Below are positions 1 to 64,000 of a stretch of 64,000 nucleotides of DNA, piece by piece (positions within the stretch are counted from its first letter, which is position 1; each line of letters opens with the position of its first letter). The translations under genes were made by a program, and so were the position numbers. The stretch comes from a virus, in the IMG/VR virus record IMGVR_UViG_3300021356_000010, positions 17,721 through 81,720 of that record; one strand, written 5' to 3'. The notes below the pieces were generated by a model. That model was not told the DNA's origin, did not search any database, and saw only the letters and a list, made by a program, of their open reading frames with translations.

Positions 1-269
1 TGAACTCCACCAGATGCTGGGGGAGAAATATTTACGGAAGGTGCGCTAGTATATCCAGAACCGCCAGCGGTGATTTTAATCGTATCAACTCTTTGCCCAG
101 TTCTATTGATACCAACACGAGGCAATCCAGTATTGCTATCAAGTTGAGCACGAAGGATTTCTTTTTCTAACGAGCCTGTACCCGATCGAATGGTAAGTTC
201 GTTATCACCGATGAGTTTGGGTTGAGAACCTCTTACAAACTCTTTATCGGAATTGATATTAAAACTCAT
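1..269 (-). CDS. Virion structural protein, N-terminal part (runs off left edge)
   Basis: Hand translation from ATG at 269 gives 89 codons with no stop, starting MSFNINSDKEFVRGSQPKLI and continuing to the window edge, so the C-terminus is missing. The visible part contains the pattern GGSGYTSAPSV, the same glycine-tyrosine beta module found repeatedly in the 1403-, 2703- and 3499-residue proteins of this window. That link, and its place directly after the 166-residue virion protein, suggest a tail or baseplate-associated structural protein. A TAAATA late-promoter-like motif lies about 32 bases upstream. The exact role is not recognised. Confidence 0.7.
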   Translation of the reverse strand, partial: MSFNINSDKEFVRGSQPKLIGDNELTIRSGTGSLEKEILRAQLDSNTGLPRVGINRTGQRVDTIKITAGGSGYTSAPSVNISPPASGGV

Positions 270-300
270 GGTGCTGACTACCTGCGCCTACTGTCCTAAC

Positions 301-311
301 TTATATTTAGC
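301..311 (-). promoter_or_regulatory. Late-promoter-like motif GCTAAATATAA
   Basis: The minus strand reads GCTAAATATAA in the gap between the genes at 313-813 and 1-269. T4-type late promoters have a TATAAATA-like -10 box and cyanophage versions often read CTAAATA or similar. The distance of about 32 bases to the ATG at 269 is suitable. This is a motif match only. Confidence 0.45.
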
Positions 312-312
312 A

Positions 313-813
313 TCACTGCCATGCAATACTTACTACTTGAGTGCTAACAACCCACTTGATAACATTCGTTGTACCAGCTCTTGTGGTAGAGTATGAAAAT
401 CTATTAGTTCCTCCTAGAGGAGATATCTCCCAAGTTTGTCCTGATGGAATATCATCCTTAATAACAGTATTCATACTTGACAAAACAGACACTAAACCAG
501 CATTGTCACAAGTAACAACACTTTCTATCTTTTCAGAATAAACTGTCCCCGAAGGATTGACAGCAATTACATGACCTGTGACAAAATTAAGTGTGTTATT
601 ATCAATTGTAATTTGAGAACCAACTGTATCCAATTGTAATACAGCTGTATTTACTCCCCTCAATATGTAATTGACGGTTTTACTATCTGTAAATTCAGCG
701 TTTTTAATTTCTAAAGTATTGAAATCTTTAGCATTTCTAAGTTCATCAACAACGACAGTTTTATCGATAGAGAATCCACCAACTGAGTCAAATTTATCTT
801 TTGTAGTTGCCAT
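313..813 (-). CDS. Conserved cyanophage virion structural protein (166 aa)
   Basis: The 166-residue protein begins MATTKDKFDSVGGFSIDKTV and has alternating hydrophobic beta-strand character throughout (for example VNYILRG, QITIDNN, IKWVVSTQVVSIAW). I recognise its overall pattern (KFDSVGGFS, IKDDIPSGQTW, NRFSYSTTRAGTT) as a short structural protein conserved among T4-like cyanophages, although no precise role is known to me. It starts two bases after the stop of the 1403-residue fibre-like gene, so the two are almost certainly co-transcribed and coupled. It has no signal peptide, membrane segment or catalytic motif. Confidence 0.8.
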   Translation of the reverse strand: MATTKDKFDSVGGFSIDKTVVVDELRNAKDFNTLEIKNAEFTDSKTVNYILRGVNTAVLQLDTVGSQITIDNNTLNFVTGHVIAVNPSGTVYSEKIESVVTCDNAGLVSVLSSMNTVIKDDIPSGQTWEISPLGGTNRFSYSTTRAGTTNVIKWVVSTQVVSIAWQ

Positions 814-815
814 TT

Positions 816-3800
816 TTATTTCTTAGCGAGTTGTGAAATTACTTTAATATTAACCAAATCATTAGCTGCCACACTTGCATCCAAGTCAATATTAATTCTC
901 ACGATACCTGCTCCTGTCAATTCAATACCAGTTGAAATGAGCTGACCAGATGATCTTACATTTCCATACTCAGTGTGGAATGCATCTGTTCCATTATCTA
1001 TAACAGCATACTCGATAAATTCTCTCTCACCAGTAGTTGCATTGTTAGCAAAAACTGTTACCTTAGAACCCATTGCGACAGAAGTTGCATATAAATCAGC
1101 ACTACCAGAATCGATAGTACCCTTATCCAAGTTAATTGTTTCCGTTACAATCTGATAATCAGCAAGTTCGAAGTCTTTTAGTTCTCCGTCAAAAACTTTA
1201 ACTCCAGAGAAGGTTCCTGTGCCAAAACCAATATTGAAATAAACATCACCTTGATCATCCAAACGTAAGACTGGATCTGTGTTGAGTCCAGAAGAAAGAC
1301 CAAGATCAAAGTATTGTTTTGATGTATGTAAAAATGTAGTATCTACAGCAGTGTTGTCGAGGGTTGTTGTGGCATTATCAAATAGAATTGTGGAAGCAGT
1401 AAATTCTAGGATATTTGAGACAGGACTGCTAATAGAATCAACTCCGCGCATCTCAAGATTTGCGGTAGTCAAATTAACAGTATTGTTACCATCGTTATAG
1501 AAGAACAATGTGTTCTCATTTGCGCCAGGAGCAGTCTCTGGGATGATGTAAGTATTTTGATCAACGTCTTTTACACCACCAAGAGAACCCCAGTTAGTTC
1601 CATCGTAACCTTCATATGTGAAAGTTGTGGTATTGAAACGAATTGATCCCTGAATAGGAATACCTCTTTCAGCAGTTGTTCCTGCTGGAATTGCCAAAGT
1701 TGTATTAGCATCAACTACAACTTTCTTTCCAGTATTTGGTGCTAGGGTCAGATCACTGACATCTGTGGATATAGTGCTGCCTACAAGTCTTAGATCACTG
1801 CTAATGCTTAATGGTACATCTGTATCAGGACCAATTTTTAAAGTGCCGATCTCCTCAAAAGTTAGATCTGCTACAGCAGATGCGGAATACTGTAGAGTTG
1901 CAGTTCCATTTGTAAATGTATTGCCACTTGTATTAGTTGGTGGATCTTGTGTTACGCCAGTTGTTCCAGGAGAAATTACGATATAAATGTCGTGCTTATA
2001 CTTTAGATAATCTCCAGCAACAACAGGAGTATTAGCAGTCCAATTTACATACGCAGGAGCAGTTACATTTACAGATCTTACTTTTTTAACTTCTACAAAT
2101 TCTTGATAGAACGGAGTAAATCTTACAGTGTTGTCACCATCATTATAGAACCATAAAGTATTATCGTTTGCTCCTACTGTTTGTTCTGCTAGAATGTATG
2201 TGTTTCCATCTAGGTCTCTAATACCACCCAAGGAAGACCACGAAGTATTCGTAGCACTATATCCTTCATATTGATTTGTATCTGTGTTGAATCTAATTTG
2301 TCCATCCGCTGCAAATCCTAATGGGGGTCTTGCAGCAGTAGATCCCACTGGAATTGTTAGAGCAGAATTTGCATCTACCTTTACAACTTTTGTTGCATCT
2401 GGAGTTAGAAGTAGATCATCACCTGATCCAACTACGGAAATATTATTATCTACAATAGAAAGAATATTATTTACGTTTAGTTCGTTAGTAGTTTTTAATA
2501 CTCCAGTGGTAGTAACATTTCCTGTTAGTGGAACAACTGTGAGTGTAGTGCCATTGACACCACCAACGTAAATATATCCTGCATCAATATTTAAATTCCC
2601 TAGTGGAGAAGATACTGATATATTATTAGTAGAATTTGGAAGAATATTATCTGCTTCTAAATTTGTAAATGTTCCTAAAGGAGAGGTTACAGATGTATTT
2701 CCAGTTACGGTGTCTGCTGTTACCGTTGTAGATGTAACAGATCCAGTTACAGATAATGCACCAGTATTACTTATGGTAATTGGAATTGTACTATCAATAT
2801 CAGTAACTGCAATAGAAGCTTCTATTTCGTTACCAGACAGTCCTGCTGGGTTTGCTACAAGAGCAGTTCTATCTAATTGAAGTACATCACCTGTATAGTA
2901 ATTTCTACCAGGATTTGTAATTGTAATACTTTCTAGAGTTCCCTCTTTGGTAATCTCAAACTCAAATCCATCATCTCCACCATAATTACCTGGATCTGGT
3001 GGTAGTCTTAAAATATCTCCTACTACATATCCAGTTCCTCTATTGACAAATACAATATCGGAAATTGCTCTTCGGTTTGAGATTCTATATTCAAAACCAG
3101 ATCCGCTATTTCCTGTAATGGAATTATTGAAAGAAAGAATATCTCCTTCTACGTATCCAGTACCTTCTGTTGTAATTGTTACAGTAGTAACTGTACCAAC
3201 AATTGTGACAGACGTGTATGCTACTAATGCTCCAGATCCAGTTCCACCAAGATATGAGTTATCTACAGTTACTTGGTCTCCTGACTTCCAATTTGTTCCG
3301 CGAGTTGCTATATCCCAAGAAATAATTGAACCGCCAGATACTTCTACATTTGCGGTTTGATCAAAAATATATTGCCCAATAGCTGGAGTAGCAGATATTG
3401 CAAAAACAATACTTCTTCCATCTGGACCAGTGCTTGGCGTAAGTCCTAATCCAGTAATAGATTGATTTACAACTTCTGGTGTTATGATTAGCAGTGAATA
3501 TGCACCAGCAAGTCCAGGAGTACCATAATTCTTTAGTCTGACAATTGTATTGTCTAGTGTTACTCCAAAATCATCAGTAAGAGCAATGTCATATCCACTA
3601 TTTGATGCATCTGAAGTATCTAATAAAATAGTTTGGGAATAATCAACAGATGTATTGAGTGCTGTGGTATCAGTACCATTCAGCAAGTATTGATACTTAT
3701 CTGTAACTGCTGCTTTTACAATTCCATATGCACCAGCAGCAGAAATTTCTTCGCCAACTGTAAATGTTCCAGTTACTGATGAAAAATAAAGTGCTCCAAG

Positions 3801-5027
3801 TTGATCACTAAAATTAACAACCGTGCCACTTCCACTTGCACCAACAATAGTATCTCCAACAGCAAATGAGTTTCCTGTGTTAGTTCCAATGGTGATGGTG
3901 CCAGTCATCGAACCATGGTTTCCACAGACATAGTAATAAGTTCCAGCAAAAACTTCACTGGTATCAAAAATAATAGTACCACTGTCAGTACCATTGTTTG
4001 TTACACCATCAGCAGCAATTAAAACATTTGCTGGATCATATGGTCCTGCTACTGATTGTAAGTAGAATGGATGCCCTGGTGCGTTAATATTGAATACTAA
4101 ATAATCTCCCTCTTCGGCAGTAATAGCAACATTATTTCCAGACGTTGCTCCAGCAAAAACAAAATTTGTATTTGCTCCGTCGTCAGTTACGTTCCACTCG
4201 TAACGTCTTCCGTATGTAAATAATAACTCTTTTCTTTGAGCAACTGTTAGGTTGATAGTCTGTGTTGGAACGTTATCAACAGGAACACTTGAATATGTGC
4301 CATCAACATAACCAGTACCAGCATTAGAGATAGTAGAATTAAATGTAATACTACCAGTTACTTCAATGTCTGCTACCTTACCGTTTCCAACTCCACCATC
4401 CAGTGCTACATTAGTGTAAGTGCCTGGAAAATATTCGGTTCCACCATTCTGGATAATTCCCTTAGTTGCTACTTCTGTAGTTACGATTTGGAAGTCAATT
4501 GCTGCATTACTTCCTGTTCCACCACCCAGAGGAATGTTTGAGTATGTACCAGTTACATACTCATCAACATTACTGTTTGTAGTTTCTTGACCATTATATT
4601 CTGCGATGACAACAGTTGCTTGAGCTCCTACTCCACTACCACCAAACAAAGCAACGTTGGGGTAAGTTCCTACATCATATTCAGATCCAGTCTCTGTAAC
4701 GCTGAGATACGTATCATCTAGAAAGTTATTCCTTACGAATAAATCATTCTCAAAATATGTACCATAATCATTATATGTAAATGCCAATCTATCGTTGCTA
4801 ACAAATCCGATAGTATTAGAATTATTTTTGTATAAACCTAATTTATTGTCAGACTGAAAGGTCAGTGCTGGAGCAGATTTTGTACCATCTTGTAGAGAAA
4901 CTCCTGCTGGAGAAATTGTAGCACCACCCGATCCTCCAGTGAGATCAAATAGATCCTCTGCGATTTCGTTGATTTTGACCCTTTGTTGCTCAAAGGTGTC
5001 AGTTCTGGCGACATTAATTGCTGGCAT
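816..5027 (-). CDS. Large fibre-like virion protein with embedded cupredoxin domain (1403 aa)
   Basis: The N-terminus (FEQQRVKINEIAEDLFDLTG) is the usual start of cyanophage tail-fibre-like proteins. Residues about 110-255 hold four related glycine-rich beta units (patterns such as GTYPNVALFGGSGVGAQA and GTYTNVALDGGVGNGKVA). Residues about 272-382 look like a plastocyanin/amicyanin-type cupredoxin: GHPFYL with His319, then YYYVCGNHGSMTG with Cys368, His371 and Met374. Residues about 600-760 carry more GTGYVxGD modules. Two copies of a roughly 200-residue unit follow (GQIRFNTDTNQYEGY, then GSIRFNTTTFTYEGY, each with SLGG, NTYI and a NDGxNTV segment). The C-terminus is beta-rich. The gene overlaps the preceding 68-residue gene by 14 bases. 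The fibre role is inferred; the copper ligands are seen in sequence. Confidence 0.8.
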   Translation of the reverse strand: MPAINVARTDTFEQQRVKINEIAEDLFDLTGGSGGATISPAGVSLQDGTKSAPALTFQSDNKLGLYKNNSNTIGFVSNDRLAFTYNDYGTYFENDLFVRNNFLDDTYLSVTETGSEYDVGTYPNVALFGGSGVGAQATVVIAEYNGQETTNSNVDEYVTGTYSNIPLGGGTGSNAAIDFQIVTTEVATKGIIQNGGTEYFPGTYTNVALDGGVGNGKVADIEVTGSITFNSTISNAGTGYVDGTYSSVPVDNVPTQTINLTVAQRKELLFTYGRRYEWNVTDDGANTNFVFAGATSGNNVAITAEEGDYLVFNINAPGHPFYLQSVAGPYDPANVLIAADGVTNNGTDSGTIIFDTSEVFAGTYYYVCGNHGSMTGTITIGTNTGNSFAVGDTIVGASGSGTVVNFSDQLGALYFSSVTGTFTVGEEISAAGAYGIVKAAVTDKYQYLLNGTDTTALNTSVDYSQTILLDTSDASNSGYDIALTDDFGVTLDNTIVRLKNYGTPGLAGAYSLLIITPEVVNQSITGLGLTPSTGPDGRSIVFAISATPAIGQYIFDQTANVEVSGGSIISWDIATRGTNWKSGDQVTVDNSYLGGTGSGALVAYTSVTIVGTVTTVTITTEGTGYVEGDILSFNNSITGNSGSGFEYRISNRRAISDIVFVNRGTGYVVGDILRLPPDPGNYGGDDGFEFEITKEGTLESITITNPGRNYYTGDVLQLDRTALVANPAGLSGNEIEASIAVTDIDSTIPITISNTGALSVTGSVTSTTVTADTVTGNTSVTSPLGTFTNLEADNILPNSTNNISVSSPLGNLNIDAGYIYVGGVNGTTLTVVPLTGNVTTTGVLKTTNELNVNNILSIVDNNISVVGSGDDLLLTPDATKVVKVDANSALTIPVGSTAARPPLGFAADGQIRFNTDTNQYEGYSATNTSWSSLGGIRDLDGNTYILAEQTVGANDNTLWFYNDGDNTVRFTPFYQEFVEVKKVRSVNVTAPAYVNWTANTPVVAGDYLKYKHDIYIVISPGTTGVTQDPPTNTSGNTFTNGTATLQYSASAVADLTFEEIGTLKIGPDTDVPLSISSDLRLVGSTISTDVSDLTLAPNTGKKVVVDANTTLAIPAGTTAERGIPIQGSIRFNTTTFTYEGYDGTNWGSLGGVKDVDQNTYIIPETAPGANENTLFFYNDGNNTVNLTTANLEMRGVDSISSPVSNILEFTASTILFDNATTTLDNTAVDTTFLHTSKQYFDLGLSSGLNTDPVLRLDDQGDVYFNIGFGTGTFSGVKVFDGELKDFELADYQIVTETINLDKGTIDSGSADLYATSVAMGSKVTVFANNATTGEREFIEYAVIDNGTDAFHTEYGNVRSSGQLISTGIELTGAGIVRINIDLDASVAANDLVNIKVISQLAKK

Positions 5028-5220
5028 TTTTGATTAACTCTCGCAGTAAGGCTTTGATTTCAGATACTTCATCCTTCAAGTTATTTATGTCATCCAACGC
5101 GGAATTCAACTGTTTTTGTTTACGTCTCGCTTGGATAGCAGAATCGTCGCGATTCAAGATGGCACCTGTGGTCTCGTCTCTGACAAGACCATCATGCCCC
5201 GACACTTTGATATATGACAT
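5014..5220 (-). CDS. Small coiled-coil protein of the tail module (68 aa)
   Basis: The protein begins MSYIKVSGHDGLVRDETTGA and ends in a heptad-rich helix (about residues 34-66, LNSALDDINNLKDEVSEIKA) predicted to form a coiled coil. It lies between the DUF4815 gene (9-base gap) and the 1403-residue fibre-like gene (14-base overlap), so it is translated as part of that unit. Short proteins of this shape, with a VRD-T-AI-N motif and a coiled-coil tail, are common next to structural genes in marine myophages. A role in trimerisation or assembly is possible but not shown. Confidence 0.8.
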   Translation of the reverse strand: MSYIKVSGHDGLVRDETTGAILNRDDSAIQARRKQKQLNSALDDINNLKDEVSEIKALLRELIKNASN

Positions 5221-5229
5221 ACGCGGAAA

Positions 5230-8200
5230 TTAGAACGATGCAACAACTCGGATATCTTGAATTTTTGGAACGAATGCAGGATCTACTCCCTTCATAACTA
5301 CCTTCACTGCAAAAGATGAAAACTCTGGTAGGTCAGAAACACTGAATGCAAGTTCTTGATATGAACTTTGCTTTTCTACAATTGAAGAAATTGTATTTTC
5401 AGGGTTTGCAATTTCTAAAGTATCAGGAGATCCATCTACATTGAAATACTGCCAATCAATATCGTCAAAGTTTTCTTGACTCGATGCTTTCTTGAACTTG
5501 TACAAGACAGCAACATTAGATACATCCTTAAGGTTAGCAGTCAATCTAACATCAATCGTTGTAGCAGGACTTGAAATAGATACTTCCTTGGTAACATACT
5601 TAGCAACCGAAGAACTATTCTTAGAAGTATTTTCTGCTACAAACTCAACACCATTGGTGTATGATACAGTGGAGATTTCTAGGAAAGATGCTTCATCATC
5701 TGGTTGATCAGGATACTTAACAAAATCTCCAACACGGAAGATATCAGCAACTTGAGCATTTACAACAGCATTTCTATTGAATAGAACGTTGTCGATAATT
5801 CTTCCGTTGTAATCATCATTGATAGGTCTAGCATCATTTCTTACAGTTAGTTCCTGTGTCTTATTATTCCAGATAACTGCTCTACCAGTAATGATATTTT
5901 CATATGTTTCTAGAATGATAGATGGATTTCTAGCAACAATTACAGATGCATCATTAATGCTGGTAATTATTTGAGTCAAAGCACTATCAACAGTGACACC
6001 AGATAGTGAGAGTTGATTTCCTAGATCAACTTCCTCACCTTTCTCGAAGATCTGAGAAGTTTTGATTCTAACAAAAACTGTAGATCCGTCAATCTTAGCA
6101 ATAGTTCCAGCAGCTTTTGAAGTCTTGCCTTTAATTGTTTGATTGCTCTGAATCTCTGTATTTTGATTTCCAGTCAAGGTGAAACTGTAGATAGGATAGA
6201 AGGAAACAACTTGATTTCTTCTTCCATAGCGATCTTCAGTTCCAGAACCATTCTCAATTCTATTGCTTATTGTCTTAACAGAACAAGAAGATAGATCGAC
6301 AAGTGGTGAAAGATATGAGACAGTAGATGATAGAGACAACTTGTATTCTAAAGATGTATCAAGACTATTAAGAGTCTCATTGATCTCAGAAGTAACCATC
6401 TTCTGGTTTGTGAAATAATGTGGTTCATTCAAGAATGTCTTTTCATAATCTGTCTGAGAATATGATGTATAATTTGTAGTAGTAGAATCTACAGGAACTA
6501 CATTTGTAGTTTTAACAGTAGATTCTAATGTGGTTCCAGTGAATGACAGATAATGAACTTGTGGATATAGAGTTTCAAATTTTCTATTGTAAGTTGCAAA
6601 AACATCGGAACCACCACCAACAGCATTGCCAGCAGACTGGTTTGTTGATCTAATAGTATAAGTATCGATACCAGAATTATCAACCTGGAACAATACACTG
6701 TTCAGTGTTTCTGCAGTGATACCAGCAGTTTCTTGTGCTCCTCTGTAGAATACATAAGAATTTCCACGATCCTCAAATCCATTATCTCTATGCGCGACTT
6801 TCACGATAGAATTGTTGTTGCCAAACAATAGAGAAGTTGCATTTGTGTTGGAAGATGCATCTGTCTTGAATGGATTAATATCTAGTTTCTCATAACCTAA
6901 CTTCTCATTAGTAAGAACAAGTTCTGCTGGTCTTGTAATACTAAACTCTGCTCTGTATAGAGTGAATTTAATATCTTCAAAGATGTCTTCTGTCCAAGTA
7001 TCAATATTTTGTGATCTATAGACAGAACCTAGAGATGGTTGTGTGGTAATAATTGTATTCGTAGCTACATCAGTTTCCCCTAGACGAGAAGCCCAAATAG
7101 CGTAATCAACAGAATCCGTTTCTACTGCTAGTGCATACTCAGTATCATTTTGCAAATAGATTGGATTATCAAATGCAAAGTAGGTTGGAGTAGAAGACTC
7201 AATTGCACCTGAAACCTCAACGTCATCAATTGCAACACCCATTCTAACTGCTGGGGTATCAATATCAATAAACGTTTCTACTTGACATCCTCCTGCCCCA
7301 TTTCCGATGCCTTTAATTACAACAGCAGGTGGTTCTGTGTATCCAAAACCATTGAGGACTACTTCTGCATTATAGATCTTGCCGTCTGAAACATCGATTC
7401 TTGCAGTAGCTACTGATCCTCCTGGAATTTGAGGACTTTCAATTGTCAAGATAGCACTATCGTAATTTGCTCCTGGGTTCGTGATTTTTATGTTAGAAAC
7501 CTTACCACTGTCTTTAGCGATACTTACTGTGAAGTTAGTTCCGTTTGTATTATTAGCAGTGGTGACAGAACCGATTGTTAGATTTTCATTCTGTTGGAAA
7601 GATCTTCCATTATGATTACTCAACACTAGAGTATATACTTGCTCATTTGTTATTGCAATCTTTCCAGTTGATGATGGAATTAATTCAACACCATTCTTGT
7701 CAATGATCTTCTTGATAGGACCACTTGCTGCAGAACTAGATCCAATTACAGACTCACCAACATCAACTGTTACCGTTCCAGTAGTGAAGATTTTCAAATA
7801 CGTATCTGGAGTTAGAGTCTTCTCAGTTCCAGGTACAATATTTTTTCCTGGTTTGTCACCTTCTACATCAGTCAAATATACTTTAACTGGAATGTTAGAA
7901 CTCTTCTTATTAAAGAATAGATCAATACCAGTTACAAACAATCCACCATCATAGTTTTCAACTTTAAATGTTTGTGCTAGTGGGTTTGGTCTGATTGGAT
8001 TTTCTGTATTATTATCAACTATCTGAACACCCTCATTTGCCTTGAAGTATGCTGGTTTTGTTGATACGATACCTGAAGGATTCTGTGGTAGAACTCCAGT
8101 AGCATAGAATTTAACTTCTGCATATGTATCGACATTATTTTTGTTTTCATCAGTAGCACTAGATGTAAATCTAATTGTTTTTACACCTGCTGTTACTCTT

Positions 8201-11200
8201 ACTTCCTCGAATGAAGAATCATAATCAACGGTAGCAACATCTCCAGTCCAAGTAGAGTTTTCTCTTGGTGGATGTCCTGCAGGAACTAGAATCAAACCAC
8301 TGGCATTACCATTCTCGTCAGTAACAATATCACCATTAAATGCTGATAGGGAGTTTGTTGCAGTTCCAGTAAATCTAAAGTCTGGATTAACCCATCTGTC
8401 AATATTTCTTCCTTCTAAGAATACAGAAACTTTAGTATTTGGTTTTAATCTTCTAAGGACAAATCTAACTGGAATGCTTCTAGCAAAGAACTGAAGAGAA
8501 TCGGAAACAATACTGTTACCAACAGTCTTAGATTGGACTCCTTTAGCAACCTCATTGTTTTGTGGATTGACATTAGAAGAACTGCCAATAGACGCCATGC
8601 TTACAGTTGCATTTGCTTCTAGAGTATTGATTTCTCCAAGAGAAACAATTGAAGTGAAACTTGAAGAAGTTCCTACCCAGTTGATAGCAAATGAATTGAA
8701 TAGACTGGAGAATGAATCTCTAATATTTTCTTTTGCAATAAAGATGTTGTAGAGACTTGTATTGGTATTTACAATTAGAGGTTCTACAGTATCATCATAC
8801 CACTGATCAATAGATGGATTGATGGAAGCATCACCAACATATTGAATGACAACAAATGGATTTGGATTTAGAGTCTTGGAAGCAAAATTGTTACCAAGTA
8901 GAGATAGTGATGTATATGGAAGAGTAACTACATTGCCAGTCTTCTGATAACCAGCAACTGTTCTTTGATCTTCTCTTGTATTGACTTCTCTCAATGCTAG
9001 AGAGTCCTCCTTAGACTGAGGTCTAAGAACAGACTGCTGACTGTCAATAGAGCATAAGTAGTCTGCTGAGGAAATATTACCAACTCTATGCTCTTCAAAG
9101 TTATCGACTAAGAATCCGCTCTTGAATCTATCCAATCCAATGCTATCTTTAACTTGCATGTTGAGAGCTTGTTGCTCAAGAATGCTAAGTGTTGTATAAT
9201 ACTCAAGACGCTCAATACGCTTCTCCAATTTACCGATGTCACGCATCGTGTAACGACGGTTATCAACTGGAGTAATTCTTACATTCTTACTCGAAGATGT
9301 GTAAGCAGGGATGTAAGCATAGAAGAGAGGAATTGCATCTTCAATTGGATCTGGTTTGGTTGGGTTGAGAGATGAGTTACCTTCTTTGACGATAAACTCA
9401 CCCTTCTTATTCAAGAACACTCCATCAATACGATCAAGGTATTGAATTTGACTAAAGGAGAATGTGTATTCGAGATTTTTATCTGGAGCAGGGGTGCTAG
9501 CAATAACAGAACCAGGACCAGAGAACTGACCAGTTGTTACAGATAAAGAAGACTGATCTTGGAATCCTGGAATGATTGCATTGCTATCAACTTTTGGTCT
9601 AAAGTCTATAACATTTTTCAATTCTAGGTTTCCATGGACAGCAGAATTAAATCCAGGAATTTCATCTTCTGTTACACCAGCTTCGTGAAGATAACTGTCG
9701 ATTGTACAGAAGTCTCCCTGAGAGTGCTCGAAGTAATCAAAAGAGATTACCAATTGACCAGAGGTAGCTTCAAATCCTGGTTTTAGAACAATTCTTGAGA
9801 CATCTAGAATAGTATCTCTCTGTCCATTATCAAATGTAAATCTATCAGTAACATCGGTTCCAGAAATCAAGTTACCAGCACTGTCGATAGTTGGTGCTTG
9901 AGATGCAGTTCCCTCATAGACAAAGTTCAACTTGTATGCATCAGAATAAGTCAGAATTTCTACGACCTCACTGTCGTAGTCTGTTCCTCTGAAAGGAATT
10001 ACTCTGTCACCAGATGCACTAATAACAATTCTCTTATTTTCTACAGAAGTCTTTAGTCTTGGTTTTGCGTTGGTAACTTCAATAGTTGATGAAAGTTTTA
10101 GTTTAGGGAATGTTCCGTTGGTAGGAATAGTTCCAAAATATGTTGATGGTAACTGAAGACTAATACTACCAGATGTAAGACCACTAGCAGTATCAGTAGC
10201 GGAAGTAATTTCTACGCTATCAGTAGGAACATAAACAATATCTCCAACTGTCAAGTCTGGTGCATCACCTGGATCTAAGACAGTAATAATATAGTTATCT
10301 TCATTGAAAGCAACAAATCTCTGAGTACCGAATGGCAACTGAGCTGCAAACGTAATGGTTCCACCACCAGAAGATGCAGTTGTTACAAAGTCTCTTCTGA
10401 AGTAATACTTAATCTTGGTGTCATCACCACCAGCAGAAATTTGTTCTACTTGCTTGCTACCAGTTGGGAAGACTAGAGTTCCTGCATTTGGATTCTGTAC
10501 CTTAGGTCTTAGTCTAACAATACTTGTGTTTGTTACATCTCCTGGTAGAGCAATATCTAGATATACTCTGGTCTTGGATGGTCCAGACTGCTCAGTTGCA
10601 TACTGTACAACTGCTCTAACGAGATTGTTATCGACATCAGAAAATTGAACAAGGTCTCCCTGCTGTAGAACACCGCTAGCGTCTGCACTGAAACTTGTGG
10701 ATTCGATAAACTTATAACCTTTTGATCCAAAGAAAGTAAAATCAGTAACCGATTTAATTTCAGAATAAGTTTGACTATCTACTACTAAATCTGCTGTGAA
10801 TGTATTTGCATTTCCAGATCCGTATTGGCAACCAATTGATTTTACATTCTGTGGTGTGTATGTTGTAACTGCATTTCTAACCAGAACTGGAACAATTGCA
10901 GCTGCTGTTTGTGGTTGTGCAACTCCCTCTGCCTGCAATGCAGTTACTGCTGGTGGTTGTGCGTATTCAATATTAACAGAATTTCTATCTTTGATTTCTA
11001 CTTTATAAATTTTGCCTGTTGCATCTTCTCCAGCAATCGAGAGTTGAATCTTAGATGAATCATACTCAACTCCATTGATTAACAGAGTCGATAGTGAAGA
11101 ATAACCAAGACCTCTGTTCTGAACAACAAAGTGTGAAATAGTATTATTTGTCGCAATCTTGAGAGTATTTCCAGCTTCATCTCTAATTGTTTCACCAGAA

Positions 11201-13341
11201 ACAAAATTACCAGATAAAGTTTTCACAAAAAGCATGTTGGTCGTAGTATATACTCCATTTGGAGCTCCTTCAACTACACCATATGCACCACTAGTCAATC
11301 CGAATACATACTTTCCTTCATCAAAAGTTTCAGATTGGATTCTGGAGTCTAGTAAGATTTTTGTAAAGAATGAAGGATCAAAATAAGAGAATCCAAAAAC
11401 AGCATTGTAAGCAGCAGTTCCTGCAGATAATCTTCCCTTAGACAGAACAATATCGGCATCAGGATTAAAACCATCTCCTCTGCTTTGTAGAGAGAAATTA
11501 CTTGGTTTTACTTTACCAATTACAGGAGTAATGGTATCGCTATAATCAACAACAAATCCTAGTTCGTTGTCTCCTATGGTAGCATCGGATTGTGAGAGAT
11601 ACAATCTTCTGATATATCCAGGATCTCCATCGTCATACTCTCTTAAAAGTAGATCTACTTCATCTTTGTCTCCAAACACTGTCAATTCTAAGAATTGAAC
11701 TGACTCAGCAGAATTGATGAGAGGTCTATTTACGGATGCAAATGATAGAGAAGTTACAGATCCAATAGAAGTAGCAGATCCTGTGTCATCTCTAGAGGTA
11801 ACATAATATAGAGTTCCAATTTGACTCTCGAAAGTTCCATCAGTGATCCCTACTAGAGGATTAGTAGCACTAGTTACTTGAATTGTAATAGTTTTGATTG
11901 CATCATTGGAAGAGAAAATTTTGCCTCTTCTAGACAAAGTTTGTCTGTGATCTGTAGATGCTTCTGTATTGCTTAATCCAATAGAACCATCATTAAATGT
12001 AGAATATAAGAATACATCAGGATATGCTGTAAGATCAGATCCTTCTTTGTTTAGTGGAGTGCTACCATAAACGTTAGTAACACTGAACGTTGGAAGTCCT
12101 CTAGTCTTTAGAGTTACATTATCGCTAGATAGACTTTCTCTTGCTTTGTTGATCTCAAGATATTTGGTCTCTTTATTGACAATTTCATATCCTTTAATAT
12201 ATGCTTTTCCTGGTCCAATGCTAGCGATCATCTTTCTAGATGCTTCACTAGCAGAAATACCATTGTAGAGACCAATGTCATCTACTGCATAAATTCCGTT
12301 GTTATTATCTTTCTGAGCATACTCTCTGACATCAACAGAGAAATTATCTACAACATAATCTCCGCTTTCATCATACGTTCTTCTTGCAAGAGTTTGCTCA
12401 AGAATGCTATAATTTGTTGGAGTAACCTTTTTCTGAATGACTCCTCTAAGAACAGTGATTAACTGAATAAAGTTTCTATCAGTGATTGCATTTACAGCAA
12501 ACTCTTTTAGTGAAAGGTTAATCTTTAGTCTATGAGCTCCAGGTGCTGTATAGTTTGATGATCCAATAGCATTATCGTAGAGACTTGGATCTTCTTCTGG
12601 AGTTACAATTTCTTCGTTAATAACAAAACCAACTTTTGCAGATGGTTTGTCATAATACTCATCAATGATTAAAAGTTCTTCGTTGTTTCTTACAAAGAAT
12701 CCATTGACAAAGTAAATACCTTCTTCTACTTTTACAGCAGAAGCATAACCCATTGCTGGACTTTCTAGAGAAGTAACTTCTCCTGTGTCTGGGTTGGTAA
12801 CTTGAATACTGGTTGGGAGGACACTACCGTCCGTTCCAACAACCATTAGTGGTGTATTTACACCATCTACTACCTCAATGGTTTCCCCCTGTCTAAAGGT
12901 CTCCTCTGAGTTAGAATTACCACTGTTAAGATAATTTACATACAGAGTGTCTGCTGCCTCTTCTGTAGCAGTATTAGCATCAAGGACTGTTGCTAGTACG
13001 CCAGAATTTAATCCTCTGATCTGTAGTCCTTTGAGTAAGGTAATATCGTATTTTTTATATACGATATCATTTCCTTCCCCAACTGCAACTTCAGATACAG
13101 AGGATAGTTTTACGTAATCTAATTTTGTATTAAGACCTACTTCTCCAGGGACAACTAATTGTCCCTGCTTGAAGGCGTATTTTCCAAAACTTTCAACCTG
13201 ATTCTGTAGAATCGATTGAAGTTGAGTTAATTCTCTACCTTGAATAGAGTAACCAGGACGAAAAAGAATTTTATAGAAATTCTTATTTACGTCAAAGTCA
13301 TCGTAGTATGGTGATGCATTAAGGTTAGTCTTCTGAGGCAT
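5230..13341 (-). CDS. DUF4815-type virion structural protein (2703 aa)
   Basis: The N-terminus (MPQKTNLNASPYYDDFDVNK, then FYKILFRPGYSIQGRELTQL) matches the DUF4815 family of large cyanophage virion proteins as I remember it. It has a helical stretch around the KLEKRIERLEYYTTLSILEQ segment, flanked by long beta-rich regions. GxGYxxPPxVxI modules occur in the C-terminal half (LNGFGYTEPPAVVIKG). The last 100 residues (SSFAVKVVMKGVDP, IRVVASF) are typical of the family end. At 2703 residues it is probably the second longest baseplate-region protein here. A late-promoter-like GCTAAATA lies 37 bases before the ATG. It is likely a baseplate or fibre-network component; T4 gp10-like placement is inference from gene order. 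Confidence 0.8.
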   Translation of the reverse strand: MPQKTNLNASPYYDDFDVNKNFYKILFRPGYSIQGRELTQLQSILQNQVESFGKYAFKQGQLVVPGEVGLNTKLDYVKLSSVSEVAVGEGNDIVYKKYDITLLKGLQIRGLNSGVLATVLDANTATEEAADTLYVNYLNSGNSNSEETFRQGETIEVVDGVNTPLMVVGTDGSVLPTSIQVTNPDTGEVTSLESPAMGYASAVKVEEGIYFVNGFFVRNNEELLIIDEYYDKPSAKVGFVINEEIVTPEEDPSLYDNAIGSSNYTAPGAHRLKINLSLKEFAVNAITDRNFIQLITVLRGVIQKKVTPTNYSILEQTLARRTYDESGDYVVDNFSVDVREYAQKDNNNGIYAVDDIGLYNGISASEASRKMIASIGPGKAYIKGYEIVNKETKYLEINKARESLSSDNVTLKTRGLPTFSVTNVYGSTPLNKEGSDLTAYPDVFLYSTFNDGSIGLSNTEASTDHRQTLSRRGKIFSSNDAIKTITIQVTSATNPLVGITDGTFESQIGTLYYVTSRDDTGSATSIGSVTSLSFASVNRPLINSAESVQFLELTVFGDKDEVDLLLREYDDGDPGYIRRLYLSQSDATIGDNELGFVVDYSDTITPVIGKVKPSNFSLQSRGDGFNPDADIVLSKGRLSAGTAAYNAVFGFSYFDPSFFTKILLDSRIQSETFDEGKYVFGLTSGAYGVVEGAPNGVYTTTNMLFVKTLSGNFVSGETIRDEAGNTLKIATNNTISHFVVQNRGLGYSSLSTLLINGVEYDSSKIQLSIAGEDATGKIYKVEIKDRNSVNIEYAQPPAVTALQAEGVAQPQTAAAIVPVLVRNAVTTYTPQNVKSIGCQYGSGNANTFTADLVVDSQTYSEIKSVTDFTFFGSKGYKFIESTSFSADASGVLQQGDLVQFSDVDNNLVRAVVQYATEQSGPSKTRVYLDIALPGDVTNTSIVRLRPKVQNPNAGTLVFPTGSKQVEQISAGGDDTKIKYYFRRDFVTTASSGGGTITFAAQLPFGTQRFVAFNEDNYIITVLDPGDAPDLTVGDIVYVPTDSVEITSATDTASGLTSGSISLQLPSTYFGTIPTNGTFPKLKLSSTIEVTNAKPRLKTSVENKRIVISASGDRVIPFRGTDYDSEVVEILTYSDAYKLNFVYEGTASQAPTIDSAGNLISGTDVTDRFTFDNGQRDTILDVSRIVLKPGFEATSGQLVISFDYFEHSQGDFCTIDSYLHEAGVTEDEIPGFNSAVHGNLELKNVIDFRPKVDSNAIIPGFQDQSSLSVTTGQFSGPGSVIASTPAPDKNLEYTFSFSQIQYLDRIDGVFLNKKGEFIVKEGNSSLNPTKPDPIEDAIPLFYAYIPAYTSSSKNVRITPVDNRRYTMRDIGKLEKRIERLEYYTTLSILEQQALNMQVKDSIGLDRFKSGFLVDNFEEHRVGNISSADYLCSIDSQQSVLRPQSKEDSLALREVNTREDQRTVAGYQKTGNVVTLPYTSLSLLGNNFASKTLNPNPFVVIQYVGDASINPSIDQWYDDTVEPLIVNTNTSLYNIFIAKENIRDSFSSLFNSFAINWVGTSSSFTSIVSLGEINTLEANATVSMASIGSSSNVNPQNNEVAKGVQSKTVGNSIVSDSLQFFARSIPVRFVLRRLKPNTKVSVFLEGRNIDRWVNPDFRFTGTATNSLSAFNGDIVTDENGNASGLILVPAGHPPRENSTWTGDVATVDYDSSFEEVRVTAGVKTIRFTSSATDENKNNVDTYAEVKFYATGVLPQNPSGIVSTKPAYFKANEGVQIVDNNTENPIRPNPLAQTFKVENYDGGLFVTGIDLFFNKKSSNIPVKVYLTDVEGDKPGKNIVPGTEKTLTPDTYLKIFTTGTVTVDVGESVIGSSSAASGPIKKIIDKNGVELIPSSTGKIAITNEQVYTLVLSNHNGRSFQQNENLTIGSVTTANNTNGTNFTVSIAKDSGKVSNIKITNPGANYDSAILTIESPQIPGGSVATARIDVSDGKIYNAEVVLNGFGYTEPPAVVIKGIGNGAGGCQVETFIDIDTPAVRMGVAIDDVEVSGAIESSTPTYFAFDNPIYLQNDTEYALAVETDSVDYAIWASRLGETDVATNTIITTQPSLGSVYRSQNIDTWTEDIFEDIKFTLYRAEFSITRPAELVLTNEKLGYEKLDINPFKTDASSNTNATSLLFGNNNSIVKVAHRDNGFEDRGNSYVFYRGAQETAGITAETLNSVLFQVDNSGIDTYTIRSTNQSAGNAVGGGSDVFATYNRKFETLYPQVHYLSFTGTTLESTVKTTNVVPVDSTTTNYTSYSQTDYEKTFLNEPHYFTNQKMVTSEINETLNSLDTSLEYKLSLSSTVSYLSPLVDLSSCSVKTISNRIENGSGTEDRYGRRNQVVSFYPIYSFTLTGNQNTEIQSNQTIKGKTSKAAGTIAKIDGSTVFVRIKTSQIFEKGEEVDLGNQLSLSGVTVDSALTQIITSINDASVIVARNPSIILETYENIITGRAVIWNNKTQELTVRNDARPINDDYNGRIIDNVLFNRNAVVNAQVADIFRVGDFVKYPDQPDDEASFLEISTVSYTNGVEFVAENTSKNSSSVAKYVTKEVSISSPATTIDVRLTANLKDVSNVAVLYKFKKASSQENFDDIDWQYFNVDGSPDTLEIANPENTISSIVEKQSSYQELAFSVSDLPEFSSFAVKVVMKGVDPAFVPKIQDIRVVASF

Positions 13342-13377
13342 TGTACTCCGCCGATAATACTAATATTCTCGTAGAAG

Positions 13378-13385
13378 TATTTAGC
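13378..13385 (-). promoter_or_regulatory. Late-promoter-like motif GCTAAATA before the DUF4815 gene
   Basis: The minus strand reads GCTAAATA in the 58-base gap between the 603- and 2703-residue genes, about 37 bases before the start at 13341. It resembles the T4-type late -10 box. Motif match only. Confidence 0.5.
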
Positions 13386-13399
13386 GAAGTTTCTAGGAA

Positions 13400-15211
13400 T
13401 CAGAACTCGATAACTAGTTTGATATCTTCAATCTGGTCTTGAGCACGGGTGATAAGACGACGGTTCTCGACGTAAATTACCTCACCAGAGTTGTTCTCGA
13501 TTTCTGGAGCAGCAAGACCAGATGCGAAGGTCTTACCTAGTAGAGAACCAGCATATCCTGTATCAACAGTTCCAGAAGCAGCAGATAGTCCGCCGCTAAC
13601 TGCGTTTGCACCATTGCTCTCGAATGCACGAACAACACCTTGATCGGTATGTGCCTTTGTTGTTTGGAGATACTTGAGAACACCATCAGTGGTAGAACCC
13701 TGATCTAGTGTCCAGGAAACGACAGTACCGTATGCAGTACCACCAGTTACAGTCTGGGTAATGGTCTCATCAGGGATATAGTCCGCAGTTGCTCCACTGA
13801 TCTTAATTGCCTTGAGACCAGAAAGAGTATCTGCAGTAGCAAAATCAGTAGTGCCCCATAGTTGTGGATCCTTGATAATACCAATTCTACGGAAGTCGTT
13901 ATCAACAGGGAAGTCTCCTTGACCTTCCGCAAACTCGATGCGAATGTTGGTCATGACACGCTTACCATTCAACTCTTGCTCATGGTTCGATGCGTGTCCT
14001 CCTTGTGGAGGTAGAATTGCTTCTAGAGCACCAACAGCGTTAGCAGCAGTTGCAACTGCTGAAGATAGACCAGCATCAGAGAAGAGGTTACCGTTGCCGA
14101 GGAGAACGTTAGCATAAGTGTAACCTGATCCTCTTGCTTCGATTCTTGCAGCAGTGATAGTACCAGAACCATCAGTGTCGAAAGCAACTACTCCACCAGC
14201 ACCGTCTCCTTTGATGGAGGTGTATAATGTCTGTGAAGCAGGAAGGTTTGTACCAGCATTCTCAACTAGAACAACATCAACAGCACCATCAACAGCAAGT
14301 GCAGTCGCTTCTTGTCTTGAGGTGTTAGATGCTAGAACGATTGGAAGGAAATCTGATGAGAGGAATCTTACAGCATCATCGATTTCTAGTTTGTACATGA
14401 ACTTCCAGATGTATCCAGCACCAGTAGTTTCAGTGTATAAACCAGTAGCAGCGTTATAGTTTGCTCCACCTCTTGATGGTTCCTCAGTAGCGTTTTGACC
14501 AGCTGGGTTTGCTGGGTTTTCGCCGTTGTAGAGGCACTTGAATACTTCGTAAGTTCCGTTCATTACGTAGAACTTAGCATCAGCAATGCTATTTGCACCC
14601 GTTGCAGTTTGCTTACCAACTTGACCACCGCCACCAGGGGTAGCAGAGTAGTCAGGTTTCCACATGTCAAACTTAGGGTTCGTTACGACATCCCAGTTGT
14701 AACGACGAATTACTGTTCTGGCATAAGCGGTAGTAATTCTCTTAGCGGCAATAATTTCGTCGTAAAGACCAAACTTCTCGTCCTGGTTGTCTAGTGGAAG
14801 AGGGGGAATGTCCTCTGTTGCGTAGCGATAGACTCCAGTAACAGCAGTAGCACTGGTAGTAGTAGAACCACCATCTGCAGTTTCGAGAAGAGTGCTGCCT
14901 AGTGGAGGAACAGAACTGATTCCGTTTGCTCCAAAAATACTCGATAGAAGGAGGGCACCGTCATAAACAGCAGCAACCGTAGCACGGAATGCTGTTGATC
15001 CATACGTTCCAACAAAGACCTCATTGCCAACAGTAAAGTTGGTTGAAGACTTCGTATGGACCTCTAGGTATGCGGACCATTCTTGAGGGCGTCCTACGAA
15101 GAAGTACATTCTTGAACGCTCGGCGCTAGTATCGGTAGCACCCTCAGAAAGCGACTCTAGGAATTGAGACGCATTAAAAATTCTAAACTTATCAGAGATA
15201 ATAGCAGCCAT
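13400..15211 (-). CDS. Baseplate wedge/tail structural protein, gp8-like by position (603 aa)
   Basis: The protein begins MAAIISDKFRIFNASQFLES and contains SRMYFFVGRPQEWSAYLEVH near the N-terminus. I associate this pair of motifs with a conserved cyanophage baseplate protein encoded two genes after gp6, the position of T4 gp8. The middle has YKLEIDDAVRFLSSDFLPIV, and the C-terminus ends IENNSGEVIYVENRRLITRA then QDQIEDIKLVIEF, a conserved ending. It also carries one GSGYTYANVLLGNGN unit of the beta module common in this window. The length of about 600 residues is larger than T4 gp8, as expected for cyanophage homologues. The gp8 equivalence rests on order, not on alignment. Confidence 0.7.
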   Translation of the reverse strand: MAAIISDKFRIFNASQFLESLSEGATDTSAERSRMYFFVGRPQEWSAYLEVHTKSSTNFTVGNEVFVGTYGSTAFRATVAAVYDGALLLSSIFGANGISSVPPLGSTLLETADGGSTTTSATAVTGVYRYATEDIPPLPLDNQDEKFGLYDEIIAAKRITTAYARTVIRRYNWDVVTNPKFDMWKPDYSATPGGGGQVGKQTATGANSIADAKFYVMNGTYEVFKCLYNGENPANPAGQNATEEPSRGGANYNAATGLYTETTGAGYIWKFMYKLEIDDAVRFLSSDFLPIVLASNTSRQEATALAVDGAVDVVLVENAGTNLPASQTLYTSIKGDGAGGVVAFDTDGSGTITAARIEARGSGYTYANVLLGNGNLFSDAGLSSAVATAANAVGALEAILPPQGGHASNHEQELNGKRVMTNIRIEFAEGQGDFPVDNDFRRIGIIKDPQLWGTTDFATADTLSGLKAIKISGATADYIPDETITQTVTGGTAYGTVVSWTLDQGSTTDGVLKYLQTTKAHTDQGVVRAFESNGANAVSGGLSAASGTVDTGYAGSLLGKTFASGLAAPEIENNSGEVIYVENRRLITRAQDQIEDIKLVIEF

Positions 15212-15244
15212 TGGTTTTCTGTTCCGACGTAATTTGTGCCTGAG

Positions 15245-15270
15245 TTATTTATATTTATGCAGTTATTTAG
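15245..15270 (-). promoter_or_regulatory. Tandem late-promoter-like TAAATA motifs
   Basis: The minus strand carries CTAAATAA (ending at 15264) and then ATAAATATAAATAA within 26 bases, directly after the stop of the 3499-residue gene and 34-59 bases before the ATG at 15211. Two or three overlapping TAAATA boxes fit one or more T4-like late promoters, though the AT-rich composition raises the chance of accidental matches. Confidence 0.5.
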
Positions 15271-18200
15271 GAAATTGAGAAGGGGATCAACTCATCAAGA
15301 CGATTAATGCTGTTTATTCCACTATAAAGAGTACAACCAGTGAATGAGTTCGCAGTTGTACCAGTATATTGAATAACTGCTCCAGTGCTAGTAAATAAGT
15401 ATCCTTCACTTGGGAAGTATGTAGTTGATCCAAGAACATTAATTGTAGATGGTATCAATCCCTGAGTGTCAGATATAGCAACTGGATTTTGAATTGATGC
15501 GGTAGCAAGATTGAAGTAATCGCCTGCTAGAGTGTAACTAGAATTCGCACGCTCCACAAAATCGTTAATTGTCAAGTTTGGATAGTAGAATTCAATATCT
15601 AGTAGTGACAATCCAGAAACATCACATACACCATCATCTAGAATTTGATCGAAGTTTTTCAAAGTTGGACCAGCATTTCCAGTTGTGTATTGTCCGACAT
15701 ACTCTGTCGAAGCTCCAGATGCATTAGTAATAGCAACGATGTTGCCATTTCTTTGTGTAACAGTATATGGTTCAGGAATATCAATGAATCCAGCTCTTGT
15801 TAAGATTGGATCACTGAATATTACAGATTCCTCATATCCGTCAATCACACCAGATGGTGGAGTGAATAGAAGTACTTCTAGAGTTTCTTTTCTCAACTGA
15901 GAATTTGACTGTACCGATAGTACAGAGTTAGAAACTTGTGTAGAAGATGATGATAGGAAGTTAGTTTGATCAGCAGTAATTTCAAGTGAAACTACTCTCT
16001 CACCAGGAGGAATGACTACGCTAGTGATAGAATCTACGAATGCTGAAATTTCTACTCCAACTACAGTTACGGTAGAAGTATTTTCAATTGTTACATCGGG
16101 AGTAATTACTTGAATACCAGTAACTCTCTCAGTTGTTCTTACATCCGATGCTATTCTCATAGTAACAACTTGAGAATCAGATTCAATTCTGGTGACGCCA
16201 CCGTATGCTACAGATACTGGATCTGGAATCTGTAATACAAATGTTCCTGCTGGATGTAACTGTGCAGTTGTTCCCTCTTGTCCTCTCTGGACATTCAAGA
16301 ATCTTCCAAAACCTTTACGGTAGTATCTAACTACTTCCGTTCCAATCTGTAAGTATCCATTAGAACTAAACTTAGTAACATCGGGAACAAATACAATATT
16401 GTCGGTTGGATCCAAATCAATAGACAAGAATGCACCAACAGAATGGTAATGACCAGCATTAATATCAGTATTGTCAATCTGGTTAGTTACTATAGAAGTG
16501 ACTTCTCTAGAAGAAATCAGAGAAGAAGTAGAAATAATATCATCAACACGACCAGATATAATAGATACGTATTCATTTGGTGCTGTTGATGCCGTAACAG
16601 TAACGATTGTACCTACACCACCCGAGAGGGTTGTAATGCTATTAACACCAGCAGTGAGACCAGTTCCAACGTTCTCTTCCAAATAAATCTCACATTCAAT
16701 TACTCTATCAAGATCTCTAGGACTCTCAAAGAGAATTGTAGTAAATGATTCTACACCAGGAACTTGGTTTCCAAGTTCAGTAATCGTCGAAGATGACGAC
16801 ATAATAAATGCAGGTAGAGTCGAATTGATTCCACCATTGATAGTAGAAACACCAAATCCTCTTCCTTGCAAGATCTCATATCTTCTTGCAACAACAACTC
16901 TTGGTGCTTCTGTGTATCCAGATCCACCCTCAAGCAGATCAACACTGATAACTTGACCTTTACTTACAAGAACTACTGCTTTAGCGCCGCCACCATTTCC
17001 ATTTTTTGGAATGAAATGTAATACTGGTGGTGTATAATATTGATATGCAGTTGGTTGAGTCAAAGGATCATAACTACGTTGATTCCACTCAAGACTTACA
17101 ACTGATCCGTTTTCAATCTTGGCGACAATACTCAGTCCTTCGCCTCTAGTTACACCATTATATGCTTCGACTTGAGCGATACCAAAATTGGAACCAGAGA
17201 CATATCCTTGATTTCTATGTTCTTTAGAGGTTGTTGTTTCTGGTGCTTTCTTAACTCTTCTAAAGTCACTCTCACCCTCAATTCTTACATAGTCCTCATC
17301 TGACAGAGAAACAAAAGGATCTCTATAATACTTACCAATAAATGTTCCACGCCAAGCGTTTTCTGATACTGGATATGCTAGTTTGAGTCTTCCGTCCTCA
17401 TCAGTAACATAAGATATGCTGGATCCAGAAGAATTCAATCCAATAATTCTATTATTAGAATAATCTCCTTTAATTCCTACAACAACATCAACACCTTGAA
17501 TCAAATCACATTTCTGACCTTCAAGAGTAAAGGTTAATATGTTGGAAGATTGTGATGGATTTGTAAGTTGTCCGATAACATTGAAAGATCCATTAGGATT
17601 GACTTGCCATGCATGGAAAGATTCGGAAGAATTCAAACCAATCCAGTTCAACAATTCAGTTGCTCCAGAAGCAACATCAAATGTTACTGTACCTTGTGCA
17701 TAGAAAGTATCTTGATTAAAATCGTGGAAATTGATAATTTGATCTAAATCTCTTCCATAGAGATATCTCATATCAATTTTGGTATCCTTCTTAATTGGAA
17801 CGTTGAAAGAGATTGTAGATCCTGCTACACTATAAGAATATTCTCTTCTCTGTAAAACTCCATCTAAGAATACAAACAAGTAATCTTGCTGTTCAATTTC
17901 TTGTGATGTGTTATCTTCAACGTCAAGAATTAAGAAAGGACCACCTCTAACTTCATCTACTAGTGCATAATCAATAGTTAATCTCTTGTAGTTTCCTACT
18001 CCAACACCAGCGACTAGCTCTACTGCTGTTGGTTCTCCAATGCTCTTAGCACTAAAGTCTTGATCCCAAATAGGAGCAACATCAAATACTAATTTGTTTG
18101 GAATAGTTGTTCTATCAATATAGTATGCATCAGAAAGAGGATACGATTCTGTATATTTTGGTCTCTGTAAGACAGCATTCAGTGTTAGGAATAGATCTTC

Positions 18201-21200
18201 GTCCTCTTCAGTATTGACCTCTGTGTCGTCATCCCAATACATATCAAAAGTAGTGGTCTCTCCATCTAAGAAGTCTGGAGTAGATCTAGTAACACTGGTG
18301 CCATTAAGAATATCACTTACATTGTTAAACAACGAATCTACAGATGAAATAACATCGTTGCACTCTTGTGCTGTCAATAGAGGATCAGGAATTATGTTAT
18401 AATTAGAATATGTTAAGGTTCTACTCCAGTTTCCAGCATAATTCGAATTGATGTTGGTTTTCTCTATTAAACCTTTACCTTCATTCAATATAGTATTGAT
18501 TATGCTGTAGAAATTATTCAAAGAACTTTCTACCTGAGCACAATATGGGAAAGAAGTATCTGTTGCTACAGTACTATCTGTGAATGGGGGAATAGAAGTA
18601 TATGTTCCTATTCCTAAATTATTTCTCATGGCATCAACCATAAGAACTTTCAATTCATTATATGCACCAGCAAATTCTGCAGGACTTACACCTGCTTTCA
18701 ACTGCTCTGGATATGGATAAAGATTTCTTTCATAGTATAGTTGTGCAAAATCAACTATCTTAAAGTTGCCACCAAGTCTCAAATGATAAACAGTAGCATC
18801 AACATAAGTATCAATATCTTTTACTAAATCTGTCCAAGTAACATTAGGATATTGTGCAGCAAACCATCCAGCAATTTCTTCCTTGAAATATTCTTTATTG
18901 CCAGCAATTAAATCCGACGCATCCCAGAACGTTCCATTGTTAATACCACTGAAGTAGAAAGTTGCACTATCAGAAGCAGAGAATGAAATAGGTGCTTGTA
19001 AAACATCACCAGGATCTACAGCATACTGATTTCCAGGTTGAACTGCACCTGTGCTCGTAGGAATAATATAATCACTACCTCCTGTTGATCCATTCAGATC
19101 AGTGACACCCGCTGCAGCACCGCCGCCTCCACCAGAGTTTGCTAGAGCAGCATTGTTTAAAGTGACTTGTGTATCACTATCAATAGAAACAATTTTAGTT
19201 CCAGATGCGAATGCAGTACCAGAACTAATAAACATTCCAATAGCTAGATTATTAGTATTGGCAACTGTTACCTGTCTAGATCCTTGAATATATGCAACAT
19301 TCTCTTCTACAATATCCCAGTTTCTAACTGCTAATTTAGCGAGGTTAGTAGCATACTTGAATATATCTAAAGACTCAGTTTTATTAGTTGTGATATAATT
19401 GTAATCATCATCTGAATTGAATATTGAGAGATAATCTACAGTTTTAATGTTTCCACCAAAACGTACATCGTGTTCATATGCATCAATAATAAATCCAACA
19501 TCTTCTAGATAATCATCAATCTTAGTGCTCCAATCTAAATTTGGATGCTTCTCTCTACCATATCCTACTGCTTCCTCAACAATAAATTCTCTATTTCTTT
19601 CAATTTGATTTGCAGCATCTAACCATCTTCCATTTCTCTGGAAAATATTTCTCAGTTTCTTGAAATACTGGTTGTTATATTGATTATCTTTGAACTCAAT
19701 ATATCTTCCATAGAATACTGTACCATCATAAGAAGTTAGATCTGTAAGATTAGTTCCAGTCAATTTAGATGATGGACCCAAAGGTGCTTGGGAGAAAACA
19801 ATCTTATCACCTGACACTGTATAAGAAACTTCTGGTTCTTGCAGAATACCATTCAACGTGATAATAAGATTCTTTGCACTGACTGGGGTAAAGGGATTAC
19901 CTTGATCATCTAGGAGTTGGAAAATCTTTTGTCCAACATTCTCTGCACCACCAGTGTAACCAGTTGTTGCATCAACACCATTGACTCCATTGAAAGGATC
20001 GGCAAGAGTAACCTCAAATGCTCTTGTTTCAGAAAAATTAAATTCTGATGCATGAGCAGTACCAACTCCTTTGATTTCTTTAGTGCTCTTCGAACTGGTT
20101 ACAGTCTGAGTTACAATTCTTCTGGTGCTCTCTACACTAATCTTGTTCTTTTCTGGATCCCAAAGTTGAATAATAGTAAAATTGTCAGACTTTGGAGACT
20201 GCGCTGGCATTCTAATTTCAGCGTCAGATTCGATATCAACCTGACCAAACAACTTGAATCCAGCTGGATGAGTTGTAGATTTAATCAAGTCTCTCCATTG
20301 ATCAATTGGAGTTTTTGATTTTACAACATATGAATAGTCTTGATAGAAGAAACTGTCAGTTAGTTTTTGATTAGCAACACCAAGTTTTCCTCTATCAGAC
20401 TGATAAGATCCAATGTTATCGTAGAATGATGCAATCTCTTCTGTAAGAGAAGTTACATATACTGTTCTAACCATTCCAGAAGAATTGGAAATTTTTCCTA
20501 CAATAGAAACGGAATTTCTTATACTTCCTACAACATCATCTAATTTGAGTAAATTAGATCCAGATCTCCATTCAGCAACTTTGGCACGGAATACTTCAAT
20601 ACCATTAATAGACTGAGATACCTTCTCACCTTTTAAGAAATTGCCACTAAAATCTTTCAGAGAAATTACATACTTTGTTGTAAAGGTAGAAGATACAGTC
20701 TTGTCTAAATGATATGCTCCACCATTTCTGAAGATGTTGATACTTTGTGGAGTTCCAATAGTATTACTATCAACATATGCTTCTACATCAGATTCAATGA
20801 TTTGAATTGTTGGAGCATAAGTATATCCTCTTCCAGGATTATCTACAGTAATAGAGAAGATCTCTCCATTTCTTGCAACAACATTGAATGTTGCATCAAA
20901 ACCATCTCCATCAATGATGACAACTTTTGGATTTACATAATTAGATCCTTTTTTGTCAATATCGACACCAGTTATTGTTTGTGTAGCAGTATCAAATAAT
21001 ACTGTTGCTTCAGCAATAAAAGTAGAACTAAGATCGCATCCCAAAATAACAGGGACCTTCTTATAGTTTAAACCCAAATTAGAAACATTAATAGAATTAA
21101 TCTCACCAACAGCAAATTGTCCAGATGTGGTGTATGTAATAGTTCCAGATCCATCCCAAAGTGGAATAGATGTCAAGTCATAAACAAATCTATTTGGTGT

Positions 21201-24200
21201 TACATAATTTACAGTCTTTGATCCTTGTAGGGGATCCTGTATAATCTTGAAATACTTTCCGTCAGCATTTACAATGTCATTTCTGTCAAAGTAGAAGAAA
21301 TTTGTAAAATTAGTTCCTACTTTTTCACGATACGTATTACCTGCCAATCTAGATCCAAAACCAAATTTAAGATCAGTAAATGCTCCTGGGTTTCCTGGAA
21401 GAATTGTACTGTTGATCTTTTCTACTGTTACTAGATTGAACTTTCCACTTGGACTTACATCGAAGAAAGTTCCAGTCAGAGATGAGTGTGAAGTATCGAA
21501 AACATAACGATAATATTCCTGCAAATCAATGTTAGGATTGGGATCAAATGTTTGATTATCTTCAGAGAACTCAAACTTATAGTCAATGCCACTAACTGAT
21601 ACTACAGTAACAAGTCTATTAGGATTGCTTGAATCAAAGAATGTAGTGCTAAGAGCAACTGGGTTTGCAGTGCTCTTTATCGTTCCATAGTCAAATACAA
21701 TCGTAGCAGTTTGTGTGGATGGATTATAAGATTTGATGAAACCAGTTCCAACACCAGTTTGTACCTGATAGTTATCAGTAAAGTTATATCTTCCATTATA
21801 GAGAGATACTTTCTGCCCATCAAAGTGATCTACATCTTTTGTATTTTCTCTCGCTCTAATAACAGTGAGTTCTGTACCATTGATAGAAGAGATTTCTAGA
21901 ACTTCTTCTCCTATCTGTATCAAATCTCCTTCTGCATATCCTTTTGCATCTTTGACAATAACTTTACTGGATCCTGCTGCAAATCCAACATGATCAACAT
22001 ATAGAGTAAATCTTGCTGTGCTTAGTGATGCTAAAGATCTTGATAGACTCTCATCATCTACAGACAAGTAATCGCCTCTCTGATAATCTTTACCAAGAGA
22101 TTGGATTTGAATACTAGATACCAAACCAGCATCTGATACAGTAATAGTTGCTGTAGCACCAGATCCTGATCCACCAGTCAATGGCACATCTTGATATTGT
22201 CCTGGTGCATAATCTGCTCCACCATTTAAAATTGTAAATTTACCAATTCCAGTAAAATCAATTGTAGTATCAAATACAGGAGTCCTAAAAACAACTTCTT
22301 GATATAATCTCTTTCTCAGATAATATGTCTTGGTTTTTGTAGTATCGTCAGGATTTATATCAACAACTACATTATCACCAATACCCAAACCATGATTCTC
22401 ATCAGTCTCAATTAATGCTACATTTTGATTTACATCAAATGGTTCTAGGTCATCACTAAGGGATGTAAGACTTACAATCTTTGTTCCTGAGGTATTAAAT
22501 AAGTCACTTGATTGTAAGAAATAATCATCATCAACAATCCAAGTTCCTGTTAAAACTTTAATTCTAATGATATTTTGATTATTAGATCCATCCAATACCT
22601 CTGCTGTTGCAATTGGTGGATTGATACCATCAGTTAGAGAAAGAGTTGCTCCCTCTGTATATGTGCTATTCTTATCTAAGAAGAGAGTAAAGGTTTTGAT
22701 ATCTGCAGAGAAAGTGCCAGTGTTATTGAAAGTACCGATAACATTTCTTAGGACAATTATATTGTCGTTTTGTACAGTTCCAACAATGTCACCAGAAGCT
22801 CCAGATGCTGGTTGTCTTAGAGTATCATCTGCAAACAGGTATGCATTCTGAATTGTTGTGAGTTTTACAACTTTATCTTCTTTGCTTTCTAAGTAAGTTA
22901 CAGATTTGCCCTTAACAGAAGATACGGATGCTTCTGCACCAGATCCATCTGTACCTCTATTGTCAAAGTATAATTTAGAATTGATAGAGAAATTGCTTGA
23001 TGATCTATCAAGTAGAACATTATCAACTGTACCAGATTTTACTTCTGCTACTGTGGCAATGAGACCCTCGCCATTTCGTGGCATTCCTGGGAGATACAAT
23101 CTCTTTGCATCTTTTGGAATATCATTTTGATTGATGCCAGAATTGTAATTACTATCTACTGGTAGAGAATAATAGTTGTCACCTAGAACATATGGGAATT
23201 GCGGTATTTGATTGCTATTAATAGTAAGGAAATAAGCATAAGTTCCTTCTGGGAAATCTGGAGTGACGCAGAATCTTCCATTGTTTTCGTCTAGAGAACC
23301 GCTCTTGTGAGCATAGGTATAATCATTTGTAAATGTTCCTAATGCATACTCACTGGTTGAGGGACCACCAGATCTAGTGCCATTGAGAGAATAACTAGAA
23401 GTCATTCTTACAATAGAAGAGTTAGGATCTAGTGGGTCTTCATGACCAAATGGACCATAGATTGGATTGCCATCATAAGCAAAACCAATGATTGGAGAGT
23501 GTGTCTTTACAGCTGGTTCTGATCCAGCATTGTCAATATTGTCATTGAGACTAATACGAAGAGTTTTTGGATTTCCAACGTGACCATATCCATAGTCATT
23601 AGCAGGACTATAATTCTCAAATAGATGACCGTAGTCAGTATCTAAGTTATTGGATAACTTTTGGAATCTATTAAAGTTCCATTCTTTAAGAGAAGGAGTT
23701 CCACTAGCGTTTGATCCAACAGGAATAATATCTACAACTACAGAATCTTGATTGTAGAAGTTACCTTCTTCAATTTGGTCAAATCCAGTAATCTCTCCTG
23801 CACTATTGACAATTGCTTGATAGTTGGCAAATCTTCCTCTTCCTAGATTATCTCTGATATTGACAATTGGTGGAGATGAATAAAACTCTCCAGGGTCGTC
23901 AATTACCAGACTAGTAACTTTTCCTCCTGTTACAACTGCTCTGACTTTTGCACCTCTTCCAGAAGTGATTGTAATTTTTGGAGTTGAGATGAATGTCTCT
24001 TCAGTAGTTACTTCAATACTATCAACTACCTGACCAGCAAGGAATGCTCTTGCTTTGTTTGGCAGATCATCGATAAGGACAAATGGAGGTTTTGCATATC
24101 CATTACCCTGAGTATTGACATCAATTTTTTCTAATTTACCATACCTAACACTCTCAGGATCTTTATATCCGTAAATTGGAACACCGTTAAGTAGAATACC

Positions 24201-25766
24201 TACATCACGCTTTGGTGTCTTATAGATTTCTGTAGTGCTGGTTGCTTTCTGTCTAATAATTCTTAGGATCTTCTGATCAGCAACAGTTTCTGTAGTGATA
24301 GAACCATCTAAAATTTTGTAAGACGGGAAAGAAGAACTAGTAACATAGTAATACTGCTCATCTGCAAAAATAGCAGAAACGTCAGTAGAAACTTGATCTA
24401 ATGCTGTCGCAACATATGGAATAGTTGGAGAATTGACAGCACTGCCTTGAGAGAGCACCCATCTAGTCTGATTCGATCCTGTTTGTGTAATTTTTGGATC
24501 GGTAGTCTCGAATCCTGGATTTGATACTTGAATTCGATCACCTACTGAAGAGTATGGATTTCTTGCGACTGGTGCAAGACCATAGACTACACCAAATGTT
24601 AATAGTGTTACTCCAGACCCCTCAATGGTTACTGGTTTATATACTGAAGATCCTACTGCATGAGTGGTAGGAATGTCACCTCTTTCTTTGATGATAAACT
24701 GAGTTACATTCTTATCATCAAATTCGATAACTTCATCTCCAATCAGGAATGACCCTGTGGTCTCCCAACCAATTGTTGAAAATACATCAACTCTTTTTCC
24801 AACACCATAGGTCGAAGGAAGTTCTTTCTCTAGTCTAGTCTTAGTTGAGATCTCAAAGAGACCATTGACAGTCTCTGGAGCAACAACCAGATTCCAGATT
24901 TGTTCTCCATCACTGGTTCCCTCTGCATATACATTATCAATTATTGCAGAAGCATATCCGTATTCATCAGTTGGTTGCTGAACAATTTGCTTTCCAATAA
25001 GATTTTTTGGATCTCCTGTAACTACTTTTGCCTTGATAGCAAAAACATTATTCCAGTCAGACTTAGATGCTTTGTATGTAAAATCCTTAGGATTATAGAC
25101 TTCTGGTTTATTTTCAATATCTTTGGCGACAATAGTATTGAAAATAAATTTAATAGAACTATGTGTTCCCTTTGACTTGTAGAACTTCTGAATATTCTTA
25201 ATTAAAGTTCTCTTGTCAATCTCTCCTTTGAGATATTTCTCTGGAAAAGAACTTAGGTACTGACTTTCAAAATTTCTTACAAATGCATATAAGAAAAGGT
25301 TACTAACATTGAATACAGTTTCTCCAGACTGATGAGAAGATGCCTCAGTGCTGCTAAAATTAGAAGTGCTGTATAGATCTCCAAGTGTGGTGTTACCACT
25401 TACACCTCTGGAACAATCTAAAAACTGCGTGCTTGTTCTTGAGGTATAGAAAATAATCTCATCATTGATTCTGATATAACCATTCTTCTCTGGAAATGAA
25501 CTCGCATCATTTACAGTGATTGTTGTATCTGTAGCAGAAACTGTTACAGAAAGAATATCATTCTGCTTTAGTAGTTTCTTTTCGTAGAAATCAATGTCTG
25601 TATATTTTTGGATATTGTTAATAATATCCAAAGCACCGCCTTGTACTTCCTGTGCTTCATAATACTTCTGAACGAACTTAGAGAATAGTTCATATTCAGA
25701 AGCAATGAATTCAGGGAGCTGGGACTCAATTAGAGTTGAAATTCTCTTGGTCTTAACAGCAGCCAT
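15267..25766 (-). CDS. Giant baseplate-region protein with YHYH domain and GGN helical modules (3499 aa)
   Basis: It follows gp6 by four bases, the position of T4 gp7, but is far longer. Residues 1-60 and about 170-240 are helical (FPEKYLKGEIDKRTLIKNI, then KGTHSSIKFIFNTI). Residues about 755-850 match a YHYH domain: FAYDGNPIYGPFG, a DYTYAHKSGSLDENNGRF stretch and GTYAYFLTI. Many GxGYxxPPxVxI beta modules follow (NTQGNGYAKPPFVLI, NPGRGYTYAPTIQII, EGGSGYTEAPRVVV). The region encoded by about 18440-19635 has two helical modules (RNREFIVEEAVGYGREKHP; IIDAYEHDVRFGGN; YHLRLGGNFKIVDFAQLYY) that recur in the 3642-residue protein. A baseplate wedge or peripheral fibre network role is inferred from order; the YHYH assignment is by motif. 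Confidence 0.75.
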   Translation of the reverse strand: MAAVKTKRISTLIESQLPEFIASEYELFSKFVQKYYEAQEVQGGALDIINNIQKYTDIDFYEKKLLKQNDILSVTVSATDTTITVNDASSFPEKNGYIRINDEIIFYTSRTSTQFLDCSRGVSGNTTLGDLYSTSNFSSTEASSHQSGETVFNVSNLFLYAFVRNFESQYLSSFPEKYLKGEIDKRTLIKNIQKFYKSKGTHSSIKFIFNTIVAKDIENKPEVYNPKDFTYKASKSDWNNVFAIKAKVVTGDPKNLIGKQIVQQPTDEYGYASAIIDNVYAEGTSDGEQIWNLVVAPETVNGLFEISTKTRLEKELPSTYGVGKRVDVFSTIGWETTGSFLIGDEVIEFDDKNVTQFIIKERGDIPTTHAVGSSVYKPVTIEGSGVTLLTFGVVYGLAPVARNPYSSVGDRIQVSNPGFETTDPKITQTGSNQTRWVLSQGSAVNSPTIPYVATALDQVSTDVSAIFADEQYYYVTSSSFPSYKILDGSITTETVADQKILRIIRQKATSTTEIYKTPKRDVGILLNGVPIYGYKDPESVRYGKLEKIDVNTQGNGYAKPPFVLIDDLPNKARAFLAGQVVDSIEVTTEETFISTPKITITSGRGAKVRAVVTGGKVTSLVIDDPGEFYSSPPIVNIRDNLGRGRFANYQAIVNSAGEITGFDQIEEGNFYNQDSVVVDIIPVGSNASGTPSLKEWNFNRFQKLSNNLDTDYGHLFENYSPANDYGYGHVGNPKTLRISLNDNIDNAGSEPAVKTHSPIIGFAYDGNPIYGPFGHEDPLDPNSSIVRMTSSYSLNGTRSGGPSTSEYALGTFTNDYTYAHKSGSLDENNGRFCVTPDFPEGTYAYFLTINSNQIPQFPYVLGDNYYSLPVDSNYNSGINQNDIPKDAKRLYLPGMPRNGEGLIATVAEVKSGTVDNVLLDRSSSNFSINSKLYFDNRGTDGSGAEASVSSVKGKSVTYLESKEDKVVKLTTIQNAYLFADDTLRQPASGASGDIVGTVQNDNIIVLRNVIGTFNNTGTFSADIKTFTLFLDKNSTYTEGATLSLTDGINPPIATAEVLDGSNNQNIIRIKVLTGTWIVDDDYFLQSSDLFNTSGTKIVSLTSLSDDLEPFDVNQNVALIETDENHGLGIGDNVVVDINPDDTTKTKTYYLRKRLYQEVVFRTPVFDTTIDFTGIGKFTILNGGADYAPGQYQDVPLTGGSGSGATATITVSDAGLVSSIQIQSLGKDYQRGDYLSVDDESLSRSLASLSTARFTLYVDHVGFAAGSSKVIVKDAKGYAEGDLIQIGEEVLEISSINGTELTVIRARENTKDVDHFDGQKVSLYNGRYNFTDNYQVQTGVGTGFIKSYNPSTQTATIVFDYGTIKSTANPVALSTTFFDSSNPNRLVTVVSVSGIDYKFEFSEDNQTFDPNPNIDLQEYYRYVFDTSHSSLTGTFFDVSPSGKFNLVTVEKINSTILPGNPGAFTDLKFGFGSRLAGNTYREKVGTNFTNFFYFDRNDIVNADGKYFKIIQDPLQGSKTVNYVTPNRFVYDLTSIPLWDGSGTITYTTSGQFAVGEINSINVSNLGLNYKKVPVILGCDLSSTFIAEATVLFDTATQTITGVDIDKKGSNYVNPKVVIIDGDGFDATFNVVARNGEIFSITVDNPGRGYTYAPTIQIIESDVEAYVDSNTIGTPQSINIFRNGGAYHLDKTVSSTFTTKYVISLKDFSGNFLKGEKVSQSINGIEVFRAKVAEWRSGSNLLKLDDVVGSIRNSVSIVGKISNSSGMVRTVYVTSLTEEIASFYDNIGSYQSDRGKLGVANQKLTDSFFYQDYSYVVKSKTPIDQWRDLIKSTTHPAGFKLFGQVDIESDAEIRMPAQSPKSDNFTIIQLWDPEKNKISVESTRRIVTQTVTSSKSTKEIKGVGTAHASEFNFSETRAFEVTLADPFNGVNGVDATTGYTGGAENVGQKIFQLLDDQGNPFTPVSAKNLIITLNGILQEPEVSYTVSGDKIVFSQAPLGPSSKLTGTNLTDLTSYDGTVFYGRYIEFKDNQYNNQYFKKLRNIFQRNGRWLDAANQIERNREFIVEEAVGYGREKHPNLDWSTKIDDYLEDVGFIIDAYEHDVRFGGNIKTVDYLSIFNSDDDYNYITTNKTESLDIFKYATNLAKLAVRNWDIVEENVAYIQGSRQVTVANTNNLAIGMFISSGTAFASGTKIVSIDSDTQVTLNNAALANSGGGGGAAAGVTDLNGSTGGSDYIIPTSTGAVQPGNQYAVDPGDVLQAPISFSASDSATFYFSGINNGTFWDASDLIAGNKEYFKEEIAGWFAAQYPNVTWTDLVKDIDTYVDATVYHLRLGGNFKIVDFAQLYYERNLYPYPEQLKAGVSPAEFAGAYNELKVLMVDAMRNNLGIGTYTSIPPFTDSTVATDTSFPYCAQVESSLNNFYSIINTILNEGKGLIEKTNINSNYAGNWSRTLTYSNYNIIPDPLLTAQECNDVISSVDSLFNNVSDILNGTSVTRSTPDFLDGETTTFDMYWDDDTEVNTEEDEDLFLTLNAVLQRPKYTESYPLSDAYYIDRTTIPNKLVFDVAPIWDQDFSAKSIGEPTAVELVAGVGVGNYKRLTIDYALVDEVRGGPFLILDVEDNTSQEIEQQDYLFVFLDGVLQRREYSYSVAGSTISFNVPIKKDTKIDMRYLYGRDLDQIINFHDFNQDTFYAQGTVTFDVASGATELLNWIGLNSSESFHAWQVNPNGSFNVIGQLTNPSQSSNILTFTLEGQKCDLIQGVDVVVGIKGDYSNNRIIGLNSSGSSISYVTDEDGRLKLAYPVSENAWRGTFIGKYYRDPFVSLSDEDYVRIEGESDFRRVKKAPETTTSKEHRNQGYVSGSNFGIAQVEAYNGVTRGEGLSIVAKIENGSVVSLEWNQRSYDPLTQPTAYQYYTPPVLHFIPKNGNGGGAKAVVLVSKGQVISVDLLEGGSGYTEAPRVVVARRYEILQGRGFGVSTINGGINSTLPAFIMSSSSTITELGNQVPGVESFTTILFESPRDLDRVIECEIYLEENVGTGLTAGVNSITTLSGGVGTIVTVTASTAPNEYVSIISGRVDDIISTSSLISSREVTSIVTNQIDNTDINAGHYHSVGAFLSIDLDPTDNIVFVPDVTKFSSNGYLQIGTEVVRYYRKGFGRFLNVQRGQEGTTAQLHPAGTFVLQIPDPVSVAYGGVTRIESDSQVVTMRIASDVRTTERVTGIQVITPDVTIENTSTVTVVGVEISAFVDSITSVVIPPGERVVSLEITADQTNFLSSSSTQVSNSVLSVQSNSQLRKETLEVLLFTPPSGVIDGYEESVIFSDPILTRAGFIDIPEPYTVTQRNGNIVAITNASGASTEYVGQYTTGNAGPTLKNFDQILDDGVCDVSGLSLLDIEFYYPNLTINDFVERANSSYTLAGDYFNLATASIQNPVAISDTQGLIPSTINVLGSTTYFPSEGYLFTSTGAVIQYTGTTANSFTGCTLYSGINSINRLDELIPFSIS

Positions 25767-25770
25767 TTAC

Positions 25771-27564
25771 TTACTCTTTATATGCGGTGAAACTTGAATT
25801 CGCTACATCAACGTCCAGATAGACCTCACGGAGTGCCTGAACATCATTAGATAGTGGTTTTACTCTAACTGAGATGCGGTTGTCAAAGAAACTACCTTTG
25901 ATGATAGTCAAATCATACATTTTAAGCTCACCTCTAACATAATCAATGTCTCCAACATCCTTGTTGAGAACAACTTTTTCGCCAGTTACAGTGTCTAGTC
26001 TATATAGGACAATTTTGCCATCCCTATCTTCAACATAGACATCAAAAGTAGGATATTCAGTTACCCTAAATCCTGTGCTGGAGAGAGTTGGTCCATCACA
26101 TTCTTCATCAAAAGCATTCTGGAAACATATCTCATAATAGAATGTAGAATTCAACTGAGGATAGAAATCTTTCCTCATTGTCACTTCTGTTAAGTTGGAG
26201 TTGATAGTGCGATCTGCATCATCAATCACACCAACAAATTTACTGTATCTAAATTTACCGTTGAACTTTTCTGTATCAGAGTTTGTAGTATAGGTTTGCA
26301 CAGATCCAATAACTTTGTCTCTAATCTGTGAAGGTGTCTGATCTGTAACGTTTCCATTATAATAGATCTTACTCGATAGTTCAACATAGAGTATAGAAGG
26401 ATCTACAATAACTGGTTCTACAGAAGCAACAACATATTTCTTCAATTCATCAGTGATTTGCTTCTTCGTTAATGAAGTCAAGTAAGAAGCATCAACTGGT
26501 TTTAATACAATGAATACTTTTCCATACTCTGGTGGATCTTGATCCTCTCCACCAAATGTAATGATATCACTAACTGATGGATATATCTTACGAACGATAG
26601 CAGCATAGTCATCAGAGGTAACTGCACGATCCTGAGTCCCATAAGTCTTTGGAGCATTGAACTTAATGCTCTTTACAGACTCTGGCAATTCTCCACCAGA
26701 AGATGCAACACTAGAATCAATAGTTACATTAGTAACAGGAGTAAATCCAATTGTATTTTCTAATACACCAGAGAATACAAAACTCTTAACTCCGTTTGAG
26801 TCTGGTCCAGAAGTGGTTAGGTAAGACACTTCCACTCTCGCACCATTCTCTAGTGCCTTACCTAAAACTCCATCACCAAATATCATCTCATATCTGTCAT
26901 CCTCGGTTTCTTCTAAGAAGAAGATCTTCGAGTTTCCGTCAATGCCAAGAATATTTTCTGCTAACAGATAAGGTTCGTTAAACGTTCCGCCAGTTGGATA
27001 AACCTTAACTCTGATAGTATTAGCATCGATGCTTTGGTTATCAAGAATAAATCTCTGTGAAGACAGTGAAGTATCAACAGTAAAGTTACTGACAACTACA
27101 GTTCCTTCTCTAATTTCTACATCAGTAAATACTGCACGATCATTTGCTACTTGTGCTTTCGTATCTTCAACAGTAACATACTGATAGATTGTATTGTCAT
27201 AGTTGGCAATAAATCCTGTTCCTCTTTTTAGGATTAGTTCAGTATCAGTTGTTGGGTTTGAATATGTTGCAGTAAAAGAAATTGAGGCAGCAGGAGAAGT
27301 GATACTCTTGGGTCTGTATCCTAATTGCTTCGCAATCGCTACTACGTTGTCCCTGAGGGTCGCTGAATCAATGAATAGTTCATTGACCACCATATTGGTG
27401 TTAAACGCCGTGTAGTAGGTGTTATAGGCAAGAGTATCAATCAACGTTGATAATGCCGATCCCTCAAAATCATAATCAGTGAAATCAGAATTTGCCCTGA
27501 GGTAATCCTTCAGAGCTGCTTTGATATCTTCAAAGTCTAAATTGGCAACCTGAGTATATGGCAT
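25771..27564 (-). CDS. 6: Baseplate wedge subunit gp6 (597 aa)
   Basis: The 597-residue protein begins MPYTQVANLDFEDIKAALKD and continues with YTAFNTNMVVNELFIDSATL and AIAKQLGYRPKS, the conserved N-terminal pattern of T4 gp6 and related J-type baseplate wedge proteins. The central region contains KSIKFNAPKTYGTQDRAVTS and DYAAIVRKIYPSVSDIITFG, typical of the baseplate_J core. Gp6 forms the ring that joins the wedges around the baseplate hub. The start codon overlaps the gp25 stop by one base (TAATG), and gp25-gp6 adjacency is the T4-type order. Nothing looks truncated. Confidence 0.92.
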   Translation of the reverse strand: MPYTQVANLDFEDIKAALKDYLRANSDFTDYDFEGSALSTLIDTLAYNTYYTAFNTNMVVNELFIDSATLRDNVVAIAKQLGYRPKSITSPAASISFTATYSNPTTDTELILKRGTGFIANYDNTIYQYVTVEDTKAQVANDRAVFTDVEIREGTVVVSNFTVDTSLSSQRFILDNQSIDANTIRVKVYPTGGTFNEPYLLAENILGIDGNSKIFFLEETEDDRYEMIFGDGVLGKALENGARVEVSYLTTSGPDSNGVKSFVFSGVLENTIGFTPVTNVTIDSSVASSGGELPESVKSIKFNAPKTYGTQDRAVTSDDYAAIVRKIYPSVSDIITFGGEDQDPPEYGKVFIVLKPVDASYLTSLTKKQITDELKKYVVASVEPVIVDPSILYVELSSKIYYNGNVTDQTPSQIRDKVIGSVQTYTTNSDTEKFNGKFRYSKFVGVIDDADRTINSNLTEVTMRKDFYPQLNSTFYYEICFQNAFDEECDGPTLSSTGFRVTEYPTFDVYVEDRDGKIVLYRLDTVTGEKVVLNKDVGDIDYVRGELKMYDLTIIKGSFFDNRISVRVKPLSNDVQALREVYLDVDVANSSFTAYKE

Positions 27565-27956
27565 TATCGTGTGCGCTCTAGAAAGATGTCTACAGTTACT
27601 GGTGCATCATCTCGACCAACAATAGTGTAAGAAATTTCAACGTCATATCCGTTATTCAGTTGATCTGGATAAACACGGATCGTATTAACCGTAATTCGTG
27701 GTTCATACTTCTTAAGTGTATCCGTGATTTCTGAACGAATAATACCAGCAGACGCAAAATCTAGGGGTTCGAACAATACATTTCGTAGTCCGCACCCCAG
27801 ATCTGGTTGAAATGGTCTTTCACCTTTATTTGTAAGAAGCAAATTGGAGATTGACTGCACGATAGCCGCCTTATCCTTTACACTAACAATATCGTCAGTG
27901 ACAGGATGCTTCTTAAACGTAACACTCAAATCTTTGAATGTCTGAAAGGTTGGCAT
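27564..27956 (-). CDS. 25: Baseplate wedge subunit gp25, lysozyme-like fold (130 aa)
   Basis: The 130 residues contain IVQSISNLLLTNKGERPFQP, then LGCGLRNVLFEPLD and a beta-rich C-terminus. This is the gp25/GPW family pattern: a stretch up to the GERPFQPxxGxG motif followed by FEP. Gp25 is the wedge protein that helps start sheath assembly in contractile tails; it is not expected to be an active lysozyme. The start lies 25 bases after a GATAAATA late-promoter-like motif, and the gene is coupled to gp6 by a one-base overlap. Length is normal for the family. Confidence 0.93.
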   Translation of the reverse strand: MPTFQTFKDLSVTFKKHPVTDDIVSVKDKAAIVQSISNLLLTNKGERPFQPDLGCGLRNVLFEPLDFASAGIIRSEITDTLKKYEPRITVNTIRVYPDQLNNGYDVEISYTIVGRDDAPVTVDIFLERTR

Positions 27957-27980
27957 TTAGACACAGCAGTAGGCTGTTTC

Positions 27981-27990
27981 TATTTATCAC
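27981..27990 (-). promoter_or_regulatory. Late-promoter-like motif GTGATAAATA before gp25
   Basis: The minus strand reads GTGATAAATA 25-34 bases before the gp25 start and overlaps the stop codon of the preceding 56-residue gene. It resembles a T4-type late -10 box and could drive the gp25-gp6 unit. Motif match only. Confidence 0.5.
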
Positions 27991-28157
27991 TTGCCGCAGA
28001 ATCCGTCCGCCCACTCCTCTTGATTGTCAAAGATTTCTCCCTCCTTGACATCTTTCATCTTCCTTGCTTTTCTCAAATACTTTTCACTATCTACTTCAGT
28101 GATTAGAGTCATTCCCGATTCTCTAAAATCTTCACTCTTGTCCACTCTCTTGTCCAT
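27987..28157 (-). CDS. Small charged protein upstream of gp25 (56 aa)
   Basis: The protein begins MDKRVDKSEDFRESGMTLIT and is rich in Lys, Glu and Asp, ending GFCGK. Longer starts upstream are possible, but ATG at 28157 is preferred because GGAG lies seven bases before it (28165-28168), a good ribosome-binding site, whereas an earlier start would overlap deeply into the preceding gene. As chosen it overlaps the 229-residue gene by 26 bases. No family is recognised; its place among baseplate genes suggests a virion or assembly role, but that is only context. Confidence 0.65.
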   Translation of the reverse strand: MDKRVDKSEDFRESGMTLITEVDSEKYLRKARKMKDVKEGEIFDNQEEWADGFCGK

Positions 28158-28821
28158 TTGTGGTCTCCGTCCGTAGTTTTCGCTCAGCATTAGTTTCCCA
28201 AAAATAATTATCAGTGTCTCCAAGGCGTCCCCAGTCGATTCCTGCCTCTACTTGGTATTCTATGGTAGAAACCTTGAAGTCAGGGAACTTGGGGTCCTCA
28301 GGGGTTATAGAGAGGTCATACAGACGCATCCTATTGTTAGGATACAATGCATACTGACCATTGTTCAATGCAATACAATTATGAGATTTGTGCTCTTGTG
28401 GCACTTCACTTACATTATTATCTATTACATCAGGATTTGCATGATAGTTGTCTAGTGTGAATAGATACTGCCCTCTCATCAGTCCATGATCACGAGTAAA
28501 GACCTCGCAATCCATGGATGCAACAAAACCTTTGTTCATGGCAGTAACACCATAGTCCATGCAATTCCAAAATTGTAGATTCTCCAAACTCATGTCTATG
28601 ACTGGGGTTTCGGGGGATCGTACAAACGCACTAATAGGAAGTTTGTCATACATCGCACCATACTCTGGTAGGTACGTCTCAAAATAAAAAGCACGCCCAG
28701 GTATGCTCTTAGCACATACCCAGACGCCCTCTACAAACTCCCCATGACCGTCTTGATGGTCACGTAAATATTCTTTACGTACCCAAACTTTCTCAGCAGG
28801 AAGATTGCAAATTAAATTCAT
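28132..28821 (-). CDS. Conserved cyanophage protein of unknown function (229 aa)
   Basis: The 229 residues begin MNLICNLPAEKVWVRKEYLR and include a segment WVCAKSIPGRAFYFETYLPE and then YGAMYDKLPISAFV. I recall this pattern as a conserved hypothetical protein encoded near gp25 in T4-like cyanophages, without a known function. The sequence is a mixed alpha/beta soluble type with many aromatic residues and no signal peptide, membrane helix or obvious catalytic triad. Its ATG overlaps the preceding 48-residue gene's TGA by four bases (ATGA), indicating translational coupling. Its place between PAAR and gp25 hints at a link with late functions. Confidence 0.8.
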   Translation of the reverse strand: MNLICNLPAEKVWVRKEYLRDHQDGHGEFVEGVWVCAKSIPGRAFYFETYLPEYGAMYDKLPISAFVRSPETPVIDMSLENLQFWNCMDYGVTAMNKGFVASMDCEVFTRDHGLMRGQYLFTLDNYHANPDVIDNNVSEVPQEHKSHNCIALNNGQYALYPNNRMRLYDLSITPEDPKFPDFKVSTIEYQVEAGIDWGRLGDTDNYFWETNAERKLRTETTNGQESGQE

Positions 28822-28964
28822 CTACCTTGACCGCGATAACGCTTCTTGGCACCGTTACGACTGCTAGCAGACAACTTCGTGTGCTTTCCTTGACCTTGAC
28901 GTGTTTTTTTCGGGGTGCTTTCAATGACCTTTTGACCAGAAAGACCAACTTTGCTTCGTGCCAT
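28818..28964 (-). CDS. Very basic 48-residue protein
   Basis: Hand translation from ATG at 28964 gives 48 residues, starting MARSKVGLSGQKVIE and ending NGAKKRYRGQGR, with about a third Lys/Arg/His and a Gly-Gln-Gly pair repeated (QGQGK and RGQGR). The composition fits a nucleic-acid-binding or packing peptide, but no domain is recognised. A sigma70-like TATAAT lies 24 bases upstream, and the stop overlaps the start of the 229-residue gene as ATGA. It is kept despite its length because of clean coupling, a promoter-like box and a distinctive composition. Confidence 0.75.
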   Translation of the reverse strand: MARSKVGLSGQKVIESTPKKTRQGQGKHTKLSASSRNGAKKRYRGQGR

Positions 28965-28988
28965 AGTGTTTTATCAATTGACTCTAGT

Positions 28989-28994
28989 ATTATA
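28989..28994 (-). promoter_or_regulatory. Sigma70-like -10 box TATAAT
   Basis: The minus strand reads GCTATAATACTAGAG between the PAAR gene stop and the 48-residue gene, with TATAAT 24 bases before ATG 28964. A clear TTGACA -35 is not seen because the PAAR coding end lies there. It could serve the 48- and 229-residue genes. Confidence 0.4.
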
Positions 28995-28999
28995 GCATA

Positions 29000-29416
29000 T
29001 TATGCTGCTGGTGGTGGGGTAGCAGGTGGTTCTGGTTCTGGAAAAGAAACCTCACCATCAGAGATTACACCAACCACTGGTGTTGCATCACCCATGAAGA
29101 CCGTATGCGACCCTGTAAGGAGCAGAGACCCCACTCCAATGCCTGGAGGTAGTGCAACTATCTCACTCTCGATTTGCATCGCTGCAGGGGCACCATTGAT
29201 CCATACAGTAGGATGTCCTGATATGATTACATCAGCATGTAATGGTGGTGGAGGAATCATAGGAACAGTATGCTCCACAAATGTATTCCCACCATGATGT
29301 GCTGCTAATCCATTAATAATCACATTTGCAGAAACGCCCGCTGGTGCTGGTTTCGGCACAGGAACTGGATGTATATCATGGTTGCAATAAGCACCAAGCA
29401 ATCCAATTGGTTTCAT
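29000..29416 (-). CDS. PAAR-type spike-tip protein (138 aa)
   Basis: The 138-residue sequence shows the PAAR family pattern: GGNTFVEHTVPMIPPPPLHA, then ISGHPTVWINGAPAAMQIES and LLTGSHTVFMGDATPV. The order of Gly-His-Pro, valine-isoleucine and ING-P-A motifs fits the short pyramidal PAAR fold that caps the VgrG/gp5 membrane-piercing spike and usually binds a metal ion. Several His residues (HDIHP, AAHHGG, EHT) are candidates for that site. The C-terminal tail is Pro/Glu-rich (PEPEPPATPPPAA). The ATG overlaps the stop of the 369-residue gene (ATGA), tying it to the baseplate/hub module. In T4 the equivalent tip is gp5.4. Confidence 0.85.
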   Translation of the reverse strand: MKPIGLLGAYCNHDIHPVPVPKPAPAGVSANVIINGLAAHHGGNTFVEHTVPMIPPPPLHADVIISGHPTVWINGAPAAMQIESEIVALPPGIGVGSLLLTGSHTVFMGDATPVVGVISDGEVSFPEPEPPATPPPAA

Positions 29417-30522
29417 GCGTCTGGTTGGTTGATTGCTGCTCTATTTAGAAGGTACTGTATTCTCTCAGCAGGGATTTCTCCGTTATATCTCACTGGAAGA
29501 TAGAAATACCAAATATTGTTCGATAAATTAGAACCAAGGGTCTCTAACGCGATTTGTGCATAGTCTGCTAATCCTGTTGCAACATCATCAGGGAATGGTT
29601 CATCAGGTACAACAACAGTTACTGCAGATACTTTGATCGTAAATACAACAGTGTCTAATTCACTCGTCTTAAATTCTTGGAATGTGCCAATTTGTGGTTT
29701 TCCCTCATCATTGAACTTTGTTAGGTTATCCCAATTCTCATTACCCCAAAGTCGCGCTTCAGTTATGTCGGAACTCATTGCCCATTGTTGATATGCACTG
29801 CTCGGCGTTAGGTGCGTTAAATTACCTGGATACCCTCCATTCTCTTCAATCTCAAACGGCGTCCCCGCTTCTGGTAACTCTGCAGGACTCTGTGTCCATA
29901 TACCATCACCCCTTACTCTAGTAACCTCGGTGTACTCATAGTCACCCCCTGCTAACCCTGGCATGTTATACTGAGGTGCTTTGATATACGTCATCTCCTG
30001 ATCATAAAAAGCATACTCGGTGATCCTCCCACTGATGGCAGAAATACCTACATATCCCAGAAACAAAACTGGTGGTACAACATTCTGAGTAACCACAATG
30101 CCTGGGTCGATATTGACGCCTACAAGACCTCCTCCCCATCCCCATGCCTCGCTTTGGATCTGATCATCATAATATGTCTGCTCCCACTCTGGAAGACCCT
30201 CCTCAGGGTCTCTAGGCCATAAATCAATCCTCTCTATAGTAGTCACCGTAGAGACTACCCTCTCATCCTCAAAGACTGGAATCATCCAAATCTGAGTACT
30301 CTCGATCTCCTCCCACGTAAGCCACGGTGGAGTCTGAGAAATTAATCCAAGTTGGAGCGTACCATCGATAATTGTCTGCGAGTCCTTTGGATAAAATCTC
30401 CCAGCATAAAATGGTACTCCATTCTTTTCTGTGAGCTCATTGAGTTTCGGTAAGTCCGCTAACTCGATGGGTCCTATACCGCCCATTGACGGTGCTAAGA
30501 AATTTATCCAGGGTACTGCCAT
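29413..30522 (-). CDS. Unrecognised baseplate-module protein (369 aa)
   Basis: The protein begins MAVPWINFLAPSMGGIGPIE and is rich in Trp, Pro, Tyr and Glu with a beta-sheet character (IWMIPVFEDERVVSTVTTIE; DTVVFTIKVSAVTVVVPDEP). The C-terminus ends in a helical stretch (AERIQYLLNRAAIN). It contains no lysozyme catalytic pattern that I can see, so it is not an obvious gp5. It lies between a coiled-coil gene (one-base TAATG overlap) and the PAAR gene (ATGA overlap). That position makes a hub or spike-associated role likely, but this is inference from neighbours only. Confidence 0.75.
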   Translation of the reverse strand: MAVPWINFLAPSMGGIGPIELADLPKLNELTEKNGVPFYAGRFYPKDSQTIIDGTLQLGLISQTPPWLTWEEIESTQIWMIPVFEDERVVSTVTTIERIDLWPRDPEEGLPEWEQTYYDDQIQSEAWGWGGGLVGVNIDPGIVVTQNVVPPVLFLGYVGISAISGRITEYAFYDQEMTYIKAPQYNMPGLAGGDYEYTEVTRVRGDGIWTQSPAELPEAGTPFEIEENGGYPGNLTHLTPSSAYQQWAMSSDITEARLWGNENWDNLTKFNDEGKPQIGTFQEFKTSELDTVVFTIKVSAVTVVVPDEPFPDDVATGLADYAQIALETLGSNLSNNIWYFYLPVRYNGEIPAERIQYLLNRAAINQPDA

Positions 30523-30752
30523 TAGACCGCTTGTGAAACTTTTACTAGATCTTTCTTAATTCCCTCTACATTATTGTGCAGATAATCTAAAGTGTCTGAC
30601 AGTGTTTCGTAGTCTTTCCCTGTGGGGCGTCTATACGCGATCGTCGGTCTCTCCAAGTTCCCCACCCTCTGCTCCAGGCTCTCCAATCTCTGCAACAGCA
30701 CTAGGAGTTTCTCCTCCAAGTTTTTCTGTAGCTGCTCTGACGACTTTTCCAT
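30522..30752 (-). CDS. Coiled-coil protein at start of baseplate block (76 aa)
   Basis: Residues 1-35 are a strong heptad-repeat helix (EKLLVLLQRLESLEQRVGNL), followed by a basic linker (YRRPTGKDY) and a second amphipathic helix (TLSDTLDYLHNNVEGIKKDL). The ATG at 30752 has a good ribosome-binding site, AGGAG eight bases upstream, the best in this part of the window. It overlaps the 369-residue gene by one base. A trimeric or bundle-forming scaffold role is likely from the heptads; no family name is recognised. Confidence 0.8.
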   Translation of the reverse strand: MEKSSEQLQKNLEEKLLVLLQRLESLEQRVGNLERPTIAYRRPTGKDYETLSDTLDYLHNNVEGIKKDLVKVSQAV

Positions 30753-30867
30753 TATTCTGGTCTCCTCTCATAAATGCCTCAGCGGCGCGTGTCTCAAACT
30801 CATCACAGAACTTGTCGAAGTTTTCTAAGATACTATCGAAGTTCTCAAAGTCGGGTTTTTCAGTCAT
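30631..30867 (-). CDS. Acidic small protein overlapping the coiled-coil gene (78 aa)
   Basis: The protein begins MTEKPDFENFDSILENFDKF and is acidic and helical for about 45 residues; the rest (GGETPSAVAEIGEPGAEGGE) is low-complexity. The last 122 bases overlap the coiled-coil gene in another frame, and there is no clear Shine-Dalgarno before ATG 30867. The N-terminal half, which does not overlap, looks like real coding sequence, and a CGATAAATA motif lies 58 bases upstream. Either a true overlapping gene or one that has lost its original stop; moderate confidence. Confidence 0.5.
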   Translation of the reverse strand: MTEKPDFENFDSILENFDKFCDEFETRAAEAFMRGDQNNGKVVRAATEKLGGETPSAVAEIGEPGAEGGELGETDDRV

Positions 30868-30924
30868 TTTTTTGCTGGGAAATTTTTTTCAATTTGAAGG
30901 TTTTGAAAAACCAATTTCGTAAAA

Positions 30925-30933
30925 TATTTATCG
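30925..30933 (-). promoter_or_regulatory. Late-promoter-like motif CGATAAATA
   Basis: The minus strand reads CGATAAATATTTTACG in the 176-base gap between the early-type 31044-31289 gene and the baseplate block, 58 bases before ATG 30867. It lies downstream of a terminator hairpin (31009-31030), as expected for a boundary between two transcription units. The rest of the gap is AT-rich with nothing else recognised. Confidence 0.5.
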
Positions 30934-30999
30934 ATCGTCTGGATACTTTTGTAGGTTAGGGAAGTAGGGCATTTTTGAAATCGCTTGGCGACCCTTAAC

Positions 31000-31030
31000 T
31001 AACAAATAAGGGGGCAAATCACTGCCCCCT
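31000..31030 (-). terminator. Rho-independent terminator after the DUF7249-like gene
   Basis: AGGGGGCA (31023-31030 on the minus strand) pairs perfectly with TGCCCCCT (31009-31016) around a six-base loop, and the minus strand then reads TTATTTGTTA. The eight-base GC-rich stem sits 14 bases after the stop of the 31044-31289 gene and just before the baseplate block, so it probably separates early-type and late transcription. Confidence 0.75.
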
Positions 31031-31043
31031 CACTGTTACTCTG

Positions 31044-31289
31044 TCAGGCAGATGTGTCACAGAGTTCTTCTAACATTTCATCCATTTCTTCACGGTCGAT
31101 GCTGTCATCCTCCCAGTGCAATCCGTCTCCATTATAATCACCGAACACCTGCAGATAAGGGACGAGTTTATCATATCCACTGTGACCATATACGCGGGCA
31201 GTTCTATACAGTGCCTCGTCATTATTGATCCACAGTGATGCACACCATGTCTCCCAATTTGCCCAACCGTTGTAGGTGTTGTCTGCCAT
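31044..31289 (-). CDS. DUF7249-like small phage protein (81 aa)
   Basis: The start MADNTYNGWANWETWCASLW, followed by INNDEALY, matches a widespread small phage protein with the signature NGW-NxETWxxALWIxND (DUF7249-like, from memory). The middle has the aromatic and glycine segment YGHSGYDKLVPYLQVFGDYN, and the C-terminus is acidic (DREEMDEMLEELCD). The function is unknown. It is the last gene of its transcription unit, followed by a strong hairpin terminator at 31009-31030. Confidence 0.75.
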   Translation of the reverse strand: MADNTYNGWANWETWCASLWINNDEALYRTARVYGHSGYDKLVPYLQVFGDYNGDGLHWEDDSIDREEMDEMLEELCDTSA

Positions 31290-31332
31290 GTGTTGTGTGT
31301 TGTTGTTGTGTGTATCCTAGTCGGTCAGTGGG

Positions 31333-31551
31333 TCAGTGGCGATCACTGATGTTCCAGTTGCCCCACTGTCCTGAGGGTGCGGGGATGCGACCTTCTCGCA
31401 CGTCCTTGCGGTATGCTGCCTCTCTGAGCATGTCCCTTTTAATGCTCTCCATGGCGGCAAAGATCACGGGGTCAGTCTCGCCCTTCTTAATGATGAACCC
31501 GTCGCGTACCTCGTAGCGGTCCTGCAGGTTGGTGGGAAGTTTGTTTGTCAT
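31333..31551 (-). CDS. Small hypothetical protein, possible leaderless mRNA (72 aa)
   Basis: The protein begins MTNKLPTNLQDRYEVRDGFI and ends SGQWGNWNISDRH. It is soluble and charged, with a helical middle (FAAMESIKRDMLREAAYRKD). No family is recognised. A TATAAT box lies only six bases before the ATG, so a transcript made from it would begin at or next to the start codon. A 43-base gap separates it from the next gene, in which I see only an AT-rich TAGGATAC -10-like string. Confidence 0.7.
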   Translation of the reverse strand: MTNKLPTNLQDRYEVRDGFIIKKGETDPVIFAAMESIKRDMLREAAYRKDVREGRIPAPSGQWGNWNISDRH

Positions 31552-31557
31552 GTGCCT

Positions 31558-31563
31558 ATTATA
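31558..31563 (-). promoter_or_regulatory. -10 box TATAAT six bases before ATG
   Basis: The minus strand reads CCCTCTATAATAGGCAC and then ATG at 31551. A sigma70 start point about seven bases after the -10 box would coincide with the start codon. The same arrangement (TATAATAGG, six-base spacer) occurs before the gene starting at 32508. Confidence 0.5.
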
Positions 31564-31585
31564 GAGGGTCTGTATAGGGAAGGGG

Positions 31586-31771
31586 TCAGGCAGAGACCAC
31601 TTCGTCAGGCGTCACATTCAACCACTTGATCGGTTTGCCACTGGTGAGACGCCATACCGTAGCGGGTTCATCCATTGCAAGGGCGATCCGATACGCTCCG
31701 TTGATGGTGGGGGTGTAGTCTGCCCCCCACTCGTCAAAGTTGCCGAAGGCGGTGGGTTGAACTGCGAACAT
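31586..31771 (-). CDS. Small hypothetical protein (61 aa)
   Basis: The 61 residues begin MFAVQPTAFGNFDEWGADYT and continue with INGAYRIALAMDEPATVWRL; the fold looks like a small beta sheet with one helix. No family is recognised. Its start lies two bases after the TGA of the 40-residue gene upstream, suggesting they are translated together. GC content here is visibly higher than in the 33-35 kb genes, as for the neighbours at 31-32.6 kb. Confidence 0.65.
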   Translation of the reverse strand: MFAVQPTAFGNFDEWGADYTPTINGAYRIALAMDEPATVWRLTSGKPIKWLNVTPDEVVSA

Positions 31772-31773
31772 GC

Positions 31774-31896
31774 TCAGCGTTGTGTGATTGATCTAATTAT
31801 AGAGGCAAGACCTTTGCCGATGGCGACATAGGTGGACAGTCTGCTCGCTGCACCCTGACCAATGGTTGGCAGGTAAGGCATGGTATAGTGGGACAT
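31774..31896 (-). CDS. Small protein MSHYTMPYLPTIG... (40 aa)
   Basis: A longer open frame begins at 32049, but its first part shadows the neighbouring gene. The ATG at 31896 leaves 40 residues, beginning MSHYTMPYLPTIGQGAASRL and ending SIIRSITQR, a mildly hydrophobic and basic amphipathic sequence. It starts seven bases after the upstream stop and ends two bases before the next ATG, and this tight packing is the main support. No function is recognised. Confidence 0.55.
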   Translation of the reverse strand: MSHYTMPYLPTIGQGAASRLSTYVAIGKGLASIIRSITQR

Positions 31897-31903
31897 GGTG
31901 TGA

Positions 31904-32245
31904 TCAGGCGAAGACGTAACCACTGCAGAAGTCTTCGGTCTGATATACATTTTTACCGTTGATTGCGCCCACAAACTTGCGAACGTACCATGCAAAGTCT
32001 TTCTGGAAGACACCCTCACCAACAATGCAGAATTCATCACACAATGCATTCAGTCGTGATTTGGTGGTGTTAGATTGCCAACCACCATCAAAGATTGTGA
32101 GAGAGGTGTCATCAACCATGGCGATCTTGTTGCCGTGGAGATACACAAGGGACACACCATCCATGGTCACCACTTCAGTGTTGCCAGACTTCCAGTTCTT
32201 GTTTGCCTGGATAGCACGGCACATTTGCTGTTCGATCTTACGCAT
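31904..32245 (-). CDS. Conserved small phage protein of MRKIEQQM type (113 aa)
   Basis: From ATG at 32245 the protein reads MRKIEQQMCRAIQANKNWKS, then NTEVVTMDGVSLVYLHGNKI and FDGGWQSNTTKSRLNALC. I recall this N-terminal pattern (MRxIExQMxxAIxxxKNW, LHGNxIA, FDxGWQTxTTKSRLN) from small proteins in diverse tailed phages, with no known function. The frame can be extended to a GTG at 32326, but the extra residues are unlike the family start and a GTATAC -10-like box lies in that gap, so ATG 32245 is preferred. No membrane segment. Confidence 0.7.
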   Translation of the reverse strand: MRKIEQQMCRAIQANKNWKSGNTEVVTMDGVSLVYLHGNKIAMVDDTSLTIFDGGWQSNTTKSRLNALCDEFCIVGEGVFQKDFAWYVRKFVGAINGKNVYQTEDFCSGYVFA

Positions 32246-32322
32246 GAGAGTCGTTGGTTGTTTGACTTGTGTATACAATACATGGGATGAGGCAGGGCAC
32301 AACCGATGCTGTGCCACTTTGC

Positions 32323-32508
32323 TCACTGGTCAGCGAACATGCCGAAATGGGCATCGACCACGTAATCTATCACGTCATCCGTGGCAGACACGTTGAAACG
32401 ATCGCAGAACCAATCGACGCACATCTCAGCGGGCATCATGGTATCGAACATGAAATCCTGCAGGTCCTGCAGGGTCTGTGGGTTGGAGAGAAGGGTTTTT
32501 GTTTTCAT
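32323..32508 (-). CDS. Small hypothetical protein, possible leaderless mRNA (61 aa)
   Basis: From ATG 32508 the sequence begins MKTKTLLSNPQTLQDLQDFM and includes a helical acidic segment ending AHFGMFADQ. An upstream extension to 32598 overlaps the neighbouring gene and looks like shadow sequence. TATAAT lies exactly six bases before this ATG, the same layout as the gene starting at 31551. No family is recognised. Confidence 0.65.
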   Translation of the reverse strand: MKTKTLLSNPQTLQDLQDFMFDTMMPAEMCVDWFCDRFNVSATDDVIDYVVDAHFGMFADQ

Positions 32509-32514
32509 GCACCT

Positions 32515-32520
32515 ATTATA
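32515..32520 (-). promoter_or_regulatory. -10 box TATAAT six bases before ATG
   Basis: The minus strand reads GTGCTTATAATAGGTGC and then ATG at 32508. It is the second copy of the TATAATAGG plus six-base-spacer layout, in a gap of only 22 bases after the previous stop. A transcript would start at the initiation codon. Confidence 0.5.
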
Positions 32521-32530
32521 AGCACAGGGT

Positions 32531-32695
32531 CTAGACGAGTGGGGTCTGGTCTGTGCCACTAGGAAAGTTGGCACACACTGCATCACATAATGCTTCAATC
32601 AACCCATCACAATCGTCATCAATTCTTGACTCAATGATGCACTCAATGTCTTCCATTAATTGTTCCCGAGCAGTGAGCATTTCAAGCATGTTCAT
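32531..32695 (-). CDS. Small acidic protein (54 aa)
   Basis: Hand translation from ATG 32695 gives MNMLEMLTAREQLMEDIECI, then a second helix (IDDDCDGLIEALCDAV), ending TDQTPLV. It is acidic, helical and has three cysteines. Its start is five bases after the stop of the next upstream 53-residue gene. No family recognised; support is the tight packing and lack of a competing frame. Confidence 0.6.
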   Translation of the reverse strand: MNMLEMLTAREQLMEDIECIIESRIDDDCDGLIEALCDAVCANFPSGTDQTPLV

Positions 32696-32700
32696 TGTTA

Positions 32701-32862
32701 TCAACCCCCGAACATATCGTCGAACAGTTGTTGAGCATTTTGCTCCAATTCTTCACGGTGTTCTTGTTCCCAACGCTTGTGATCTTCCATGCGTTGCTTT
32801 GCTTCCCATGGTGTCAATTGATCGAGCAAAAGTAATTCACCACGCAGTCCAGTTGTTAGCAT
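32701..32862 (-). CDS. Small charged helical protein (53 aa)
   Basis: Hand translation from ATG 32862 gives a sequence starting MLTTGLRGELLLLDQLTPWE, followed by a long charged helix (RMEDHKRWEQEHREELEQNA) and an acidic end (FDDMFGG). The helix may form a coiled coil. A strong terminator-like hairpin with a T-rich run sits immediately before the start, so expression may depend on read-through or on a start inside that element. Unrecognised. Confidence 0.6.
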   Translation of the reverse strand: MLTTGLRGELLLLDQLTPWEAKQRMEDHKRWEQEHREELEQNAQQLFDDMFGG

Positions 32863-32863
32863 T

Positions 32864-32909
32864 GAAAAAGAAAAATCCCTCGAACATGTATAGAATACAC
32901 GATCAAGGG
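32864..32909 (-). terminator. Long hairpin with T-rich run between two small genes
   Basis: On the minus strand CCCTTGA (32903-32909) pairs with TCGAGGG (32877-32883, one G-T), and the inner bases continue pairing with one mismatch to a small loop; the strand then reads ATTTTTCTTTTTC. It lies after the 52-residue gene and ends one base before ATG 32862. Form and location fit a rho-independent terminator. Confidence 0.7.
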
Positions 32910-32934
32910 ACGAATGGGAGATTAGTGTGCCACT

Positions 32935-33093
32935 TCAATAAGTGTCATCATACTCATTGACTTCACGTTTAAATTTGGTAACTTTCTTTTTAGTCTGTCT
33001 GCGAATATTCTTCACTTCATAACCAAAGTCTTCGAAATCATCATCGAATTGTTGATACTTACTGTCAGAAGACTGATTGTAACGTTTGCCCAT
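32935..33093 (-). CDS. Small charged protein (52 aa)
   Basis: Hand translation from ATG 33093 begins MGKRYNQSSDSKYQQFDDDF, goes through an acidic stretch and then a basic helix (IRRQTKKKVTKFKREV), and ends NEYDDTY. No Shine-Dalgarno is evident. It precedes the hairpin terminator at 32864-32909. No family is recognised; the split acidic/basic layout could suit a binding or adaptor peptide, but that is a guess. Confidence 0.6.
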   Translation of the reverse strand: MGKRYNQSSDSKYQQFDDDFEDFGYEVKNIRRQTKKKVTKFKREVNEYDDTY

Positions 33094-33126
33094 GATTTGG
33101 TTGTGGTTTTAACTCAAACTGTGTGA

Positions 33127-33363
33127 TTATTTAGTTACAGCAACTAGTTCTTGTTGTTTGATACAAGAATTCAACAGTTTTCCGATTGATTCTTCGTTTT
33201 GTAGAGTTTTTGACACTTTATCATCGAATTCTTGTGTATTTTCACACTTAAACTCGTATTCTTTGTCAATATTACTATTATACACTACATATACACTCTC
33301 TGTATTAACTTTTAGTGTATTAATAGCTGAACTATTAAGGTTTTCGTAGGTTTTCACAAACAT
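33127..33363 (-). CDS. Hypothetical protein (78 aa)
   Basis: The protein begins MFVKTYENLNSSAINTLKVN and has a short beta segment (SVYVVYNSNIDKEYEFKC) followed by a helix (TQEFDDKVSKTLQNEESIGK). This layout is loosely similar to small KTSC-type domains (beta strands reporting a VYxxP-like edge then a helix), but the KTSC motif itself is not present, so I do not assign it. The AT-rich leader with a perfect 12-base inverted repeat lies directly upstream. Confidence 0.65.
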   Translation of the reverse strand: MFVKTYENLNSSAINTLKVNTESVYVVYNSNIDKEYEFKCENTQEFDDKVSKTLQNEESIGKLLNSCIKQQELVAVTK

Positions 33364-33671
33364 TAAAAAGTTTAAAAAAGGAAAAAACTCAAAATCTTAA
33401 AAAAATGACTTTTTAAGATTTCTCAAAAACTCAAAAAACCCAAAAAGTGAGATTTCTGAATTCTTGAGTTTATTATAAACCCTTCTGAGGTGCCTGGGAG
33501 GGGTTCTGTGCCACTTTGAGACCTGTCACATGCTTTCTTGACTTTCGATAGGTTGCGTGCTAAGCCAACGTCTCTGGAGTGCCTTCTAGGTATCTTCAGA
33601 GTTACTCTAGAGCTCCTCCACTATATTTTTTTAACCATTTAGAAATATATTCACCGAGGGGGGAGAGTTGT
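33364..33671. other. 308-base AT-rich intergenic region with hairpin
   Basis: No gene is seen here on either strand. The first 110 bases are extremely A/T-rich with runs of A on the plus strand and hold the inverted repeat at 33392-33421. A minus-strand string GGGTTTATAATAAACTC near 33470-33486 could be a -10 box for the gene at 33127-33363 and is itself nearly palindromic. The remainder (33490-33671) is of mixed composition, with CTCTAGAG-type short palindromes but no convincing tRNA or ncRNA. Confidence 0.6.
33392..33421. repeat. Perfect 12-base inverted repeat
   Basis: AAATCTTAAAAA (33392-33403) and TTTTTAAGATTT (33410-33421) are perfect reverse complements separated by six bases. The element lies 29 bases before ATG 33363, inside a probable leader. 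It may form an AT-rich hairpin acting as a terminator, an attenuator or a binding site. Confidence 0.7.
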
Positions 33672-33899
33672 TCAAAAACCCTGTGCCTGACTGACGCGCT
33701 TAGGTGTTGTATAGTCCAATACATTTACTTTCATACCTTTAGTGTTACCCTGTTGAAACCACCATGCCCTTAGTTGTTCATATGAGTCAAATGTAGCACG
33801 TATCATAGGTCTATTTGCTTGTGGTCCAACAACTGAGTAATAGTGTCTATCATATGGTTCAGTTGATGTACAAGTAAATGATTTAAGTGTTGGTGTCAT
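33672..33899 (-). CDS. Hypothetical protein (75 aa)
   Basis: The protein begins MTPTLKSFTCTSTEPYDRHY and continues YSVVGPQANRPMIRATFDSY, EQLRAWWFQQGNTKGMKVNV and ends in a basic tail. The pattern is a three-strand sheet plus helix that ends LRAWWFQQ, like small DNA- or protein-contact folds, but no family is recognised. The ATG overlaps the stop of the zinc-ribbon-like gene by one base (TAATG). It is the last gene of a long coupled chain. Confidence 0.7.
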   Translation of the reverse strand: MTPTLKSFTCTSTEPYDRHYYSVVGPQANRPMIRATFDSYEQLRAWWFQQGNTKGMKVNVLDYTTPKRVSQAQGF

Positions 33900-34246
33900 T
33901 AATCTACCTCTGATATGTCTAGGTTATTCTTTTTAATGATTGCATCACGTAAATGTTTATTGACCCATGTAATTGCTTCACCACATTTATCACAACGTAA
34001 TATACCAAAGTGAGACATTCTCTTTGGTCCTATTTCCCAACACTTATAATGATATACTAGAAAGAACTTATCATGTGCACACTGCTGACACTTATGGTAA
34101 GGAAGAAATCGAGGATGATATTTAAACAAAGGATCATTAGGAAGAGTAAATGATCCAACATGTTCAGTGAACTCATTAACAAAGTAATGAGCATGTTTAT
34201 TGATCTCTTCTTGTGTTAAGGATCTATTTGTGTGTTGGTTGATCAC
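33899..34246 (-). CDS. Zinc-ribbon-like protein (115 aa)
   Basis: Two CxxC pairs are visible: HKCQQCAHDKFFLVYHYKCW and RCDKCGEAITW, spaced about 30 residues apart, the normal layout of a zinc ribbon. The N-terminal half is helical (TQEEINKHAHYFVNEFTEHV). Small zinc-ribbon proteins in phages often bind nucleic acid or host RNA polymerase, but no specific role can be given. It starts inside the end of the 67-residue gene (23-base overlap) and is coupled by one base to the 75-residue gene. Confidence 0.75.
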   Translation of the reverse strand: MINQHTNRSLTQEEINKHAHYFVNEFTEHVGSFTLPNDPLFKYHPRFLPYHKCQQCAHDKFFLVYHYKCWEIGPKRMSHFGILRCDKCGEAITWVNKHLRDAIIKKNNLDISEVD

Positions 34247-34427
34247 GTTCTTTCTTCACTGTCTGATAGTATAGTTTATAGTATTTGTTCTTCATCTCTG
34301 TTAGTATAGCATTATCTTCATCAAATGCCATGTATTTTGTTAATTGGTATGATCCTTCTAGTTCTGATAGTAAGCGTAGTATGTTAGTTGATGATGGTTT
34401 TAGTCCGCCATGTGAGTATTGTGACAT
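34224..34427 (-). CDS. Small hypothetical protein (67 aa)
   Basis: The protein begins MSQYSHGGLKPSSTNILRLL and has a helical centre (SELEGSYQLTKYMAFDEDNA) and a basic C-terminus. It overlaps the end of the 2OG-type oxygenase gene by 28 bases and the zinc-ribbon gene by 23 bases. Both overlaps are within the normal range for this chain. Codon use is AT-rich like its neighbours. No function recognised. Confidence 0.6.
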   Translation of the reverse strand: MSQYSHGGLKPSSTNILRLLSELEGSYQLTKYMAFDEDNAILTEMKNKYYKLYYQTVKKERDQPTHK

Positions 34428-35020
34428 GATATGGATAGTCTATTGGTTGAATCACCGAACTCACCATGAAGGAAAATATTAAAGGAGATAGCGTATCTTA
34501 CTTGATCTGATTGTGATTGTGGTGCTGAGTGTTCAATATGTGATGGGAATAGTAATAGTGTTCCTTCTTCTAGTTGAATATCTAATGTTTTAGAGTTGTA
34601 AATGTTTGATTGATTAGTTGTTGGTATTACTGTTCCTGGTACAAATGATGGTATGAATGGTGATTGATGTAATGAGAGTATGTTACCTGATTGTGGGGGG
34701 ACTTGGATGTAATATATGCCAGTGAAGATAGAGTTAGCATGTGAGTGTTGTGGTAGATAGTCTCCCTTAGTGTGTTTATTACACCAACTATTGATGATTT
34801 GGAACGATTGTTGTATTTGTAGTTCGTTGTGAATGTAATGGGAGATGTGTGGATCTAACTTATCTTCTAGTGTAGGAGTGATTAGTTGTTGATTAGTAGA
34901 GATATAACCATTATTCCCTTCAGACCTATTGTATTGTGTATTGGTGACTAGATCTATCTCGTGTTGATCTACTGGTAAGTTAGTTTGATATAGGGGAGAA
35001 GAGAATAGTGGTATGATCAT
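34400..35020 (-). CDS. Putative 2OG-Fe(II) oxygenase, TIGR02466-like (206 aa)
   Basis: The middle and C-terminal parts follow the TIGR02466 pattern: SWCNKHTKGDYLPQHSHANS with His92 and His94, then GIYYIQVPPQSGNI, then EEGTLLLFPSHIEHSAP with His164, and VRYAISFNIFL with Arg175. In this family the first metal motif reads PHxHxNS rather than HxD, and RxSISFN supplies the 2-oxoglutarate contact. Enzymes of the superfamily use Fe(II), oxygen and 2-oxoglutarate to hydroxylate or oxidise a substrate, which is unknown here. The start overlaps the upstream 22-residue ORF as ATGA. Sequence is AT-rich and Gln/Ser/Asn-rich compared with other copies. Confidence 0.75.
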   Translation of the reverse strand: MIIPLFSSPLYQTNLPVDQHEIDLVTNTQYNRSEGNNGYISTNQQLITPTLEDKLDPHISHYIHNELQIQQSFQIINSWCNKHTKGDYLPQHSHANSIFTGIYYIQVPPQSGNILSLHQSPFIPSFVPGTVIPTTNQSNIYNSKTLDIQLEEGTLLLFPSHIEHSAPQSQSDQVRYAISFNIFLHGEFGDSTNRLSISCHNTHMAD

Positions 35021-35085
35021 TTACATATGGTATCTAATCGATACAGTGTGACTAGGGCAATGATGAACTGTAGATATGGTAGCAT
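35017..35085 (-). CDS. 22-residue hydrophobic micro-ORF
   Basis: Hand translation from ATG 35085 gives MLPYLQFIIALVTLYRLDTI plus CK, a single membrane-length hydrophobic segment. Its TGA overlaps the ATG of the oxygenase gene (ATGA), the same junction type used through this chain. Very short, so expression is uncertain, but overlap and composition fit a coupled membrane micropeptide or a leader peptide. Confidence 0.45.
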   Translation of the reverse strand: MLPYLQFIIALVTLYRLDTICK

Positions 35086-35102
35086 GAATTGGATACGTTG
35101 TC

Positions 35103-35186
35103 TCACTTTGGTTTCTTGACTGCCCATGTCATTTCCATAGTAATAGTGAGTAGCAGAGTGAAGATGAGAATGAATGTGGTTGTCAT
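35103..35186 (-). CDS. 27-residue membrane micro-ORF
   Basis: Hand translation from ATG 35186 gives MTTTFILIFTLLLTITMEMT followed by WAVKKPK: one strongly hydrophobic helix with a positively charged end. Its start overlaps the upstream 47-residue gene's TGA as ATGA. Together with the next micro-ORF it fills a gap that would otherwise hold no gene. Confidence 0.5.
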   Translation of the reverse strand: MTTTFILIFTLLLTITMEMTWAVKKPK

Positions 35187-35326
35187 TCTTGTGTATGTGC
35201 TAGTTTGAATAGTTCATCTAGGATTGGTGCTAACTCATAATATCGTGCGTTATTGAGATGTTGGAGAGCACGTTCTTGTTCTTTACGAACAATTGCCTCT
35301 ACTTCTTGCCATTGACGTTGGTTCAT
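35183..35326 (-). CDS. Small helical protein (47 aa)
   Basis: The longer frame to 35419 shadows the membrane-protein gene; ATG 35326 overlaps that gene's TGA as ATGA. From there the protein reads MNQRQWQEVEAIVRKEQERA and then an amphipathic helix (NARYYELAPILDELFKLAH). It is probably one or two helices in length. Unrecognised. Confidence 0.6.
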   Translation of the reverse strand: MNQRQWQEVEAIVRKEQERALQHLNNARYYELAPILDELFKLAHTQE

Positions 35327-35562
35327 GTGAAGTGCGTTAGAGAGTGATAAACTGCTTCGATATGCATGTTTCCCTTTATGTATCCTGCTACTATGATTGA
35401 TAGTCCGAAGGCGATACATGCCAGGAGTGATAAGATGAGGGGGATTGTTGGATTAGCTACCTGTGTATTGGTAACATTTGTACTTGTGGTCGTATCTATC
35501 GATGTATTTTTGGGCGTGTTCTGTGCAGCAGAACCAACATCGTTTTGATTCTGTGAGGTCAT
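35323..35562 (-). CDS. Single-pass membrane protein with Ser/Thr/Asn-rich N-terminus (79 aa)
   Basis: The C-terminal half contains a clear membrane helix (IPLILSLLACIAFGLSIIVA) followed by GYIKGNMHIEAVYH. The first 35 residues are a Ser/Thr/Asn/Gln-rich stretch that overlaps the 55-residue cysteine-rich gene in another frame by 110 bases. No ATG exists nearer the membrane helix, so the whole frame is annotated. Either both overlapping genes are real, or the N-terminal part is only shadow sequence and the true start is non-standard. Confidence 0.5.
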   Translation of the reverse strand: MTSQNQNDVGSAAQNTPKNTSIDTTTSTNVTNTQVANPTIPLILSLLACIAFGLSIIVAGYIKGNMHIEAVYHSLTHFT

Positions 35563-35620
35563 GTAAGAAGATAGGGAACGTCTCGATATAAGGGAAATAC
35601 TCCTTCTTACGGGAGTTCAT
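35453..35620 (-). CDS. Small cysteine-rich protein (55 aa)
   Basis: An open frame extends upstream to 35911, but that part is a Ser/Thr/Lys-rich shadow of the AbrB-like gene. ATG 35620 gives a sequence starting MNSRKKEYFPYIETFPIFLH, then KRCWFCCTEHAQKYIDRYDH and ending YKCYQYTGS. The CxxCC, His and Cys pattern could bind zinc. It overlaps the AbrB-like gene by 14 bases and the membrane-protein gene by 110 bases. Confidence 0.6.
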   Translation of the reverse strand: MNSRKKEYFPYIETFPIFLHDLTESKRCWFCCTEHAQKYIDRYDHKYKCYQYTGS

Positions 35621-35945
35621 AACCTTCAATGGAAGAGGTTTCTTCGATCGACGCTTCGATGTAGTCGTCGTAGATCTCGTCGAATTCTTTACCTTCGCTT
35701 TCGCTGTTGAGGTAGTCTTCGATGTACGCTGCTTTGATTGCGTACCAGTCGTTAGTTTCGCTTGATTCTTCTTTAATGCTGTCTGTGTCTTTGATTTTAG
35801 TGAGGATGATTTGGTTGCCTTTGATACTCCACGCGAGTTCGTCCCCTTCTTTCCAGTCGAGATTTTGGAGGATGTAGTGCGGGATCTCGATGTAGAGGTC
35901 TTGCGTGTCATTATACTGTTGAACTTTAGTCTGAAATGTGTCCAT
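35607..35945 (-). CDS. AbrB/MazE-like swapped-hairpin protein (112 aa)
   Basis: Residues about 5-50 (QQYNDTQDLYIEIPHYILQN, then LDWKEGDELAWSIKGNQIIL) match the SpoVT/AbrB pattern: two short strands, an IPxxxLxxLxWxxGD core and a final IxLTKI strand. Such domains dimerise and bind DNA in antitoxins and transition-state regulators. The C-terminal half is acidic (YIEDYLNSESEGKEFDEIYD) and unlike common AbrB proteins. Met3 of the longer frame, at 35945, is chosen as start. It overlaps the secreted-protein gene by 20 bases. A regulator role is likely; no toxin partner is evident. Confidence 0.7.
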   Translation of the reverse strand: MDTFQTKVQQYNDTQDLYIEIPHYILQNLDWKEGDELAWSIKGNQIILTKIKDTDSIKEESSETNDWYAIKAAYIEDYLNSESEGKEFDEIYDDYIEASIEETSSIEGYELP

Positions 35946-36603
35946 TTTCAATCAACCACTTACGAGTGAGAGGAGTCGGTTCATAATCTGACCACATTGT
36001 GCCCGCAGCACAACTCTGAAGTGCTTTCATGGTCATGCCTTCAGTCTTTCCTGCCCATGATGCCTCTGCTTCCCAGGGTACTGCGGAAGCAGGATATGTA
36101 CGCTCTGCCATCACACGCCATACTGGTGGTACGCTCTCTTCAGGCATAATAATAGCAATCATCTTATTATTGATGCTACCCGCCATACAATCCTGTGCAG
36201 CGTGCCATCCTTCATGACGTACAACACTCATCAATACATGTGGGCGATACATGTATCTCTTGTTGAGATAAAAATGATTGCTCACTGTATGATATACACC
36301 ACGATGACCAATAGGGAAATACTTGTCATCAGCAAGATATACATTGACACCAATGTTCTTGAAAGCAACCATGATTAAGTCAAACTCATCTTTGACTACA
36401 CCCCAATCAGCATCAGGATATGCATTCATGAGATCCATTGATGAGTTGATTCGATCAACACCATCTGTACATTCTTTCAATAGCATACAACCCATGGCAT
36501 CCATGGTCTTGTATCCCTTGGTGATCTTATCCTCATTAGCAAGTGCTAGACCTGCTGATCCTAGACTAATTGCTGTCAGGACTGATAGAATTGCTGCTTT
36601 CAT
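35926..36603 (-). CDS. Secreted protein with HExxH motif, putative metallopeptidase (225 aa)
   Basis: Residues 1-22 (MKAAILSVLTAISLGSAGLA then LA) form a clear signal peptide with a likely cut after Ala22. The mature protein carries SVVRHEGWHAAQDCMAG: His130, Glu131 and His134 form an HExxH zinc motif. A downstream WEAEASW (Glu178, Glu180) could supply the third ligand as in gluzincins. Cys residues at CMLLKEC and DCMAG may pair. A phage protein with a Sec signal and zinc-protease motif would act in the periplasm or outside the cell; substrate unknown. It overlaps the AbrB-like gene by 20 bases. Catalytic activity is inferred. Confidence 0.75.
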   Translation of the reverse strand: MKAAILSVLTAISLGSAGLALANEDKITKGYKTMDAMGCMLLKECTDGVDRINSSMDLMNAYPDADWGVVKDEFDLIMVAFKNIGVNVYLADDKYFPIGHRGVYHTVSNHFYLNKRYMYRPHVLMSVVRHEGWHAAQDCMAGSINNKMIAIIMPEESVPPVWRVMAERTYPASAVPWEAEASWAGKTEGMTMKALQSCAAGTMWSDYEPTPLTRKWLIENGHISD

Positions 36604-36688
36604 GTTTAATTTGTGTCAAAAGGTCATCTGCTAACTTGTCCTCACCCTTGTTACATGCTTCCATGTATCGTATGATGAGGTCACGCAT
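36566..36688 (-). CDS. Small helical protein (40 aa)
   Basis: Hand translation from ATG 36688 reads MRDLIIRYMEACNKGEDKLA, then DDLLTQIKHE and a short tail. It begins four bases after the TGA of the 83-residue gene and ends 38 bases inside the secreted-protein gene. The frame stays open to an ATG at 36736 (56 residues), but that start would overlap the upstream gene by 44 bases. Charged amphipathic helix; unrecognised. Confidence 0.55.
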   Translation of the reverse strand: MRDLIIRYMEACNKGEDKLADDLLTQIKHESSNSISPDSN

Positions 36689-36692
36689 CTCA

Positions 36693-36944
36693 TCACTGAT
36701 CGGATGATCGTTCGTAGAAGAGTTCTTGGAGTTCATGCTCATTGAAAAAGAATGTTGGTTCGTTTTCTAGTTGATTGGGGTCCATCCACTCATAGAACTC
36801 ATCAGCGAGCGCCATGGCACTGTCAATATCATCATTAGACATGTGATGACGGAAACGATCTACGATGTAATCATAGATTGAATCACGTTGCTCAGACAAA
36901 CGCTCAGTGATGGCAGTGTCGTCAGTGTAGTTGAAGGAGTTCAT
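36693..36944 (-). CDS. Hypothetical acidic protein (83 aa)
   Basis: The 83 residues begin MNSFNYTDDTAITERLSEQR and are mostly helical and acidic (YDYIVDRFRHHMSNDDIDSA; MALADEFYEWMDPNQLENEP). The C-terminus is FFFNEHELQELFYERSSDQ. The ATG overlaps the TGA of the 82-residue gene (ATGA). No family is recognised. Confidence 0.7.
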   Translation of the reverse strand: MNSFNYTDDTAITERLSEQRDSIYDYIVDRFRHHMSNDDIDSAMALADEFYEWMDPNQLENEPTFFFNEHELQELFYERSSDQ

Positions 36945-37189
36945 AGTTTGTTGGCGAACAAGATGTTTTGCATGTGATCGTACTGGATGAATTCTACATC
37001 ATCAGGGAGCAGAGAGACAGCAGCAGCGGCGAAATCGTTAGGAAACTTCTTGAATAAGCGCCAGAACTTCTGCACACCATCATAATCTAGATCTTCATGC
37101 GGAAGCACACGGATCTCCCACTTGCCACGAGTGTATCTGTTAGGATATGGGTTGATAAACTCGCGGATGTGATCTTGTAACAGATTCAT
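36941..37189 (-). CDS. Hypothetical protein (82 aa)
   Basis: The sequence begins MNLLQDHIREFINPYPNRYT and includes YDGVQKFWRLFKKFPNDFAA and then VEFIQYDHMQNILFANKL. It is soluble with mixed structure. ATGA overlaps join it to both neighbours, so the three genes at 36693-37413 are one coupled unit. No function recognised. Confidence 0.7.
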   Translation of the reverse strand: MNLLQDHIREFINPYPNRYTRGKWEIRVLPHEDLDYDGVQKFWRLFKKFPNDFAAAAVSLLPDDVEFIQYDHMQNILFANKL

Positions 37190-37413
37190 TTGACAAATAC
37201 CTCACTGTTTTGTTCGATAGTAAGCTGCTGTGCTTGCTTCAAATAATAGCACATGTGTGCTACATACTCAACATCTTCTTCACAGGGATCAAAATCATAG
37301 GCGGCATCCCAATCAACAGTGCCATCAGTATTAACTGGCGCACCATAGAGATCATCACCATCGATTGCGTAAGCATTGCCATCAGCGACGAGATAGAACT
37401 GAGGAGCAGACAT
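37186..37413 (-). CDS. Hypothetical acidic protein (75 aa)
   Basis: The protein begins MSAPQFYLVADGNAYAIDGD and has a beta-type N-terminal half, then an acidic loop (YDFDPCEEDVEYVAHMC) and a C-terminal helix. It is the first gene of a coupled three-gene unit. A TATTATACTATC string lies about 22-33 bases upstream (37435-37446) and may be its promoter -10 region. No family recognised. Confidence 0.7.
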   Translation of the reverse strand: MSAPQFYLVADGNAYAIDGDDLYGAPVNTDGTVDWDAAYDFDPCEEDVEYVAHMCYYLKQAQQLTIEQNSEVFVK

Positions 37414-37434
37414 TAGAGGAAAAGCGTGGATTGA

Positions 37435-37446
37435 TAGTATAATATG
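37435..37446 (-). promoter_or_regulatory. -10-like box TATACT/TATTAT
   Basis: The minus strand reads CATATTATACTATCAATCC between the genes at 37461-37910 and 37186-37413. TATACT recurs before the genes starting at 37910 and 38194. No -35 match is clear. Confidence 0.4.
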
Positions 37447-37460
37447 TATGGGTCAGAGTG

Positions 37461-37910
37461 TCAAGCGGTGTAGTATGCATTCTTGTAGAGATAACCGCCA
37501 GACCAGTCACACTTCTCCAGAACAAACTCACGCTCAGTGATGATACGAAGATCGAAACGTGGTTCTTTCACAGGTGCTTTGAATGATGCTGCCTTGTGCA
37601 ATTCACCAGTCTTGATGTTGATGAAGGCATGAACACTACGAGAACCACTCTCAGTCTCCATGATCACTTTGTGATACTTGCGACCAGTCTCATAATAGAA
37701 CTTGTACATGCGCTCACCACTCTTGATCTCAGCGAGACGCTTTGCTTTGTACTCAGGATCGTTCTTGCTGAAGAAATTAGCACGGCGGATGCTATCTTCA
37801 ATGAAGTCCTGCATCAGTGCCTCACACAGCATCTCAGTCCAGAGGAGAACGTTCTCTTGGATACGCTCGCGAGCGTCAGCGGTGGCAGCGAATTCAGCGA
37901 AAGTGGTCAT
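37461..37910 (-). CDS. Conserved phage protein of unknown function (149 aa)
   Basis: The N-terminal half is helical (MTTFAEFAATADARERIQEN); the middle has YYETGRKYHKVIMETESGSR, then SVHAFINIKTGELHKAASFK, APVKEPRFDL. The SRSVHAFxxxxTGxxxKAASxKAPxKxxRF pattern is one I recall from conserved tailed-phage proteins that end in a YLY-like segment, here WSGGYLYKNAYYTA. No function is known. The gene follows a CCCTATACTA promoter-like element shared with the next upstream gene. Confidence 0.75.
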   Translation of the reverse strand: MTTFAEFAATADARERIQENVLLWTEMLCEALMQDFIEDSIRRANFFSKNDPEYKAKRLAEIKSGERMYKFYYETGRKYHKVIMETESGSRSVHAFINIKTGELHKAASFKAPVKEPRFDLRIITEREFVLEKCDWSGGYLYKNAYYTA

Positions 37911-37922
37911 GGTCTCTTGCGT

Positions 37923-37941
37923 TGATGAACTTAGTATAGGG
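37923..37941 (-). promoter_or_regulatory. Repeated promoter-like element CCCTATACTAAGTTCATCA
   Basis: The minus strand reads CCCTATACTAAGTTCATCA, ending 12 bases before ATG 37910. A near-identical copy, CCCTATACTATGTTCATCA, precedes the gene starting at 38194. TATACT is a plausible -10 box. The shared 19 bases (one mismatch) suggest a common promoter/leader. Confidence 0.55.
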
Positions 37942-37945
37942 TAGA

Positions 37946-38194
37946 TCAGGCGTTGCGGATGTCACCTTGGACCACTACGTCAGCTGGCACACGAGAGACA
38001 GTATAGCGCGTGATCTGCTGGGAAAATGGACGCCATGCATCCACAGTCTCATTCACAATACGATTGTGCTGACGATCCATGCCCTTAGCAGTGGTGCAGC
38101 GACCTGCCTTACGGAAGTAGATGATGGGTTGAACAGAGTCCTTGGTGTCGATCTCAACCTTGTAGAAGCAGTGCTTGACGACTTGAACGGTCAT
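37946..38194 (-). CDS. Hypothetical basic protein (82 aa)
   Basis: The sequence begins MTVQVVKHCFYKVEIDTKDS and has IIYFRKAGRCTTAKGMDRQH, then DAWRPFSQQITRYTVSRVPA; it is basic and beta-rich. No family is recognised. Its upstream region carries the second copy of the CCCTATACTA element, 16 bases before ATG. Confidence 0.65.
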   Translation of the reverse strand: MTVQVVKHCFYKVEIDTKDSVQPIIYFRKAGRCTTAKGMDRQHNRIVNETVDAWRPFSQQITRYTVSRVPADVVVQGDIRNA

Positions 38195-38210
38195 GAGTGG
38201 TGTCCCTTGC

Positions 38211-38229
38211 TGATGAACATAGTATAGGG
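38211..38229 (-). promoter_or_regulatory. Second copy of promoter-like element CCCTATACTATGTTCATCA
   Basis: It differs from the copy at 37923-37941 by one base. It lies 17-35 bases before ATG 38194 and overlaps the gap after the 42-residue gene's stop. Confidence 0.55.
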
Positions 38230-38230
38230 C

Positions 38231-38359
38231 TCAGTCGATCAGTTCCAATGCCTCCTGTGACAGTTCTTCCATTGGCATGTCCTTGTCGATCTCGATCATG
38301 TCATACTCTTCTTCAATCTGCTCCAGGAGCCAGCGGTCGAGCATCACTTCTTCAATCAT
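38231..38359 (-). CDS. Small acidic protein (42 aa)
   Basis: ATG 38359 overlaps the end of the 81-residue gene by eight bases. The protein reads MIEEVMLDRWLLEQIEEEYD and then MIEIDKDMPMEELSQEALEL; about a third of the residues are Asp or Glu and it is likely one long helix. A longer frame to 38479 only shadows the neighbour. Short acidic phage proteins can mimic DNA or bind host factors, but nothing specific is visible. Confidence 0.6.
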   Translation of the reverse strand: MIEEVMLDRWLLEQIEEEYDMIEIDKDMPMEELSQEALELID

Positions 38360-38597
38360 TGTTCTTCTTAGCGTTGATTTTTTCGTAGTTAAGGTTGCCA
38401 TTGTATGTGTCATTGAACTTGACACACATTTCTTTGAGTGCGTTATCTTGTTTGGGCACTGGTTTGTGACCAACAGCACGCATTTGTCTCCACGTCTTTA
38501 CTTTAGCATGAGGACGTTGAGCATAATAAAATGGTTCTAGTGCAGCATACTCTGCAACTGTGAGAGTATGGCGTGGTGGTAAAGAACCTTGTGTCAT
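38352..38597 (-). CDS. Hypothetical basic protein (81 aa)
   Basis: The sequence begins MTQGSLPPRHTLTVAEYAAL and continues EPFYYAQRPHAKVKTWRQMR, AVGHKPVPKQDNALKEMCVK with a Lys/Asn-rich end. It is basic, with no membrane segment. The ATG overlaps the stop of the 60-residue gene (ATGA). No family recognised. Confidence 0.65.
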   Translation of the reverse strand: MTQGSLPPRHTLTVAEYAALEPFYYAQRPHAKVKTWRQMRAVGHKPVPKQDNALKEMCVKFNDTYNGNLNYEKINAKKNND

Positions 38598-38776
38598 AAG
38601 TGAGTGTTTTCCATAAGGAGCATTTCATCGACAGTCATCTCAAGCTCTGCTGCCTTTAGTTCAAGATGATCACAGCATGTGTCATCATCGTGGAGATCAA
38701 TCTCTTCCATATCTACAAACGCAGTGAGTTTGCCGAAGAGAAAATCAATGAAATCAGTGTCGTCTTTAGAAAACAT
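38594..38776 (-). CDS. Small acidic protein (60 aa)
   Basis: The frame is open to 38962, but the part before 38776 shadows the 53-residue gene. From ATG 38776 it reads MFSKDDTDFIDFLFGKLTAF, then VDMEEIDLHDDDTCCDHLEL and an acidic helix. It overlaps the upstream gene by 11 bases and the next by four (ATGA). Strongly acidic; no family recognised. Confidence 0.6.
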   Translation of the reverse strand: MFSKDDTDFIDFLFGKLTAFVDMEEIDLHDDDTCCDHLELKAAELEMTVDEMLLMENTHL

Positions 38777-38927
38777 TGGTCCAGCGTTCGTGTTGTACTT
38801 TGGTGATCTGTCCTGCATGTAGCATGTTATCACACACATTGCAGAAGATTTGGAACTTCTCCTCTCGGGAGAAGTTATGTTGAGCAGCAGTCTCTGCGAT
38901 AACCTTGGTGACTTGTGCTTTGAGCAT
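38766..38927 (-). CDS. Small helical protein (53 aa)
   Basis: Hand translation from ATG 38927 gives MLKAQVTKVIAETAAQHNFS, then REEKFQIFCNVCDNMLHAGQ and ITKVQHERWTNVF. The ending (xITxxQHERWTNVF) resembles small proteins I recall in cyanophage genomes. Two helices are likely, with a CNVC pair. A shared 25-base leader element with a small hairpin lies directly upstream. Confidence 0.7.
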   Translation of the reverse strand: MLKAQVTKVIAETAAQHNFSREEKFQIFCNVCDNMLHAGQITKVQHERWTNVF

Positions 38928-38951
38928 GGTGTCTCTCGATTACTTTGTAAT
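38927..38951 (-). repeat. 25-base leader repeat, copy 1
   Basis: These 25 bases are identical to 39431-39455. Each copy ends at or next to an ATG and holds GATTACTTTGTAAT, which can form a small hairpin (GATTAC with GTAATC in copy 2; one base weaker here). It occupies the whole gap between the genes at 38953-39147 and 38766-38927. Confidence 0.75.
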
Positions 38952-38952
38952 T

Positions 38953-39147
38953 CTACCAGCACTCGGTAGGGTCAGGTGGGTCAGGCAGACAGTTCTGCAA
39001 GTGGTTGTAGATGGCACTGTCATCAACACCATTCAGGTAAGCATGGTGTTTGCTGATGCCAAGAGAGCACCCCATCATCACATCCATCAGGAATCGGATC
39101 TGAGAGGGAGTCAGGGGTACGTTAGCAGTCTCCATGGAGATCTCCAT
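38953..39147 (-). CDS. Hypothetical protein (64 aa)
   Basis: The protein begins MEISMETANVPLTPSQIRFL, then MDVMMGCSLGISKHHAYLNG and a Pro/Asp-rich end (LQNCLPDPPDPTECW). Two in-frame ATGs (39147, 39135) both fall inside overlapping perfect palindromes, so the start cannot be decided by eye. It shows no known domain. Confidence 0.65.
   Translation of the reverse strand: MEISMETANVPLTPSQIRFLMDVMMGCSLGISKHHAYLNGVDDSAIYNHLQNCLPDPPDPTECW
39129..39147. repeat. Overlapping palindromes covering a start codon
   Basis: TCTCCATGGAGA (39129-39140) and ATGGAGATCTCCAT (39134-39147) are each perfect palindromes and share bases. They include both possible ATG codons of the 64-residue gene. In mRNA they could fold over the start; in DNA they could bind a dimer. 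Confidence 0.6.
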
Positions 39148-39172
39148 AGGTAAAAGGGGATAGAGGGGCGTT

Positions 39173-39194
39173 AGAGGCGCTTCTAGACGCCTCT
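39173..39194 (-). terminator. Hairpin after the 78-residue gene
   Basis: AGAGGCG (39173-39179) pairs perfectly with CGCCTCT (39188-39194) around an eight-base loop, right at the stop of the gene at 39194-39430. On the minus strand the hairpin is followed by AACGCCCCTC rather than a T run, so it may be a weak terminator or an mRNA-end protector. Confidence 0.45.
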
Positions 39195-39430
39195 CAGCAG
39201 GCGAGAGGAGAATAGTCGCTGCCCTGATACTCTTCAGTGTTGATGGCAGTCACTACAGCACCGTTGGCAATGTAGTTCTCAACCTCATAGCGCATCTCAG
39301 ACTTGACCTTGGTAGCGAAGAAAGTCATCTCAGACTCAGAACCAGGATGCCAAACGACTTTCTTAACGAAACGCTTGCCAGTGCCAACGGGATAGTAGTC
39401 GATCTTGGTGGCGGAGGTGAAGAGTTGCAT
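39194..39430 (-). CDS. Hypothetical protein (78 aa)
   Basis: The sequence begins MQLFTSATKIDYYPVGTGKR and continues FVKKVVWHPGSESEMTFFAT, KVKSEMRYEVENYIANGAVV; beta-rich N-terminal part, helical C-terminal part and an acidic tail. It has the same 25-base leader as the gene starting at 38927. The stop lies in a hairpin. No family recognised. Confidence 0.65.
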   Translation of the reverse strand: MQLFTSATKIDYYPVGTGKRFVKKVVWHPGSESEMTFFATKVKSEMRYEVENYIANGAVVTAINTEEYQGSDYSPLAC

Positions 39431-39455
39431 TGGTGTCTCTCGATTACTTTGTAAT
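39431..39455 (-). repeat. 25-base leader repeat, copy 2
   Basis: Identical to 38927-38951. Here the hairpin arms GATTAC (39442-39447) and GTAATC (39451-39456) are perfect with a TTT loop. It lies between the methyltransferase stop and ATG 39430, one base from the start codon. Confidence 0.75.
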
Positions 39456-39466
39456 CATACAAGGCA

Positions 39467-40249
39467 TCAGGGGAAGAATGGGTGCAGAGTGGGCGCTTTG
39501 ACAGGTGGCACAGCAGCGCGGATCCTGTCCGCAGCGATCTGATAATACTCCGCATCGGACTCCATGCCAATGAAATGACGACCCAGTGCCACCGCAGCAA
39601 CACCAGTAGAACCAGATCCCATACAGTTGTCCAGCACAGTGTCACCCTCATTAGAGTATGTTTTGATCAACCACTCCATCAGTGGCACAGGTTTCTGCGT
39701 GGGATGCACCTGTTGTTGAGCACTAAAGTCGCGTGAGATGTTGAGAATAGACTTAGGATACCGTGTTCCCTTGTTCTCAAACTCTTTACGTGGTTTCATA
39801 CCATATCCATGGTCATTCTTACGTCCCACATATCCTTCAGGGTTCTTACTCTTGCGAGCATATGGTTCTCCTACCTCCATCTGTGGATTATATACTCCGC
39901 CTGGTTTCTTAGAGAACAACAATACATTCTCATGTGTCTTCATTGGTCTATACTTTGCAAGACCAGGAGATCCACACTTATTCTTGTTCCACACCAATTC
40001 ATATTTGAACCACTTGATCTTAGAACAGATCAACTGTGCAGAGAATGGTTGTGATCCAAACAGACACATCATGCCCTTGGGTTTAATGATGCGACCATAT
40101 TGTTCCCACACGGCATCAAAATCCAATACTTCATCCCATTTGATGCTGGTGGTGCCGTATGGTGGGTCACAGCAAATAAAATCGACTGATTCGTCTGGAA
40201 TCTCACGCATGAGTTCCAGGCAGTCACCTAGTTGTAGATCAAAGGGCAT
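39467..40249 (-). CDS. DNA methyltransferase, beta class, DPPY type (260 aa)
   Basis: Near the N-terminus LGDCLELMREIPDESVDF is followed by CCDPPYGTTSIKWD, motif IV DPPY (Asp28-Tyr31 from the chosen start). The C-terminal part has QVHPTQKPVPLMEWLI and then DNCMGSGSTGVAAVALGRHF (motif I, SAM binding) and IGMESD. Motif IV before motif I means the beta class; DPPY fits N6-adenine or N4-cytosine methylation. ATG 40249 is preferred over Met1 or Met3 of a longer frame because the LGD motif then begins at the usual distance, but no clear ribosome site decides it. It overlaps the putative restriction endonuclease gene by 11 bases, forming a probable RM pair. Confidence 0.88.
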   Translation of the reverse strand: MPFDLQLGDCLELMREIPDESVDFICCDPPYGTTSIKWDEVLDFDAVWEQYGRIIKPKGMMCLFGSQPFSAQLICSKIKWFKYELVWNKNKCGSPGLAKYRPMKTHENVLLFSKKPGGVYNPQMEVGEPYARKSKNPEGYVGRKNDHGYGMKPRKEFENKGTRYPKSILNISRDFSAQQQVHPTQKPVPLMEWLIKTYSNEGDTVLDNCMGSGSTGVAAVALGRHFIGMESDAEYYQIAADRIRAAVPPVKAPTLHPFFP

Positions 40250-40841
40250 CGAAACCGTCATGAGCACTAATCTTTTTACGAACAGAATCTTTGTAGCATC
40301 CTACCAGAAAATCATACGCTTCGCTGTAGGTGCGTTGTACAGGGTTGGTGTTGTCCTTCCACTTGATCTGGAAGGGCAAGTTGTTACCATTGGCAGTGAG
40401 TTTGCTGAGAGACTTGAGTGAGGTGAGATGAACCTCATTGTTTGTCTTGTTCAGGGAGAGGATATAATAGTCACGATGATTCTCCTTCCTGCCGTAGATA
40501 GACAGGGCATCTTGAAACTTCTTCCATGATGACACATTCAACTTGTCCTCAGGCAGATCAGTCAGAGCATACAGAATTGCTGCTTTAGAAGAGAAGTTGT
40601 CAGCAGCACTGCCATACTTGGATGACTTGATGTTGAAATAGTATCCAAAGATCTTAACATCCCACCAGCAACGCGGAGGTGGTTTGATAATGTTCTCCTC
40701 ACCATACTTCTCAATCAACAGATCAATGATAGTATCCTCATCATCAATACTATTCACACGACCGTCTTCATGACTCTCACTGACAGCGATAGCAATGCTG
40801 TTGAGATACTGAAGGACTTCAAGCAGTTTGGCAGGGAACAT
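40239..40841 (-). CDS. Putative PD-(D/E)xK restriction endonuclease (200 aa)
   Basis: From ATG 40841 the protein has an early DGRVNSIDDEDTIIDLLIEK segment, then PPPRCWWDVKIFGYYFNIKS and SKYGSAADNFSSKAAILYAL, TDLP. The series R-VNS-E-II-LL, W-D-I-G-xxNIKSS and ADNxSSK-ILYALTD resembles Type II-like phage restriction endonucleases with a PD-(D/E)xK core, with Asp61 and the N-I-K72 strand as candidate catalytic residues (Asn in place of the usual Glu/Asp). The gene ends 11 bases inside the methyltransferase gene. A frame to 40901 exists but its start lies in the terminator gap. Similarity is from memory; the nuclease assignment is probable, not certain. Confidence 0.6.
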   Translation of the reverse strand: MFPAKLLEVLQYLNSIAIAVSESHEDGRVNSIDDEDTIIDLLIEKYGEENIIKPPPRCWWDVKIFGYYFNIKSSKYGSAADNFSSKAAILYALTDLPEDKLNVSSWKKFQDALSIYGRKENHRDYYILSLNKTNNEVHLTSLKSLSKLTANGNNLPFQIKWKDNTNPVQRTYSEAYDFLVGCYKDSVRKKISAHDGFDAL

Positions 40842-40873
40842 GGTGCGTTGCTTTGATACAGATAGTATGGCAT

Positions 40874-40899
40874 AAAAAAGGGGCACCGTCAAGTGCCCC
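40874..40899 (-). terminator. Rho-independent terminator before the putative RM pair
   Basis: On the minus strand GGGGCAC (40893-40899) pairs perfectly with GTGCCCC (40880-40886) around a six-base loop and is followed by TTTTTT (40874-40879). It ends the transcript of the gene at 40910-41068. A CATACTATC -10-like box for the RM genes follows at about 40864. Confidence 0.85.
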
Positions 40900-40909
40900 A
40901 ACCAGTTGC

Positions 40910-41068
40910 TCAGTTGTCCCCATAGATGGGGATGATGTCAGTGCGACAGTGCTGCGTTTTGCTTATGTGCTGCTCCCACAGAGCGGCATCGTCCAAATTG
41001 TAAAAGATCGCTTCTTGGCGGCTCTTGCCCTTTTTCTTTGACTTCATCCAGACAACTGCGTACTTCAT
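40910..41068 (-). CDS. Small conserved phage protein (52 aa)
   Basis: From ATG 41068 the protein reads MKYAVVWMKSKKKGKSRQEA, then IFYNLDDAALWEQHISKTQH and ends DIIPIYGDN. I recall close patterns (MKWAVxWKKS, EAIFYSLEDAxLWEQH, IIPVF) among T4-like cyanophage small genes, function unknown. It overlaps the upstream 103-residue gene by 131 bases in a different frame and is followed by a strong terminator. Confidence 0.7.
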   Translation of the reverse strand: MKYAVVWMKSKKKGKSRQEAIFYNLDDAALWEQHISKTQHCRTDIIPIYGDN

Positions 41069-41249
41069 TCCAATACTGGGGATAAACAATAATGTTAGCA
41101 TAGTGACGACCCCACCGTGAGTTTGCACTCGTGGGAAGTGGGATGTCTTTGAAGCAAATACTAATGTAGTATTCACTTATGAAAGAGATGTAACCACATG
41201 TGCCATGATAACACACTGGTTGGAGCAATTCAAAATCAGTCTGCTTCAT
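40938..41249 (-). CDS. Hypothetical protein with long out-of-frame overlap (103 aa)
   Basis: From ATG 41249 the sequence begins MKQTDFELLQPVCYHGTCGY and continues ISFISEYYISICFKDIPLPT and a HYANIIVYPQYWNEVRSCLD segment; these first 60 residues look like a conserved beta-type small phage protein. The last 43 residues overlap the 52-residue gene and look like shadow sequence, so an original stop near 41060 may have been lost. No function recognised. Confidence 0.6.
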   Translation of the reverse strand: MKQTDFELLQPVCYHGTCGYISFISEYYISICFKDIPLPTSANSRWGRHYANIIVYPQYWNEVRSCLDEVKEKGQEPPRSDLLQFGRCRSVGAAHKQNAALSH

Positions 41250-41433
41250 CGAACAACTTCCGATCCTTATTCTCTGGTTTAGGGAGACGGAACATCTCCT
41301 TAAGATCATTTAGGTCATTTAATTGACGCTGCAAATTGTCAATCTGTGCCTGCAAGATCTGGAAGTTGTGATCGTTGTTGTTCTGCATCATCAGAACATT
41401 GTCCATTGCCTTCTTAAAGTCTTCTTCAGTCAT
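41236..41433 (-). CDS. Small coiled-coil protein (65 aa)
   Basis: ATG 41433 (four bases after the upstream stop) is preferred to two earlier ATGs in frame that overlap the upstream gene. It begins MTEEDFKKAMDNVLMMQNNN and contains a heptad-rich stretch (LQAQIDNLQRQLNDLNDLKE), ending RLPKPENKDRKLFDEAD. A short coiled coil is likely. No family recognised. Confidence 0.65.
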   Translation of the reverse strand: MTEEDFKKAMDNVLMMQNNNDHNFQILQAQIDNLQRQLNDLNDLKEMFRLPKPENKDRKLFDEAD

Positions 41434-41437
41434 TGTA

Positions 41438-41722
41438 TCAGAAACGCTTTGGTAATTTAGCATACTGCCACTTCTTGACAAGTTCAGGATCATCAAGAAA
41501 TGGATCGATCTCTCGATTGCCCATCATAAGATCGTAAAGACCACGAGCACGGCAGTATGCTTTCTCGTGGTATTCTATCACATCATTGATGCAAGATAGC
41601 ATCTCTTCATACGCTTGTCTGCTTGATACTTTATCATCTTGGAGGTAATCGTCGATAGCATCTTGCATACGACATTTGCGTTGCTTTTCATAAGTGTTGT
41701 CAGGTCCAAGATCAATGGTCAT
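41438..41722 (-). CDS. Hypothetical helical protein (94 aa)
   Basis: From ATG 41722 the sequence begins MTIDLGPDNTYEKQRKCRMQ and is almost all helical and charged (SSRQAYEEMLSCINDVIEYH; EKAYCRARGLYDLMMGNREI). It ends WQYAKLPKRF. It overlaps the upstream 64-residue gene by 11 bases. No family recognised. Confidence 0.65.
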   Translation of the reverse strand: MTIDLGPDNTYEKQRKCRMQDAIDDYLQDDKVSSRQAYEEMLSCINDVIEYHEKAYCRARGLYDLMMGNREIDPFLDDPELVKKWQYAKLPKRF

Positions 41723-41906
41723 AGTGGAATTCCTGGTTGCGTCGTTCATCAAGGTAGCGTAGAACATCATCACGCCATTCCATCAATTCATGATAACATG
41801 ACTGATTGTGAGCACACTGGCGCAGTTGATGATCTGGTTTAAGAACAGACTCATAAAACAGACCTAGTGCATCCCTGCGTTTTTCGTGCTTCTCTGGCGT
41901 GTTCAT
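41712..41906 (-). CDS. Small charged protein (64 aa)
   Basis: The 64 residues begin MNTPEKHEKRRDALGLFYES and continue VLKPDHQLRQCAHNQSCYHE, ending DERRNQEFHYDH; His-rich and charged, with a CAHNQSC pair. A TATTATAC string about 45 bases upstream (near 41955-41963) may be its -10 box. No family recognised. Confidence 0.65.
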   Translation of the reverse strand: MNTPEKHEKRRDALGLFYESVLKPDHQLRQCAHNQSCYHELMEWRDDVLRYLDERRNQEFHYDH

Positions 41907-41974
41907 GTTAGTTTAGCGTTGTACAATGTATTTTAGATGGTTGTGTGAGGAAATCTGTATAATATCAGACTTTC

Positions 41975-42121
41975 TTAATATTGCTCACCATCTCGTGCTT
42001 TAGCAGGACTGTGAGCAAGATCGACAAATGCCATTGCCAACTCAGAATAGTCATTGGGAACAGCAACAGCAAACAAACCTGATGCTGCCACGCACAAACA
42101 CGTCGTCCAGAAATGCCTCAT
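41975..42121 (-). CDS. Small protein with signal-like N-terminus (48 aa)
   Basis: Hand translation from ATG 42121 gives MRHFWTTCLCVAASGLFAVA followed by VPNDYSELAMAFVDLAHSPA and a charged end. The first 21 residues look like a signal peptide or membrane anchor (basic start, hydrophobic core, Ala-x-Ala-like end). It fills most of the 242-base gap between two accepted genes. The phage also encodes another signal-peptide protein at 35926-36603. Function unknown. Confidence 0.6.
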   Translation of the reverse strand: MRHFWTTCLCVAASGLFAVAVPNDYSELAMAFVDLAHSPAKARDGEQY

Positions 42122-42148
42122 GATGACTGGGAGATCACTACCCCACAA

Positions 42149-42436
42149 TTATACACCAGATGGACCCCATCCGTCGTTCTCAGGGACAGTATCATCATCG
42201 TCCAATCGATCAACGGATGCAATGTCACACACTGGCACCTCATGCTCACCACCAATGATATACCAGTGCATCATTTGTCCATGGTATTCTGGATGTGCCT
42301 GAAAATCTTCGGGATAGACACGCTCACCGCAATACATAATCTCACTTTCTGGAATATTGTGTTCGCGTAACATTGCTTGCAGCTGCATGTGCATCAACTC
42401 GGGTTGCGTAGGAACTTTCATTAGATCTCCATTCAC
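42149..42436 (-). CDS. Hypothetical protein (95 aa)
   Basis: The sequence begins MNGDLMKVPTQPELMHMQLQ and continues AMLREHNIPESEIMYCGERV, then YPEDFQAHPEYHGQMMHWYI and an acidic tail. It starts inside the DUF4385 gene with an overlap of 95 bases (80 bases if Met6 at 42421 is used). The YCGERVYPEDFQ segment is not known to me. No family recognised. Confidence 0.65.
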   Translation of the reverse strand: MNGDLMKVPTQPELMHMQLQAMLREHNIPESEIMYCGERVYPEDFQAHPEYHGQMMHWYIIGGEHEVPVCDIASVDRLDDDDTVPENDGWGPSGV

Positions 42437-42878
42437 GTCTCATTTCTTGGTAGGTTTTATCATAGGCAGCCAAGTCTCTAACCTCTTTAAATACGGCAGC
42501 AGCCTTGGACTTTTCATTGGTTCGCCAATCTTTCTCTTGGGGTCTGACTTCACCAGAAACTTTATCGTACTTCCTTCCACTGGCATGATTAGCATACCTA
42601 CGGGCTCTCGTAAAACCCATCTCCAGGAATTTCCTCGCCATGTCCATACCAATGAAGTCTCCTTTGGTTTTAAATCCAAGGAACATTTGGTATATCTTAG
42701 CAGAAGAGTCGCGAGCAGTAGCTTCATCTACAAAGCGCCAATGAGCGCAAATGTCGTTAGTGTAAGGGCGTACCAGTAGCACTCCTTGCTCTCCCCTTCC
42801 AATACGATAAAGTTTGCGAGTCTCTGCGTCTGTGAAGTCAAGGTCCTCATAATTGAGTTCATAACAAAATTCGAGCAT
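42342..42878 (-). CDS. DUF4385 family protein (178 aa)
   Basis: The segment YEDLDFTDAETRKLYRIGRG, then EQGVLLVRPYTNDICAHWRF and FIGMDMARKFLEMGFTRARR followed by YANHASGRKYD fits DUF4385 as I remember it, a family of unknown function found in T4-like phages and bacteria. Residues 1-125 cover the family; the C-terminal 35 residues overlap the next gene in another frame and may be an extension gained by stop loss. The gene is separated from the oxygenase cluster by a 47-base gap that holds an inverted repeat. Confidence 0.8.
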   Translation of the reverse strand: MLEFCYELNYEDLDFTDAETRKLYRIGRGEQGVLLVRPYTNDICAHWRFVDEATARDSSAKIYQMFLGFKTKGDFIGMDMARKFLEMGFTRARRYANHASGRKYDKVSGEVRPQEKDWRTNEKSKAAAVFKEVRDLAAYDKTYQEMRREWRSNESSYATRVDAHAAASNVTRTQYSRK

Positions 42879-42890
42879 GGGTCACCACTG

Positions 42891-42923
42891 GTGCTCTGCT
42901 ACCATAACATGCTGTCAGAGCAC
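42891..42923. repeat. 8-base inverted repeat at end of oxygenase cluster
   Basis: GTGCTCTG (42891-42898) and CAGAGCAC (42916-42923) are perfect reverse complements with 17 bases between. The element lies in the 47-base gap between the oxygenase gene at 42926-43546 and the DUF4385 gene. It has no T run, so it could be a binding site, a processing signal or a weak terminator. Confidence 0.5.
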
Positions 42924-42925
42924 TG

Positions 42926-43546
42926 TCAAGCCCATCTAGGACCAACGACCCATCCAACCAGTGACCTTCTACATCCAGACTTGACTTTTCTCACTCTGTG
43001 CATTGTTCTAGCATCAAAGACAATCATTCTACCTCTTGCCTTTGGAGCAGTCATTAATTTACCAGCATCCAAAAACTGTAACTCGCCACCATCATAATCA
43101 TTAGGACCAGACAGTTGCAATGAGAATGCTAACTTTCTCACATACTCATGCTCTACAAACGATTCATTAGATGATTGGTTGTACTTAGAACTAGGAACAA
43201 AGTTTGGAGTAAATTCTGTATAGAGGTGCTGATCTGGATGCCAGTGATAGAACTGACCCTTATTGTACTCAGTATATTGAATCATCTCAGTATCAAAAGA
43301 CGTTATGTTGAATCTAAAGTTACGTCTATTTGCTGCTTGAATCCAATACCAGATCATTGGTCCAACCCAAACATCAGTTGGAATATAAGAAACCAATGAA
43401 TCTCTTTGAGTATTAAGATGCCCTACCTCTCCATCTGGTTTGAATACAGTGCCGTCTTTGACAGGATAATCATGTGCTAATTTTATAATCTCACTAACTA
43501 CCACATCAGGTAGTTTTGTATCAAATTCAACTGCAAAGTCTGCCAT
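42926..43546 (-). CDS. 2OG-Fe(II) oxygenase (206 aa)
   Basis: The core GQFYHWHPDQHL gives the HxD iron motif (His103, Asp105); KLAFSLQLSGPNDYDGGELQ is the typical GGEL strand pair, and IVFDARTMHRVRKVKSGCRR has the distal His183 and the Arg (193/194) that binds 2-oxoglutarate. The fold matches prolyl-hydroxylase-like and PiuC-like enzymes of about 200 residues. Substrate unknown: proteins or small molecules are possible. It is coupled to the unknown 266-residue gene by one base (TAATG), and is the last member of the cluster. Confidence 0.85.
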   Translation of the reverse strand: MADFAVEFDTKLPDVVVSEIIKLAHDYPVKDGTVFKPDGEVGHLNTQRDSLVSYIPTDVWVGPMIWYWIQAANRRNFRFNITSFDTEMIQYTEYNKGQFYHWHPDQHLYTEFTPNFVPSSKYNQSSNESFVEHEYVRKLAFSLQLSGPNDYDGGELQFLDAGKLMTAPKARGRMIVFDARTMHRVRKVKSGCRRSLVGWVVGPRWA

Positions 43547-44346
43547 TAAATCTCCTCAAAATCATATACACACATTGAATCAAATTCAACTCTTTCGATT
43601 GCTTTATCAACCCACAGATATTTCAACGTGCCATGTTGCATTCTGGGGCAATTATCAATAATGAAATCATGGGTCTCTTGAGTGATGATCTCGTCAGTCA
43701 ATAATGCATTATAGAATGCTCTCTTTTTACTGAGATAATGTCTCTCATCTCTTCCCATTGCAACATCAGCGGTGTCTATTCTATATGGTGTGTTGTCATG
43801 AATGTGAATTGAAAATCTATTGTCATCTGTTAGATCAAACCACCACTTTGAATGGAAGAATCCAAAGTGTTTAATGACAGATTTTCTAATTTTTTCAAAG
43901 TTTTCATAATCTGCAAATTCTTCCATGTGTTCAATTTCTTTCGTTCCCATACCCATACCCAAATACTTTGGAGTACCATCAGGAAGAAAATACACATTAT
44001 TGCCTGCCATTCTAATACCTTTGTCACGCAATGATGCTAGTGCTACTGGTTCTGTGCTCATGTTAAGAATTTCTCTCACCCTAGAGTCATATTGAAATGC
44101 AGCAAAAGAAAGTTCATAACCATATACTTCTTCTAAGTTTGGAGTATAAAACTTCTTCACACCATCAATTTGTTTTCTGGCAATATGAACAATTGATTCC
44201 AATTGTTTCATTGTTTCCAAACAAGCGTCTGGAACAGATTCATTCGTCATAGAAATGTATCTGTAGGGTGTCATCTTAGCGTAAGAGATCTTCTCTTGTG
44301 TATCCAAATTGAAGATATTAAACCCTCTATGATAATCTTTCTGCAT
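43546..44346 (-). CDS. Unknown protein inside the oxygenase cluster (266 aa)
   Basis: The sequence begins MQKDYHRGFNIFNLDTQEKI and includes MTPYRYISMTNESVPDACLE, YLGMGMGTKEIEHMEEFADY and a C-terminal DNCPRMQHGTLKYLWVDKAI stretch. It is soluble, with mixed helix and strand. A short RFSIHIHDN segment has two His residues but there is no convincing HxD...H pattern, so I do not call it an oxygenase. It lies between two oxygenase genes, with a one-base overlap downstream and a two-base gap upstream, so it is likely a partner in the same process. Confidence 0.7.
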   Translation of the reverse strand: MQKDYHRGFNIFNLDTQEKISYAKMTPYRYISMTNESVPDACLETMKQLESIVHIARKQIDGVKKFYTPNLEEVYGYELSFAAFQYDSRVREILNMSTEPVALASLRDKGIRMAGNNVYFLPDGTPKYLGMGMGTKEIEHMEEFADYENFEKIRKSVIKHFGFFHSKWWFDLTDDNRFSIHIHDNTPYRIDTADVAMGRDERHYLSKKRAFYNALLTDEIITQETHDFIIDNCPRMQHGTLKYLWVDKAIERVEFDSMCVYDFEEI

Positions 44347-44348
44347 TG

Positions 44349-44867
44349 TTATACTAGCTCCAGTTTCCAGGCTACAGTCTTACGCAATCCGCCAAATGTT
44401 CTTGTAGGTTCTTCAGCAAAGTGTTTGATTTGACCAGGGAAATATACTGCTTTATTTATTTCTGGGGTGACCCAAACTGGTCCATTGTCAAACAAGAAGC
44501 ATGTCTTACCATTCCATCGAACATCCCATGCACCATTAGCATACCACAATAGAGTTCTTGCTTTTTCATCAAATCCATCTACATGTGGTTGCCCACCTAA
44601 TCCATATGTCTGACCATTAGCATAAACTGATATCACTTTAAAGTCATCACCAGTTGCTTTACGTATTGGTTCAAGTAAAGTCTCTGTAAAGAGTTTATCT
44701 CTTCCAAGTTGCATTATCCAAAATGGTGGAGCATTTATATTACCTGATCCAGAGACATGTCCATATCTCCACTGTGGTCTTTCCAAGAAAACTTTAATAG
44801 ATTCGCAATGCTCTTCAGAAAACATATTTCTAAAGATACGAATATCATCTGGACTAAAATTGTGCAT
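44349..44867 (-). CDS. 2OG-Fe(II) oxygenase-like protein (172 aa)
   Basis: The segment GQPHVDGFDEKARTLLWYAN holds HxD (His95, Asp97), followed by WNGKTCFLFDNG, then EINKAVYFPGQIKHFAEEPT with distal His149 and GGLRKTVAWKLEL with Arg162. All four standard active-site residues are therefore present in the right order in a compact 172-residue protein. Enzymes with this layout (JBP/P4H-like) hydroxylate protein or nucleic acid targets; the target here is unknown. It overlaps the next upstream oxygenase gene by 14 bases. Confidence 0.82.
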   Translation of the reverse strand: MHNFSPDDIRIFRNMFSEEHCESIKVFLERPQWRYGHVSGSGNINAPPFWIMQLGRDKLFTETLLEPIRKATGDDFKVISVYANGQTYGLGGQPHVDGFDEKARTLLWYANGAWDVRWNGKTCFLFDNGPVWVTPEINKAVYFPGQIKHFAEEPTRTFGGLRKTVAWKLELV

Positions 44868-45507
44868 ATTCTCGTATCAATTGATATCTTGTCCTTTCAA
44901 GATCAGCAACAAGCTCCACGTCTCTAAGTTTATCATAGTTTTTGATAATTGTCATTGAATAGTCATTGACAATCTCTCTAATTCTACTATCAGAAATCAC
45001 TGACTCCATCCACAATACCATGACCCTTCTCTCACCAGAAGTAACTTCATTGACTTTGTGATAGACACCAGTTGGATATGCTACACAAGATCCTGCAGGT
45101 AGTTTGTATTCAATTTCTTTGCCACCAACATTCAATACCAACTCTCCTCCCTCATATTCATCTGGATCATTGAGAAAGAGCGACAGACTATAATCTGTTC
45201 TCACTTCATTCATGCAATAAAAATCATTATGATATTTGTAATGCATACCCTCTGTATATCTGAGAAACATAGGGATAGTAGTAGCTCTAGGAACTAGAAC
45301 GTAATTCAATTGTTCAGACTTTTTTATCTGACTATCAGCATACTCACACAACCTAGGACCATGAACAGAATCTTGTATCTGTTCATTCCATTTTATAGAC
45401 TTGTCATCAGAACCAGTGACAGACCCATCCACAAAGTCACAGATTTTGTAGTATTCATTTATGGTATCAAGTTGGGTTTCGCTTAAAACTTTAATAGTAT
45501 AGATCAT
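44854..45507 (-). CDS. PKHD/PiuC-type 2OG-Fe(II) hydroxylase (217 aa)
   Basis: The pattern GMHYKYHNDFYCMNEVRTDY, then SLSLFLNDPDEYEGGELVL and YKLPAGSCVAYPTGVYHKVN and SGERRVMVLWMES matches PKHD-type Fe-dependent hydroxylases (PiuC family). Iron ligands: His93, Asp95, His150; 2-oxoglutarate Arg160/161. The length of about 217 residues is close to the usual 225. The true role of PiuC proteins is uncertain (linked to iron uptake in bacteria). It overlaps the 172-residue oxygenase gene by 14 bases and follows the tail-chaperone-like gene by a 16-base gap. Confidence 0.87.
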   Translation of the reverse strand: MIYTIKVLSETQLDTINEYYKICDFVDGSVTGSDDKSIKWNEQIQDSVHGPRLCEYADSQIKKSEQLNYVLVPRATTIPMFLRYTEGMHYKYHNDFYCMNEVRTDYSLSLFLNDPDEYEGGELVLNVGGKEIEYKLPAGSCVAYPTGVYHKVNEVTSGERRVMVLWMESVISDSRIREIVNDYSMTIIKNYDKLRDVELVADLERTRYQLIREYAQF

Positions 45508-45523
45508 TATAATGTCAATAAGT

Positions 45524-46420
45524 TTAATCTTCTACGTGCAACAACTCCATTCTTAAATCTGGGAAGAAGTCCCAAGCGTTGAGAGTTTCCATTAGTTCAT
45601 AATATTTACGTGTAATCTTCGCAGTATCATCATGTCCTTTATTTACATATTCCAGGACATTCATAATGTTGTTGGTAACAAAATCAGTAGATGCTTTGAA
45701 GTCTAGTTTAGTGAATTGATCTTCTGTACCCATATATTCTACTGGGTTGCCATCTGCATCCTGACCATTTGGATACAGTTTAAAATAATTATTTGGATCA
45801 ACAGCAAACTTAACTGTTGTTGCAAACTTAAATGCTTCGTATCTATTTTCAAACGTTTCAATATTTGGCAGGAGATCTCTCAAATGCTGTCTCCACTTCT
45901 TCCACATTTCTAATTCACCATCAAATTCTTCTTGATAGTCTGGAAGCATTCTCCAATCAGAGAAGAGGAGCATAGAACGTACTTCAATAGTTCTCTTTAC
46001 ATACTTTGCCTCATAGTAATACTGATAATCAATCAGTTTCTTACTTTCTTCGATAAATTGAGACGTTTTCTCATGCTTTTGTACTTCAGCTAGAGAATCA
46101 AAGAGTTCATATATTCTATTTGCATCATCAGTCGATGCTTCTGGATAGTTGTAACTTCTCCAGTATTGATTTCCCTCTGAATCCGTGACAATCTTTTTCT
46201 TTTGACAGAGATACTCCCCACCCCAGTAGAAAATGAGATACTCGATCTCATCCTTATCTGGAAGATGCCACTCAGATCCTAGATTTGGAACAAGAAGATT
46301 ATCCCAAACATCTTCTTTCATGAAGACTGCTCTATGTGGAGGTCTAACGACTACCTTATCCTTGAAATTTACTTCAAGTTTAACTTCCTTTGAAGTTACT
46401 TTCTCGTTTTTGTTAGTCAT
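45524..46420 (-). CDS. Probable tail-fibre assembly chaperone-like protein (298 aa)
   Basis: The region around residues 145-185, VRSMLLFSDWRMLPDYQEEF then WKKWRQHLRDLLPNIETFEN, fits the phage tail assembly chaperone pattern (RxxLLxxxDWxxLPD...W..YRQxLRDLP, PF16778-like). An extended helix (AEVQKHEKTSQFIEESKKLI) precedes it, and the N-terminal third is mixed. Proteins with this motif normally sit next to the fibre gene they help fold, as is true here, with the 1229-residue adhesin-like gene one gene away. It is flanked by oxygenase genes on both sides. Confidence 0.7.
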   Translation of the reverse strand: MTNKNEKVTSKEVKLEVNFKDKVVVRPPHRAVFMKEDVWDNLLVPNLGSEWHLPDKDEIEYLIFYWGGEYLCQKKKIVTDSEGNQYWRSYNYPEASTDDANRIYELFDSLAEVQKHEKTSQFIEESKKLIDYQYYYEAKYVKRTIEVRSMLLFSDWRMLPDYQEEFDGELEMWKKWRQHLRDLLPNIETFENRYEAFKFATTVKFAVDPNNYFKLYPNGQDADGNPVEYMGTEDQFTKLDFKASTDFVTNNIMNVLEYVNKGHDDTAKITRKYYELMETLNAWDFFPDLRMELLHVED

Positions 46421-47047
46421 TTAAGGAATCTGCAAATACCATCCAGTCAATATGTATTTATCTTGGGTAAAGACTGTGTTACCCTTATGGACGTGTGTCA
46501 TTCCAGCAGGCCAGATAATTACTGTTCCTTGAGTTGGTCTAATACGTCTTCTTTGATGTAAAAACTCAGTCTCTCCTTCTCCCTCAGGAACGTCATTCAA
46601 ATAAATTGCCCAAACTAGTTCTCTATTGCAATGATGATAGTTTTGACTCTCATAATGCCAGACATGATATCCACCCTCAGGTTCTGTCTTCTGCATTTTA
46701 ATGTCACTTGAGAATAGTTTCAGTGACTTGAGTTGAGAATACTTATCAATATAATGTAATGAACATGCCTGCAAGTATTGATTAATAGCAGTGGCAATTT
46801 CAACACTACAAGAATTCAATAGAAGAGATTTATCATCTCTTCCTAGTTTCTTTTGTGAGAATTGTTGCTGACCATCCATCATGACAATTGATGATGTGTT
46901 GGACAGTTCCTCAAATTGATTAATGATTTTCTCGCACAGATATCTTGGTACGAAATTTTCCCAAACGCCAATAAAATCGTCGAACTCAAACTTTGTGAGT
47001 TCTTCATTTTTCATCAATTCAAGAGGTTTAATCGGTTGTAATGCCAT
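46421..47047 (-). CDS. 2OG-Fe(II) oxygenase (208 aa)
   Basis: PEGGYHVWHYESQNYHHCNR gives HxE (His131, Glu133) as the first iron motif, followed by ELVWAIYLNDVPEGEGETEF, then GTVIIWPAGMTHVHKGNTVF with distal His185 (or His187) and DKYILTGW with Lys197 where other members have Arg. The overall shape matches P4H-like oxygenases of cyanophages. Glu for Asp and Lys for Arg are variants known in the superfamily but could change activity. A CTAAATA late-promoter-like motif lies 22 bases before its ATG, so this gene probably starts the cluster transcript. Confidence 0.82.
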   Translation of the reverse strand: MALQPIKPLELMKNEELTKFEFDDFIGVWENFVPRYLCEKIINQFEELSNTSSIVMMDGQQQFSQKKLGRDDKSLLLNSCSVEIATAINQYLQACSLHYIDKYSQLKSLKLFSSDIKMQKTEPEGGYHVWHYESQNYHHCNRELVWAIYLNDVPEGEGETEFLHQRRRIRPTQGTVIIWPAGMTHVHKGNTVFTQDKYILTGWYLQIP

Positions 47048-47068
47048 TATATTATTTCCAATATAAAA

Positions 47069-47075
47069 TATTTAG
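47069..47075 (-). promoter_or_regulatory. Late-promoter-like motif CTAAATA before the oxygenase cluster
   Basis: The minus strand reads CATACTAAATATTTTATATTGG, starting in the stop codon of the 1229-residue gene and lying 22-28 bases before ATG 47047. A late promoter here would express the oxygenase cluster with the structural genes. Motif match only. Confidence 0.5.
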
Positions 47076-50000
47076 TATGCCTTAATTACGAACTTCGCTG
47101 CAAAGAATGGTTGGATTAGAGGAATAGTTCTGTTTGGTTTTAGTTTAACAGTTGGAATTAATGCCTTCGATGAATCTAGTTGGAAATTTCCAATATTAAT
47201 TCTACTACCCATTTCAGTATGATTGAATAATACTTCAGTGGTATTACCTCCACCCATGCCTGTAGTCTTTGTTCCAGCACCATTTGTGTTACCCCATCCA
47301 TACACTGTTGTTGGATCACCAAATGCAGTGTTAGAAATATAATGTGAGTGAGTCAAAGTTCCACCTTCTGGTGAATACAAAGCAACGTTTGCAGTAGATT
47401 CTAGAGTATCTAATGCTCCAAGCCATCTGTTGTCACTACCACCACTATTATCTAACTGCAAACTACTATCTGTTGGTGACGCCCACCAGTTTGTATATGA
47501 AATACTAAAGTTCCAGTCAGAGAAGTTGGATGATGGTGCATCAGGAACACCAGGCCAATCACTCAAGTTATTGTTATTAACTGTCTGGTTGTCACCATAT
47601 ACAGCTTGAGCATTCCAGAACAAGAGTCCAGTATTTACATCCAAACTAGTAGCACTGAGCATATCATGAGTATGAGCAGGAATATCAGTTAGAGTATCAA
47701 CTAGTGGTCCAACAAAAGTAGAGACATTTCCTTGGACATTAAAGTTAATACTACCAGATATACCATCATATCCAGTTGTTGTGACGTTACCGATGCTAAA
47801 GAATGCACCTGCAGTGCCTTGATCATCAGCATCACCATCATCTTCTACTTGTTCTAGTGGTAGTGGTCCGCCTGCATCCACAGTATCAATATACCAATCA
47901 CCACCAACAGAACCAACTGTTTCTCCAGAACCAGTTCCAGGTAATCCAGGAGGAGCAAATCGTGTAGGTGCAATAGGAGAAGCAGCAGAGTTTCCATCTA
48001 CATTGCCACTTCCAAACATTCTTCTATTTCTTGTGTCAGGAAGATTGAAGTTTCCAAAGTAAGTAACAGTTTGACCTGAGACAAACTTTGATCCATCACC
48101 ACCATATCTGTTTCCAATGACTTCCCATAGATCTGGATAATCAAGAACAGATAATTGCTGTCCTGCACATTCAATAAATCCAGGATATCTGGAATCTAAC
48201 TCACCATCTAACTGTCCCCAGTTACCTTGAGAATCTCTGAAAACACTAATAATAGTTCCAATTGCTAATCCATCCATTTTTGTTCTTGGAGTAGCATTAT
48301 ACCACGTTGATTTATCATTTCCTTCTGGAGATGATGCTAACGTTTCTACAGTCCATTCATCCGAAACTCCGCCAATATTAACTGTTATAGATGTTAATGG
48401 ACTTCCAAAAGCTCCTGTTTGTAGTCTTAAACTAATAGGATCTCCTGGTGTATATGAACCAGTATATGGAGCAGCTGTCCATGTAGTTCCATTATCAAAA
48501 CTTACCGCATGGAAGTTAGCTTGTTGTACATTAGTAGTAATAATTATTGAAGCAGATGCTGTGATACCAGCAGGCACAATAGTATTACTATAGATCATAG
48601 TATTTGCGAACTGATTGGTTCTATCATTAAATGTAAATTGATCAGGTACAGTATCTCCAGCAGTTCCTGTAATGACTCTCCATTCATCTGTGAAAGAACT
48701 ACCAGCTTGTCCAACTGTAACAAATGCAAGTTTGTTCTCATTTGGTTGAGAAGGAGAAGTTGTCCTAATTTGTAAATCTTGTGTATTTGCAACTTTAGTA
48801 GTAGCATCTGGTGTTACCCAAGCACCATCACCAATTTTAATTTCATAACTTGATGCGTCACCACCTTGCTCAGAAATACTAACCAAAGCAGGAGTGTTTA
48901 TACCAGTAATAGTTTGTACATTACTCTCAATTAATGTATTAACAGCAACATCTTCTGCATTGATAAAGTTGAAAGGATCTGGGTTATCATCGATAATCAA
49001 AATTGTCGTTACATCCCAATCTACAATAGATCCAGATCCAACAGTTACAAACGCTGAGCTAACAGTATTAACTGTAGATCCAGAAGACATTCTTATTTGT
49101 AATTCTTGACCATTTGATATAATGGCACTGCTTGCATTCTGATCAACTCCATCGAGAATGATTGATGCAAATTGGTTTGCCAATCCATTAATTGTTGCTG
49201 TTACACTGACCAAAGCATCTTCTGTAAGACCAGTGATTACAGCAACGTCACTAATAATATCTGTATCTAATGGTTGCTCATCAACATCAGTAAAATCAAA
49301 TGGGTTAGGAATTAACAGTGGAGGATCTTTAGTTATAATACTCCATTGTGCATCAACTGTTTCTCCTACATCACCCCAAGCTAGAGTTGCAGTTTTTACT
49401 GTTGTATATACATCAGGAGACTCCATAGTAAGTTCTAATATATCTCCATTAACAACAGTTGTTGAAGATCCTACATTAGTACCATTTTTTATGATCTCAG
49501 CACCATTGTTAGCAGTACATGGAACCTCAATATTAATTCCACTAACTGTAACAGAATCAAGTGTTGTATATTGTGTAAGAATATTGGCACCACTAATAGT
49601 TTCAAAATTTACTACTGGATTTGGATTACCATCTTCACTATCATATGTGATTGTTATGGATCCACTTTCACCTGCAGCAGATTGACCTCCACCAGTACCA
49701 ATACTAGAAGTAGCAATATTTGGCACAAGTAATCCTACAATAGGATCAGTGTGATATGAAGCGTTATAGTAACTTCCTCCACCACTACCACCACCAGCAT
49801 TCTGGTCATTAGATGGCGTAGCTCCAGCACCACCACCAGGGGTGCCACCGCCACCGCCACCGCCCGCAGGACCATCTAGAATTGCAGTTCTTGTGATGTC
49901 GAAACTATTACAGTGGTCTCCATTAGGAGCAGTACATACTCCACAAGTATCGTTACTACACCAACCATAAGGACTTCCACCTCTTTTCTGTCCAGGAGTC

Positions 50001-50761
50001 CATTTATATCCGTCTTTAATGATTTGATTAGCAGATTCATTGGAAGGAGTGTCGTAATAAATTGTTGTTCCATTCCACAAGATAACCAATTTTCTAATAG
50101 CAGTAGTTGGATCAGTTTGAGGAGCACCAGATCTTGTATGCCAACCATTATTAACATTTAAACAAAGAGGATTCTGATTCAACCCACCAGTAGCTGTTCT
50201 GGTTTGACTACCACCAGTACCACCAGCAAAGTTTGATGCGTTACTGCCATTTTGTAAATTCGCAGTACCAGAAAATGTCTGAGAAGCATCACCTCCATTT
50301 TTATTATACTGCACAGCACCCTGAGTACCAGCACCACCAGCACCGCCGCCACCACCAGCAACTACAATGTATTGAGCAGCAGTAGCATCATAAACATAGG
50401 AAGCAGCGCCGCCGCCGCCTCCACCACCAGAAGCAGCAGAGTCTCCAGCATCACCACCGTTTCCACCTTTACCAGCGGTACTTCCGTTAGTTCCTCCGTT
50501 GCCGCCATCAGCACCAACTAAGTTACTGACACCACCGCCTCCTCCACCACCAACATAAATGGTGAGAACATTACCAGCAGTCACATACATTGATCCATTG
50601 ATTCTGGCACCATCACCACCAGTTCCACCTGCAGATCCAACATCACTGCCCGATCCACCGCCACCAGCTCCGTGAATCTCGTAATCGAGATATTGAACTG
50701 TAGCAGGAACTGTAAAACTATAAGAACCTGGGGTATTAAATGTCTCTGTAATCGCTGCCAT
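47072..50761 (-). CDS. Glycine-rich, Ig-repeat tail-fibre adhesin-like protein with collar domain (1229 aa)
   Basis: Residues 1-145 begin MAAITETFNTPGSYSFTVPA and hold long glycine runs alternating with short strands (VLTIYVGGGGGGGVS; YIVVAGGGGGAGG), a glycine-rich domain known from phage fibres. A further Gly run and a cluster of four Cys (WCSNDTCGVCTAPNGDHC) lie near residues 265-345. Four tandem Ig-like units of about 100 residues follow, encoded roughly at 48340-49630. The C-terminal part has a tail-collar domain (YPGFIECAGQQLSVLDYPDL; GNFNLPDTRNRRMFGSGN). It is likely the distal receptor-binding fibre protein; host receptor unknown. The oxygenase cluster follows directly. Confidence 0.8.
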   Translation of the reverse strand: MAAITETFNTPGSYSFTVPATVQYLDYEIHGAGGGGSGSDVGSAGGTGGDGARINGSMYVTAGNVLTIYVGGGGGGGVSNLVGADGGNGGTNGSTAGKGGNGGDAGDSAASGGGGGGGAASYVYDATAAQYIVVAGGGGGAGGAGTQGAVQYNKNGGDASQTFSGTANLQNGSNASNFAGGTGGSQTRTATGGLNQNPLCLNVNNGWHTRSGAPQTDPTTAIRKLVILWNGTTIYYDTPSNESANQIIKDGYKWTPGQKRGGSPYGWCSNDTCGVCTAPNGDHCNSFDITRTAILDGPAGGGGGGGTPGGGAGATPSNDQNAGGGSGGGSYYNASYHTDPIVGLLVPNIATSSIGTGGGQSAAGESGSITITYDSEDGNPNPVVNFETISGANILTQYTTLDSVTVSGINIEVPCTANNGAEIIKNGTNVGSSTTVVNGDILELTMESPDVYTTVKTATLAWGDVGETVDAQWSIITKDPPLLIPNPFDFTDVDEQPLDTDIISDVAVITGLTEDALVSVTATINGLANQFASIILDGVDQNASSAIISNGQELQIRMSSGSTVNTVSSAFVTVGSGSIVDWDVTTILIIDDNPDPFNFINAEDVAVNTLIESNVQTITGINTPALVSISEQGGDASSYEIKIGDGAWVTPDATTKVANTQDLQIRTTSPSQPNENKLAFVTVGQAGSSFTDEWRVITGTAGDTVPDQFTFNDRTNQFANTMIYSNTIVPAGITASASIIITTNVQQANFHAVSFDNGTTWTAAPYTGSYTPGDPISLRLQTGAFGSPLTSITVNIGGVSDEWTVETLASSPEGNDKSTWYNATPRTKMDGLAIGTIISVFRDSQGNWGQLDGELDSRYPGFIECAGQQLSVLDYPDLWEVIGNRYGGDGSKFVSGQTVTYFGNFNLPDTRNRRMFGSGNVDGNSAASPIAPTRFAPPGLPGTGSGETVGSVGGDWYIDTVDAGGPLPLEQVEDDGDADDQGTAGAFFSIGNVTTTGYDGISGSINFNVQGNVSTFVGPLVDTLTDIPAHTHDMLSATSLDVNTGLLFWNAQAVYGDNQTVNNNNLSDWPGVPDAPSSNFSDWNFSISYTNWWASPTDSSLQLDNSGGSDNRWLGALDTLESTANVALYSPEGGTLTHSHYISNTAFGDPTTVYGWGNTNGAGTKTTGMGGGNTTEVLFNHTEMGSRINIGNFQLDSSKALIPTVKLKPNRTIPLIQPFFAAKFVIKAY

Positions 50762-50765
50762 GGTT

Positions 50766-51644
50766 TTATATTTTAATTATGTATTCGACAATCATGAAAG
50801 GAGCTACTGTAGTATCAAAAGTAACTGGATCTTTTACATCTATAGTTATCTCTGTTCTGATATTACTTGCTGGAATTTGTGTTGTTGGATAAGTAAATTG
50901 CATGTTAGAGCTATAGTCTAACGGAGATGTTGGAACTTGAACTCTATGATCATGCGAAGCACCTGTTACAGTTGTGTCATCTGGAGCAGAAATTCTGTAA
51001 AGTAAATTGCCAGCAAATGGACGACAATTGTTGCCACTATAAGACTCAGCAGCATCGGTTGGACCAATTCCAGGAGAGACAACATAATTACCAGTACAGT
51101 TAAGGACAGCCTGATTACCTGTATGTCCATGTCCCTGATAGTGCTGATCTGTAATGATAGCAGTTGGTGTATTTTCAGGTCCCGTAAATAAAGGAAATCC
51201 TTCTAGATCATCAGTAAAAGTATCAATTGTAAAATTTCCAGAATAAGAAATATTTTGAGTTGTTCCTATATTTGATCTAACATCAAATTCAGCACCAATT
51301 CTTGGTGTTACACCATCAGATAAAACTTGAGAAAGATATGTTCCAGTAGCAGCTCCAGGTACAAGATATTTTGCACCGATGTCTGGTAACTGAAACTCAT
51401 CATCTGCCATCTCTTCAGGTATTTTAGCAAATTTAGAGTCAGATCCCACCCCAAGAACTTCTGCCAATGCTGGATATAAATCTTGTTTCAAGATAGATCC
51501 ATCACATCTTAAAAATCCTGCAGGCAATTTTGTTCTAAAATCTCCAAGATCTGGAAGATTTGCAGTAGGTAAATCCGTGGTAAATACTTGGATACTTCCA
51601 ACTACGCCACCGTATTTTGCTTTTTGTACCGCGTAATTTGCCAT
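50766..51644 (-). CDS. Tail-collar domain fibre protein (292 aa)
   Basis: The N-terminal part reads VVGSIQVFTTDLPTANLPDL, then LPAGFLRCDGSILKQDLYPA and FQLPDIGAKYLVPG, the phage tail-collar domain pattern (GxI...P.GwxxCdG...Yp.L......fxLPD). The middle has HGHTGNQAVLNC, and the end is beta-rich. Its start overlaps the 429-residue gene's stop by one base (TAATG). At 292 residues it is a short fibre or fibre-tip protein. One of three collar-domain genes in a row. Confidence 0.8.
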   Translation of the reverse strand: MANYAVQKAKYGGVVGSIQVFTTDLPTANLPDLGDFRTKLPAGFLRCDGSILKQDLYPALAEVLGVGSDSKFAKIPEEMADDEFQLPDIGAKYLVPGAATGTYLSQVLSDGVTPRIGAEFDVRSNIGTTQNISYSGNFTIDTFTDDLEGFPLFTGPENTPTAIITDQHYQGHGHTGNQAVLNCTGNYVVSPGIGPTDAAESYSGNNCRPFAGNLLYRISAPDDTTVTGASHDHRVQVPTSPLDYSSNMQFTYPTTQIPASNIRTEITIDVKDPVTFDTTVAPFMIVEYIIKI

Positions 51645-52933
51645 TAATATGCCCTAATAATGTACAAAACAACCAGTTTTGGTGTAGGTATAGTAGTAGT
51701 AATATTTAGTGCTCCTGGTAGGTTATTTGGCGTCACATTAGAAGTTACATTTGTAGCAAGGTTTGAAGGAACTCTTAGTGTAGAGTCGTTATCACTATAC
51801 TCAATTTGAAACGTTTGGTGGTCATGTGATTCAATTCTCTGAGATGGTTGTCCAACAGGAGGATTATTTACCACATTGAAGTCAATACCAGAATGATTAA
51901 AGAAAACCTCTAATGGTTTATGCTCTCCATTACTTCCAGAACCATCTCCATGGTTAAAAGAACCAGGATCCCAGTTTCTGTGAGTTGTATCAATAGGATC
52001 TCCACCTAAACCATATGGTGCCTGATCAACTGGATTGAATACTCTATTATGTGCTGCAAAGTTTGGTTCTCTAAGTGGGTCTGGAATATCAGGTGCATCC
52101 AAACGACCAATCCAGTTAGAAATACCGTGAGAATATACTTCTTTTGGTTTTAAGTTAGTTGGTGGAACTTCTGATTGAACATTACCAAGAACAACTCCAG
52201 GACTTCCATTTCCTAATGCACTACCACTTGGTTCCTCAAAACCACTAACTTGAATCTGAGTTTCAAATATACCAAGAAAATCGTCAAATCCTGCTTTGAA
52301 GAAATCATAACCAAATTCTCTAGAGCAAGAAACTCCAGATCCAGGTTTAGTGCTATTGATACCTGCGATACTTGGAACACTAGTTGGGTGAGTATGAATT
52401 GGCATATGCCTTCTACCCAATTTCCTAGCGCCCGTATATAATGTTCTAACTCCTACACCAGGATCAAATTCTTGCCCTTCAATTCTTCCACTAAAATCAC
52501 TTTCTGGATCATAAGTGAATAGAATATCTGTATTTGCATCAGATATTCTGTTTGGAGCTCCATTATCAGTATTAGCACCAATATATTGTCCTACGACTGC
52601 TGCTGCTTCTGCAGTATCAATCGCAGCTTCAATAGCATTAGCGCCAAAATAATCTGTTTGAATATCAGAAAGAGATTTTTGCGAGATGTCAGGCAAAAAG
52701 AATTGGTGAGTTGGATTGTTTATGTTCCATGGAAAATCAAGAACACTAAATCCAGGACTAGCACCATATGTTTCACCAATTGCTTGTGCTAACAATGGGT
52801 AATCTCTAGCAGAGACTCCTGCTCCATCACAAATAATCCAACCCTTAGGTATCTCAGACAAGGCTCCCGTCCATGGCATGATAGTGCCAATGGCGGCAGC
52901 CTTCATCGTTTTTATTGCGCCGTAGTTTGCCAT
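51644..52933 (-). CDS. Tail-collar domain fibre protein (429 aa)
   Basis: The N-terminal region AIGTIMPWTGALSEIPKGWI then ICDGAGVSARDYPLLAQAIG and HQFFLPDISQKSL is a good collar domain match. The central region has KLGRRHMPIHTHPTSVPSIA and HDHQTFQIEYSDN, His-x-His patterns typical of fibre proteins that may bind metal. The C-terminus ends LVVLYIIRAY, related to the ends of its two neighbours (FVIKAY, IVEYIIKI). It is directly adjacent to the giant fibre gene and overlaps the 292-residue gene by one base. Confidence 0.82.
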   Translation of the reverse strand: MANYGAIKTMKAAAIGTIMPWTGALSEIPKGWIICDGAGVSARDYPLLAQAIGETYGASPGFSVLDFPWNINNPTHQFFLPDISQKSLSDIQTDYFGANAIEAAIDTAEAAAVVGQYIGANTDNGAPNRISDANTDILFTYDPESDFSGRIEGQEFDPGVGVRTLYTGARKLGRRHMPIHTHPTSVPSIAGINSTKPGSGVSCSREFGYDFFKAGFDDFLGIFETQIQVSGFEEPSGSALGNGSPGVVLGNVQSEVPPTNLKPKEVYSHGISNWIGRLDAPDIPDPLREPNFAAHNRVFNPVDQAPYGLGGDPIDTTHRNWDPGSFNHGDGSGSNGEHKPLEVFFNHSGIDFNVVNNPPVGQPSQRIESHDHQTFQIEYSDNDSTLRVPSNLATNVTSNVTPNNLPGALNITTTIPTPKLVVLYIIRAY

Positions 52934-55900
52934 TTAGATTTCCATCAACCACCAACCAACAGCGGTGCTTGGTACGTTACTAGCACCACCATCATTATTT
53001 ATTGGTCCCGCATAAACTAGACCGAACGCGGCATTTGGAGTTGTGACAACCAATTCACCACCATTATGCTGTGATAGATCAACACCAGTTACATCAGCAG
53101 CGATGTTAGTAGCATCACCCTGAATTGGTGTGCCAGTGCTAGCACGAATGATCAACTTAAGATCATACTTGAGGTTACCACCAAGGTCAATAATTCTAAC
53201 CATATCACCATTTGATGGATTAGCGGGTAACTTAACATATAGATCTCCAGTTGCATTGGTGAAGTAGTTAATGTTAGGAGTAATTACTCCAGCATCACCA
53301 CCAGCAATTGTAATATAATCCCATCTTCTTGCTCCAGTTGGACCATAGAAGTATTCGATACCACCAAGATCAACAGTTCCGTTATCTTGAACCTTAAAGA
53401 TCTTAGTACCATTACTATTGACGGTTAGATTTCCACCGTTAAGAACTAGATCACCAGCAAATGTATTTTCTCCTAAACCATTTGAGAAGTATTCACCAGC
53501 AATTTCAAGTTTTCCTAGGTTGTTAGAGAAGTGGAGTCTGTTATTGGTATCAGCAGCATCTCTGATTATAAAGTTTCCACCCTTGATAGTGGTGTTTCCA
53601 GTATCATCTTCAACCAAGAACTTATCAAATCCAGCACCAACACTAAGGTCACCAAGGATTCTAGTATTGCCTTGGGCACTATCTACATCAAATACAACCG
53701 TAGGAACAGTATCGCCGTCCGTGATGATTAGTTTTTGATCACCAGGAGCAGTAGATCCATGAATAGTTGTAGTATCGAAGATGTCACAGGTTCCTCTGAT
53801 AAATGTATTACCAGTTGTCGATTCAACTTGGAATGTTACAACTGCTGGATCGCCACCATCATTAATGGTGAATTTCTGAGTAGATGTTAGAGAAGTGATT
53901 AGAGATTCAATCTTCAAGAATTCATTATCATTGATTCTGATATAATCACCTGTTCTCAGAGATCCACCAAATTCCGCAGTTTCTAGTTGAGTATCAACGT
54001 TAGTAAGTTCTTCTTTAGAGTAACTTACATTTTCACTCTTCTCAATTCTAAAGATTGGTGTATTATCAGCATGAACTCCTGCTGTGGTGCCATCAACACC
54101 TCTTTCAACCTTAACACGAATACCTTCAGGATCGGTTACATCACTCAAGTTAGTAAGTTCAATGACTCTAACCAATTCAGATGCTGTTTCTTGTGCATCT
54201 GTTCCGCTAGCAATTAGCAGGTAATCACCTAGAAGAATTTGTCCAACTGAATTAGAACTCAATCTAACAAATTCTTCAGATGCTGGCATGTTAGCAACAC
54301 CTTGAGTATCAAGAGTCTTTCCACCAATATCAATCTTCTTATAAAGATCTAGGTTGAAATTATCTGGTAATCCACCTGCAGGTTGTCCTGCAACAGGAGT
54401 TCCAAAGACACCCCTAACAATATTGACGCCACCAGCATTCAATCCACCGTTCTGTTGGATATCTCCATCAAAGTCTGCTCTTGCTTTTACATACAACGCA
54501 TTATTAATTGTGGTTGTTCCACCAACACCACCAATGTCGAGAGTAGAAGCAGTTGTAGCAAGTCTGACAGTAGAAGGTCCTCCACTAGCGGTTAAGAATT
54601 CAAATCTAGAATTCAAGGAGAACAATCTTCCAGTTCCAGAACCAGCAGTATATCCAGAACCAACCTCAACATCACCATCTAGTGAGATGTTCTTGTTCTG
54701 AATGGTGAGTTGAGAACTAGAACTTGAGAATGCTCCACCAATAGTAATAGTAGAACTATAACTATCATCTAGATTGGAGACTGTTCCGATATCAATCGTA
54801 GAATCTTGTGAGTTTCTATGAATGTTCAGAGTTGTAACTTCAGATTGATCACCAAATGTTAGAGTTTGAGTTTGTGCATAGTTGCCAAAATCGAAACTCA
54901 TTGTCTCGGTATTGGTCGATTCATTAGCAAACTGGATGTTGCTTGCATTCATGATGAACCTGACTGTCTCAGGTGTTTCCATCATGTCAAGTGTTCCGCT
55001 GGTGGTATCAAAATCACCAACGAAGATTTCTAATCCACCGTTAATCTGAAGATTACCAGTGATGTTAGTAGATCCAATAATAACATGATCTGTTCCGATT
55101 GAATTTAACTGACCAAGAGTAGCATTAACACTCATTCTACCCTGACCAATTGGTCCAGGAGTTGTAGAAATACGGAATGCTGCGATATCCTCTGGACTTT
55201 CGCTATCTCCACCAACCAACAATGCATGGTCTTGATTGGTAAGAGTTCTAAACTGTAGTCCTTCTTTTAAGAAGTTGAGAACCTTCTTACCACTGATGAA
55301 TGTGTTACCAACAACATCGAAGTTTGCACGAGGTTCAGTGAATAGAGGATCAGTCCAAGCAGTCTTAGCAGACTCCCATGGAGTTCTTGCGATGGTATTA
55401 ACACCAACCTTAAAGTCTCCCCAATATTCAGTCTCAGTTCTGATTGCTTCTGCACCAATAACTCCAAGTTCCTTCCAATTAGAATTAGAGAATTCAACTG
55501 TTGGAGCATCACCAGTTGCATTAGAAACTACGGTATCCCAAACTAGAGTTTGAGCACCAACAGCATCAATTGCTTGGAAATGTAGATAGTTATTATTTCC
55601 ACTGAACGCATCTCCAGGAGGAGAATAAATCGTCCAGGTTAGGTTGATTGATGGTTCTGGATAGAAGTTCTTAAATCTGATTTGAGAAGCAGAAGTAATT
55701 CCTAGTTCAGAACATGTAATATCTAATCCACTAGTAAAATCAACAAATGTAATCTTGACGACATTTGTGTCATCAAAGATGATGTTACCAATGCTAGTAT
55801 TTGCAATGTTGGTGAAGTAGTTAGATAGAATCCATCCCATGGATCCTGTGCTTCCAACCTCAGAACCCTTGAACAGAACATCTCCAGATCTTGGAATAAC

Positions 55901-58900
55901 GCCATTGTAATTAACGAGCTGTTCAGGGAAGACTCTAGATCCTTCAATAGGAGCATTAGGATCTGCAGGAACCTCTGGAGATTGGTTTGGTGATAGGTTT
56001 GATGGAACACCTCCAATAGTATGAGTCAAGAACTTATATTCTTGTCCCTGTCCTCTAGAGTTGAATCCGAAGATCGCAGATTGAATTCTGTTCTTACCAA
56101 TTCTGATATCACCTCTGCTAGGATCAGGCAACCATCCAGTTCTATCAAGACTCTCATCTTGCTGCTCGAAGGTTACAGGATCAATAGAAGAAACATAAGA
56201 ACGAATGATTAAGGAATGACGTTCCTGAGACAGATCTTCGTCCTGTACAGCAATAAGAATAGGAGACTCAAATGTATTGACAAGTTGTCCATCACCACCA
56301 ACAACCGTAATGTTCTGGTTGAACGTTACAGGTGTATCGAAGGTGGTAACGAGACCGCCTACTACATCCTCATCATCGCCATCATCTTCTAGGATTGCAG
56401 CATCGATGAATGTCTCTTCACCAGTGATAGCATTGATTCTTCTGTTACCAATATACAGGTCACCCTGAGAGTTGATACCAGTGTAGAAGACGATACCAGC
56501 GTCTTGTTTCTTACTTTGTGCGTAGAAGTCCTCTTCGGGTGTTAGGACGATCTCCTGACGTGCTGGGAGACCTGTGGAGTAGTTACCAGGACCGAAACCA
56601 AGATATTCAAACGTATGGTTACCAGCACGAGCGATAGATGGTCTTCTAAGTTCAACGTAGTAACGCTGATCTGACATGACCGTGCTATCACCAGAAATAG
56701 GAATACGACGGTCTTCTGAACCAGAAGTTGCGTTGCCCTCTTGTGCTCTGACTCTGTTATCAATTACATTTCCATTACCATCAGAGGTTGTATTGGTGTA
56801 TTCATTATTAATAAACGCTGGTTGATCAAATAGATCCTCAACCAATTCCTTGGTTACAGAGTTCTTGTAGTCATTAGTTGTAACTAAACCATGAATGTAG
56901 TTATCAGCAGCAGAGAATGTTGATGGTGGGTCAATTAGCAACTCATAGTATGCTTTTTCCTTGTTAGAAGTACCATTCTTCTTAAACCAAAGAGGATCGT
57001 TCTTGTAGTTTAGTGGATACAGTCTGCTAACTGGTTGTGAGAACTTAAACTTCTTAAAGTTCTCAGCAACACCAGCACCTGTTGGGAATGGTGAAACATT
57101 GCCACGGAGTGCAGTTAGATAGTAGATACCATCTTGCTGACCAGCAATTCTGCGCTGTAGTGTCTCATAACCAAAGATGTAGAAGGTATCTTCAATAACA
57201 CCTGCATCTTCGACACTATCAACGTAGTATTCAACACCTGCGCTATCTTGAATACGATCACCAGGAGTGATGGTATAAACGTTAGCGCCGTTTTGCTTGT
57301 AATAATACTCAGGATAATTTTTTCTGATTAGTGTTTTCAGAGGTAGCGATTTGCCCATATCCTGGTCTTCCAGCATATCAGCAAAGACAGCACCCTGAGT
57401 AAATCTAGTATCATAATACTCACTATACTCAAGTTTGCCACCACGGATGTTCTTGATGATTAGATAGTGATCACCACCAACACTGTAGTATGCATGAATA
57501 TTAGCGAGACCAGAAGAATTACCAGTGAAAGCAACTTCGTTCGCAGGAACACTTTGTGTCTTACTTACAGTGAAATCTCCGCCCTGAGGTGCAGTAATCT
57601 TAACTGTAGTAAATACTTCGTTTCTTAGACCAGGGAAGTTGATCGCATCAACAGCATGGTCGAAGACTGTCAGTTCTAGATACTTGATTGTAGGATCAAG
57701 AGTATCCTCAACATATCTACCACTTTGGATAGAAGCTTGAATACCAGAAGCAAACTTAGCATACTGGATGTAGTTGATACCAGATCCAGTTAAATCCTTC
57801 TTATAAGGATCATATGCAGCATCTAGGTTTAGATTGTTATCAGCAAAGTCCTGTCTGGTATAACCAATGTATTCATCTGCCTGAACTGGGTTGCTAAAGC
57901 GAGCACCATAGACAGATCCAGTTACAGGTTTGAGTAGGAGTTTTTGAGGAACAAGTTTTCTGGTGTCGTCAGTTCTTGTCTTAAGAACGAAACCATTGAT
58001 AGGATCTCTAGCATTCTCAAGATACTTAGGAATGACATATCTGATCTTGTAGGTTCTCTCATCCTTGTCACGGTCATCCTTAACACGCTCGAACCACATG
58101 TCTGTGGTCTTAGGTCTATCAGCATAATCACTCTGATGAATTCTCCAGAAGATATTTGATTGCTTGACAGAATCTGGTTGAGAGGAAACTTCATCCTTAC
58201 ACTGGATGAACCACTTACCAGAATCAGTTGCAGTATCAGTAAAACCAGGATCAAATCTTACAGGACTTCTTCTCTTGTTAGCATATACTTCAAACTCAAT
58301 AGAAGTCTGACCAGATCCAAACTGAATTGGATTTACATTATTGATAGCATCCGCATGTGTTTTGTGTATGGTGAATACTTTGTTGTTTTGATAACGAGCA
58401 AAGAACTCTTTGACTGGATTAATTTTTCCTAGATTTGCATCATTTGGATCAGTTACAGCAACGTCAGAATCATTCTCGAACGTTGTAGAAACTGCTGGTA
58501 GAGTGCCACCAGTAACAGCTCTGAAGAATACCTTTTGAGGAGTTACAGAAGCAAATGGTACATCGAAGATGTTAGAGACATCAGTCTCAATACCAGCATT
58601 TACAGTATTGGTTAGGTTACAACCATACTTGTGTAGATCATAAGAATCATCAGTTAGGAACTGATAGATATCAATTTCAACGTTTGGATCAATACCTTCG
58701 GTCTCAGAAGCATAGATGTAGATACCTGCTGCAGCATTCTCTTTAGAAGTTGCAAGCATCAACTTAGTTTGATCACTACCATTGAAGAATGTAGTGTTGC
58801 TATAATCTTCTGGTTGTGTTCTTCTGCCAGGAGCAATTACATAGTATGTTCTATTGGTCTCGAAACCATTTGGTAGTCTGATGAGACGCTTATCAACATC

Positions 58901-61900
58901 AACATACTTACCAGTAACCTCATCGAAACGAGGACGTGGAACGAGTCTGACTGCAGTTCCAGTCTCAAAGTCATGGGGGTTAGATGTACCAATGCCGCTA
59001 GTATCGATTGTGAATACAGTTGCTCTAGCAGCAAGGGTAACACTATTAACAGTTGGTTCTTGTCTTGTTACACTACCAACACCAGTGTTGATAATGGTTG
59101 TGATCGCATCAGTTAGAGTTTCGATAGCGTTAGTAACACCAGCACACTCAACACTACCAGGAGCAGTGGTTGTATCTTGAATTACATCTGGATTGCTGGA
59201 AGCAGGTCCAACTACTACAGTCTTAGGTAGAGTATCTGCCCAAGTTCCTTGCTCGAAGGTGAAGTAGAGGTCAGTAGTTGTGCTATTTTGTAGTGCGTTT
59301 TGAGTATCACCAGTGTCTAGTCTAGATCCTACAACACCCAACTCAATCTGAGTATTGCTTACAATCTTCTTAACGTAAGTTCCTTCTGGAATGTTGGAAT
59401 AAACAGCGGTTGCTCCTGGTTGTAGCAGACCATCAACATAATCTGTGCTGAGATATTCAACAACACTCATACCGATTAGAATACCACGAGTGTCTCCAAC
59501 ATCAACGATAGCAGAACCAATTGTTGTGGAACAGTTGAATGCAAGGAAGTCGAAGTTTCTCATGGCAGCAGTTGCCATCTGTCCGACATAATCCCATGCA
59601 TCTAGAGTCTCTGTCTTCTCACCATCGATATAATCGAGTTGGTTACCAACAAAGTATGCCTCTGCTGCCTGAACACAAGCGATGTTTCCACCCAATCTCA
59701 AGTCATTGACAATACCATCAACGATGTATGTTACATCACGGAAGCACTTAGATGCCTCATTGTTGAGGGTAAAGTCTCCTTGGTTGAGAACAGGTAGTTC
59801 GCCAAGAGTATTGCCGATGATTGCATCACTAGCAATATCGTAGAGAGATTCGATTGTAGAACGTACATTAGCACAATCCCACTCACCACTATCAATAATT
59901 GGCAGAGCATCTAGGTCTCCAGCATAGAGAGTATCAACAACAATACTTACAAGAGTATCGATAGTTGCCAATACATCAGAGCAATTGCCTATAGTATATG
60001 CGGTTGGTTGTGGTGTAGCAGTTCTAGTGATTCCATTGAGGTTACCAACACCAGCATCAGTACCGATTGCCTGAATGATAATACCGAAGAGAGTATCAGT
60101 AGCAGCAACTGCAGAACCACACTGTGGTAGTGGAGCATCGTCATCATCCCAGTCATCAGTTTGAGTAAAGTCAAAGACCTGAGTCTCTGTGTGACCAGCA
60201 GAAACAGATACAGTTTCGTTATTGATAACTTGGATAGCAATGTTCTTTGCTTCGAGGAATACCTTAGCAGCTTCATCACGCTCAGCATCGATGAATGTCT
60301 CTACTACTTGACCTTCGAAGATGTTAGTTACATATACTTCAGCAGCATCGTAAGTCTTATCATTGCCACCAAACTTGACGTTATAAGCAATCTGATCTAG
60401 TACATCATAAACATCATCTAGGCAGTCTTGCTTAGTGTTACCAGTCTGAGGAGTGTATGATGGATAAGCAGCAAGCATACGCTCATATGCTTCAGCAGCA
60501 ATAAACTTCTTGTTATCAAGAATAGAGATAGAAGCGTTAGAGTGAATGTCAGCGAATACTGGAGGATCGCCAGTCTGATCTAGTGTGATGGTTAGATCGC
60601 GATCATAGTATTGGTTATTGACAGCACGGTTCATTAGATCCTGTGCTCTTCTAAATGCTGTGATCGAAGGAGCAACTTCGTTATCAACACCGTTGGAGAT
60701 TAGGACAGTGCCATCATTTGCATCGAAGTATTCTTTCGTTGCTGCAATAGTAAATTCGTTACCACCAAACCAGAGGTCTTGTGCAACTGCATCAACAATG
60801 TGACCGATATCTCTACGACACTTAGTCTCGCCTGCGAGGAGAGTTCCTGCGTTCTCTGCTGGCAGACTGTCTAGAGATGGTGTTGGTTGTCCTTGGAATA
60901 CATCAGTTACGATAGATACCAAGTTAGAGATTGCTGATTGTACATCAGAACAAGCAGTAGAATCAGTGTTACCAACGACTCCATTGCCATCTCCATACTC
61001 AGATTCACCTGGGGTGACAGTAAGATCCTTGTAGTATAGACCATTAGTAACTGCCTTCTGCATCTCAATAGAAGCAGCGTCAAAAGCGGTTACACTTTCT
61101 GCCTCTTCACCAAGCAATCCATTAGGAAGCTGTGTGCTAGAGTCAGAGAAATACTGCTGTACATATGTTCTCGTGTGCTTGTTTCCACCAACAAACATAT
61201 CAACAGAGATAGCATCAATGAAATAGTTGATATCTCTGTAGCACTTTAACTCACCATTTACAAGTGTTCCTTTGTTGAGTTCAATAGGAACACTGCTTAG
61301 GTTGCCATCGATAATAATAGTATTAACGATAGTGGTTAGAGTATCAATAGCAGACTGAACATTAGCACAGGAAGCAGGATCTGTATTAGAACCAGTTAGA
61401 GGATCTGCTGTAATGGTTAGGTCTGTTACTGTGAGTTGGTTTGCAACTGCCAACTTCATCTGTGCTGCTGCTTGGGTGAAAGCAACAGAAGATGAACTTT
61501 CTTCATCAACCAATCCGTTACTGATTGGATCGCCATTTACATCAAAATACTCAGCAGCAAATCTATATGCATACTCATTGCTACCTAGGAAGACATCGAG
61601 TGAGATAGCATCAATGAAATATCCAATGTCTCTCTTACACTTGGTCTCATAATTTGCTGGTAGAGGAGATGGTGGATTGTTTGCATTCATGTAATTGAAT
61701 GCACTTAGTATAATCTCATCCTTGTTTAGTTGAATCAAACGATAAGCATCAGCAAATCTTGATCCAGTATCTGTCTGCTGATCACCAGGGAAGTAGAAGT
61801 CAGGATGGTTTAGTGCAATAGCAGCAAGAGCTTTATCAGCAATTTCTTTGCTGTTGCGACGAATTAGTCTAAATCCATCAGCATAACGTGACTGTTCATT

Positions 61901-63862
61901 GCTCTGTGTATCACCAGGGATGTAGAAGTCTGGATGATATACAGCGATCTCTGCTAATGCTCCGTCAAGGATAAAGTCGCGGTTAGCAACAATACGGTTG
62001 CGACCATCCTTGTTACGACCTGCAGGATCCTGTGTGTTGGCAGCATCAACAGTTACACCATTATCTGTTAGTCCTGCCTCTTCAGCTTCGGAACCAGTGT
62101 AACCAACACCTACACCGTAACCAGCAAGATCGCTGTTAGGATTAGGATCATAGATATCTGCTTTGACTTGTAATAGGTTAGCAATTGCTTTCTTACAGAG
62201 ATCTCTTGATCTATTGAATGCCCAGAGGATTTCGTCTTCTTGTCCAACAAAAGAAGCAAGAGTTCCAGCACCATTAAAGTATTCTTTTACCTTACCAATG
62301 GTGTTAGCATTACCACCATCTCTCAAGTCTTCTGCAACAGCATCAACAATCTCACCAATATCAACCTTATTGATAGTTGTAGCTGGATATGTTACTACAG
62401 TTGATGCATATGCAGTGTCAATGATCTCTTGACGGTTAGCAATGATTAGATCGCGACCATCGAAGTAGCGGTTTGCATTTGGATTTAGACCAGGATTGAC
62501 ATAAGAAATGTTTCTAAGTCTTGGATACTTCTCAATGATATAACCGAAGACTTCCTCCTGAATCATGCGACGGTTGCTTTCAATTAAGTTAGCAGCGTCT
62601 GCACTTACGTTATCAATTGCTAAACCAGATGGATTTAGAATAGAACCCTTTGCAATATACTTGACATAACCCGTTGGGTTAAGTGTTACATTGAACAACT
62701 GAGATCCACCTGATTGAATAGGATCTAGTTTTACATAGAGTTTGTCATCTGTCTTAGCACCAAGTCTGTAACCACTGATAGCAACAGCAGGACGATCTGC
62801 TGGGGTGATGATATCATCACTACCCAAGAACAACTTGGTGTAGTTTGCTGCATTCTGTGTGGTTCCAGTAATATCTACTGTATAGTAGTTGATTTTCTCA
62901 ATAGTATCAGTATTCTCTTCTACCTGTTGAGGTGGAATGATGTCAGTAATATAACCTGCCTTATCTTGGTTAAAGGAGAATCCTTTGAAACCAATAGCGT
63001 GAAGTGATGTATTACCGAAGTTAGAGTTCGAGTTGGTGATAGACATGTCACCACCTGACTCCATCAGGAAGTGATCAGCGAAACCAACAGCGAAGATAGA
63101 AACGTTTTGGATGAATGCATCTTCTGATGCACGGACGTGGAAGTTTCTCCAGTCATCCTTCCAGTAAGAATCACCCTTAGCGTGGTAAGGAACCGTTGCA
63201 AATGCATCTACTAGTGATGCTTGGTTCCAAGTGTTGGAATACTCGTCATAACGGATGAATGCTCTATCGTCCTTCTGCAACGAAACACCCGTGTATTGAG
63301 CGATAACCATCGACTTAAAGCCTGTTGCCTTAAGACCGTTCGCCCAGATACCACAAATACCCCACGTAGAACGAATAGAGCAGTTAAAGACATATGGTGA
63401 TGCAGACTCAACAGAATCAACCTCAGCAAGAGTCTGTGCATTCTGTCCTAGTGCAGGTGTAGTTAATTGACTAATTAACTGACCAGACACCAAGTTTTGT
63501 CCAATTGCACTTACAACAATTGGTACTTCATATGTAAATTTACGAGGATCGTTAGGATCGATCTCCTTAATTGGGAAGAATCCTTCCAGTACGTCATCAA
63601 TCTCTGTGTTAGAGATAGAAACAAACTGACCTGCAAAGTATCCATGATCAACCTTAGTCGTTACTTCAACTTCTGCTGTAGAAGCAGGGATGGTTGGATC
63701 AGTTGTTGCATCAGTAAGTTTGAGACTTTCAATAACTCTAGAGTCAGAAAGAGGACCAACAATTCTGTTCTCTTGGATGTTGAAATCGAACTCACCTGGG
63801 TCATCAATCGTTGGTTGATAACCAGCGAATGCCTTTGCAATCTTTCTGTAGAATAGAGACAA
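52934..63862 (-). CDS. Giant tail-fibre/baseplate structural protein (3642 aa from TTG)
   Basis: The longest frame starts at a TTG (63862), giving MSLFYRKIAKAFAGYQPTID, but coding-like sequence continues 43 codons upstream, so the true start is unresolved. Residues about 150-310 form a beta-helix-like region (STWGICGIWANGLKATGFKS; VIAQYTGVSLQKDD) known from cyanophage fibres. Residues about 425-1445 contain five or more copies of a helical module with SNRRMIQEEV-type, YFIDAISLDVF-GGN-type and CANVQSAIDTL-type parts. The C-terminal third (after about residue 2550) has repetitive beta units (FLVEDDTGNTTIKGGNFIIR) and ends PSTAVGWWLMEI. Likely a long fibre or baseplate-fibre component. Confidence 0.78.
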   Translation of the reverse strand: MSLFYRKIAKAFAGYQPTIDDPGEFDFNIQENRIVGPLSDSRVIESLKLTDATTDPTIPASTAEVEVTTKVDHGYFAGQFVSISNTEIDDVLEGFFPIKEIDPNDPRKFTYEVPIVVSAIGQNLVSGQLISQLTTPALGQNAQTLAEVDSVESASPYVFNCSIRSTWGICGIWANGLKATGFKSMVIAQYTGVSLQKDDRAFIRYDEYSNTWNQASLVDAFATVPYHAKGDSYWKDDWRNFHVRASEDAFIQNVSIFAVGFADHFLMESGGDMSITNSNSNFGNTSLHAIGFKGFSFNQDKAGYITDIIPPQQVEENTDTIEKINYYTVDITGTTQNAANYTKLFLGSDDIITPADRPAVAISGYRLGAKTDDKLYVKLDPIQSGGSQLFNVTLNPTGYVKYIAKGSILNPSGLAIDNVSADAANLIESNRRMIQEEVFGYIIEKYPRLRNISYVNPGLNPNANRYFDGRDLIIANRQEIIDTAYASTVVTYPATTINKVDIGEIVDAVAEDLRDGGNANTIGKVKEYFNGAGTLASFVGQEDEILWAFNRSRDLCKKAIANLLQVKADIYDPNPNSDLAGYGVGVGYTGSEAEEAGLTDNGVTVDAANTQDPAGRNKDGRNRIVANRDFILDGALAEIAVYHPDFYIPGDTQSNEQSRYADGFRLIRRNSKEIADKALAAIALNHPDFYFPGDQQTDTGSRFADAYRLIQLNKDEIILSAFNYMNANNPPSPLPANYETKCKRDIGYFIDAISLDVFLGSNEYAYRFAAEYFDVNGDPISNGLVDEESSSSVAFTQAAAQMKLAVANQLTVTDLTITADPLTGSNTDPASCANVQSAIDTLTTIVNTIIIDGNLSSVPIELNKGTLVNGELKCYRDINYFIDAISVDMFVGGNKHTRTYVQQYFSDSSTQLPNGLLGEEAESVTAFDAASIEMQKAVTNGLYYKDLTVTPGESEYGDGNGVVGNTDSTACSDVQSAISNLVSIVTDVFQGQPTPSLDSLPAENAGTLLAGETKCRRDIGHIVDAVAQDLWFGGNEFTIAATKEYFDANDGTVLISNGVDNEVAPSITAFRRAQDLMNRAVNNQYYDRDLTITLDQTGDPPVFADIHSNASISILDNKKFIAAEAYERMLAAYPSYTPQTGNTKQDCLDDVYDVLDQIAYNVKFGGNDKTYDAAEVYVTNIFEGQVVETFIDAERDEAAKVFLEAKNIAIQVINNETVSVSAGHTETQVFDFTQTDDWDDDDAPLPQCGSAVAATDTLFGIIIQAIGTDAGVGNLNGITRTATPQPTAYTIGNCSDVLATIDTLVSIVVDTLYAGDLDALPIIDSGEWDCANVRSTIESLYDIASDAIIGNTLGELPVLNQGDFTLNNEASKCFRDVTYIVDGIVNDLRLGGNIACVQAAEAYFVGNQLDYIDGEKTETLDAWDYVGQMATAAMRNFDFLAFNCSTTIGSAIVDVGDTRGILIGMSVVEYLSTDYVDGLLQPGATAVYSNIPEGTYVKKIVSNTQIELGVVGSRLDTGDTQNALQNSTTTDLYFTFEQGTWADTLPKTVVVGPASSNPDVIQDTTTAPGSVECAGVTNAIETLTDAITTIINTGVGSVTRQEPTVNSVTLAARATVFTIDTSGIGTSNPHDFETGTAVRLVPRPRFDEVTGKYVDVDKRLIRLPNGFETNRTYYVIAPGRRTQPEDYSNTTFFNGSDQTKLMLATSKENAAAGIYIYASETEGIDPNVEIDIYQFLTDDSYDLHKYGCNLTNTVNAGIETDVSNIFDVPFASVTPQKVFFRAVTGGTLPAVSTTFENDSDVAVTDPNDANLGKINPVKEFFARYQNNKVFTIHKTHADAINNVNPIQFGSGQTSIEFEVYANKRRSPVRFDPGFTDTATDSGKWFIQCKDEVSSQPDSVKQSNIFWRIHQSDYADRPKTTDMWFERVKDDRDKDERTYKIRYVIPKYLENARDPINGFVLKTRTDDTRKLVPQKLLLKPVTGSVYGARFSNPVQADEYIGYTRQDFADNNLNLDAAYDPYKKDLTGSGINYIQYAKFASGIQASIQSGRYVEDTLDPTIKYLELTVFDHAVDAINFPGLRNEVFTTVKITAPQGGDFTVSKTQSVPANEVAFTGNSSGLANIHAYYSVGGDHYLIIKNIRGGKLEYSEYYDTRFTQGAVFADMLEDQDMGKSLPLKTLIRKNYPEYYYKQNGANVYTITPGDRIQDSAGVEYYVDSVEDAGVIEDTFYIFGYETLQRRIAGQQDGIYYLTALRGNVSPFPTGAGVAENFKKFKFSQPVSRLYPLNYKNDPLWFKKNGTSNKEKAYYELLIDPPSTFSAADNYIHGLVTTNDYKNSVTKELVEDLFDQPAFINNEYTNTTSDGNGNVIDNRVRAQEGNATSGSEDRRIPISGDSTVMSDQRYYVELRRPSIARAGNHTFEYLGFGPGNYSTGLPARQEIVLTPEEDFYAQSKKQDAGIVFYTGINSQGDLYIGNRRINAITGEETFIDAAILEDDGDDEDVVGGLVTTFDTPVTFNQNITVVGGDGQLVNTFESPILIAVQDEDLSQERHSLIIRSYVSSIDPVTFEQQDESLDRTGWLPDPSRGDIRIGKNRIQSAIFGFNSRGQGQEYKFLTHTIGGVPSNLSPNQSPEVPADPNAPIEGSRVFPEQLVNYNGVIPRSGDVLFKGSEVGSTGSMGWILSNYFTNIANTSIGNIIFDDTNVVKITFVDFTSGLDITCSELGITSASQIRFKNFYPEPSINLTWTIYSPPGDAFSGNNNYLHFQAIDAVGAQTLVWDTVVSNATGDAPTVEFSNSNWKELGVIGAEAIRTETEYWGDFKVGVNTIARTPWESAKTAWTDPLFTEPRANFDVVGNTFISGKKVLNFLKEGLQFRTLTNQDHALLVGGDSESPEDIAAFRISTTPGPIGQGRMSVNATLGQLNSIGTDHVIIGSTNITGNLQINGGLEIFVGDFDTTSGTLDMMETPETVRFIMNASNIQFANESTNTETMSFDFGNYAQTQTLTFGDQSEVTTLNIHRNSQDSTIDIGTVSNLDDSYSSTITIGGAFSSSSSQLTIQNKNISLDGDVEVGSGYTAGSGTGRLFSLNSRFEFLTASGGPSTVRLATTASTLDIGGVGGTTTINNALYVKARADFDGDIQQNGGLNAGGVNIVRGVFGTPVAGQPAGGLPDNFNLDLYKKIDIGGKTLDTQGVANMPASEEFVRLSSNSVGQILLGDYLLIASGTDAQETASELVRVIELTNLSDVTDPEGIRVKVERGVDGTTAGVHADNTPIFRIEKSENVSYSKEELTNVDTQLETAEFGGSLRTGDYIRINDNEFLKIESLITSLTSTQKFTINDGGDPAVVTFQVESTTGNTFIRGTCDIFDTTTIHGSTAPGDQKLIITDGDTVPTVVFDVDSAQGNTRILGDLSVGAGFDKFLVEDDTGNTTIKGGNFIIRDAADTNNRLHFSNNLGKLEIAGEYFSNGLGENTFAGDLVLNGGNLTVNSNGTKIFKVQDNGTVDLGGIEYFYGPTGARRWDYITIAGGDAGVITPNINYFTNATGDLYVKLPANPSNGDMVRIIDLGGNLKYDLKLIIRASTGTPIQGDATNIAADVTGVDLSQHNGGELVVTTPNAAFGLVYAGPINNDGGASNVPSTAVGWWLMEI

Positions 63863-64000
63863 CTCTTCTGTGTCTGCGTATTCAAATACAGTTAGTTTGT
63901 GGTGAGAATAGTTAGGTGCTGCTTTCTTGGTGAAGTCATTAGGATCATAATAAACCTCACCAGTTCCTGCTGCACCATTATAAAGAGGAGATTATGATGT
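63863..64000 (-). other. Coding-like extension upstream of the giant gene, ended by an in-frame TAA
   Basis: Reading the giant gene's frame upstream from TTG 63862 gives 43 codons without a stop or ATG/GTG, with normal protein-like sequence (TKKAAPNYSHHKLTVFEYAD, and LYNGAAGTGEVYYDPNDF further up), until TAA at 63992-63994. The last six bases of the window cannot be assigned. The gene probably begins beyond the window edge, with a frame or base error near 63992, or starts at the TTG. Confidence 0.6.

Follow-up and report, generated by a model that had tools for sequence, protein, structure and literature searches.

P0001, a minus-strand gene in the 64,000-nucleotide stretch of viral DNA analysed here (the window), belongs to a marine T4-like cyanophage and encodes a gp12-type short tail fibre, as its match to phrog_4924, its Collar domain and its gp12 gene order show. 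The glycine-rich domain at its N-terminus is split by an inserted module of ~113 residues, and we consider it probable that P0001 is a cyanophage gp12 fibre combining a TNF-like/glycine-rich front with an exchangeable host-contact module. The module would most likely serve in adsorption, by contacting the surface of the cyanobacterium, and it probably helps the virus to grip its host. A 2010 review of cyanomyoviruses proposed that some of the “missing” tail fibre proteins may be found among structural proteins to which no function is assigned (PMC2984593). The present analysis offers a specific candidate for host contact in the form of a compact domain that is predicted to fold alone, and connects the fibre with a fold class already solved in Pam3 and ALK/LTK.

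P0001 is a gp12-type short tail fibre

The coordinates and length of P0001 in the first-pass annotation (Table 1) are correct, and its strand is minus; read on the plus strand from 47072, the sequence contains many stops. The open reading frame itself is real. The collar domain recognized in that annotation was recovered by PF07484 at residues 860–913, with 36.7 bits against a cut-off of 24. The gene order gp12, 2OG oxygenase, assembly chaperone, 2OG oxygenase is the same in the window as in S-PM2, Syn1, S-CAM1, S-CAM4, and ACG-2014i. The gp12 proteins of cyanomyoviruses (S-PM2 p226, Syn1_038) match the C-terminal two thirds of P0001 and have in common with it the Collar domain, the downstream 2OG oxygenase, and the chaperone, but they lack the N-terminal glycine-rich domain and are directly preceded by a gene for a glycine-rich protein. 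More broadly, gp12 lacked this domain in six isolates, in four of which a gene directly upstream encodes it, and hhalign related the glycine-rich domain of P0001 to S-PM2p225 (E 7e-16) and to an S-CAM4 protein (E 4e-17). The N-terminus of P0001 would comprise a TNF-like β-sandwich with glycine-rich loops, which several isolated cyanomyoviruses appear to encode as a separate upstream gene.

Relatives of P0001 were found on contigs L006–L010. The same domain arrangement occurs on L006, L007, and L008 at 84–96% identity; L007 is full-length, while L006, L008, and L009 are truncated at contig ends, and L006 and L008 perhaps represent one virus sampled twice. L010 carries the fusion of glycine-rich domain and gp12 without the module.

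Table 1. Features of P0001 and neighbouring genes, in window coordinates.
Feature	Coordinates	Strand	Evidence or content
P0001, whole ORF, 1229 aa	47072..50761	minus	putative TNF-like/glycine-rich domain, inserted module, four repeats, gp12-type collar/C-terminus
Putative TNF-like/glycine-rich domain, part 1, residues 1–183	50213..50761	minus	PF21722; Foldseek/VIA matches to ALK, LTK, Pam3, Bxb1
C200, co-varying with C273	50162..50164	minus	Cys table
Inserted β-module with C200, C268, C273, C276, C284, residues 184–296	49874..50212	minus	AF2; empty site in L010; relatives
Cysteine cluster, residues 268–284	49910..49960	minus	sequence and Cys table
Putative TNF-like/glycine-rich domain, part 2, residues 297–378, closing strand 368–373	49628..49873	minus	alignment and model
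Repeat 1 (R1), residues 381–485	49307..49621	minus	repeat alignment
Repeat 2 (R2), residues 486–594	48980..49306	minus	repeat alignment
Repeat 3 (R3), residues 595–706	48644..48979	minus	repeat alignment
Repeat 4 (R4), residues 707–812	48326..48643	minus	repeat alignment
gp12-type short tail fibre region, residues 826–1062 (Collar 860–913)	47576..48286	minus	phrog_4924 E 1.4e-126; PF07484 E 4.2e-9
Upstream neighbour, tail collar protein, 292 aa	50766..51644	minus	phrog_4714 E 3.1e-67
Upstream neighbour, short tail fibre/collar protein, 429 aa	51644..52933	minus	phrog_4591 E 5.1e-86
Downstream neighbour, 2OG-Fe(II) oxygenase	46421..47047	minus	PF13640, phrog_61
Tail assembly chaperone	45524..46420	minus	phrog_4697 E 2.1e-57

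Between the glycine-rich domain and the gp12 region lie four repeats with pairwise identities of 21–39%; five of the six pairs score 5.6–12.5 s.d. over shuffles, and the weakest, R1–R4, scores 1.8 s.d. An initial description as four tandem Ig-like repeats holds for the tandem repetition of units of ~100 residues, while the label “Ig-like” stays provisional because P0001 matches no Pfam Ig model at E ≤ 0.1.

The N-terminal domain resembles glycine-rich adhesins

The glycine runs noted earlier were confirmed by a glycine fraction of 0.45 over residues 61–120 and by PF21722, which matches residues 10–194 with 28.8 bits (cut-off 24.3). A model of residues 1–386 was weak (mean pLDDT of the five models 59.8 to 47.3, glycine loops below 50, too low to reveal polyglycine packing); it places strands at residues 4–8, 12–17, and 24–30 and contains no helix of four or more residues. 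Folding used alignment A7, in which the L010, L018, and L043 rows were shortened and the second half of L010 was omitted, and in which L018 and L043 nevertheless ran into module columns at their row ends; alignments A5 and A6 were dropped, L010 being poorly placed in them. A scan with the glycine-rich alignment, whose glycine patterns were uninformative, returned at least one locus, already known. With the domain model as query, the top 19 Foldseek matches were all ALK/LTK (best E 2.7e-4, ALK), and VIA gave Z scores of 12.9 for Pam3, 11.4 for Bxb1, and 9.6–10.7 for ALK/LTK, with the next entry at 4.1. These modelled similarities support, in kind, an assignment of the N-terminal domain to the glycine-rich adhesin class that includes Pam3 gp24 and ALK/LTK.

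Like Pam3 gp24 (PDB 7ypx, 7yfw), with which VIA aligned 154 residues at 27% identity, P0001 is modelled with a TNF-like β-sandwich running into glycine-rich motifs. A helical docking part forms the N-terminus of Pam3 gp24, and no inserted module is described in the accessible sections of the Pam3 paper (PMC9608196); P0001, in contrast, opens with a TNF-like strand and continues into the repeats and the gp12 part. The Bxb1 tail tip chain (PDB 9d93; 151 residues aligned) belongs to a phage of another type and host, and “brush” polyglycine domains are mentioned for mycobacteriophages (PMC13243795). ALK and LTK are animal receptor kinases, and the resemblance is to their ligand-binding glycine-rich (TG/GRD) domain; seven ALK chains also gave weak sequence-profile matches (E 0.0096–0.033); ALK_LTK_GRD (PF12810) is unmatched in P0001 at E ≤ 0.1 and scores slightly under its cut-off in L046. 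The gp38 adhesin of Salmonella phage S16 (PF05268), to which the Pam3 fibre has been compared (PMC9608196), likewise carries glycine-rich motifs (PMC6851490). The proposed likeness of P0001 to the polyglycine tip of S16 gp38 stands at the level of the glycine-rich adhesin class and fails at the level of the gp38 family, since PF05268 gives no match at E ≤ 0.1 and the model, weak as it is, opens with a β-strand and lacks the gp37-capping N-terminal helical domain.

An inserted module with a compact predicted fold

The module interrupts the glycine-rich domain at a site that is empty in the homologue on L010. Predicted alone, residues 184–297 fold with high confidence in AF2 (pLDDT 94.2, pTM 0.88). 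Its first and last elements are strands that likely pair; if they do, the module could be inserted into loops without upsetting the domain that receives it. Among homologous domains, the site used in L017 and L019 differs from that in L053, and the domains of L018 and L043 carry no module. The insertion in L017 is seemingly at a strand hairpin, and that in the window may be basal and not at the tip; with these readings of the sequence, a distal position of the module is not established.

The module had no match in Pfam, no convincing match in PHROG, and none among PDB structures (the lowest Foldseek E was 1.3, and none of 636 chains reached a VIA Z of 2), a result that does not prove a new fold and that leaves its function unreadable from structure. 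Three oxidoreductase matches from a PDB sequence search (E 0.88–0.89) were judged to be chance. Literature searches on cyanophage short tail fibres, PF21722, polyglycine, and insertion into glycine-rich receptor-binding domains gave no apparent description of the module.

Distribution and divergence of the module

Copies of the module occur on 46 IMG/VR contigs and in 5 of 50,697 phage records. The proteins that carry it differ, it can be N-terminal, C-terminal, or internal, and genes for gp12 or for the baseplate wedge lie nearby. A virion structural protein of S-CAM3 and an S-BM3 ORF carry it at 39–48% identity; these are not gp12 fusions and have three and one, respectively, of its five cysteines. 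The same phage-record search did not find it in S-PM2, Syn1, or S-CAM4, and searching with the distant copy on L069 returned nothing. Matches beyond S-CAM3 and S-BM3 (Arthrobacter phage Molivia, twice, and a Vibrio phage; E 0.9–6) were attributed to chance, as was a 30-residue match in Butyrivibrio (locus L048) that lacked the module motifs (E 4e-5 among candidates). Absence from cellular genomes is weak evidence, because the scan of genome contigs used two peptide patterns. In some cases the protein carrying the module matches a Hoc-like head decoration family or a head protein family.

A more distant resemblance was found in Rhizobium phage RL2RES. Its protein A0A6B9J3D3, whose name refers to a Gp38 receptor-recognising domain and which was equated with RL2RES_230 on its length of 381 residues, matched the module model in Foldseek with a probability of 0.99, at E 0.019, 12% identity, and TMq 0.48. 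It has ~95 non-glycine residues within a glycine-rich region, an arrangement like that of P0001; the sequence similarity to the module is weak (hhalign E 0.016, probability 2.8), and PF05268 is under its cut-off in RL2RES. The module is probably a mobile and exchangeable surface domain, placed by phages at various positions in glycine-rich and in Ig-rich structural proteins whose genes lie near those of the baseplate. A wider proposal, which we put forward tentatively and hold to be somewhat doubtful, is that it represents an unnamed viral binding domain with a fold unseen in the PDB, an exchangeable host-recognition cassette that cyanobacterial phages insert in various loops of polyglycine adhesins and tune by optional disulfides and variable loops, with distant relatives used likewise in gp38-type adhesins of soil phages.

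Among near relatives, the module is the most divergent part of the protein and changes faster than the remainder: relative to L008, 16 of 112 module residues differ, vs. 25 of 938 elsewhere (Fisher p 1e-6). These differences fall mainly in two loops, at residues 216–221 and 239–251. Its dN/dS was 0.61 against L006 and L008 and 0.37 against L007; the repeats were higher in the latter comparison (0.43), and the C-terminal part stood at 0.49 against L006. Positive selection of the module is unproven because dN/dS is below 1. Such values would also fit a structural or assembly element, for example a spacer in what would be a fibre trimer or a chaperone landing site, with fast change reflecting relaxed constraint. 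The occurrence of the module at terminal as well as internal positions, the apparent strand hairpin among its insertion sites, and the binding of the Pam3 chaperone near the TNF-like/glycine-rich junction (PMC9608196) are compatible with such an element, but the concentration of differences from L008 in two loops speaks against it. Moreover, L010 lacks the module and it was not found in phages with the same gp12 neighbours (S-PM2, Syn1, S-CAM4), so that assembly is generally independent of it. We regard a structural role as unlikely, and prefer host contact.

Paired cysteines of the module

The cluster of four cysteines in P0001 is real: C268, C273, C276, and C284 lie within 17 residues, and when the seven cysteines were placed at random in 1229 residues, a cluster of four this tight arose in 61 of 200,000 trials. 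It was first described as lying between glycine runs in an otherwise flexible tip; the position is right, but the cluster belongs to a folded module with a fifth cysteine, C200, inserted between the runs, and not to a linker. Conservation was tabulated over 47 rows (the window, S-BM3, and 45 IMG/VR contigs that include many near copies, without L080). All four cluster cysteines are present in seven rows, among them the near relatives L006, L013, and L015 and also L018, L053, and L054. C200 and C273 are present or absent together, as are C268 and C276, with no discordant row for either pair; C268 and C276 are jointly missing in 37 rows, and C284 is lost while the other three cluster cysteines are kept in L043–L045. 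In L046, L047, L067, L068, and L069, the loop is partly or wholly gapped and absence reflects loop loss. On a tree of the 32 distinct rows, built with the five cysteine columns masked, the two pairs changed three and four times, always jointly, although independent changes were too few for a significant sign test.

This paired covariation suggests that the module has two disulfides and no Cys4 site; C200–C273 and C268–C276 would most likely be optional disulfides that staple loops of the module, leaving C284 unpaired. A Cys4 zinc site was rejected on the pairwise pattern and the rarity of all four cysteines together. The first-pass annotation had instead proposed that the cluster, through disulfides or zinc, locks an otherwise flexible glycine-rich tip in the style of S16 gp38. 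Clustering beyond chance and retention of all four cysteines in the relatives named above speak for such a lock, but it is quite improbable, given that the cluster lies within a module confidently predicted alone, that the full set is kept so seldom, with C284 lost singly and C268 and C276 lost jointly, and that PF05268 is unmatched. Relatives without the cluster, which that annotation would have counted against its architecture, do exist, and they retain the module.

Polar and aromatic residues (R, D, N, W, Y) that are invariant in two module alignments of 22 and 20 sequences might suggest a small enzyme acting, e.g., on surface polysaccharide, but this is very improbable for a domain of this size that matches no enzyme fold or family and whose two-cysteine staples and variable loops resemble a binder. 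That the ORF, which comes from a metagenomic virus record, is a misassembly chimera is scarcely credible, as its arrangement recurs on L006, L007, and L008 and the fusion without the module on L010. For the preferred reading of the module as a host-contact domain, isolates of S-CAM3 provide a natural test of its role, since the module-bearing gene is intact in some of them and truncated in others.

The Glycine-Rich Short Tail Fibre and Its Setting

P0001 is a 1229-residue protein whose reading frame contains no ambiguous bases. It matches the glycine-rich domain PF21722 at residues 10-194 and the Collar domain at residues 860-913 (Pfam), and belongs to the PHROGs short tail fibres (phrog_4924, E 1.4e-126). 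On its upstream side are genes for two further collar-domain proteins; downstream come those for a 2OG-Fe(II) oxygenase, a tail assembly chaperone and more oxygenases. The locus corresponds to the gp12 region in T4-like cyanophages, and the order gp12, 2OG oxygenase, chaperone, second 2OG oxygenase is common to the window, S-PM2, Syn1, S-CAM1, S-CAM4 and ACG-2014i. Genes for three 2OG-Fe(II) oxygenases (PF13640) lie around those for the tail fibre and the chaperone, and isolated cyanophages have a similar arrangement. The very long frame just upstream of the collar genes stops close to where the virus record ends; this record, of which the window is part, comprises 81,720 bases.

Coordinates of the genes and frames discussed
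Feature	Location	Strand	Remark
P0001	window 47072-50761	minus	1229 residues
2OG-Fe(II) oxygenase	window 42926-43546
2OG-Fe(II) oxygenase	window 44854-45507
2OG-Fe(II) oxygenase	window 46421-47047
Long frame	window 52934-63862		3642 residues, TTG start
Sf-CH1b glycine-rich/repeat protein	L002:1431-5831
Sf-CH1b collar protein	L002:5831-7498
S-CAM3 isolate 0910TB04, module-bearing gene	L005:2362-3270
S-BM3 module frame	L001:1-531
RL2RES_230	L072:23363-24508	minus

The proposed reading of P0001 is that gp12 has been fused to an upstream glycine-rich protein: in six isolates (S-PM2, Syn1, S-CAM1, S-CAM4, ACG-2014i and S-CAM3) gp12 begins with a glycine-poor, different sequence, and in four of them the gene before it encodes a protein with a glycine-rich start. 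In the comparison of upstream genes, which covered these isolates except ACG-2014i, the glycine-rich N-terminal domain was encoded just before gp12 in S-PM2, Syn1, S-CAM4 and S-CAM3; the corresponding S-CAM1 protein is far lower in glycine. In profile comparisons the glycine-rich domain of P0001 matched S-PM2p225 (E 7e-16) and the upstream protein of S-CAM4 (E 4e-17), scores of a kind that glycine runs inflate. The S-CAM3 protein is 42% identical to it in alignment, and that of Syn1 was assigned from glycine content and first residues only. The relative L010 is likewise fused, and isolate Sf-FR1 encodes a single 1853-residue protein with a weak mid-protein PF21722 match (below cut-off) and a later Collar domain. 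In the Synechococcus phage Sf-CH1b, the two parts are separate frames whose stop and start overlap (TAATG); the cut falls inside an apparent single repeat of the window's fused protein.

For residues 1-386 AlphaFold2 produced a low-confidence model (best pLDDT 59.8, pTM 0.41, glycine loops below 50). Its predicted strands nevertheless match a single class of experimental structures by a wide margin: the Pam3 fibre (Z 12.9 over 154 residues, 27% identity), the Bxb1 tail tip (11.4), LTK (10.7, 10.0) and ALK (9.6-10.4), the next entry scoring 4.1. Foldseek placed ALK first (2.7e-4) and Pam3 at 0.025. The Pam3 fibre is described as a TNF-like domain with strands extending into stacked glycine-rich motifs, whose variable distal loops are proposed receptor binders (PMC9608196). 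S16 gp38 is described as having variable loops on a polyglycine sandwich (PMC6851490), and ‘brush’ domains are reported from other phages (PMC13243795). The polyglycine idea of the first-pass annotation thus draws support from this kinship, not from the model itself.

The Inserted Module

Residues 184-296 form a module of about 113 residues. Modelled alone (residues 184-297, with 21 relatives), it is confidently predicted (pLDDT 94.2, pTM 0.88) as all-beta except for a three-residue helical turn, with a start strand at 2-5 and a long end strand at 98-110. L010 has the homologous domain without the module; there the alignment closes between NGSNASNNSG and the following glycine run. In related domains the module occupies what seems to be a strand hairpin (L017, L019) or another glycine loop (L053), and L018 and L043 have that glycine-rich domain without it. 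Elsewhere the module is N-terminal (L014), C-terminal (L026, L030, L036, L038) or internal (L018, L043).

Scans of IMG/VR with sequence patterns reached a plateau at 36, 45, then 46 loci, S-CAM3 itself being one locus; among 50,697 phage records the module occurred in five (S-CAM3 four times, S-BM3 once). Pfam returned no match at E <= 10 for five module sequences, PHROGs at best E 0.011 for 22, and the PDB none by sequence or fold. Among predicted viral structures, D6PIG6 (E 2.8e-5) and S-CAM3 (2e-3) matched first, followed by a Rhizobium phage RL2RES protein named as Gp38-domain receptor-recognising (probability 0.99, E 0.019). RL2RES_230, the RL2RES protein of matching length, is weakly gp38-like (PF05268 below cut-off) and has two glycine-rich stretches separated by about 95 residues that contain no glycine runs. 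Its insert may resemble the module in predicted fold, a lead rather than proof; sequence comparison gave E 0.016 at a probability of 2.8.

Divergence and Possible Role of the Module

Between P0001 and its near relatives, the module is the fastest part by residue change. Differences number 16/112 in the module and 25/938 elsewhere against L008 (p 1e-6; 96% in its best segment, cut at residue 1051), 16/112 and 34/1060 against L006 (p 5e-6), and 28/112 and 163/1116 against L007 (p 0.006); the L006 and L008 modules are identical, and these two relatives are not independent. The module is nonetheless under constraint, since its dN/dS is 0.61 (L006, L008) or 0.37 (L007), compared with 0.17 to 0.49 in other segments. 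When sequences are set against the predicted strands, most of the residues that differ from L008 lie in two loops (216-221 and 239-251).

The likeliest job for the module would be exchangeable host contact. In the loci whose neighbours were compared, its carrier lies beside or in gp12 (window, L014, S-CAM3) or near baseplate wedge genes (annotated gp25 and gp6 in S-BM3; phrog_219 in L018, L038 and L043). In two of the most distant copies (L046, L069) the same protein carries Laminin_G_3 lectin-like domains; that of L046 also has an ALK_LTK_GRD match just under cut-off. Module-bearing proteins need not all be tail adhesins, because outside the module five of eight scanned (L018, L026, L036, L038, L043) resemble known families of head or Hoc-like proteins. 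A real rival to host contact is a role in structure or assembly, above all because the insertion may sit nearer the base than the tip.

The module's cysteines bear on the proposal that four of them lock the tip through disulfides or zinc. They were tabulated over 47 rows (the window, S-BM3 and 45 IMG/VR contigs, many near copies). C200 and C273 occur together in 30 rows and are jointly missing from 17; for C268 and C276 the corresponding counts are 10 and 37; neither pair is ever discordant. C284 is present in 37 rows, in some without any other of the five, and five rows have none. In a tree of the 32 distinct rows, made with the five columns masked, the pairs switch three and four times, each time jointly, too few events for significance. 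This pairwise gain and loss, with the complete four-cysteine cluster in only 7/47 rows, would fit two optional disulfides and speaks against a metal site of the Cys4 type.

In the linear S-BM3 record the module frame stays open up to the record's edge, and the true start is therefore probably not the annotated one; the relative L026 has an 814-residue open frame. In S-CAM3 isolate 0910TB04 the module-bearing gene stops within the module, and in other S-CAM3 isolates it reads on, which makes these isolates a natural pair for comparing adsorption.
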